This document shows positions 1 through 25,358 of a stretch of 25,358 bases of DNA, one piece after another (the first letter of the stretch is position 1; every line of letters begins with the position of its first letter). Where the stretch lies: positions 1 to 25,358 of the IMG/VR virus record IMGVR_UViG_3300006874_000125. One strand, given 5' to 3'. The notes below the pieces were generated by a model that saw only the letters and a program-made list of their open reading frames with translations, had not been told where the DNA came from and ran no database searches. The position numbers were made by a program, and so were the translations under genes. The DNA is from a virus.

Positions 1-32
1 ACTGGCCCAGGGAATGTGTGTGAAAATTTAGC

Positions 33-82
33 CATAATCGTTTGTGATTATGAAGCTTGGGGAGGAGCCGAAACCCCTCCCC
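33..82 (-). terminator. Tandem hairpins after the capsid gene, possible terminator
   Basis: Two inverted repeats lie just past the stop of the capsid gene. The first pairs bases 59-65 (GGGGAGG) with 76-82 (CCTCCCC). The second pairs 33-39 (CATAATC) with 46-52 (GATTATG) around a 6-base loop. Read leftward, the second is followed by an A/T-rich stretch containing ATTTT but no long U tract. A transcription terminator or mRNA-stabilising 3' end for the abundant capsid message is the likely role. The lack of a strong U run keeps confidence moderate. Confidence 0.45.
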
Positions 83-95
83 TCACTCCAAATGA

Positions 96-1511
96 TTATC
101 CCTTGATTGCAACGTGCTGGTTAGCAGCACGAACCACGAGGTTACACTCCGAACGGTAGTGGAAGACCGCCTGGTCGCGACCTGCATCACCGTTGTTGTT
201 GTACCCCAACACGCCACCACCAGTCACCCAGTGCTCCATCTGACGGCTGTAGCCGTTGGCCTCCTTGTAGTACATGGCCAAGGACGGAGCCTTATTACCA
301 GTACGCGGGTCAGCCACGTTGGCCAGCGGGACCATAGCCCCCTGGTACACCGTGCTGGCGCCGAGGAGGGTGGGGTCGTTCAGCAGCTTCCAATCGTGCT
401 TGTGGAAGGTGTATCCACCACGCGTGAAGCTCTTGAAGCCAAGCTGTACAGCCATGTCAGCGTTGTTCTGGAACGCACCGAACTGACCAGGCAGACCTGC
501 CGTGACGCTCGTAGCGATACCAGAAGCCAACATGTCATCGATGGCCAAGTCTTGCTTCCGATTCAAGTACATGGCGTACTCTGCAGGAGCGCCGACCTTA
601 TCGAGCTCAAGGATGATGTCATCGATCTCAGCAAAGCTGTCGATCGGGTTAGCGTTGGCGCCAGAAACATTGATACCCAAAGTCTCCACTTGCGAGAAGT
701 ATCCGTCAGATCCAGCCAGGTCGTCCGTGAGATCCGTGCCACCCGCACTAGTGATGTATTGCTCACCGAAGAGGAGCATCATCTCACGCTGGTCCTCGAA
801 ACGCTTCCGAGCCTCCTGCTCTGCGTACATAAACCAACGGTACTCACCACCGCCGAGGTTGACCCAGCCGATGTTGGTAGCCTGTGAGCCACTCACCTCG
901 TGACGACCCTTGACGATCATGAACGGGTTGCTCCGCTTGTGAACGTCAGTTTCGTTGTAGGCACCAGGCTGCTCAGAACCTTGGGCGTACATATTGCCCA
1001 GCTTGATGAAGCTACCGTTACTACTGACATCAATGTCGGCTGCCGCGAACGTGCCACCGTCAAGCGGAACGAGGATAACGGGAGACACAGCAGTGCCCGT
1101 ACCGAAACCGCCAGACTGAACGATGAAGCGGGAGCCCGTATCGACTTCCATCAGCACGTCGTTAAGCTGGACGTTGTTCACGATATCGGTGTCCGTGCAG
1201 GTCACACTCACGCCAGCACCCGTATCAGAAGTGTTAGCAAGCGTGTAGTTCAAGACCCTGTGACGACGACCCACCTCGTACCAGTCGACCTGGTCTGAGG
1301 TTCCGCCGCTTTGTACGGCGCCCGTCAGCTCCAGGAATCCTGTGATGCCTTGGTTGCCGTAAGTCTCGACAAGCTCAGGCATGACGAAGTCCTTCGTCGT
1401 CTTGATCAGGGTGTCGAGAGTCGTGTATGTTTCAGGATTAGCACGAAAGTCGAGCGCAGCCTGGTTTTGGGTTGAAACGCCATTTGTAATAGCGCCTGTA
1501 GTTGTTGCCAT
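96..1511 (-). CDS. Major capsid protein
   Basis: A 471-aa protein that probably forms the icosahedral head shell. It has no signal peptide or membrane segment and is Gly/Asn/Thr rich, as expected for an HK97-fold capsid protein. A central block at residues 196-252 (KxRxEVSGxxATNxGWV, then WFMYAEQEARKRFEDxREM) resembles a conserved region I associate with crAss-like and related phage capsid proteins; that resemblance is from memory. The gene directly follows a scaffold-like gene, the classic scaffold-capsid order, with a 12-base gap. The ATG has an A-rich leader (AATAAGAAAAG) rather than a strong Shine-Dalgarno. Tandem hairpins follow the stop. No other protein here has the right size and position for this role. 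Confidence 0.85.
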   Translation of the reverse strand: MATTTGAITNGVSTQNQAALDFRANPETYTTLDTLIKTTKDFVMPELVETYGNQGITGFLELTGAVQSGGTSDQVDWYEVGRRHRVLNYTLANTSDTGAGVSVTCTDTDIVNNVQLNDVLMEVDTGSRFIVQSGGFGTGTAVSPVILVPLDGGTFAAADIDVSSNGSFIKLGNMYAQGSEQPGAYNETDVHKRSNPFMIVKGRHEVSGSQATNIGWVNLGGGEYRWFMYAEQEARKRFEDQREMMLLFGEQYITSAGGTDLTDDLAGSDGYFSQVETLGINVSGANANPIDSFAEIDDIILELDKVGAPAEYAMYLNRKQDLAIDDMLASGIATSVTAGLPGQFGAFQNNADMAVQLGFKSFTRGGYTFHKHDWKLLNDPTLLGASTVYQGAMVPLANVADPRTGNKAPSLAMYYKEANGYSRQMEHWVTGGGVLGYNNNGDAGRDQAVFHYRSECNLVVRAANQHVAIKG

Positions 1512-1523
1512 CTTTTCTTATTG

Positions 1524-2702
1524 TTAGATGTTGAATGTCATTGTGGAACGATTTCCACGAAGAATATCCCTGACCTGTTCGCCCAGGGGGTTTGTGTTTT
1601 GAGTGCCAGAGACGTCATCAGGCGCCTTGGCTTGAACGTTAGCTGCATTCTGCACCACTCCGCGCTGACCATCGCTCATGCCCTGCCGATAGGCAGACTG
1701 CACGATCTTATCGATGTTGTCAATCACTGTGCGGTGAGAGGACAGCATGTCGAAATCCCAGCTCCCATCTTCACGGACGTATGGATCAAAGAAGTTTTCG
1801 AGGTTGGCGTTCTTGTACGCCAGTTGCTTCTTGTACTCCTGGTCCATTCCGAAGGTGAACGTCTTGTCGTTACCGAGATCAAACTCGATACCTTCCATAG
1901 CGTCCAGGTTATACGCCATCTCACGAACCCAGTTCTGGTCAATCAGCGGTTCGGCTTCTGCCTGCTGAGGGGCCTCTGTGGGTTTAGGGGCGACGTAATT
2001 GGAACGCATACGGTCGATACTCTCACGAGCAGACGTTGCATCCATCTTCAATTGAAGCTGAGCCATACGCTTCTGGTCATCCGTAGCATCGGCGCCAGGA
2101 GCATACTTGCTCTTGATGAGTAGTCCCAGTTCCTCCCCGTTCAGGTTCGGATGCTCTGACGCCATATGGACACGTACCGCCGTGATATCGTCCATCTCGG
2201 ACGGGTTAAGCGACTGATACCTGAACCAATCTTGCGCAGACCTACCTGTGTCCTGCATAAACTTGGAGATCACTTGCAGCCCCTCATCAAGCTGCGGTTG
2301 CGACAGTTCCTCGAATGACTGAATCGGTCTCCCCAGCTTCTCGCTGAGGTATGAGATTACAGCACCATCAACATCCTGTTGCGAATACCGACCCACTTGT
2401 GGCTCAGGCTGAAACCTGCGATCATCAAATGGTTCTGTGGTTTGAGGCTCAGTAAAAGCCTCTGGCTCAACAGCCGTCGTCTCCTCCTGCTCTGCAAAAT
2501 CTCTTTGCATACTAGCAGCCAAAGCTTCAGGGCTATCAAAAATTTCAAAGGGGGCCTTCTGCTCTTGAGCAGGAGCCACCTCCACAGGGGCTTCCTGAAT
2601 CGTAGGCTCCTGAGTCGGAGCTTCCTGTACGGGTGCCTCTGTTACCGCTTCTTGTGCGGGGGCCTGCTCGACGACAGGCTCTTGTACTTGTGCTTCTTCC
2701 AT
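1524..2702 (-). CDS. Probable capsid scaffold protein
   Basis: A 392-aa acidic protein. Residues 1 to about 48 are a low-complexity string of Gln/Glu/Ala/Pro/Val repeats (VQEP, APAQEA, EAPVQEAP), followed by another disordered acidic stretch to about residue 105. The rest is charged and helix-rich (KLGRPIQSFEELSQPQLDEGLQ; LQLKMDATSARESIDRMRSNY). Position immediately before the capsid gene, the acidic disordered N-terminus and the helical body fit a scaffold, which occupies the inside of the procapsid and leaves during maturation. No protease domain is visible. The 16-base gap before the ATG is entirely A/T apart from part of the previous stop, which is a Bacteroidota-type start context. The function is inferred from position and composition. 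Confidence 0.7.
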   Translation of the reverse strand: MEEAQVQEPVVEQAPAQEAVTEAPVQEAPTQEPTIQEAPVEVAPAQEQKAPFEIFDSPEALAASMQRDFAEQEETTAVEPEAFTEPQTTEPFDDRRFQPEPQVGRYSQQDVDGAVISYLSEKLGRPIQSFEELSQPQLDEGLQVISKFMQDTGRSAQDWFRYQSLNPSEMDDITAVRVHMASEHPNLNGEELGLLIKSKYAPGADATDDQKRMAQLQLKMDATSARESIDRMRSNYVAPKPTEAPQQAEAEPLIDQNWVREMAYNLDAMEGIEFDLGNDKTFTFGMDQEYKKQLAYKNANLENFFDPYVREDGSWDFDMLSSHRTVIDNIDKIVQSAYRQGMSDGQRGVVQNAANVQAKAPDDVSGTQNTNPLGEQVRDILRGNRSTMTFNI

Positions 2703-2718
2703 TTTATTTAATTATATA

Positions 2719-2979
2719 TCAATAGTATGCCAGCAGGCCAGCCCCCACCACTGAGGTAAAGCTGCCGTACAGAGTGCCGCCAGGCTGAACCGCAATGGTC
2801 TGACTAGTAGCCACGTCTTTGTAGACAGTACTTTGGAACGTCTTCATGCGACCAATGACTGCCGCATCGATGGCGGCGTCGGTAGGATTGTGAAGGGCGT
2901 AAGTAGTATGATCCGTATAAGCATTGCTGCCTGACAGGATCACCATGTTGTTAGGAAAGGCTGAACTAGGATGTGCCAT
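2719..2979 (-). CDS. Small hypothetical virion-region protein
   Basis: An 86-aa protein of unrecognised family. It is rich in Ala, Thr, Ser, Val and Tyr, has few charges, and ends in a hydrophobic aromatic tail (GAGLLAYY). That composition suits a small beta-structured virion component such as a decoration or head-completion protein, but no motif assigns it. The ATG overlaps the stop of the preceding gene in a TAATG junction, so it is probably translationally coupled. It lies between two small structural-type genes and the scaffold, which makes a head role plausible but unproven. Confidence 0.6.
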   Translation of the reverse strand: MAHPSSAFPNNMVILSGSNAYTDHTTYALHNPTDAAIDAAVIGRMKTFQSTVYKDVATSQTIAVQPGGTLYGSFTSVVGAGLLAYY

Positions 2980-3386
2980 TAGCTGAGTCTTACTGCGGAG
3001 CTATCCAATCCGAATACTCCATAATCAATCAATTGATCCACCTTAGTCCCGTAGGCTTTTAGGCTGGTGTCGTTTTTTGCAGGAAAGAATGCAAACTCAC
3101 CGCCAGCCAGCTTCATGATTACAGGGTCATCCGCTGCTGTATCCGCATAGACATAGATGTAGTCCTCTTTCTCTACCGCCAGGTTCTGAATGAAAACGTA
3201 TGCTACTTCGAGCTTATCACTAGGTTTATTGATAACCGTAGCATCAGCCCCCGCTGAGGTGCCGAGTACTTTACTGCGGATCAAACTCCCTGAATCCGCC
3301 AACACATTCGCTGACGCATTCAAAGACAGAGGTGAGCTCATCACCCCAGGGCTCTGCAGTGTTAGATTAGCTCGAATGTTCGCCAT
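2979..3386 (-). CDS. Small beta-rich structural-type protein
   Basis: A 135-aa protein with predicted beta character and low charge. The pattern YVFIQNLAVEKEDYIYVYAD followed by LAGGEFAFFPAK parallels segments in the preceding protein (YIKNTS..., then YAGDWLFIPW) and in the 150-aa protein at 17882-18334 (YFRITNLD..., then LDAGESYVLF). All three have an aromatic-Ile-x-Asn strand, a second strand and a Leu/Tyr-x-Gly-Gly/Asp turn, so they may share a beta-sandwich fold. Such proteins could be auxiliary capsid or fibre components. The start overlaps the upstream stop (TAATG) and its own stop overlaps the next start the same way. Confidence 0.65.
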   Translation of the reverse strand: MANIRANLTLQSPGVMSSPLSLNASANVLADSGSLIRSKVLGTSAGADATVINKPSDKLEVAYVFIQNLAVEKEDYIYVYADTAADDPVIMKLAGGEFAFFPAKNDTSLKAYGTKVDQLIDYGVFGLDSSAVRLS

Positions 3387-3796
3387 TAGGCTTCGAAGAT
3401 CAGTGCGTACTCAACCGTCAGAGATGTCGCAACACTGGGGGTATACACGATGTCTGCATCAGTCGTAGTAGTATCCGCATTCCAGGGGATGAATAGCCAG
3501 TCACCTGCATACAAGCGACCGATCTCCGTCCCTCCAATTTTCACCTGAACATACTCCGTGGCCACGGTGCTGGTGTTCTTGATGTACACCTTATGATTTT
3601 TATCGTCCGTGTAGTCTGCTGCTGCAAACAAGGTGACATCAGACGTAGCCAAAGTTGTCTTACGACCGACACCAGTAGTCTGATCCAGACCAGTGGTTGT
3701 TCCAGCCTTGGTCAGCGTGCTCGTCGTAGACAGAGCCAACGCATCACCAGTCAGGTCGGAGCTGGAGAGAGTTACTGTTGCAGTTGTCGTAGGCAT
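3386..3796 (-). CDS. Small beta-rich structural-type protein, Thr-rich
   Basis: A 136-aa protein with a Thr/Ser/Ala-rich N-terminal half and a beta-rich C-terminal half. The segment VYIKNTSTVATEYVQVKIG followed by RLYAGDWLFIPWNAD resembles its neighbour at 2979-3386 and the protein at 17882-18334. It is the first gene of a small unit: a TATATTTG box at 3818-3825 lies 21 bases before the ATG, in a 38-base gap. The stop overlaps the next start (TAATG). It is probably a minor virion component such as a decoration protein or a tail-tip or neck component; the exact role cannot be read from the sequence. Confidence 0.65.
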   Translation of the reverse strand: MPTTTATVTLSSSDLTGDALALSTTSTLTKAGTTTGLDQTTGVGRKTTLATSDVTLFAAADYTDDKNHKVYIKNTSTVATEYVQVKIGGTEIGRLYAGDWLFIPWNADTTTTDADIVYTPSVATSLTVEYALIFEA

Positions 3797-3817
3797 TTTT
3801 CTGTTAGTATTTGCCTA

Positions 3818-3825
3818 CAAATATA
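3818..3825 (-). promoter_or_regulatory. TATATTTG promoter-like box
   Basis: An exact TATATTTG on the minus strand in the gap between 3797 and 3834. It fits the Bacteroidota -7 consensus TAnnTTTG. The predicted start of transcription would leave a leader of about 15 bases before the ATG at 3796. No TTTG box is visible at the usual upstream spacing, so sigma recognition is uncertain. It is one of five copies in the window, all upstream of minus-strand genes. Confidence 0.55.
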
Positions 3826-3834
3826 ATACTAAAT

Positions 3835-4068
3835 CTATTTGCGCTTTTTCTTTGCTTTGCTCTTAGCGCCAGCAGCAATCTTAGCTGCTTCTTTTTTACC
3901 AAAGGCAGACTTAACTCTAGCCATAGCCCAAGCATGTTGTGATGTCTTGGGTCTGTTTCCGCTGCTCATATATGCAGCCAAGCCTCTGCGATAAACTTCT
4001 TTCTGGGCAGCAGACAGCCCAGCCATACCCCCCTTCTTCGTCTTACCTCCTTTCTTGTAAACCTTCAT
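3835..4068 (-). CDS. Small very basic protein with Gly-Gly N-terminus
   Basis: A 77-aa protein with a large excess of Lys. The N-terminus MKVYKKGGKTKKGG resembles the basic Gly-Gly leaders of larger proteins at the right end of the window. A central segment (GNRPKTSQHAWAMARVKSAFGKKEAAK) is of a type common in small phage proteins encoded near head genes. The C-terminus is a run of Lys/Arg/Ala (AKSKAKKKRK). Nucleic-acid binding or charge neutralisation inside the capsid is plausible, but no defined fold is recognised. The ATG overlaps the upstream stop (ATGA). Confidence 0.6.
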   Translation of the reverse strand: MKVYKKGGKTKKGGMAGLSAAQKEVYRRGLAAYMSSGNRPKTSQHAWAMARVKSAFGKKEAAKIAAGAKSKAKKKRK

Positions 4069-4262
4069 AGCTTATCCCGTCTCTTCATCAACTCTTTCAG
4101 ACGCTTTGCTACAGCAGGGGGGAACCCCTTCTTCTTTCGCTTATCCTTTGTGCCACGATGCTTCTCGTAAATCGCCGAGATCTCACTCATCAGCCGCTTA
4201 CGCTCCCCTACGTTTTTACTTCCTTTCGTGTACTTAGGGTTGAACTTCTTCACCTTAGCCAT
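4065..4262 (-). CDS. Small basic protein
   Basis: A 65-aa, strongly basic protein, probably largely helical (RKRLMSEISAIYEKHRGT, then AVAKRLKELMKRRDKL). The C-terminal half looks like a basic amphipathic helix. It overlaps both neighbours (8 bases with the upstream gene, ATGA with the downstream one), which supports it as real and co-translated. It is one of four tiny basic proteins encoded in this kilobase. No family is recognised; DNA or RNA binding is an inference from charge only. Confidence 0.6.
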   Translation of the reverse strand: MAKVKKFNPKYTKGSKNVGERKRLMSEISAIYEKHRGTKDKRKKKGFPPAVAKRLKELMKRRDKL

Positions 4263-4440
4263 GACTGACTAGTTTAAACTTGGCCTTGGCTTCCGCACCT
4301 GGGTGTGGCTTGTAATCCCCCTTCATTAGGAAGTACCTTCCATTCTCCTGCATCCAGTGATGTCCAGCAGGTGGATCTACAGCCACAGTCTTCTGTGAGA
4401 CCTTTAGCTTTCCGTTCTTGTTCTTCTTGACGGCATTCAC
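4255..4440 (-). CDS. Small HHWM-type hypothetical protein, GTG start
   Basis: A 61-aa basic protein containing PPAGHHWMQENGRYFLMKGDY, a compact motif I associate with small conserved phage proteins of unknown role. The start is GTG: bases 4438-4440 read CAC on the plus strand, and the GTGA overlap with the upstream stop supports it. The nearby ATG at 4436 is out of frame. It overlaps the next gene by 8 bases. It may act with the other tiny basic proteins around it, but the function is unknown. Confidence 0.55.
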   Translation of the reverse strand: MNAVKKNKNGKLKVSQKTVAVDPPAGHHWMQENGRYFLMKGDYKPHPGAEAKAKFKLVSHG

Positions 4441-4640
4441 TGCATCTGATTCTTTGCAAGCAGCATTTTGATCTCCTGGATTTCTGTCAGAAGCGTATCA
4501 ATCTTGCTTTTGAACTCACCGTTGTCCATCTCCAGGACCTTAACGCGCGACTTGAGGGTGGTAAAATCTGACTGAAACTTGAGCCACATTCCTACCAGTC
4601 CCCCCGCTACTGTAAGAAGTTCGAATTGTGTAAGGTCCAT
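4437..4640 (-). CDS. Small membrane-anchored coiled-coil protein
   Basis: A 67-aa protein. Residues 7-20 (LLTVAGGLVGMWLK) form a short hydrophobic segment, followed by a heptad-rich helix (VKVLEMDNGEFKSKIDTLL, then IKMLLAKNQ). This arrangement, one N-terminal membrane segment plus a cytoplasmic or periplasmic coiled coil, is common in small phage lysis accessory or hemolysin-XhlA-like proteins, but also in scaffolding peptides. The ATG at 4640 overlaps the upstream stop (TAATG) and is preferred to the GTG two codons upstream. Role unproven. Confidence 0.6.
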   Translation of the reverse strand: MDLTQFELLTVAGGLVGMWLKFQSDFTTLKSRVKVLEMDNGEFKSKIDTLLTEIQEIKMLLAKNQMQ

Positions 4641-4918
4641 TACCACTTGACTTTATCGGCCCAGTATGCTGCACTCATCTTACCCTTCTTGATGTTCCGC
4701 GCATGACGGGCTTTGAAGGATGCACGCTGCTTGGCGTTCTGATTTGTCTTGGCTCCCTGCTCCCCAAAGCGAATCAGCTTTACCTTATTGCCTTCTTTAG
4801 CCAACACGATGTGCGACTTCTTCGGGTGTTTAGGTGTGCGCTTAGCTTTGTTTACACCCGATAAACCGTGCTTCTTGAGTAGGTTTTTTACTCTAGTAGA
4901 TGTAGGAGAGCTTGCCAT
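4640..4918 (-). CDS. Small basic conserved phage protein (FKARH motif)
   Basis: A 92-aa, Lys-rich protein. The C-terminal half follows a pattern I associate with small head-region phage proteins: a Leu-Ile-Arg-Phe-Gly strand (KLIRFGEQGAKTNQ), then an Arg/Phe-Lys-Ala-Arg-His segment, then KGKMSAAYWADKVKW at the C-terminus. The biochemical role of this family is not known to me. It is the first gene of a five-gene string of tiny proteins. A TATATTTG box ends only 4 bases before its ATG. Confidence 0.65.
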   Translation of the reverse strand: MASSPTSTRVKNLLKKHGLSGVNKAKRTPKHPKKSHIVLAKEGNKVKLIRFGEQGAKTNQNAKQRASFKARHARNIKKGKMSAAYWADKVKW

Positions 4919-4922
4919 TATG

Positions 4923-4930
4923 CAAATATA
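4923..4930 (-). promoter_or_regulatory. TATATTTG box 4 bases before the ATG
   Basis: An exact TATATTTG on the minus strand inside the 16-base gap between two genes. The G of the box is followed by four bases (CATA) and then the ATG at 4918. If it acts as a Bacteroidota -7 box, transcription would begin at about the A of the ATG, giving a leaderless mRNA. The same 4-base spacing recurs at 16443 and 18339. A translation-initiation role cannot be excluded. Confidence 0.5.
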
Positions 4931-4934
4931 ATTC

Positions 4935-5195
4935 CTACGGCTTTACACCATATTCACCTTCGGTCAAGGTGTACGTCTTGGTTCCCCCAGTGTCCTGACA
5001 CAGATAGGTCATGCTAAAAGTCTCTCCTGCTGGGACCTCTAGCGTTTCATATGAACCCACATAAGTACCATCAACCTGCAGGCATTCTTCGTATGTCTGC
5101 TCAATAAACCCCCACTCCATGTTTGGACAATTAGCGTCAGTCCATGTTGACTCAAGATCCTGCTCCGACGCGATCACTGCTGTTCTGGTAGCCAT
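4935..5195 (-). CDS. Small hypothetical protein after the RCC1 gene
   Basis: An 86-aa acidic protein of unrecognised family, with three Cys (residues about 23, 38 and 66) and many Thr, Tyr and Glu. Short alternating hydrophobic patterns (YETLEVPAGETFSMTYLC; TKTYTLTEGEYGV) suggest a small beta domain. The ATG overlaps the stop of the RCC1-repeat gene (TAATG), so the two are co-translated. It could be a tail or fibre accessory protein, but nothing beyond position supports that. Confidence 0.6.
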   Translation of the reverse strand: MATRTAVIASEQDLESTWTDANCPNMEWGFIEQTYEECLQVDGTYVGSYETLEVPAGETFSMTYLCQDTGGTKTYTLTEGEYGVKP

Positions 5196-6502
5196 TATGT
5201 TGCTGCTGTTGCGATTGTTACCACCTCGCCTAAACTACCGTTTTGTTCTTTGTATGCGACAAGTATGTGGTTAATACCGACGGTAATATCATTTCCCTGA
5301 AGAAGAGTGTTTATCGACTCCCAAGTGTTGTCTGTTGTCGGTGATTTGCTGCTGGTGTTTGCTGCAAAAGAGTTTATTCCTATAGTATTTCCATGATTTG
5401 CATACCAAGCCCCGTTCTTCTTTGCAAAAAGAATCTGTATTCCTGTGTTCGACGATGTTTCGTGGGATAATATTTCTTCGTAATCAGTGTCAGTTCCGCA
5501 CTGACGATACGTTCTGTCTGCTGTTGTAGGCCCGATATTGTATTGGAAAACTGAGCCTCTCGACCCATGAAGAGAACCATCGGTCTTAATACAAAAGCCT
5601 TGGTGCCTCGCCTTAGCATAAGGTATATCCCAGTCAGTGTCAGTACCTGCTTGTACTGGATACAAAGAATCTGTTGTATTGCCTTGACCTAAGTGACCAT
5701 CATTGGCATCGCCAAAAGCAAAGAGCTTTCCGCTTGTTGTGACAACCATAGTTGATTGATAGCCTGCGCTAATCTTCTCTATTGTTTCGGTCCAGTCTGT
5801 ACTCGCACCAGATTTCACTCTCGTAAAAGGCTTTGTGCTACCAGCGGTAGTTCCTACTCCTGTCTTCCCCCAATAGTTAATTCCGCATGAATACAAATAT
5901 TCAGACCCCGTTCCTCCTTTGATTGCTATGGTAACAGCAGGGAAAGTTGGGAAGCAATCAATGTCTATCCAGTCGGTGTCACTGCCGAACTGAGACCACC
6001 CGTAGTTTGTGGAGGTTGTGCTACCAGTTCCTGTATCTCCGCTATCGGCAAACTGGCTAATCCTTCCGCACCACCATAGCTCACCGTTGGTTTTAATAGC
6101 CCAGCATCCATTGTCGTGGGGCGCGAACTTACTTACGCCCGTTAAACATTGTACAAGCTGATGTTCATCGCTGGAAACAGACCTTCCAAGGCTAGTGTTT
6201 TGTGACCACCCAGAAGAATATAGGTTTCCAGAACTGTCAAGAGCAAAAGTGTGGTAATTACCATCTTTTATTCTTACGATGTCCGTTCTAGTAGAAATCT
6301 GCGCCTTGTACAAGCCAACTGCAGAGTCTCCAAAAAACTCCTGAGCGTCAGGCATTCTACTATTGAATCCACCCCCCTCAAAATAAAGAACCCCTGTACT
6401 CGACTCTGATACCCCGCCGCCGCCGCCTGAGGCTACCGTTTGTCCACTAATCTTTGCAATATCGGCCATGGTTATACCACTGTATTTTGCTATGTCTGGC
6501 AT
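5195..6502 (-). CDS. RCC1-like beta-propeller tail or fibre protein
   Basis: A 435-aa protein. Residues 1-25 hold a repeated motif (DIAKYSG, then DIAKISG) that looks like a short attachment element, followed by a Gly-rich linker (residues 26-30). From about residue 75 to 330 there are RCC1-type units: a buried strand, then GxLYSSGWSQNTSLGRS, ELWWCGRIS, LYSCGINYWGKTGVG, KLFAFGDANDGHLGQG. These are the classic W/F-G-x(4)-G-x-LG turns of seven-bladed RCC1 propellers. Known RCC1 domains bind proteins or ligands; here a receptor-binding or adhesive role is inferred from its place directly after the collagen-like fibre gene. Both ends overlap neighbours through TAATG junctions. Confidence 0.7.
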   Translation of the reverse strand: MPDIAKYSGITMADIAKISGQTVASGGGGGVSESSTGVLYFEGGGFNSRMPDAQEFFGDSAVGLYKAQISTRTDIVRIKDGNYHTFALDSSGNLYSSGWSQNTSLGRSVSSDEHQLVQCLTGVSKFAPHDNGCWAIKTNGELWWCGRISQFADSGDTGTGSTTSTNYGWSQFGSDTDWIDIDCFPTFPAVTIAIKGGTGSEYLYSCGINYWGKTGVGTTAGSTKPFTRVKSGASTDWTETIEKISAGYQSTMVVTTSGKLFAFGDANDGHLGQGNTTDSLYPVQAGTDTDWDIPYAKARHQGFCIKTDGSLHGSRGSVFQYNIGPTTADRTYRQCGTDTDYEEILSHETSSNTGIQILFAKKNGAWYANHGNTIGINSFAANTSSKSPTTDNTWESINTLLQGNDITVGINHILVAYKEQNGSLGEVVTIATAAT

Positions 6503-7776
6503 TACGCAATCTCAATGTAGTCCTGCGCTGGGTCAATGTAGATGTAGTTGCTACCGAGAGCATACCCGATAATCCGCACGAAGTCACCCGTTGCTGACGG
6601 AGCCGTAGCCGTGATCTCCCCCTCAGTCGTGCTTATATAAAGGATCTGACCCGCCGTGAATCCACTATACGCTGTGCTGGCACGTATGCCTCGAACTAAA
6701 AGCCCGTCTGTGGCTGAGGATGTACCCAACGCCACACCGAACAATCCATACGTCTTCGTCTCTATATCCGCGTCTACCGCAGTCCATCCCGAAGATGTAT
6801 ACACATAGCTCTTGCCAGTACTCAATGTGTCGCTCCCGAACTTGACCACATGCCCTTCGTAGGAACCATTGCCGTAGGCAGTGCTGCGGGTTATGACTTC
6901 GAGGATCTGACCATCCAGCTCATTCCCGCCGCTAGGCGTGCTAAAAGAAACCGAACCAAGACCATCCGTGGTAAGAACTTGACCGCTGGTTCCGTCCGAA
7001 GTGGGAAGCGTGTAGGCATTGGAAATCTTAGTTACGCCTGTGTTTGCGTTTACCGCAAATACCTCAACCCCAGATCCATTTAACAGTTCATACCTCGCGG
7101 CTGTCAGATTAAAGTACAGTCCATAATTGGTAGCCCCTGCTCCTGTGTGGTACCTAAAGACATATACGTTGCCAGTGACCAGCAGCTCTGCAGAGTTGGT
7201 GAACATGTCCAAGTCCGCTGCCAACTGAGGCGTTGTATCCAATACAATATCGGTCCCACCATTGGCTCCTGTTGGGCCCGTCGGACCAGTGGGGCCTGTT
7301 GCACCGTCAGTACCATTGGTTCCATTAGTACCCGCTGCACCCGTCGGACCCGTGGGGCCAGTAGGGCCTGTAGCTCCGTCTACTCCGTTCGTTCCATTGG
7401 TGCCAGCAGGACCAGTGGGGCCTGTAGCGCCAGTCGGACCCGTCGGGCCTGTGGCTCCGTCTACTCCATTAGTACCGTTGGTGCCAGCTGCACCTGTCGG
7501 GCCCGTTGGGCCTGTTGCCCCTGTTGCCCCTGTGAGTCCAGTAGAGCCCGCCGCGCCAGTCGGACCAGTAGGGCCCGTAGGTCCAGTGGCTCCATCCGAC
7601 CCGTTAGTTCCTGCCGCACCCGTCGGGCCTGTAGGACCAGTAGCACCTGTGGGGCCCGTGGGGCCTGTAGCACCAGTATCGCCTTTGCGCCCTGTGTTAG
7701 CTACAGATACTGATCCAGTTGTAGGTACTGTAACCGTAACTGACGTACCACCAGAAACTGTAATCTCTGTAGCCAT
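6502..7776 (-). CDS. Collagen-like tail fibre protein
   Basis: A 424-aa protein with three parts. Residues 1-30 are a beta-rich head ([15 protein letters not shown]). Residues 31-173 are near-perfect Gly-X-Y triplets dominated by GPT, GAT, GTN and GVD, as in trimeric phage collagen-like fibres. The C-terminal 250 residues are a beta-rich domain with a segment [16 protein letters not shown], of a type common in tail fibre proteins of Bacteroidota phages and prophages. The product probably trimerises into a rod that projects from the virion. It sits between a tail-associated protein and the RCC1-repeat protein, and all three are joined by TAATG overlaps, so they probably form one appendage. Confidence 0.85.
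7258..7686 (-). repeat. Collagen-like Gly-X-Y coding repeat
   Basis: About 143 codons of Gly-X-Y triplets inside the fibre gene. At DNA level the 9-base unit (on the plus strand GGGCCCGTC/GGACCAGTG-like words) repeats with synonymous variation. Larger modules of about 60-70 bases beginning near [16 protein letters not shown] are repeated with slight changes. Such arrays can change length by recombination or slippage. They also create open reading frames on the opposite strand that are not genes. Confidence 0.85.
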
Positions 7777-8261
7777 TAGATACTTTTTGAGACGTCGTCA
7801 TTAATGACAAACCTGCCCTCAAGAATGGTCCTTTGCGTATCCCCTACACTGTACTGAAAGTCATACTTGTATCTACCAGGGCGAACTTTCCTCATGTCCT
7901 GAGCAGACAGAAAGACTGTGACATTTCCTAAGTCATCCTTATTGAGGAAGCTGAAGTTCACAGGGCCCTTTACGCCCTGCTCTGTGCTACCAATAAAAAT
8001 ACCATCGGTGATGGAGTTGTCGTCGTCACTTTCGCCTCCGCCTCCGCTACTACTAGAAGTGACAGCCCGAAGAATTGGGTCGATCCGCTGAGTAGGGCTG
8101 TCCCTAGTGCTTCGAACCTGCATTAAAAAAGTGTAGTCATCTGTCAATAGAGGCAGGGCGTCGCCGCTGCTATCCTTTAGAGTCAGATTCAATTCGAAAG
8201 TATCTCCGCGTCGGCAAGTAATATCTAGCCTATCAGTTATGTCGAGATTAATCTTAGACAT
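7776..8261 (-). CDS. Tail- or baseplate-associated beta protein
   Basis: A 161-aa protein. The opening [18 protein letters not shown], the YTFLMQVRS strand and the C-terminal [11 protein letters not shown]... [10 protein letters not shown] together form a pattern I associate with phage BppU-like or Ig-like baseplate and fibre-adaptor proteins, where a first domain anchors fibres. A Ser/Gly/Asp-rich linker ([13 protein letters not shown], residues about 69-81) breaks the domain. It ends with a TAATG overlap into the fibre gene, and its start is two bases from the portal stop. An adaptor for the collagen-like fibre is the best guess. Confidence 0.6.
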
Positions 8262-8263
8262 CC

Positions 8264-10690
8264 TTATACCATATTGCTAAAGTCAAATCCTGAGGGCTGC
8301 TCCTCTAGTTCTGGGCGCTTTCCCTGGCGCTGGCTGATCAGCTTGCTTTGCTCAACAGCCTGCTTCTTCACGCGCTCGTCCTTGCGGTCATCCTTCTGCG
8401 TCTCAACCGCCTTCCTGCTCTGCACCTCTCCTTGCATAGTAGCGGCTTGAACTTGCAGTTTCATCTGCATAATCTCCTTTTCGAACTGATGCTTGATCTT
8501 AGCTAGTTCTAGATCAGCCATAGCTTTAGCCTGGATCACCTGGACGTCAGCTTGGGTCTGTGTAGCAATCTCTTGCTGACGACCTTGCATCTTGATAGCC
8601 TCTGCCTGCTGAGCCTGCTGAGCCTGCATCTGCTGCATCTGCATCTGCTGATCCTGTTGCTTTTTCATTCGCTTAGACCTGCGAATAATAAGTAGCCGTT
8701 CAGCCTGGTTGATGTCTTTTAGGTTTCGGATAGCCATTGCATCCTCAAGGTCTATTTCTTTTTGAGCTAGAGACATCTGAATGTTCTGCTCTAGGTATGC
8801 CTTGTCTTTATCCTCCATGTCCTTCATCACCTTCACCCCAAAATTGTACATTGGTAGGTCCGCGAAAGTGGCTAAGACATTCATGTTGCTATCCCCAATA
8901 GCATTTCGGTAGGCCGTATGAATGGCTGATTCTTGCGGCAGGATCTGAAGACACTTAACTACATCCTCACAAACCTTGCGATAAAGCACCATGGCGGCAT
9001 TGGTGATGTCGTATGTAGCGTTATTGCTGGCAGCGATAGCTTGCTGCTGGACACCAACCAGCGTATCCCCCTTCGGAGTTGACGCATCAGCCATTTCATT
9101 GATACCCGTGGTATCGCGAATCATGCGCAGATAGTGGTTGTACAGCGCAATGAGCTCGTTAATATTACGGATGCTGTTGCCTATCTCTCGTACTGGCGGA
9201 TTCTGGAAGCCACCCTCAGGGTTCTTACTTCGGTAGTAAAAGACCCCCGTCTGTTCGTAGATATCATGGAGATCCAAAGGTTGAAGCTCTCCGCCTTTAC
9301 CAAGCTGAACATTCTCCAGACCTTCAATATCAATAACCAGGCCGTCTGGTTTCGCTTTGGCAATGGCTTGCTGAAGTTTCAAGTGTGTAAGCTGCAGCAT
9401 ATCCGCAAACCCCACACACCCGTCAACCATAGACTTAGGCATATTAGCCACCATATTCGTCGACACCACAGAATACGACATCCGCGCCCTGGTGACATCA
9501 TGCATGTTCTTTGGCGTGTTGTACTGCTTACCATAATTAATCAGATGATCTGTACCTAGAATGTACATACCCTGGTAGATACACTCAACATCCATAGAGT
9601 GGGGGGTGCGATCGTAAACGCTACCTTTCTTCTCTTTATATGCAAAGCCCTCGTAGAAGAAGTTTGTATTCCCATACTGATTCTCCTTCTCCTCGAAGTA
9701 CATCGTGTCTACTGTCTTGAACTCAAACTCCAACACTTCAATAACATGGCCGCTGAAGTTCTGCTTCTGTAATCCACTGGTACTGTATGGGTGGTCAGGG
9801 TATTTGCTGGAGCTAGAACGCCGAGACTTTTTAAGCAGGTCTTTTAACTGCTGCTCGGTCATCTGATCCCCCGCCAAACGCTTCAGCTCAGCTAGAGTGA
9901 TTTCCCGTACATGCCCCATGTACACAACATCATCAAAATTGGGATCTTGCGTATACCCATGAACAAAATGTACTGGGTCTACATAGTCGAGCTTGATACC
10001 GTAGCTAGGGTCATTACTCCGTTTCACTACAGCCATACCGCAACTAGTCAAGTCATTGACGCAACGCCGATAAACCCCCTCACTAAAATCGTTCCACTGC
10101 AAGGTCATTTCCGTTGCAACCTGCGCCGCTATCTCTGCATCTGTTTTGATGTTAGTGGCCATAAAAATTTCGGCCTCTTCAGTCGTCTCAGGTATTTGCT
10201 CCGCAGGTTCATCTAGAACGGGCTGCCCCATGCGCTGCTCCAGCTCCATAAACATGGGGCGCATAGCCACCTTGTTCTGCATGATATTCTTCTGCAGATT
10301 CTTTTCGCTAGAAGACAAAGGGTCTACTGCCTCTAGGTTCGGATACATATTCCTACCTAGAATCTTGTTGACCACAACACGAACAAACTTGGGTAGAACA
10401 GGGACTGGGGTGTAGTCCAAATTCATCAAGGATCCCTCCCCGTTGTTTGGATCCGTAGTGTTTAGCAACTGCTTATAGATAGCAGTGTCCTGGGTTCCAT
10501 TCGCATAATCCCTGTTGCGAGCAAAGATATTCTTCCTACCCCCGAAAGTAGAAGTATTGTCCTGAGTGTTACCCCATTGCGCTTCGATTGCCTTAGCGTA
10601 CTTCAGCCCATATTCTTTGGAAAGCTTCTCCTCTTGCGGCGCCAGTGGATCTGGGAAACCACCTGGATCACCTGACTTATTGTTGTACAT
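8264..10690 (-). CDS. Portal protein
   Basis: An 808-aa protein expected to form the dodecameric ring at one capsid vertex through which DNA is packaged and ejected. The N-terminal third has features seen in large podovirus-type portals (NRDYANGTQDTAIYKQLL; DYTPVPVLPKFVRVV; a TEMTLQWNDFSE helix before a beta domain). A middle region carries the helical stem-like segment (NSIRNINELIALYNHYLRM, then GINEMADAS). From about residue 675 there is a long Gln/Met/Lys-rich coiled coil and a basic disordered tail, a barrel extension typical of larger portals. Its position directly after the terminase gene in transcription order agrees. A TATATTTG box lies 22 bases before the ATG. Confidence 0.85.
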   Translation of the reverse strand: MYNNKSGDPGGFPDPLAPQEEKLSKEYGLKYAKAIEAQWGNTQDNTSTFGGRKNIFARNRDYANGTQDTAIYKQLLNTTDPNNGEGSLMNLDYTPVPVLPKFVRVVVNKILGRNMYPNLEAVDPLSSSEKNLQKNIMQNKVAMRPMFMELEQRMGQPVLDEPAEQIPETTEEAEIFMATNIKTDAEIAAQVATEMTLQWNDFSEGVYRRCVNDLTSCGMAVVKRSNDPSYGIKLDYVDPVHFVHGYTQDPNFDDVVYMGHVREITLAELKRLAGDQMTEQQLKDLLKKSRRSSSSKYPDHPYSTSGLQKQNFSGHVIEVLEFEFKTVDTMYFEEKENQYGNTNFFYEGFAYKEKKGSVYDRTPHSMDVECIYQGMYILGTDHLINYGKQYNTPKNMHDVTRARMSYSVVSTNMVANMPKSMVDGCVGFADMLQLTHLKLQQAIAKAKPDGLVIDIEGLENVQLGKGGELQPLDLHDIYEQTGVFYYRSKNPEGGFQNPPVREIGNSIRNINELIALYNHYLRMIRDTTGINEMADASTPKGDTLVGVQQQAIAASNNATYDITNAAMVLYRKVCEDVVKCLQILPQESAIHTAYRNAIGDSNMNVLATFADLPMYNFGVKVMKDMEDKDKAYLEQNIQMSLAQKEIDLEDAMAIRNLKDINQAERLLIIRRSKRMKKQQDQQMQMQQMQAQQAQQAEAIKMQGRQQEIATQTQADVQVIQAKAMADLELAKIKHQFEKEIMQMKLQVQAATMQGEVQSRKAVETQKDDRKDERVKKQAVEQSKLISQRQGKRPELEEQPSGFDFSNMV

Positions 10691-10712
10691 GTAGGGATTA
10701 CGTTATCACCCA

Positions 10713-10720
10713 CAAATATA
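10713..10720 (-). promoter_or_regulatory. TATATTTG promoter-like box before portal
   Basis: An exact TATATTTG on the minus strand in the 36-base gap between the terminase stop and the portal ATG. Spacing to the ATG (22 bases) is like that of the copy at 3818. It would give a short 5' leader and a separately started portal-fibre-RCC1 transcript. No clear TTTG box lies at the usual -33 distance. Confidence 0.55.
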
Positions 10721-10726
10721 ACTAAA

Positions 10727-12844
10727 TCATCCGCGCACCTTATAACGCCTAAAAAAGCGCTTCTCGTCAAATTTAGAGTCTTGTTTTTTCTGCTTGACTT
10801 TTTGTGCCGCTAATAATGCTAAGCCAGAGCTAATGGTAAGGTCGAATCGCGTCCTGTTATTGATGTCGTAGCCAATCCAGTCCTCCAGGGTTTTATTGAA
10901 ATACATTGCCCCCATCTCCCCAGTCTCTCTATTAACGCCAACATGGTTGTGGATGTAGGCCTCGATAGCCTGGGCGTGGGACTGTATTACATCTTGAGAA
11001 TTAGACGGGATACCCTTCGTCTTTACCTTGATGTTTGTGTTGGGGGCAGATAGGTGCTTAGGCCTATCCAAAAGATACCCATCATATCCACGTTGCTCAA
11101 AGTACCGCGCAATACCATACTTGTTGTTCTCTATCAGTATCGGGTATCCGTAGAAGACTGCGGCCATAAGTACGTCTTCATAAAAGATCGAAGCCAGCGG
11201 AGGACGGGAAGCGTACTCCAACACAAACATATTAGCAGGAGCATCCATGCTAAACTTATTGTATAAGTGCAATGCTCCTTTAGATCCTCTGCCGTCAACA
11301 GTGGCGTCAAGATCATAACTATCCACGCCGCCACAACCAAGATGTGTATTAGGCGCCACCCTTTTGTTTCTTTCATATACTTTCAAATTACGCTGCCCAG
11401 ACTCTGGCATCCACGCCACCTTAAACCTACCCTTAGGGTCTGGAGTGAACACAACCTCAGTATCCTTTACACCACCTTTCCATGTGAAGCTACCCGTCAC
11501 CACAGGGTTTGGGAATAGATCATCGTTGTGTTCTATCTGCTCATAGATCTGGCCGATATTAAACAGACTAGCCTCAATGCTATCCCTAAAAGCTTCGTCT
11601 GTAGTAAATGGGAACTGCCTTATGATCTCATTCAGCTCACTAGGATCATCGCGCAAACTATCCCTCTCGTTCTTCAAGAAGGTCTTCGCCCCCATGTGTA
11701 TCCACTCCCCATCAATACCTTCAACTGGCTCCTTTGGGTCGTCCACTACGGGGTGCCCGTACAGATCAAAGAACCCCTCTAGAGAGTCGTGGGCTGGGAT
11801 GAACAGCCGATACAACCCAGACCTAGTCCTCCCATTCTTGTTCCGCTCCTGAGGATCCGAGTCCGCCCATAAATCTTTGTACTCGCTTCCGCCTTTCCCC
11901 ATTGGATTCACGGTGCTTCCGACCATGGCCTTGCCTACGACCTTCCGACCAACGATCAAACATGTCCGCTGGATCCTCCAGGCCTCTCTTATGTCTGTTG
12001 GTTTTTCCCATTTGCCTGCCTCATCTAAGTATAGCAGGTGAAGTTTCTCCCCGTCGTATGCGTTGTTTGTGGTGTTCTTCCAATTGATCACCGTATTCAA
12101 GGCGTCACCAACCTGTGCTGTTTTGTTTTTCTTCGTGATCTTCTTCGATGGTTCTCGGAACGCCAACTCCATACGGGGATTCGTTGTACCATCCTGAATA
12201 GGCTTGAAGAAGAATGGGTACTTGCGGAACATGTTGACCACCTTCTTCATGAAGATGTTCTCTTGAGCGTCCTTACCCGTCTTACTCTGAATGCCTATCA
12301 GCTTGTCCTTGACCTGCGTAGCTTCATCTACGATGACAGAAGAGCATATGTTGGTGTATCCTGATCTACGGCATTTGGTATATAGCTGTCCGATACAACG
12401 AGGGTCCGCCTCACACGCAGCCAAATGTAAGAAAATATCTCTCTGGAAATCAAGGTAGTAAGGGGCACCGATGTCCAGCTGCCCCCACTGCAGCATCATA
12501 TAGTGACGACCCGTGATGTATGTAGCATCACCTCGATTATAAAACCAAACGCCCTCACGCCTACGCCGAAACTCCTCCTCGATGTATGGACGAAACTTTT
12601 CTCTGAACTCCCTCGGCATCTCCGCCCACTCATCCATAGAACGTATACGCGATAACTCCTTGGGAAGATCAACGCGCCGCCAATGCTGATCAGCAATGGG
12701 AAGACCATGGAAGAGGATGTCTCGGACCTTAGGCGCCTTGGGTAAGACAATGACAATCCCACCGACCTCGATGTGGTCGCCCAGCGTACCGTTGGCACAA
12801 ATCGCCACGCCCTGTTCATCATATCCCTCTACCTTAACTAGCAT
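10727..12844 (-). CDS. terL: Terminase large subunit
   Basis: A 705-aa packaging motor with ATPase and nuclease halves. The adenine- and phosphate-binding part shows YTKCRRSGYTN (residues 155-165), a variant Walker A of the R-R-x-G-x-T type seen in many terminases. Walker B is LYLDEAGK (271-278), with DE as metal and catalytic acids. A coupling motif GSTVNP follows at 309-314. The C-terminal RNase H-like nuclease begins with GVDSYDLD (506-513), giving the first metal-binding Asp residues. It is large for TerL because of an N-terminal extension of about 130 residues. No small terminase is obvious nearby. Its ATG overlaps the stop of the GT-A-like gene (TAATG). Confidence 0.93.
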   Translation of the reverse strand: MLVKVEGYDEQGVAICANGTLGDHIEVGGIVIVLPKAPKVRDILFHGLPIADQHWRRVDLPKELSRIRSMDEWAEMPREFREKFRPYIEEEFRRRREGVWFYNRGDATYITGRHYMMLQWGQLDIGAPYYLDFQRDIFLHLAACEADPRCIGQLYTKCRRSGYTNICSSVIVDEATQVKDKLIGIQSKTGKDAQENIFMKKVVNMFRKYPFFFKPIQDGTTNPRMELAFREPSKKITKKNKTAQVGDALNTVINWKNTTNNAYDGEKLHLLYLDEAGKWEKPTDIREAWRIQRTCLIVGRKVVGKAMVGSTVNPMGKGGSEYKDLWADSDPQERNKNGRTRSGLYRLFIPAHDSLEGFFDLYGHPVVDDPKEPVEGIDGEWIHMGAKTFLKNERDSLRDDPSELNEIIRQFPFTTDEAFRDSIEASLFNIGQIYEQIEHNDDLFPNPVVTGSFTWKGGVKDTEVVFTPDPKGRFKVAWMPESGQRNLKVYERNKRVAPNTHLGCGGVDSYDLDATVDGRGSKGALHLYNKFSMDAPANMFVLEYASRPPLASIFYEDVLMAAVFYGYPILIENNKYGIARYFEQRGYDGYLLDRPKHLSAPNTNIKVKTKGIPSNSQDVIQSHAQAIEAYIHNHVGVNRETGEMGAMYFNKTLEDWIGYDINNRTRFDLTISSGLALLAAQKVKQKKQDSKFDEKRFFRRYKVRG

Positions 12845-13584
12845 TAACCAAAATGCCCGTCTAAATATAGGTCCAAGCTTGGGTGACGGTGGCGGATTAC
12901 CTCTCTGCTTAGATACCGTGGATAGGCAGCGACCTCCATATACGATGAATAGCTGTGTATGTTGACGCCGTTTTTTACGTCAATACAATCCTCCTCGTCG
13001 AAGCTGACGTTCTCAATAATGTCCTCCCCCCACTTATCTACCATGGCATCGATAACCTTACCATCGAAATTAAACGTCTGATCAGAATCATAAATCGTGA
13101 GGGGATTCACTGAGTGTCTCAAACTGTGGGTCAAGAAGAACTGGCCAGAGCTAATCAGATAGTGATTCCTTGGTGTGAATACGCAGGTGTCTTCTTCGCC
13201 TGGCATGGCGCTCATGATAACACAGTTCTTGGTGCCAAAGGTCGCCACCTTCTTACCCTCTAAAACCCCAGCGCACTCCACTAGATAACCTGCCCCATGC
13301 ACATTGTTACTCCCCCACCAAGCAATGTAGTCGCACCCCATCTGGATGGCACGTAGCCACGCATAGGAGAACTTGTTGGATACAGGGTCATTAGCAAACA
13401 TCTCGTGCTGGATACCGCGTGACGCACAGAATTGTGCTACATCGTAGCTTTCCCCTATAGCTAACCCTACAACATCGTGACCATCGTAACTGAAAAACTG
13501 CATCGCCCCCTGCATATCATCCAATGCCATCTTAGTCAATGCGGGGCGTCCGTGGTACACCATGAAGAAACAGACGCTCCTCAT
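12844..13584 (-). CDS. GT-A-like (glycosyltransferase-type) protein
   Basis: A 246-aa protein. The start SVCFFMVYHGRPALTKMALDDM looks like the first strand and helix of a GT-A nucleotide-sugar fold. NDPVSNKFSYAWLRAIQMGCDYIAWWGSNN (residues 66-94) matches the family layout in which a KxN-type helix precedes the metal-binding motif. Here the usual D-x-D or GSDD reads GSNN, so metal binding and catalysis may be altered or lost. Known relatives transfer sugars to DNA, protein or surface glycans. The gene overlaps both neighbours and lies directly before terL, an unusual site for such an enzyme. Assignment rests on pattern only. Confidence 0.55.
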   Translation of the reverse strand: MRSVCFFMVYHGRPALTKMALDDMQGAMQFFSYDGHDVVGLAIGESYDVAQFCASRGIQHEMFANDPVSNKFSYAWLRAIQMGCDYIAWWGSNNVHGAGYLVECAGVLEGKKVATFGTKNCVIMSAMPGEEDTCVFTPRNHYLISSGQFFLTHSLRHSVNPLTIYDSDQTFNFDGKVIDAMVDKWGEDIIENVSFDEEDCIDVKNGVNIHSYSSYMEVAAYPRYLSREVIRHRHPSLDLYLDGHFG

Positions 13585-13868
13585 ATTGGCTTGTTCTGTC
13601 TTTCAGAATCTACCTCTATAGCTATTGGGGTCTTTGGGCCTAGATACCCCCCAGTAGTATTGAATGAGATATACTCTAGCGCCTCCTCCTGACTCATCTC
13701 ATCCCGCTTCATGCAGACCTCGACCATCCTGTCATGGTCATACACCGCAACAGGCTCAATGCCCACAGTGATACCTATAAGAGCGTCTTCGAATCCATCC
13801 CAGGTGATGCACTCATTGTCTTCCAGGGACATCATCAGTTTATCCCAACCTTTTGCTTGCCAACTCAT
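13581..13868 (-). CDS. Conserved small phage protein of unknown function
   Basis: A 95-aa acidic protein. The order of motifs (TWDGFEDALIGI, AVYDHDRMVEVCM, MSQEEALEYISFNTTGGYLG, TPIAI) is one I recognise from small uncharacterised phage proteins: a short helical domain ending with EEAxEYxxFN and a Gly-Tyr/Val-Gly turn. No catalytic motif stands out. It overlaps genes on both sides by four bases (ATGA), so it is firmly inside the terminase operon. Function unknown. Confidence 0.7.
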   Translation of the reverse strand: MSWQAKGWDKLMMSLEDNECITWDGFEDALIGITVGIEPVAVYDHDRMVEVCMKRDEMSQEEALEYISFNTTGGYLGPKTPIAIEVDSERQNKPI

Positions 13869-14155
13869 TTTGAAAATCTTTCTGCAAAACCACCAGAGTA
13901 ATCCTTATCCTCTGTCATGGTTCCGCTCAAAGTAAGATCTTTCATCATCTGCTCCAGCCGCTGTCTTTCAACAAGAAGTTCTTTACAATCTATAGCCGTC
14001 TGCTTAATAGACTGAAGCTCAGCCTTTCTAGCGCTACCATTGATCTCCTTGTCTACAGGCTTTTTGATTTCCTCAATCATATTGTTGATAGCTACCTCCA
14101 TAGAAGCCATCAACCGACGAGCAGCATCAATCGTGGTGAATTGCTTTCTGGACAT
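13865..14155 (-). CDS. Small helical hypothetical protein
   Basis: A 96-aa protein that is charged, almost entirely helical and probably coiled-coil (RRLMASMEVAINNMIEEIKK; AELQSIKQTAIDCKELLVER; RLEQMMKDL). The ATG at 14155 is chosen although the frame is open to 14314, because the extra segment lies inside the co-chaperonin gene and is Cys/Arg/Trp rich like an out-of-frame read. It overlaps the co-chaperonin gene by 29 bases and the following gene by four. A small DNA-packaging accessory is conceivable from position near terL, but there is no direct sign of it. Confidence 0.6.
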   Translation of the reverse strand: MSRKQFTTIDAARRLMASMEVAINNMIEEIKKPVDKEINGSARKAELQSIKQTAIDCKELLVERQRLEQMMKDLTLSGTMTEDKDYSGGFAERFSK

Positions 14156-14723
14156 ACAGTAAGTCTTCGGTTCGTACTCGGTACATCGTCTCGTCGTTGA
14201 CCTTAAAATCGTAACGCAGCTTGCTAGGGAAAACAACCACATCACCCTCTTCAATCCCCAGGTCCTTGTGCATATACGTTCGATACGCAAGAACTCCACG
14301 ATCTGGATCAGCATCCTTTAGTCGCACCTCTGTCCACAGCTGCGTGCGATCCACTATCTCCTCCTGGTGTGGGCGAAGGATAGACCACATAGACAATGGT
14401 ATGACATCATCCTCACCTTTCGGGGTGTACGCAAAAGCATGGCAGTTGATGGTGACATCAGGATCGTAGCTTACCAAGTACTCCCCCTCCCTGTCTGCAA
14501 AAGGCATCCCCCCATTGATGACCACCAAATGATGGAAGTACAATGTGTCCCCTACTTTGACAGGGGTGTCGTACTTCTTCGGTACCGACACCACCTCCCC
14601 TTCACACACCCTATGTTCAAACTCGTTGAACTTAGTCTCCATGTAGATATTCTGGTCACCCAGCTTAATCTCGTCTTGCAGCAGCTTGTCTAGCTTCACC
14701 ACAAAGTAATGCAGCATATCCAT
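14127..14723 (-). CDS. GroES-like viral co-chaperonin
   Basis: A 198-aa protein. The N-terminus (FVVKLDKLLQDEIKLGDQNIYM) and the block GEVVSVPKKYDTPVKVGDTLYFHHLVV (residues 42-68) resemble phage co-chaperonins. The C-terminal block LGIEEGDVVVFPSKLRYDF, then VNDETMYRVRTEDLLYV (residues 155-191) has the GD-V-x-F ... Y ... R-x-x-D-[IL]-L pattern at the end of Cpn10/GroES. An insert of about 70 residues separates the halves, so the protein is twice the usual 95-110 aa. Known phage co-chaperonins (T4 Gp31 type) work with host GroEL to fold capsid proteins. No GroEL gene is in the window. The ATG overlaps the upstream stop (TAATG). Confidence 0.7.
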   Translation of the reverse strand: MDMLHYFVVKLDKLLQDEIKLGDQNIYMETKFNEFEHRVCEGEVVSVPKKYDTPVKVGDTLYFHHLVVINGGMPFADREGEYLVSYDPDVTINCHAFAYTPKGEDDVIPLSMWSILRPHQEEIVDRTQLWTEVRLKDADPDRGVLAYRTYMHKDLGIEEGDVVVFPSKLRYDFKVNDETMYRVRTEDLLYVQKAIHHD

Positions 14724-14959
14724 TAGAAATTCAAATCAAACTCAAGTAAACACGGGAGACCATCGATCGCCTTCCAGAGAGACTGACCCCCATCGACACC
14801 GATGTAGATTAAGTACCTACTGCGACCATACCTATGCAGATGCTCCTCGTCTAAGACGATCGTCGATACACTCCCATCACCTACGCGCATACCTAGGTAA
14901 TATGCCATCGCGTCCTTTGGGTTCGGACCGATTATGATTTTTCTGATTATTCCATTCAT
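14723..14959 (-). CDS. Small hypothetical protein
   Basis: A 78-aa protein of unrecognised family. It begins MNGIIRKIIIGPNPKDAMAYYLG and continues with a beta-like pattern (GSVSTIVLDEEHLHRYGRSRYLIYIG). It ends LPCLLEFDLNF. The ATG at 14959 is preferred over the upstream TTG because it forms an ATGA overlap with the preceding stop. It is co-translated with the co-chaperonin through a TAATG junction. It is probably a compact alpha/beta protein; no role can be given. Confidence 0.6.
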   Translation of the reverse strand: MNGIIRKIIIGPNPKDAMAYYLGMRVGDGSVSTIVLDEEHLHRYGRSRYLIYIGVDGGQSLWKAIDGLPCLLEFDLNF

Positions 14960-15297
14960 CAATTGCAAGATGGGTCAAACCCGTCTTGCTCGTTAAGACC
15001 ATCTATGATCTCTTTGTACCAGTTTTCACTATCGAATTCAACATCCTCCTCTGCAGGGAAGACATACGAGAACCGCAAAAAATCGAACACCTCATCCAAA
15101 ACATCCTCGCTCTCTACATCTAGAGAGAACACCGCTTTCAAAACTGGGTCATCAAATTCATCTGTAGACAACATGCCAGTGAGCATCACGTTGATCACCT
15201 GCCCTTGCAGGTCATACTTATTCACCAGCATATCCACTATCTTGTGAACCTTCTGCATCTCCACTAGAAACAACTCCTTTCGCGTCAGATCGTCCAT
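14959..15297 (-). CDS. Acidic hypothetical protein, first gene of terL operon
   Basis: A 112-aa, strongly acidic protein. A first helical part (LTRKELFLVEMQKVHKIVDMLV) is followed by an Asp/Glu/Phe-rich part (DVLDEVFDFLRFSYVFPAEED). The ATG at 15297 is chosen over the start at 15408 because the extra 37 residues are the antisense of a better supported plus-strand gene. The leader holds GGAAG about 10 bases upstream. Its ATG shares bases with that of the divergent gene (CATG). A TATCTTTG box lies 46 bases upstream, inside the opposite gene. Function unknown. Confidence 0.6.
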   Translation of the reverse strand: MDDLTRKELFLVEMQKVHKIVDMLVNKYDLQGQVINVMLTGMLSTDEFDDPVLKAVFSLDVESEDVLDEVFDFLRFSYVFPAEEDVEFDSENWYKEIIDGLNEQDGFDPSCN

Positions 15298-15718
15298 GCC
15301 AGCTTCCAAAAAAAAGATATTTCGAGAGCATTCTCGATTACAACAAAGATACGTAAACAAGAACCACCTCAAGAACCTGAGGTCCAGTCTGTTACGCTTC
15401 CAGGACAAGTACGATCTATTTCAAAAAGAGATGTACTTTTTACTGTGGGCATACGACCTGGAGTTCTGGACTCTCAAGTACGCTCAGGAAGAGTATGGGT
15501 ACAGCAAAAAGAAATTGGAGGACACCATCGTATACCCCCTGCAGAGAGAAGGGTACATACACAAAGTGTTTGATAAGCTTACCCCCTCCGATGTCAGGGA
15601 GGATCACCTCTTCAGAGAAGAGACCAAGTACAACTACAGGGTGCGATACGCCTTAACGCAAAAGGCTAGGCTTATGGTGCAGCGGTTCTACAACGAGCTT
15701 AGCCCAAAGACAACTTGA
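15296..15718 (+). CDS. Winged-helix-like candidate regulator, sole plus-strand gene
   Basis: A 140-aa basic protein. After a basic N-terminal arm (SKKKIFREH) and a helix, residues 44-134 have the layout of a MarR-type winged helix: a hydrophobic first helix (EMYFLLWAYDLEFW), a helix-turn-helix stretch (KYAQEEYGYSKKKLEDTIVYPLQREGYI), a polar wing (91-117) and a closing helix (ALTQKARLMVQRFYNEL). DNA binding is thus likely, with gene regulation inferred. It is the only gene read rightward. It overlaps the divergent neighbour by two bases and the convergent one by 20. No Shine-Dalgarno or exact TAnnTTTG box is visible upstream; TATCTTGT near 15239 is one mismatch off. It may control the palindromes near 25090 and 25170. 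Confidence 0.7.
   Translation: MPASKKKIFREHSRLQQRYVNKNHLKNLRSSLLRFQDKYDLFQKEMYFLLWAYDLEFWTLKYAQEEYGYSKKKLEDTIVYPLQREGYIHKVFDKLTPSDVREDHLFREETKYNYRVRYALTQKARLMVQRFYNELSPKTT
15344..15372 (-). promoter_or_regulatory. Candidate promoter of the terL operon inside the opposite gene
   Basis: TATCTTTG on the minus strand at 15344-15351 fits TAnnTTTG. A TTG at 15370-15372 lies 18 bp upstream, slightly short of the usual 19-21 spacing. Transcription would start near 15339 and give a leader of about 40 bases for the gene starting at 15297. The element lies inside the coding sequence of the plus-strand gene, as it must because the two starts overlap. Confidence 0.4.
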
Positions 15719-16274
15719 CGTCTTTCATATAATAAGACTCTCCAGCTATAGGGAAGTTGAAAAACCGATCCCACTCGTACAGGTAGAAGAATGAACTAAA
15801 CATACCTATCGTCTCCCCGCTTACGTCAATGGTGGTCCAAGTTTGGTCCTGCAGCGTAGTTTGGAATTTATCCTGCTCTGTAGTCCCAAAGGAAGTAGTG
15901 AATGTAATCTGAGTTCTACTGGAGTCAAGAATGCAGTACAACTTGGCTTGCACCCTCCACTTGGTATAGTCTGCAAAGTTGATGAAGGTGCTGCCGCCGT
16001 CAGGCACCAAAGCACTACTAGGGGCCCGCCACTGACACGTATCTGTCTGGGTTGCGTTTACCACGAGCTTCGCGTAGTCCGTCTCGCCATCCAAAGCAGC
16101 CGTTTCAAAACTTAGCGAAGGTTGAGTTGTCGACCAAGAATTCGGTCGGAAGCCTAAAGTAGCACTTATGAGATTAGCGTCGTTTTCCCACGTCCTGAAC
16201 GTCGTGTATGGACTTACTACTTCTGGAACCGCTCCTCCACGATCCAAACTCGCACCAAGGCCGAGGCTTGGCAT
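15699..16274 (-). CDS. Lectin- or CBM-like beta-sandwich protein
   Basis: A 191-aa protein. It starts with a Gly-rich motif (MPSLGLGASLDRGGAVPE) of a type I associate with short N-terminal attachment sequences in phage appendage proteins. The rest has the alternating strands and aromatic residues of a jelly-roll carbohydrate-binding domain: TDYAKLVVNAT, YTKWRVQAKLYCI, QTWTTIDVSGETIGMFSSFFYLYEW, YYMKDVKLSLG. The closing strand is typical of galactose-binding-like folds. It could help adsorption by binding surface glycan. The start overlaps the upstream stop (TAATG) and the 3' end overlaps the convergent regulator gene by 20 bases. Confidence 0.55.
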   Translation of the reverse strand: MPSLGLGASLDRGGAVPEVVSPYTTFRTWENDANLISATLGFRPNSWSTTQPSLSFETAALDGETDYAKLVVNATQTDTCQWRAPSSALVPDGGSTFINFADYTKWRVQAKLYCILDSSRTQITFTTSFGTTEQDKFQTTLQDQTWTTIDVSGETIGMFSSFFYLYEWDRFFNFPIAGESYYMKDVKLSLG

Positions 16275-16438
16275 TACTGCTTCTTAATACGGTCTGACAC
16301 AATCATATTAATGAGGGTGTCAAACCATCCAAATACTTGATTGTCAGTCTCCGTGGGGGTGATGTTGACCACGACCTTAATAAAAGCCATAGCTCCGAGA
16401 AGCAGCTCACCCCAGTTTTCGATGATAAAATCTAACAT
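16274..16438 (-). CDS. Small membrane protein, holin-like candidate
   Basis: A 54-aa protein. Residues 1-23 (MLDFIIENWGELLLGAMAFIKVV) form a single hydrophobic helix after a short polar start. The tail NITPTETDNQVFGWFDTLINMIVSDRIKKQ has a second, weaker hydrophobic segment and a basic end. One or two membrane passes and small size fit a class of phage holin-like proteins, and the preceding gene encodes a possible lysis-related protein. The ATG at 16438 is preferred over the upstream TTG; a TATATTTG box ends 4 bases before it. Role as holin is an inference. Confidence 0.55.
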   Translation of the reverse strand: MLDFIIENWGELLLGAMAFIKVVVNITPTETDNQVFGWFDTLINMIVSDRIKKQ

Positions 16439-16442
16439 GGCA

Positions 16443-16450
16443 CAAATATA
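16443..16450 (-). promoter_or_regulatory. TATATTTG box 4 bases before the ATG
   Basis: An exact TATATTTG on the minus strand in the 20-base gap before the small membrane protein gene, followed by TGCC and the ATG. A TTTG lies at 16473-16476, 22 bp upstream, close to the -33 box spacing of Bacteroidota promoters. This copy is therefore one of the better candidates for a true promoter, and would give a leaderless mRNA. Confidence 0.55.
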
Positions 16451-16458
16451 AATAATAA

Positions 16459-16953
16459 TCAATAAGCTGTGTCAAAGTCAGTGTACTTGATCGTCACCTC
16501 TTCCTTTCTCTCCAGAGCAGCAAGTATGTAAGGGTATACGCGGAAATAAGCGCGAGTGCTGTGGCCAACAAAACCATTCTTTTTTATTTGATTATTCTCT
16601 TGTGTATCGCCCAGCAACAGACATCCAGCAGTATCCTCATCAGTGTTGCCGCAATGAATGAGAATATACTCAAAGCCAGGTACATCACGAACCCACAGCA
16701 TTCCTTTGTGAATAGTAGGAAATCGACTACCATATTTCTTGTGGAAGCCACCAACCCTCCGAAGAGAAATTGAGTATTCCCCAGCTGGGATGCGGGTTTC
16801 GCCTTTGACCTTTTCATCACGATGCTCGTCTTCCAGAGTGTAGCACAGGAAAGTCCTGGTGCCGTTTGATATGTCGAACAATGCTCCGTTGGTCGAGTCC
16901 ACTTCCGAACTGAACCTTACTACCTCCAGCTGCATCTTTTTTAAGTCGCTCAT
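16459..16953 (-). CDS. DUF5675-like protein
   Basis: A 164-aa soluble protein matching the layout I know for DUF5675: a CYTLEDEHRDEKVKGETRIP segment (residues 37-56), PAGEYSISL, then VPGFEYILIHCGNTDEDTAGCLLLG (91-115). The His100...Gly-Asn...Gly-Cys111 arrangement is similar to the H...GC signature of L,D-transpeptidases, so a cell-wall role is possible, but catalytic function for this family is not established to my knowledge. It precedes a small membrane protein gene, so a lysis pair is conceivable. The gap upstream (39 bases) has GAAGAG near the ATG but no TAnnTTTG box. Confidence 0.7.
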   Translation of the reverse strand: MSDLKKMQLEVVRFSSEVDSTNGALFDISNGTRTFLCYTLEDEHRDEKVKGETRIPAGEYSISLRRVGGFHKKYGSRFPTIHKGMLWVRDVPGFEYILIHCGNTDEDTAGCLLLGDTQENNQIKKNGFVGHSTRAYFRVYPYILAALERKEEVTIKYTDFDTAY

Positions 16954-16992
16954 ATCTCTTCAGTCTAGGATTGTGATAAAACTTATTGGGCA

Positions 16993-17268
16993 TCAACAGT
17001 TAGGGTTTCGACAAGACAATGACGTTTTCCTCCCCTTCGCTTTATTCCTCTTCTGGCTTACGCTCTGTTTTACCCTACGCATAAGAGAATTTCGATTTAC
17101 AACCTTAGGGCGGGGAGCCTCCTCTTCTTCCTCTTCTTCTTCCTCCTCCTCCATTTCCCCCTCCATCTGCGAGGAGGGTAAGAACCTAGGGTTTGATGGT
17201 GCTACGTTTCTACGCTGTTTCTTTATTCTGCGAAACACACCGCCATCGTCATACTTGCGTACTTTCAT
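16993..17268 (-). CDS. Small protein with Gly-Gly leader and poly-Glu run
   Basis: A 91-aa protein split into three charge blocks. The N-terminus MKVRKYDDGG (residues 1-10) is a clear copy of the basic Gly-Gly leader seen in other proteins here. It is followed by a basic stretch (FRRIKKQRRN). Residues 36-50 are acidic with eleven Glu in a row, and the C-terminal 40 residues are strongly basic with two Cys at the end. This is probably a disordered internal virion protein. Its ATG overlaps the upstream stop (TGATG). No enzymatic domain is present. Confidence 0.6.
   Translation of the reverse strand: MKVRKYDDGGVFRRIKKQRRNVAPSNPRFLPSSQMEGEMEEEEEEEEEEEAPRPKVVNRNSLMRRVKQSVSQKRNKAKGRKTSLSCRNPNC
17119..17151 (-). 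repeat. Poly-Glu coding microsatellite
   Basis: Eleven consecutive Glu codons (GAG/GAA mixed) inside the 91-aa protein gene. On the plus strand it reads as CTC/TTC trinucleotides. The codon mix makes pure slippage less likely than with a single-codon run, but length variation among relatives would be expected. Confidence 0.8.
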
Positions 17269-17885
17269 CAGTCTGGCCCCAATCCCAACATCATACCAAG
17301 ACGCTGCAGAGCATTGAGGTCAACATCATAGGTCTGACCAGACGCTCCGATCGGACGCTGCACTGTCTTAGGCGTCTTGCTGTACTGTGAGATCCCATAC
17401 CCCAACAGTCCAGCCAGGGCCTGACGAGCCAGCATACGAGCAGACTCATTCATGAAACCCTTGTTCACCATCCGCTCGCGCTCAAAGCGATCATTGCCCA
17501 GACCCTCCAACAAGAAATCTACCTCCTGCGGCTCTGCGGGGAACATGCCTGTTTGGCGCCCTTCACGGTTTGCAGCGCGGCGCTCCTGGCGGGCCATCTT
17601 ACGAAGCTCTGCTTCAATACCCTTCTGAGCAAAGAAATTGTCGGTAGTCTGAGGATCCCTCCCCATAGCCATGCGTCGGGGATCACCCCCCATCATACCT
17701 CCGTCAGCGTAGTACATTCCGCCACCACCGTAACGAAGAGGAGACTCCACGTCGCGGCCCTCCCTGTCCGAACGCCTGGCTTCTCTCCGAGAGTCTTTCA
17801 TAAAACGACGCTGAGCCCTTCTAGTCTCTCGCTGCTGTTTGCGAAGTTGACGACGTGGACCCCCGTCAGAGTAAGTAATATTCAT
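17268..17885 (-). CDS. Arg-rich virion-type protein with Gly-Gly motifs
   Basis: A 205-aa protein. It begins MNITYSDGG (Gly-Gly at residues 8-9), continues with an Arg-rich helical stretch (about residues 11-45), and repeats similar motifs as RYGGGG (51-56), YADGG (59-63) and MMGG (64-67). The second half has helices with Arg/Glu (ELRKMARQERRAANREGRQ) and ends with a hydrophobic segment and LNALQRLGMMLGLGPD. Composition suits an internal DNA-associated virion protein. The ATG at 17885 is preferred over the upstream TTG because it gives an ATGA overlap. The family is not otherwise recognised. Confidence 0.65.
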   Translation of the reverse strand: MNITYSDGGPRRQLRKQQRETRRAQRRFMKDSRREARRSDREGRDVESPLRYGGGGMYYADGGMMGGDPRRMAMGRDPQTTDNFFAQKGIEAELRKMARQERRAANREGRQTGMFPAEPQEVDFLLEGLGNDRFERERMVNKGFMNESARMLARQALAGLLGYGISQYSKTPKTVQRPIGASGQTYDVDLNALQRLGMMLGLGPD

Positions 17886-18334
17886 GTCAGTGCTGCAAAT
17901 ACCTCGACCTGGCAAGACGCTGTGTTTGCCTGTGCTAGGATGTTATCTATGTCTGTGAGATTACCAGCCGCTGCACTTGCATCGCCAGCAGCATTGGCGT
18001 CGAGTTTACTGTTAAACAAGACGTAGCTCTCGCCTGCGTCAAGCTTTACCATGTATTCCTCTGTGCTATCATTCTGGATTGTGATCGCCACATAGTTCGT
18101 AGCATCCAGGTTAGTGATGCGGAAGTATGCTACGTTCGTAGTCAAAAGCGTCCCTCCAGCTGCGTTTGCTGCCGTAGCGTCCATCTGAAGGATCGTCTGA
18201 GAAGCGGCTGTGCCAATGTCCATGATCCGATGGAATGTCTCTGTGATGTTTGCCACATCAATAGAAACTTCACTCCCGCGTTCCCTGCCATTCAGCTCAA
18301 GCTCCTCGTATAGTTTTACCGTTAGGACTGCCAT
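17882..18334 (-). CDS. Beta-rich structural-type protein
   Basis: A 150-aa protein, acidic and Ala/Asn/Thr rich. Its middle (YFRITNLDATNYVAITIQND, then YMVKLDAGESYVLFNS) parallels segments of the two small proteins at 2979-3386 and 3386-3796, suggesting a shared fold. The N-terminal MAVLTVKLYEELELNG also looks like a beta strand at the edge of a sandwich. It is the first gene after a TATATTTG box whose end is 4 bases from the ATG, and its stop overlaps the next start (ATGA). It is probably a minor virion component; the exact role is unknown. Confidence 0.65.
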   Translation of the reverse strand: MAVLTVKLYEELELNGRERGSEVSIDVANITETFHRIMDIGTAASQTILQMDATAANAAGGTLLTTNVAYFRITNLDATNYVAITIQNDSTEEYMVKLDAGESYVLFNSKLDANAAGDASAAAGNLTDIDNILAQANTASCQVEVFAALT

Positions 18335-18338
18335 TGTA

Positions 18339-18346
18339 CAAATATA
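18339..18346 (-). promoter_or_regulatory. TATATTTG box 4 bases before the ATG
   Basis: An exact TATATTTG on the minus strand, followed by TACA and the ATG at 18334. It lies in the 18-base gap after the 24-aa membrane peptide gene. Spacing is identical to the copies at 4923 and 16443. No clear -33 box is seen. Confidence 0.5.
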
Positions 18347-18352
18347 ACCATA

Positions 18353-18427
18353 TTAATCTTCTACCTTAGACAGGGTGTACGCAGTAAGCAGTGCCATACC
18401 AACCAGAATTGCTATTACTAAAGTCAT
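18353..18427 (-). CDS. 24-aa transmembrane peptide
   Basis: A tiny reading frame that fills most of the gap between two genes. The peptide starts MTLVIAILVGMALLTAY, a single hydrophobic helix of about 16 residues, and ends with the polar tail TLSKVED. The ATG overlaps the stop of the preceding gene as ATGA, the same coupling used by many junctions here, and the next gene starts 18 bases later after a TATATTTG box. That context makes translation likely. Single-pass peptides of this size in phages can be lysis regulators, membrane-fusion helpers or modulators of host proteins; which applies is not visible. Confidence 0.55.
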   Translation of the reverse strand: MTLVIAILVGMALLTAYTLSKVED

Positions 18428-19392
18428 GACTCAATCTCGTATTTGTCTCGATACTTTTGAATCTCCTCTTCACCAAGGTCTCTGACCCTCCACTGTTTTC
18501 TTTTGTCGTCCCACTCTTTAATGGCGTAAGGGACCTGGCCTGTCCTAGTGCTCCCCCTAGCTCCAGTATTTGCGGCCTTGAATAAATATTCTGGCTGCCT
18601 GCCAGTGGGCGCCTTGACCACTCTAACCTTACGTTCAGGAGTCGGGGCTGGTTTGGGGGCAGGATCTGGCTCAGGTTCGGGTTCGGGTTTCGGAGGAGGA
18701 TCCCGCTTTACAACTTTAAATTTCTCTTTCTTCTTTTCCTCCCAGGGTTCGGGACCATACTTTTCCCTACGCTGCTTCTTTTCTTCTTCCGTGAGGAGGT
18801 CATAGGGTTTTACAGCTAGAGGATCGTAGTAAGGGAATTCTATAATATCATATTGATCAGTGGTCTCTTTCTCCCATGAAGGCATAATTTCTCGATGCAC
18901 CATGGGGTCTACAACAGGGGCTATGTCGGATTCTCCAGTAATTAATCCTTGCGGTTGAATCCCAGTGTCATAATACCCAAGGCCAAGTCTAGGATTTATA
19001 ACTCCAGTAGTCATCTCCCTTACTCTCGTTACGTCTCCCTCAGTCGTATTGTTGAATATCCCATAATAGTCATCTATTGTTGGTATCCTACCAGAAGCTT
19101 TATAGGCTGCATCAAAATTAACAAGAGCATCTTCGTACTCTTTTTTTTCCGCATCCGAATAGTTGCCTCTAGCCCTTCTTAGATGTTGTGCCATCTTGTA
19201 GAGTGTCCCAGGATCTGTATTTGCAGACGTTGTGTACTCCCACATATTTAGGACGGTGTTCAGATGTTCAGCCGCATAATATGCATCTAGACTATCTTGC
19301 CTAGTAGCTACAGACGTAGGGAAGGCATCCTCAGCACCTTCTGGTGGCCAGTTTCCATGCCTGCCTCCGTGTTCATATTTCTTTAGTCTCAT
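18424..19392 (-). CDS. Proline-rich virion-type protein with Gly-Gly leader
   Basis: A 322-aa protein. It begins MRLKKYEHGG (Gly-Gly at residues 9-10), followed by AFPTSVATRQDSLDAYYAAEHLN, a start I associate with virion-region proteins of marine phages. A helical part (PGTLYKMAQHLRRARGNYSDAEKKEYEDALVNF) is followed by a Tyr/Pro-rich segment. About residues 225-248 form a Pro-Glu/Pro-Lys string, an extended linker. The ATG at 19392 replaces the apparent GTG start at 19509, because the intervening 117 bases encode another small protein in a different frame and the ATG makes an ATGA overlap with it. Function is unknown; an internal or tail-tip protein is likely. Confidence 0.65.
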   Translation of the reverse strand: MRLKKYEHGGRHGNWPPEGAEDAFPTSVATRQDSLDAYYAAEHLNTVLNMWEYTTSANTDPGTLYKMAQHLRRARGNYSDAEKKEYEDALVNFDAAYKASGRIPTIDDYYGIFNNTTEGDVTRVREMTTGVINPRLGLGYYDTGIQPQGLITGESDIAPVVDPMVHREIMPSWEKETTDQYDIIEFPYYDPLAVKPYDLLTEEEKKQRREKYGPEPWEEKKKEKFKVVKRDPPPKPEPEPEPDPAPKPAPTPERKVRVVKAPTGRQPEYLFKAANTGARGSTRTGQVPYAIKEWDDKRKQWRVRDLGEEEIQKYRDKYEIES

Positions 19393-19526
19393 CCTGAACA
19401 GCTTTCGCAATCCTCTGGGGAGTCCAGGTTGCAGGTGATCTCCCCACTCTTCAGCTTCTCTGCCGTCTCCTGGAGCTTCTTCTTGTCTAGGAATGTTGGG
19501 GCATCCCACTCTTCTTCTCTGTTCAT
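19389..19526 (-). CDS. 45-aa acidic protein with three cysteines
   Basis: A small gene hidden between two larger ones. It starts MNREEEWDAPTFLDKKKLQE, continues with a helical acidic-basic stretch and ends ITCNLDSPEDCESCSG, with Cys at 32, 40 and 43 (C-x7-C-x2-C). Its ATG overlaps the 1355-aa gene stop (ATGA at 19523-19526) and its stop overlaps the next ATG (ATGA at 19389-19392). Perfect four-base junctions at both ends are strong evidence that it is translated. Three Cys could bind a metal as a dimer or form disulfides; this is speculative. No family is recognised. Confidence 0.65.
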   Translation of the reverse strand: MNREEEWDAPTFLDKKKLQETAEKLKSGEITCNLDSPEDCESCSG

Positions 19527-22500
19527 CGCTTGATTACTTTCATAGGTTTGCGCTTCTTTACTCTCACCCTACCACCATACTTATAGCCTCGTACTTCGCC
19601 TTCCCCCCGCTGCATGGACTTAGGTACCTTGAGCTCGAACCATTCATTTCCGTGCTGGTCAGTGACTGGCTTTAGATTGTAACCCATCTTTTTAGCAATC
19701 TTAGGTAGGCGATCATAACTGTTCATGACCGTCTTCAGATCGTCCCGTATACCCTCACCATTTAGAATAGCTCGCAACTGGTCCTCCTGTGACTGAAGGT
19801 GCGTCTGTTGCGATCCGATATCACCATGGGAAATAGCGCCTCTTTTCAAAGAATACCCTAAGTTTTCAATTCCGGTTCGGAAACTAATTAAACCTCGAAT
19901 ACTAGCTGCGTTATCACCAATGGCCCCACCCAACTTATTCAGCTCTACTGCTTTTTGAGCTAGGAAATCCTGGAGTTCGGACTCGGTAACCATATAACCA
20001 AGTTCTTGGATCATTGCTCCTGCCCGTTGCGGACCGCCAGGAGTCTGCGCAATAGGCATAAAAATCAATTTCTGCGACTCACCGTAACCACCCCCAAACC
20101 CAGAATTCCATCCCAGGCTCCTATGACTACCCTCACCGAACGTCAGTTCCGTCAGCTGCTTTGCCTTTTGATTCTTGGCAATCTGACTCGCCGAGTTCGA
20201 GGGCATGATACCATAGTTTTCGATGTAGTGGTAAACCAAGTCTCCCACAGAGAAGTTGAGCTCGTCGCCAAACTTCCAAGGATTGAAATGCCCCTTATAG
20301 GCCAAGTGGCTAGAGAACTCATCTATCACTTTTTTCTGGAATAGCAGCCCACCAGGATCATTAGCATCTATGTACAGCTTATACGCTGGGTGCTCAAGGA
20401 AGTCGCCATTTAGATATGCTTCTGCCTCAAGCCTAGGGATTTGTGGGATTCCAGTAAAATCATGAGGGTTCGAATTCGCAAAGCTCTCCACACGATCGAT
20501 TAGGGTATCGATTATTAGGTCCATGTCTGAAGAGCCCTTGAACCGCTCATACTTGCCAAGCATATCCTGGCCAGTTCCAGGGTATTTAGGATCCACAGCA
20601 TAGATTTGCATTACGTAATTGACATTACTGTGCAATCGGCCTGGCTCCCTAGGTAAGGTGCTCGCTACGTATTCGGCTGCTTCTCTAAACTCTTGAGCAC
20701 GGAGATCCGCAATGTTGGTTCTGACACGACCCTGTTGGAATGCATTTACAAACGTCATGAAGTTGTACAAGTGTACATCCTTCTGCATTTGAGGAGACAC
20801 CTTGCCTTCATAAATGGCTGACTCAGTATTGCCAGGATAATACACCACCCGATCCAGAACTGGGTCGGCCATTGTAGCGCCATCGGGAGTGCGTTGTGTG
20901 TAGCCTTCGATATCTGTAAATCGTGGTTTTCCAGAGTCACCCACGATCTTAGTTCCAAAAAGAAGCTCCTGAGTGACTGGGCCTAGAGCATCAATTTGAT
21001 CTCCAAAGTAAGTCGTAGATCCATCTTGAAACACAGACTTAAAACCTTCAATACCCCCCTCCGGATTGTCGATTAGGTTATTGGCTCTTGTGACGTCCCC
21101 TCTTAGGTGCTCGATGGATTCTCTGGTTCTCTGGATCTCCTGCTCGAACCTTACGGGGCTTCTAAAGAAACCCTGTATGATTCCTGTCGTTTGTCCTGTC
21201 GGGAATCTAATTGCCTTATACTGACTATTCTGTTGAATGATCTGGCTAAGTAGAAACTCGTCCTGGTTCTTAACGAAGTGACTCTGGATTTTTTCATCCT
21301 GGGCAGGGTACTCACTACCAATTTCCATATCACGATATGTCCCGTCGTGAAAGACCATGGCCATCTCCGCGTCATAACCCTGCTGCCTCTCTAGTAGATC
21401 CTTCAAGACCTCCAGGCTCTGATCATATGAAGATTGGATGTAGGCGTTTGTAAAAGTGCCAGGTGGATTGACATCATTTTTTTGCAACGCCTCTATAATG
21501 TCTTCGATGGCTATCTCCATATCAATAGCTATGTTACTGAGGTCAGGACTAGTAGAATCGAGCCACTCAAGCTCAAGGCCTGGGTGACCATCCTGCCACA
21601 CTTTTATTGCTTCTTGGTAGAACCTGCGAGCTATCCCCTTGCTGTTCTTATTTAGATCCCGATATGTTCTGTACAGGTCTCTGACTTGCCCCTGCAAACC
21701 CATCCAGTAATTGACGTCGTACAAGAACTCGTTCTCTGGGGTAATCACACCATCACCCAGTACGTCCTTTATCTGCTCCATGACATCATCGTATCCACTC
21801 GGTGCTGTGGCCTCGATATCAAATTCTACAGGCATATTAAAGAAGAGCTCGTGCGGGTTGCGGGCTTCAGGTAGATTACGGAATGCATAGCGTCGGGCAC
21901 TATCATAGGCGTCATCTGGGAACTGATACGTATACCGCATAACTCCGTTTTCATCTGGAGCCTGTCGCATAATATCCTGAGGGAAGTCTTTGACGTAGTC
22001 ATAAGAATCTTTGAGGAACCTGCCGCTTTGAGCGACATCTGACTGCATCTCTGAGATGTACAGGGTTCTTGTATCAGCCAAGTTGCCACCTCGTACAAAC
22101 CCTCGGTAGTGAGCGACAATGTCTGGTGAAATTTCTCTCCAATGTCCAGAGCTTGCACCAATGTAGCTCTTGCCTATTTCACTTTCCCGATTGGCGACTA
22201 TCAATTTAGTTCCAATACTCTGAATTTCGTTTTTGGGACCTCGAAGATTTCCTGTGCCGTAGTCAGTATAACTGTCTGTTTCATCAAGAGAGAAGCGCTC
22301 CTGCAAATTTGCTGCGGCGAAGTTGCGCAGGTCGCGGAGGTTGTAAAACTCCTTACCCTTTTTGCCAGGTACCGTACCTAGCTCCATCATGGCTTGTTCC
22401 AATACAGCTTTGTCAAACGTACTCAACCCCCCTTTCTCCAGGAACTGGGCGAGCTGGTCCTTCGGAATCATCCCCTGTTTATTCGCACGCTTCTCCAAAT

Positions 22501-23590
22501 CGCCCCCAATCATCAAAGCAGGAATCTGCTGAACAGGTTGAGTTGTGTTTCCGTAAACATCAGCATGCTGACGATGCTGTATTTTGCCTAGCTCATTGAT
22601 AAATGCAGTCGCGCGATGCTCATCTCCAGATGGAGCAAGAGCCTGATAATCTGCTTCGGTCATGTCCCGAAGCACTTTGTACGGCATCTTACTGGCCGCT
22701 TCGCGTGCCATTTCTTGGCCCTGATTTTGGTTACGCCTGAAGCTTATGTTTTGCCCCTCGATGCGGGCCATCTCTGGAGATCCTGGCAAACCCCTTCGCC
22801 CCAGGACAGCCTCCTCTCCAGTAAGGATTTCGGCTTCTACCGCTGCCTCTTCCGCTGCAGAGAACATACCAGAGGAGGACGGTCGGCGTCCCAGCATATC
22901 CATTCTGCGAGCCCCTTCAGGTGTCAAGCCAGAAGCGAATCTTTCCATCTCACTTGCCATACGTCCAGGCTGGTCTACGATATCGGACGTTCGGGCCGTG
23001 TACTTAGGGTCCTTCCCCATCATACGACGGAAGAAGTTGCGTACATCTTCAGCCCCCTCACGCAGCACCCCGCCAACAGCAGGACCACTCGGCATCTTAC
23101 GCATTGCTGCACTCGAAGCTGCTGCCACTATACTGGGTAGATCGTCGGCATCCACCCCATCAGCCAGCATGCGATTGATCAGTGCTGGGGTCCCAAAAGG
23201 AGTGAAGTACAAGGGAAGCTCGATAGCCTCATACCCTCTGTTCTGTGCGTCGACTACCCCCTGGGTCATATCCAGGTAGTCAGTCACACCTTGGCTCCCC
23301 AGGTTGCGATACACTGCAGCCAAATCCCCTTCTGTCCTGGCGATACGCTCAGGCAGCATAGCGTTGACGTAAGTTGGATCTGACCTGTCTGTGATGACCT
23401 CAGCTGCAGGGAGGTTGACCTGAGTTACTGGTAGATTGTACGGATCAGAAGTCGGGATCATTGTTTGACCCTGATACCTATCTAAGTAATCAAGTAGCTC
23501 TGTAACATTCGTTGGGCGACCACCGTCGTTGTACTTAGGGATTCGCTTCTTTTTTATTTGCGTCCCCTTTCGCCTACTCTTACTCAGCAT
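19523..23590 (-). CDS. Giant virion-associated protein (1355 aa) with Gly-Gly tags
   Basis: The largest protein here. Residues 15-24 (KRIPKYNDGG) are a Gly-Gly leader followed by PTNVTELLDYL, nearly the same as in the 442-aa protein just upstream. Residues about 483-521 (HWREISPDIVAHYRG, then TLYISEMQSDVAQSGR) and 1292-1310 (YDRLPKIAKKMGYNLKPV) resemble segments of large polyvalent-type proteins of phages; the catalytic nature of that module is unclear to me. The C-terminus ends YKYGG (1336-1340) plus a strongly basic tail. There are no collagen or membrane segments. Ejected internal virion protein is the best guess. The ATG overlaps the upstream stop (TAATG). Confidence 0.6.
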   Translation of the reverse strand: MLSKSRRKGTQIKKKRIPKYNDGGRPTNVTELLDYLDRYQGQTMIPTSDPYNLPVTQVNLPAAEVITDRSDPTYVNAMLPERIARTEGDLAAVYRNLGSQGVTDYLDMTQGVVDAQNRGYEAIELPLYFTPFGTPALINRMLADGVDADDLPSIVAAASSAAMRKMPSGPAVGGVLREGAEDVRNFFRRMMGKDPKYTARTSDIVDQPGRMASEMERFASGLTPEGARRMDMLGRRPSSSGMFSAAEEAAVEAEILTGEEAVLGRRGLPGSPEMARIEGQNISFRRNQNQGQEMAREAASKMPYKVLRDMTEADYQALAPSGDEHRATAFINELGKIQHRQHADVYGNTTQPVQQIPALMIGGDLEKRANKQGMIPKDQLAQFLEKGGLSTFDKAVLEQAMMELGTVPGKKGKEFYNLRDLRNFAAANLQERFSLDETDSYTDYGTGNLRGPKNEIQSIGTKLIVANRESEIGKSYIGASSGHWREISPDIVAHYRGFVRGGNLADTRTLYISEMQSDVAQSGRFLKDSYDYVKDFPQDIMRQAPDENGVMRYTYQFPDDAYDSARRYAFRNLPEARNPHELFFNMPVEFDIEATAPSGYDDVMEQIKDVLGDGVITPENEFLYDVNYWMGLQGQVRDLYRTYRDLNKNSKGIARRFYQEAIKVWQDGHPGLELEWLDSTSPDLSNIAIDMEIAIEDIIEALQKNDVNPPGTFTNAYIQSSYDQSLEVLKDLLERQQGYDAEMAMVFHDGTYRDMEIGSEYPAQDEKIQSHFVKNQDEFLLSQIIQQNSQYKAIRFPTGQTTGIIQGFFRSPVRFEQEIQRTRESIEHLRGDVTRANNLIDNPEGGIEGFKSVFQDGSTTYFGDQIDALGPVTQELLFGTKIVGDSGKPRFTDIEGYTQRTPDGATMADPVLDRVVYYPGNTESAIYEGKVSPQMQKDVHLYNFMTFVNAFQQGRVRTNIADLRAQEFREAAEYVASTLPREPGRLHSNVNYVMQIYAVDPKYPGTGQDMLGKYERFKGSSDMDLIIDTLIDRVESFANSNPHDFTGIPQIPRLEAEAYLNGDFLEHPAYKLYIDANDPGGLLFQKKVIDEFSSHLAYKGHFNPWKFGDELNFSVGDLVYHYIENYGIMPSNSASQIAKNQKAKQLTELTFGEGSHRSLGWNSGFGGGYGESQKLIFMPIAQTPGGPQRAGAMIQELGYMVTESELQDFLAQKAVELNKLGGAIGDNAASIRGLISFRTGIENLGYSLKRGAISHGDIGSQQTHLQSQEDQLRAILNGEGIRDDLKTVMNSYDRLPKIAKKMGYNLKPVTDQHGNEWFELKVPKSMQRGEGEVRGYKYGGRVRVKKRKPMKVIKR

Positions 23591-24918
23591 TACTTCTTCT
23601 TAATCTTGTATGGGATTTTACCACCGTATTCGTTACGCATAGTTGGTGAAGCTAAGTCTTCAGGGGATAGGCCCACGCGAAGCTGGTTGATGCGATCAAT
23701 CATATCGCGCATGTAGTTGTCACTTGGCATACGGCCATATTGGTTACGGAAATCCTGAACGGCCTGTAGCGCCATCCGAACCACAGCTGCATCGTCCATG
23801 TCATCCGTATATTGCACTGCCGCCCTAACTATATCCTCCCTTTCGGACTTTAGTGCATCAAGCTTTGCTTTAGCAGTTGCGCGATCTGCAAGAGGCCCAT
23901 TGATAGCATCGAACTCTAGCTCATCAATTTGTTTTTGTAAATCCTGTAGCACGTCACTAGCAGCCAAATTGCCACGACGTAGAGACTCCTCCAACGGCAT
24001 CCCGCCACGGCGGCTTGCTGCGCTGACGATCTCTCGATCACTCAAAGGATACATCTCACCATACCCCATTACCGTAAAGGGTTCCTCGCTACCATCCACA
24101 TACCCATAACCATGTCCATACCCATACATCATCTCCACATTGTTGATCTCCTTGTTGACTAGGTCGCGTGCATCTTGTAGAGTAGCCCCTGGCTTCAACA
24201 TCCCATCTTCAATCATCTCATCAATGAGGGGCTGCTGGATTGCAGGATCGAGAGTGTCATCAAACAACATAGAAACTTGTTTCCGTTGCATATTTGCAAT
24301 GTTGCTTGTTGCGAGGTTATCTATTGGCCTAGCAATCCCTTGCCTATCAGCACCAGCCTTCAAGTCGGTGTTTAGGTTGGCAGTAGGGGAGTTTTGACGG
24401 TACATACCACTCAACTGACTTTCCGTCGGGGTGGGGAGGACACGTCCTCTGATAGCCTTGTACGCATCAGCGCCATACCGACCCATAGCCCCAGGGAGCA
24501 GTGCAAGCAGTGCCCCTAGTCCTGCTGCATCATAATCCTGGTTGTAGGCATCGCGACCGATGTACCCTGCCTCCATCAGGTCCCCTAGTATTGGCGTCAT
24601 ACCTGCAGCAAACTCCCCCATCTGCGATTTCATCTGGTCTGCAGTCCCCCCAGGGCGCATAAACTCGCGTTGACGCTGTTCTTCTGCGCTATAGAACCTT
24701 TGACCCCCACCAATTGACCTTTGTGTGGGTGGGGTGTAGTTACGCAAGTCAGGACGCGCAGGTTCTGGGGGTGTCGTCCTGCGCATTTGGTTAGTGCGGA
24801 TGTCCTCATCTTGCGATGTAGGTGCAATGGTAGAGGGGCGGAGATCGTAGCTGAGAGCATCAAGCAACTCCCTGACATTTGTAGGGTAACCCCCGTCTTG
24901 CAACTTCTTGATTTTCAT
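23590..24918 (-). CDS. Virion-associated protein (442 aa) with Gly-Gly tags
   Basis: First gene of the right-hand unit. It begins MKIKKLQDGGYPTNVRELLD, the same leader plus PTNVxELLDxL extension as the next protein. Residues about 104-145 (GMTPILGDLMEAGYIGRD, then GLGALLALLPGAMG) recall Gly/Ala-rich hydrophobic segments found before effector domains in secreted toxins and in ejected phage proteins. A Gly/Tyr-rich patch (YGYGHGYGYVDG) and long charged helices follow. The end NEYGGKIPYKIKKK parallels the C-terminal YGG plus basic tail of its neighbour. No enzymatic motif is recognised. A canonical promoter lies about 145 bases upstream. Confidence 0.65.
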   Translation of the reverse strand: MKIKKLQDGGYPTNVRELLDALSYDLRPSTIAPTSQDEDIRTNQMRRTTPPEPARPDLRNYTPPTQRSIGGGQRFYSAEEQRQREFMRPGGTADQMKSQMGEFAAGMTPILGDLMEAGYIGRDAYNQDYDAAGLGALLALLPGAMGRYGADAYKAIRGRVLPTPTESQLSGMYRQNSPTANLNTDLKAGADRQGIARPIDNLATSNIANMQRKQVSMLFDDTLDPAIQQPLIDEMIEDGMLKPGATLQDARDLVNKEINNVEMMYGYGHGYGYVDGSEEPFTVMGYGEMYPLSDREIVSAASRRGGMPLEESLRRGNLAASDVLQDLQKQIDELEFDAINGPLADRATAKAKLDALKSEREDIVRAAVQYTDDMDDAAVVRMALQAVQDFRNQYGRMPSDNYMRDMIDRINQLRVGLSPEDLASPTMRNEYGGKIPYKIKKK

Positions 24919-25065
24919 GTAGTAAAGATAATAATCCTTACCACTGCCTCGAACACCAAGGAATCAGTTCAGGTCAGTGCACAAGTGACCCGTATTCACC
25001 AAAAGAGCCACCCAAATTTCGTAGGTTCACTGTGTCAACCTCCCCATTTATCCGTCTCTCTAAGT

Positions 25066-25097
25066 CAAAGTTACACCAAAAAATTGACATTGTCAAA
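25066..25097 (-). promoter_or_regulatory. Canonical Bacteroidota-type promoter
   Basis: On the minus strand TTTG (25094-25097) is followed by exactly 20 bases and then TAACTTTG (25066-25073). This is the published Bacteroidota -33/-7 layout (TTTG, 19-21 bp, TAnnTTTG). Transcription would start near 25060 and run into the 442-aa gene after a leader of about 140 bases. The -33 box overlaps the palindrome at 25084-25096, so a repressor bound there would block the polymerase. Confidence 0.6.
25084..25096. promoter_or_regulatory. Palindrome overlapping the -33 box, operator candidate
   Basis: TTGACA-T-TGTCAA is a perfect inverted repeat of six bases around a single T. It covers part of the -33 box of the leftward promoter. 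A related site is at 25165-25178. The half-site and spacing suit a dimeric regulator such as a winged-helix protein. Confidence 0.45.
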
Positions 25098-25164
25098 TCC
25101 CCCTCTGTAATAGACACACAACAGACAAAATCCTGGGATATAGACGCAGTATGAACATAGGAAA

Positions 25165-25178
25165 TAGACAATTGTCTA
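25165..25178. promoter_or_regulatory. Second palindrome, operator candidate
   Basis: TAGACAATTGTCTA is a perfect 14-base palindrome centred 81-82 bases from the centre of the first. It shares the GACA...TGTC core with it. Two related sites about eight helical turns apart would permit looping by a regulator, but no promoter box is visible right next to this copy. Confidence 0.4.
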
Positions 25179-25358
25179 AAACTATGGCTCCCTCCTCTCT
25201 TTTTTTTCTACAACTTCCCAACTGTACAAAACTCGTCGAGAGAATTCAGAGGGGAAATCCACCAGGAGGGCACAAGAAAACAGCTTTTGAAGTAAATACC
25301 GAAGAAGGGGTGAGAAAAAAGGTTTGAACAACAGAGATCGGGGATTATATAGTTTACG

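Follow-up and report, generated by a model that had tools for sequence, protein, structure and literature searches.

A basic leader ending in Gly-Gly on diverse late proteins of uncultured phages: a candidate virion-loading tag

Many otherwise unrelated proteins from a large clade of uncultured phages begin with the same kind of short, basic peptide, which ends in [YF]xxGG. This leader is selected as a peptide, and protein bodies have been exchanged behind it while it was retained. On balance, we take it to be a portable tag that loads cargo destined for ejection into the virion, comparable in function to the capsid-targeting sequence (CTS) of T4 and built from a different peptide. The leader was noticed in a stretch of 25,358 nt, a partial genome (positions 1 to 25,358 of IMGVR_UViG_3300006874_000125; hereafter, the window). 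A preliminary description had assigned it to six proteins of the window, and all six leaders were found where they had been claimed. These proteins and the relevant untagged ones are as follows.

23590..24918, minus strand: 442-aa tagged protein, leader MKIKKLQDGG (24889-24918), then a PTNVRELLDAL motif
23593-23628, minus strand: C-terminal end of the 442-aa protein, YGGKIPYKIKKK
19523..23590, minus strand: 1355-aa tagged protein, KRIPKYNDGG at residues 15-24 (23519-23548)
19526-19579, minus strand: C-terminal mirror of the 1355-aa protein, YGGRVRVKKRKPMKVIKR
18424..19392, minus strand: 322-aa tagged protein, leader MRLKKYEHGG, MRLKKYEHGGRHGNWPPE, ATG at 19392
17268..17885, minus strand: 205-aa protein, leader MNITYSDGG, internal YGGGGMYYADGGMMGG, ATG at 17885
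16993..17268, minus strand: 91-aa tagged protein, MKVRKYDDGG
10727..12844, minus strand: terminase large subunit, phrog_6681, untagged
8264..10690, minus strand: portal, phrog_6547, untagged
3835..4068, minus strand: 77-aa basic tagged protein, MKVYKKGGKTKKGG, with portal and capsid genes on either side
96..1511, minus strand: capsid-type virion protein, phrog_13704, untagged

The pattern [KR].?[YF]..GG occurs within the first 30 residues of 4 of the 32 window genes; 5000 shuffles of these N termini gave a mean of 0.10 matches and a maximum of 3. A basic leader with YxxGG heads the 91-, 322-, 1355- and 77-aa proteins. The near-misses are the basic leader of the 442-aa protein, which has L for Y (LxxGG), and that of the 205-aa protein, where YxxGG lacks a basic stretch ahead of it and no K or R stands just before Y. 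The mechanical ORF of the 322-aa protein begins farther upstream, at a GTG. The bodies had been described as unrelated, which is slightly wrong, since the 442- and 1355-aa proteins have further short motifs in common: the leader is followed by GG[YR]PTNVxELLDxL, and at the C terminus stands YGG[KR][IV].. with basic residues behind it. A Pfam scan of the 1355-aa protein gave no family above the cut-off, and the predicted fold of a 255-residue region had a mean pLDDT of 56; its LYISExQxD motif presumably resembles those of phage polyvalent proteins.

The relative L140, with 71% identity in the 1355-aa protein, has recognisable leaders at the 442-, 1355-, 322- and 205-aa positions; the 91-aa gene is missing from its locus as compared with the window. 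Its homologue of the 442-aa protein (410 aa) runs from MKIRKMQHGG to GGKIPYKVIKR, and its counterpart of the 205-aa protein begins MKMMYKNGG. Elsewhere, proteins similar to the 91-aa one begin MKCKKKYNDGG and MRCKKYNDGG, and the core of the 77-aa protein has untagged homologues in a pelagiphage and a cyanophage.

Relatives were collected with the terminase large subunit (phrog_6681) as the query, which has at least 600 relatives in IMG/VR. Among 1515 clade ORFs, 76 had a basic leader ending in [Y/F]-x-x-G-G within the first 40 residues (112 motif matches when overlapping ones are counted), a 16-fold excess over the 4.7 expected from shuffled N termini (maximum 13 in 200 shuffles); these ORF counts are approximate, because automatic ORF choice misses some real genes, such as the 91-aa gene of the window. 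The leader usually lies no more than 12 residues from the protein start, and its spacing is strict (YxGG, 6; YxxGG, 76; YxxxGG, 5). Internal YxxGG copies also exist, which tells against the tag: 57 of 7697 40-residue windows contain one. Codon use in the leader equals background; selection therefore acts on the peptide, and a DNA-level element is ruled out. Five of the 76 N-terminal matches belong to a family (DYKKEY.KYGKGGK) in which the motif lies inside a domain and looks unrelated, and two other matches, G007 47724 and G011 9699, are probably due to chance.

The tag is unevenly distributed, which in part tells against loading. Within four families only some members are tagged (7 of 17, 4 of 11, 2 of 8 and 5 of 16). 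No strict tag was present in 22 of the 51 records of at least 8 kb, and no tagged isolate was found among the named relatives, in which 2 of 338 ORFs matched, both chance-like (2 of 510 when two cyanophages and a marine virus are included). A DNA pattern for M-K-x-K-Y-Q-N-G-G had no match in viral contigs, and a 29-base pattern for M-K-x-K-K-Y-x-[DHNY]-G-G matched 94 viral stretches. From the latter search 80 loci were named, and 79 new ones were looked at: 39 had clade markers locally, 10 of the other 40 had a clade terminase of at least 65% identity on the contig, 3 had a weak match only, and the remaining 27 were without clade placement.

Portability is seen in several ways. With the leader removed, the 83 tagged ORFs fell into 41 clusters, of which a few are doubtful or due to chance; we count about 35-40 tagged protein families. 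At the position of the 322-aa gene, the window, L140 and L003 retain the leader and have different bodies (best body E value, 0.18), and the leader RK[YF]HxGGKGPGHPH heads three mutually non-homologous bodies. Conservation breaks off sharply at the second Gly, and the position after it varies, except that 32 of 75 leaders have K there. A C-terminal mirror of the form GG-[K/R]-hydrophobic-basic was found in 16 of 1488 ORFs versus 0.6 in shuffled sequences, and 12 of the 14 such ORFs with a known N terminus are also N-tagged (looser [YFLMI] form, first 60 residues).

The preliminary description had proposed a motif search of related phages, and this search placed the tag on late-strand genes almost exclusively (23 of 492 versus 1 of 180 on the early strand, P=0.008). 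None of the terminase, portal and capsid genes that were examined carried it. Scans of 50 tagged proteins yielded one Pfam SLT match, two EF-hand matches and one match to phrog_342, "internal virion protein with endolysin domain"; the SLT member (L037:2533-3072) was assigned by reading the sequence rather than from a per-protein table, and the phrog_342 and SLT matches are taken as one protein by assumption. Ten large tagged proteins had only sub-cut-off Pfam matches, and per-protein rescans of 10 and 10 other tagged proteins found little. HExxH motifs occurred in 9 of 61 proteins with the looser tag or the C-mirror versus 11 of 690 untagged proteins. Late-gene placement is also compatible with roles in lysis or in the tail.

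The strongest anchor for the loading function is provided by the Bacteroides gut phage crAss001, where gp45 is the one ORF of 101 with a basic leader ending in [YF]xxGG; it has a C-mirror as well. According to PMC10172136, gp45 is cargo protein C1, established as virion cargo by MS and cryo-EM, and binds the inner portal and the tail barrel in the virion. Among six gp45 proteins from crAss001 and other Crassvirales, five, that of crAss001 included, keep the leader (cr128 is without it), although these six are related to one another and hence not independent. The leaders end in FDTGG, FADGG, FAEGG, FAIGG or YLLGG, and the gp45 leader fits the looser motif only, having no K or R directly before F. 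Like clade proteins, gp45 begins with a basic stretch that closes in [YF]xxGG, and 2 of the 6 share the GG-basic C terminus (GGKVRTKKKKG in crAss001, GGKLKKKKG in cr106). A profile of the six proteins (824 positions) detected no homologue among 3204 ORFs at E values up to 10. The clade has a swapped set of tagged proteins, whereas crAss001 has one. Its other proven cargo proteins, gp46, gp47, gp49 and gp50, are untagged, so the tag is not needed for loading in crAss001.

Several other explanations of the leader were considered. Chance, or the composition of Lys- and Gly-rich N termini, probably accounts for some matches of so short a motif (G007 47724 is an example), but as a general explanation it is refuted by the shuffles, given the 16-fold excess over them and the strict spacing; the 94 viral stretches that the DNA pattern for one tag form retrieved also speak against it, and we give it practically no weight. 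We find it improbable that the leader acts in lysis or at the cell envelope, or works at the level of late-gene translation, instead of loading virions. The tagged genes of the window adjoin a DUF5675 gene, and holin and glucosaminidase families are present in relatives, but a similar leader is found on a proven crAss001 cargo protein; a translation-level feature is at odds with codons that vary as background and with a C-terminal copy, which cannot affect initiation. Scarcely better placed is a peptide binding nucleic acid or the nucleoid, which would hold late proteins on phage DNA, with packaging as a by-product. It would fit the very basic leaders and C-mirrors and the several tagged families of small basic proteins, yet the strict [YF]-x-x-G-G spacing exceeds what charge would need, and opposite-strand genes, DNA-processing ones among them, are untagged.

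The leader could also be a propeptide that a phage protease removes after Gly-Gly during head maturation, in the manner of T4 gp21, which we regard as unlikely, if the least so of these alternatives. The abrupt end of conservation at the second Gly agrees with cleavage there, and a zincin-like HExxH family common to 15 of 80 records could supply the enzyme. The adenovirus-protease consensus requires a hydrophobic residue, which is mostly missing from the leaders. In an alignment of 12 family sequences, H-E and the second H of HExxH are invariant. The family model (pLDDT 73) matched PPEP-2 best in VIA (Z 6.2, rmsd 3.7, 122 residues), below the Z 8 guide; the other listed matches above Z 5 were fifteen entries, all of the metalloprotease anthrax lethal factor, and Foldseek gave no significant match. 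This family is no more than a candidate Gly-Gly protease, and its members are often tagged themselves, which better fits cargo, and no HExxH or HDxxH protein occurs among the scanned ORFs of the window, a partial genome. Pfam revealed no GG-cutting or gp21-family protease in 85 of the 106 listed ORFs of two contigs; neither such a protease nor one of the gp21 family was among the 25 of 60 PHROG families listed for the same 85 ORFs, or detected by Pfam in four giant proteins. Moreover, internal and C-terminal GG copies would be cut too. The most N-terminal gp45 peptide named in the available text of PMC10172136, residues 79-101, would accord with removal of the leader. The suggestion that the peptide serves cargo loading, trimming or both finds indirect support for its first part, from late-strand placement, modularity and gp45, and is unsupported in its second, given GG copies inside proteins and near C termini and no known protease family in the scanned ORFs.

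The loading tag that we favour can be compared with known systems. The full gp21 consensus is [LI]-x-E. Like the T4 CTS, the clade leader is a short N-terminal peptide on otherwise unrelated proteins; unlike it, the peptide is KKYxxGG and ends in GG, with no Glu there and no [LI]-x-E site, and the C-terminal mirror, unlike in T4, is itself a common motif. According to PMC9026906 and PMC3012670, the CTS is a peptide of about 10 N-terminal residues common to diverse, otherwise unrelated proteins and Alt is processed at both ends, with LIE as the gp21 site (PMC9026906). The terminase relatives of the clade are Flavobacterium and Cellulophaga phages rather than T4-like ones.

Double-glycine leaders processed by C39 peptidases have, by consensus, a hydrophobic residue at -4. 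Clade leaders are similarly short and end in Gly-Gly, but they are basic and mostly polar at -4 (across 75 aligned leaders the residue is for the most part K, N, Q, G, E or H, and of 69 itemised ones 4 have L, I or V), their cargo reaches 1355 aa, and the Pfam matches of 85 ORFs of two relatives included no C39 peptidase-transporter. With polyvalent proteins, a class known from phages and conjugative elements in which packaging of the phage members bearing metallopeptidase domains has been described or predicted (PMC5512222), the clade shares large fused architectures, zincin-like and peptidoglycan-lytic domains and a virion-gene context. In L193, a lysozyme-like region is fused to the 1355-aa type. 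Ten large tagged proteins, searched at E values up to 5, showed no named Pfam polyvalent domain, and LPD38 was present in 2 of 4 untagged giant proteins. As the preliminary description had supposed, no described system with this leader was found in the open-licence literature, where such a motif is poorly findable by word search.

If the leader is a loading tag, a virion component (scaffold, inner capsid or, as with gp45 of crAss001, the inner region of the portal) would recognise it during assembly, which would allow a fast-changing cargo set to be packed. This set may comprise lytic transglycosylase, zincin-like, EF-hand, small basic and large multidomain proteins, packed within the particle, apparently without a T4-type cleavage site, and later ejected with the DNA. 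More tentatively, and with less confidence than in the tag itself, we suggest a two-ended code (N-terminal basic-[YF]xxGG and C-terminal GG-[KR]-hydrophobic-basic) used across Bacteroidota phages, from flavophage relatives to Crassvirales, which may dock any protein at the inner capsid or portal and so deliver fast-exchanged effectors into the host. Were loading confirmed, a short peptide would be enough to predict virion cargo from sequence, and hence which proteins are injected as infection begins, throughout this large clade of uncultured phages and probably in crAss-like phages too. The peptide would single out many unannotated candidate effectors, could be used for putting foreign proteins into Bacteroides phage particles, and would be a second example, after T4, of a tag that is selected while its cargo turns over.

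A suggestive parallel comes from the DUF6321 family, in which 2 of 8 clade members carry the strict tag. A pelagiphage copy is without a leader, and in 4 of 6 cyanophage homologues the domain lies within a larger annotated protein. The other two (S-CAM3 and Sf-CH11) are stand-alone proteins with the leader MKSFK[DQ]LRSDI[TN]EA, which we take to resemble the T4 CTS; in two cyanophage stretches of 50 kb, a rough CTS pattern picked out one further ORF.

All recognisable genes of the window, which spans the whole of a virus record of 25,358 bases, lie on the minus strand:

Minus strand: cluster of genes for 442-, 1355-, 322-, 150-, 205- and 91-aa proteins
Minus strand: DUF5675 protein (Pfam)
Minus strand: several small genes
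Minus strand: terminase (phrog_6681)
Minus strand: portal (phrog_6547)
Minus strand: small basic genes
Minus strand: E-rich protein, possible scaffold
Minus strand: capsid-type protein (phrog_13704)
5195-6502 and 6502-7776, minus strand: repeat protein, RCC1-like in appearance, and collagen-like protein; both directly follow the portal (read from the sequence)

The last two proteins are perhaps surface fibres. A gene next to the terminase, at 13865-14314 (minus strand), belongs to a family of about 97 aa that is present in 44 of 80 records and often has the C-terminal end Y-[ST]-G-G-F-A-E-R-F-S-K; it is perhaps the small terminase.

In GenBank the window terminase matched phages in 108 records, all below 60% identity and for the most part from Flavobacterium elemo and Cellulophaga phages; in IMG/VR it matched at least 600 stretches, the best 80 of which were retained. 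A species-genome scan gave two terminase relatives, on contigs labelled Bacteroidetes and Maricaulis, and a type IX secretion sorting domain (Pfam Por_Secre_tail, 2e-8) was present in one of 85 ORFs scanned in two relatives (G006 and G010). Together, the terminase relatives in GenBank and species genomes and this domain suggest a Bacteroidota host. Three proteins of relatives (G010 18874-21090, G005 38519-40747 and G055 19274-21346) seem on reading to start with a signal peptide and to finish in a C terminus like that of type IX secretion substrates; phage-encoded proteins with such apparent use of host type IX secretion are unusual.

The six leaders claimed in the preliminary description, on the 442-, 1355-, 322-, 205- and 91-aa proteins and a 77-aa protein (3835-4068, minus strand), were all found in place. 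The strict form of this tag, [KR].?[YF]..GG, occurs in the first 30 residues of 4 of 32 window genes (mean 0.10 and maximum 3 in 5000 shuffles of those residues). In the clade set (80 non-redundant records, ORFs counted only if they start inside the record) it occurs in the first 40 residues of 76 of 1515 ORFs, compared with a mean of 4.7 and a maximum of 13 in 200 shuffles. The rate is 5.0% per ORF at the N terminus versus 0.74% per internal 40-residue window, and spacing is strict: the gap from Y/F to GG is two residues in 76 ORFs, one in 6 and three in 5. At least one strict tag was found in 29 of 51 records of 8 kb or more, and none in 22. Aligned leaders have the consensus K-K-[YF]-x-x-G-G, and beyond it there is little bias apart from K in 32 of 75. 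Tyr and Gly codons within the tag follow background usage, so it is the peptide that is conserved and not a DNA element.

When leaders were removed, 83 tagged ORFs (tag within the first 60 residues) fell into 41 BLASTP clusters; a few of these reflect chance or are uncertain, so we estimate about 35-40 families. In 62 of the 83, GG ends no more than 12 residues from the nearest possible start. The strict tag is gained or lost inside families, being present in 7/17, 4/11, 2/8 and 5/16 members of four of them.

In 12 contigs with a portal gene, the tag is on 23 of 492 late-strand versus 1 of 180 opposite-strand ORFs (Fisher P=0.008), the single opposite-strand case being chance-like, and the strict form is entirely absent from five of the contigs. 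The terminase, portal and capsid families are untagged (0/72, 0/76 and 0/19). In Panino, Gundel_1, phi38:1, phi18:3, elemoE and MW202828 the motif occurs in 2 of 338 ORFs, both chance-like (MW202828 complete, about 50 kb per record for the others); adding parts of two cyanophage genomes and a marine virus makes this 2 of 510.

Leaders can persist while bodies are exchanged. L140, a relative with 71% identity to the window in the 1355-aa protein, has recognisable leaders at the 442-, 1355-, 322- and 205-aa positions (e.g., MKIRKMQHGG and KVKKYQEGG) and no 91-aa gene. The third gene of the cluster begins with MRLKKYEHGGRHGNWPPE in the window, MRLKKYQHGGGHDEDPPE in L140 and MRVRSKYLHGGRHDEDPPE in another relative, L003, and homology among the three bodies was undetectable (best E 0.18). 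Similarly, the leader RK[YF]HxGGKGPGHPH heads three mutually non-homologous bodies in six proteins of L020, L037, L040 and L072; in L037, and likewise in L072, two different bodies stand behind it side by side. The description of tagged bodies as unrelated needs qualification: several, including the window 442- and 1355-aa proteins, read as sharing a short V-x-x-L-L-x-x-L motif after the leader, and for these linear motifs the claim fails.

The tag also has a C-terminal mirror. The pattern GG[KRF][IVFLM].{1,3}[KR][KR] was found in the last 25 residues of 16 of 1488 ORFs (0.62 when shuffled, maximum 4 in 50 shuffles). Among those with a known N terminus, 12 of 14 are also N-tagged in the looser form ([YFLMI], first 60 residues); the two exceptions are both on contig G002. 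The window 1355-aa protein ends in the mirror, YGGRVRVKKRKPMKVIKR, and the 442-aa protein, ending YGGKIPYKIKKK, narrowly misses the strict pattern. Near residue 240 of a 1354-aa protein of L072 is NHGGRVRKYQDGGDVNDLL, apparently a fusion in which one protein's C-tag runs into the N-tag of its neighbour.

For the majority of tagged proteins there is no match to a known family. Among 50 scanned, one hit was to SLT, the domain of lytic transglycosylases (8.8e-10), and one to phrog_342, annotated 'internal virion protein with endolysin domain'; both most likely concern the same protein (L037:2533-3072). HExxH is present in 9 of 61 tagged versus 11 of 690 untagged ORFs (P=7e-6; at least 150 aa, tagged meaning the looser N-form or C-mirror). 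One HExxH family occurs in 15 of 80 records, with zinc-motif residues invariant across 12 aligned sequences. Its predicted model (pLDDT 73) had no significant Foldseek match; with VIA, the matches listed above Z 5 were PPEP-2 (Z 6.2, rmsd 3.7, 122 residues) and fifteen anthrax lethal factor entries, both zinc metalloproteases, at scores too low to be relied on by themselves. In L193 (3610-6480), a 956-aa protein fuses a lysozyme-like region to 1355-aa-type domains. In PMC5512222, packaging and injection are described or predicted for polyvalent proteins of phages that contain metallopeptidase and lysozyme domains. The polyvalent-protein domain LPD38 was seen in untagged giant proteins of two relatives (L119 2897-8161, L097 6739-15063). 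EF-hand motifs with repeated YxxGG form a further tagged type; proteins with EF-hand-like DxNxDG motifs and several YxxGG/GGKM repeats lie at G006 6005-6682 and L020 2650-3135.

Tagged small domains have untagged homologues in pelagiphages and cyanophages, and among six cyanophages seen, two T4-like ones give the DUF6321 domain a leader of its own. Stand-alone DUF6321 proteins of S-CAM3 and Sf-CH11 (L131 401-682, L127 1501-1782) begin MKSFK[DQ]LRSDI[TN]EA, which we take to resemble the T4 capsid-targeting leader.

Most likely, the tag would dock proteins onto a putative inner virion component during assembly, and the proteins, once ejected, would act at the start of infection. The precedent is T4, for which PMC9026906 and PMC3012670 report that ten N-terminal residues are enough for incorporation, that internal proteins are highly diverse apart from this peptide, and that Alt is processed at both ends. 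Unlike the T4 sequence, the clade leader has no T4-type cleavage site; cleavage after Gly-Gly is at most a possibility. Searches of an open-licence paper library gave no description of such a motif. We regard the tag as a probable capsid-targeting peptide whose sequence is new, which has a form at each protein end and which may have a counterpart among crAss-like phages.

The possible counterpart is gp45 (C1) of crAss001. According to PMC10172136, mass spectrometry places gp45, gp46, gp47, gp49 and gp50 among the cargo, and gp45 is resolved at two sites, portal-bound and within the tail barrel. Among 101 crAss001 ORFs (at least 60 aa), gp45 alone starts with a basic leader, MAKKKIKRRGKMPPNIFDTGG, that ends in [YF]xxGG within 32 residues; at its C terminus is the mirror, GGKVRTKKKK. 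A second C-terminal match (71061-73181) came from the use of a 30-residue window, GG being absent from its last 25 residues. The looser N-motif occurs in 32 of 1515 clade ORFs versus 0 of 510 control ORFs. A gp45 match was present in 60 records, and six of the proteins, crAss001 included, were compared: five have the leader (FDTGG, FADGG, FAEGG, FAIGG, YLLGG) and cr128 lacks it; the C-pattern is complete in two, three others carry a single GG amid terminal basic residues, and DAC15 has none. As the six are mutually related, the leader reflects conservation, not repeated origin. Several points count against gp45 as anchor. The cargo proteins gp46, gp47, gp49 and gp50 are untagged, and with five cargo proteins in 101 ORFs, a match to one of them is by itself about a 5% coincidence. 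A gp45 profile searched against 3204 ORFs from the clade and relatives found no homologue, so a common peptide would have arisen by convergence or been exchanged independently of its body.

Searched for at the DNA level, M-K-x-K-K-Y-x-[DHNY]-G-G was found in 94 viral stretches. At 79 new loci examined, clade markers were local in 39, and in 10 of the other 40 the clade terminase was elsewhere on the contig. One crAss-like 92-kb contig, G047, matches crAss001 gp47 and gp50 (E 6e-14 and 4e-13); four and three genes ahead of its gp47-like gene are a 1489-aa protein with the strict tag and, next to it, a 773-aa protein with a looser basic-GG start.
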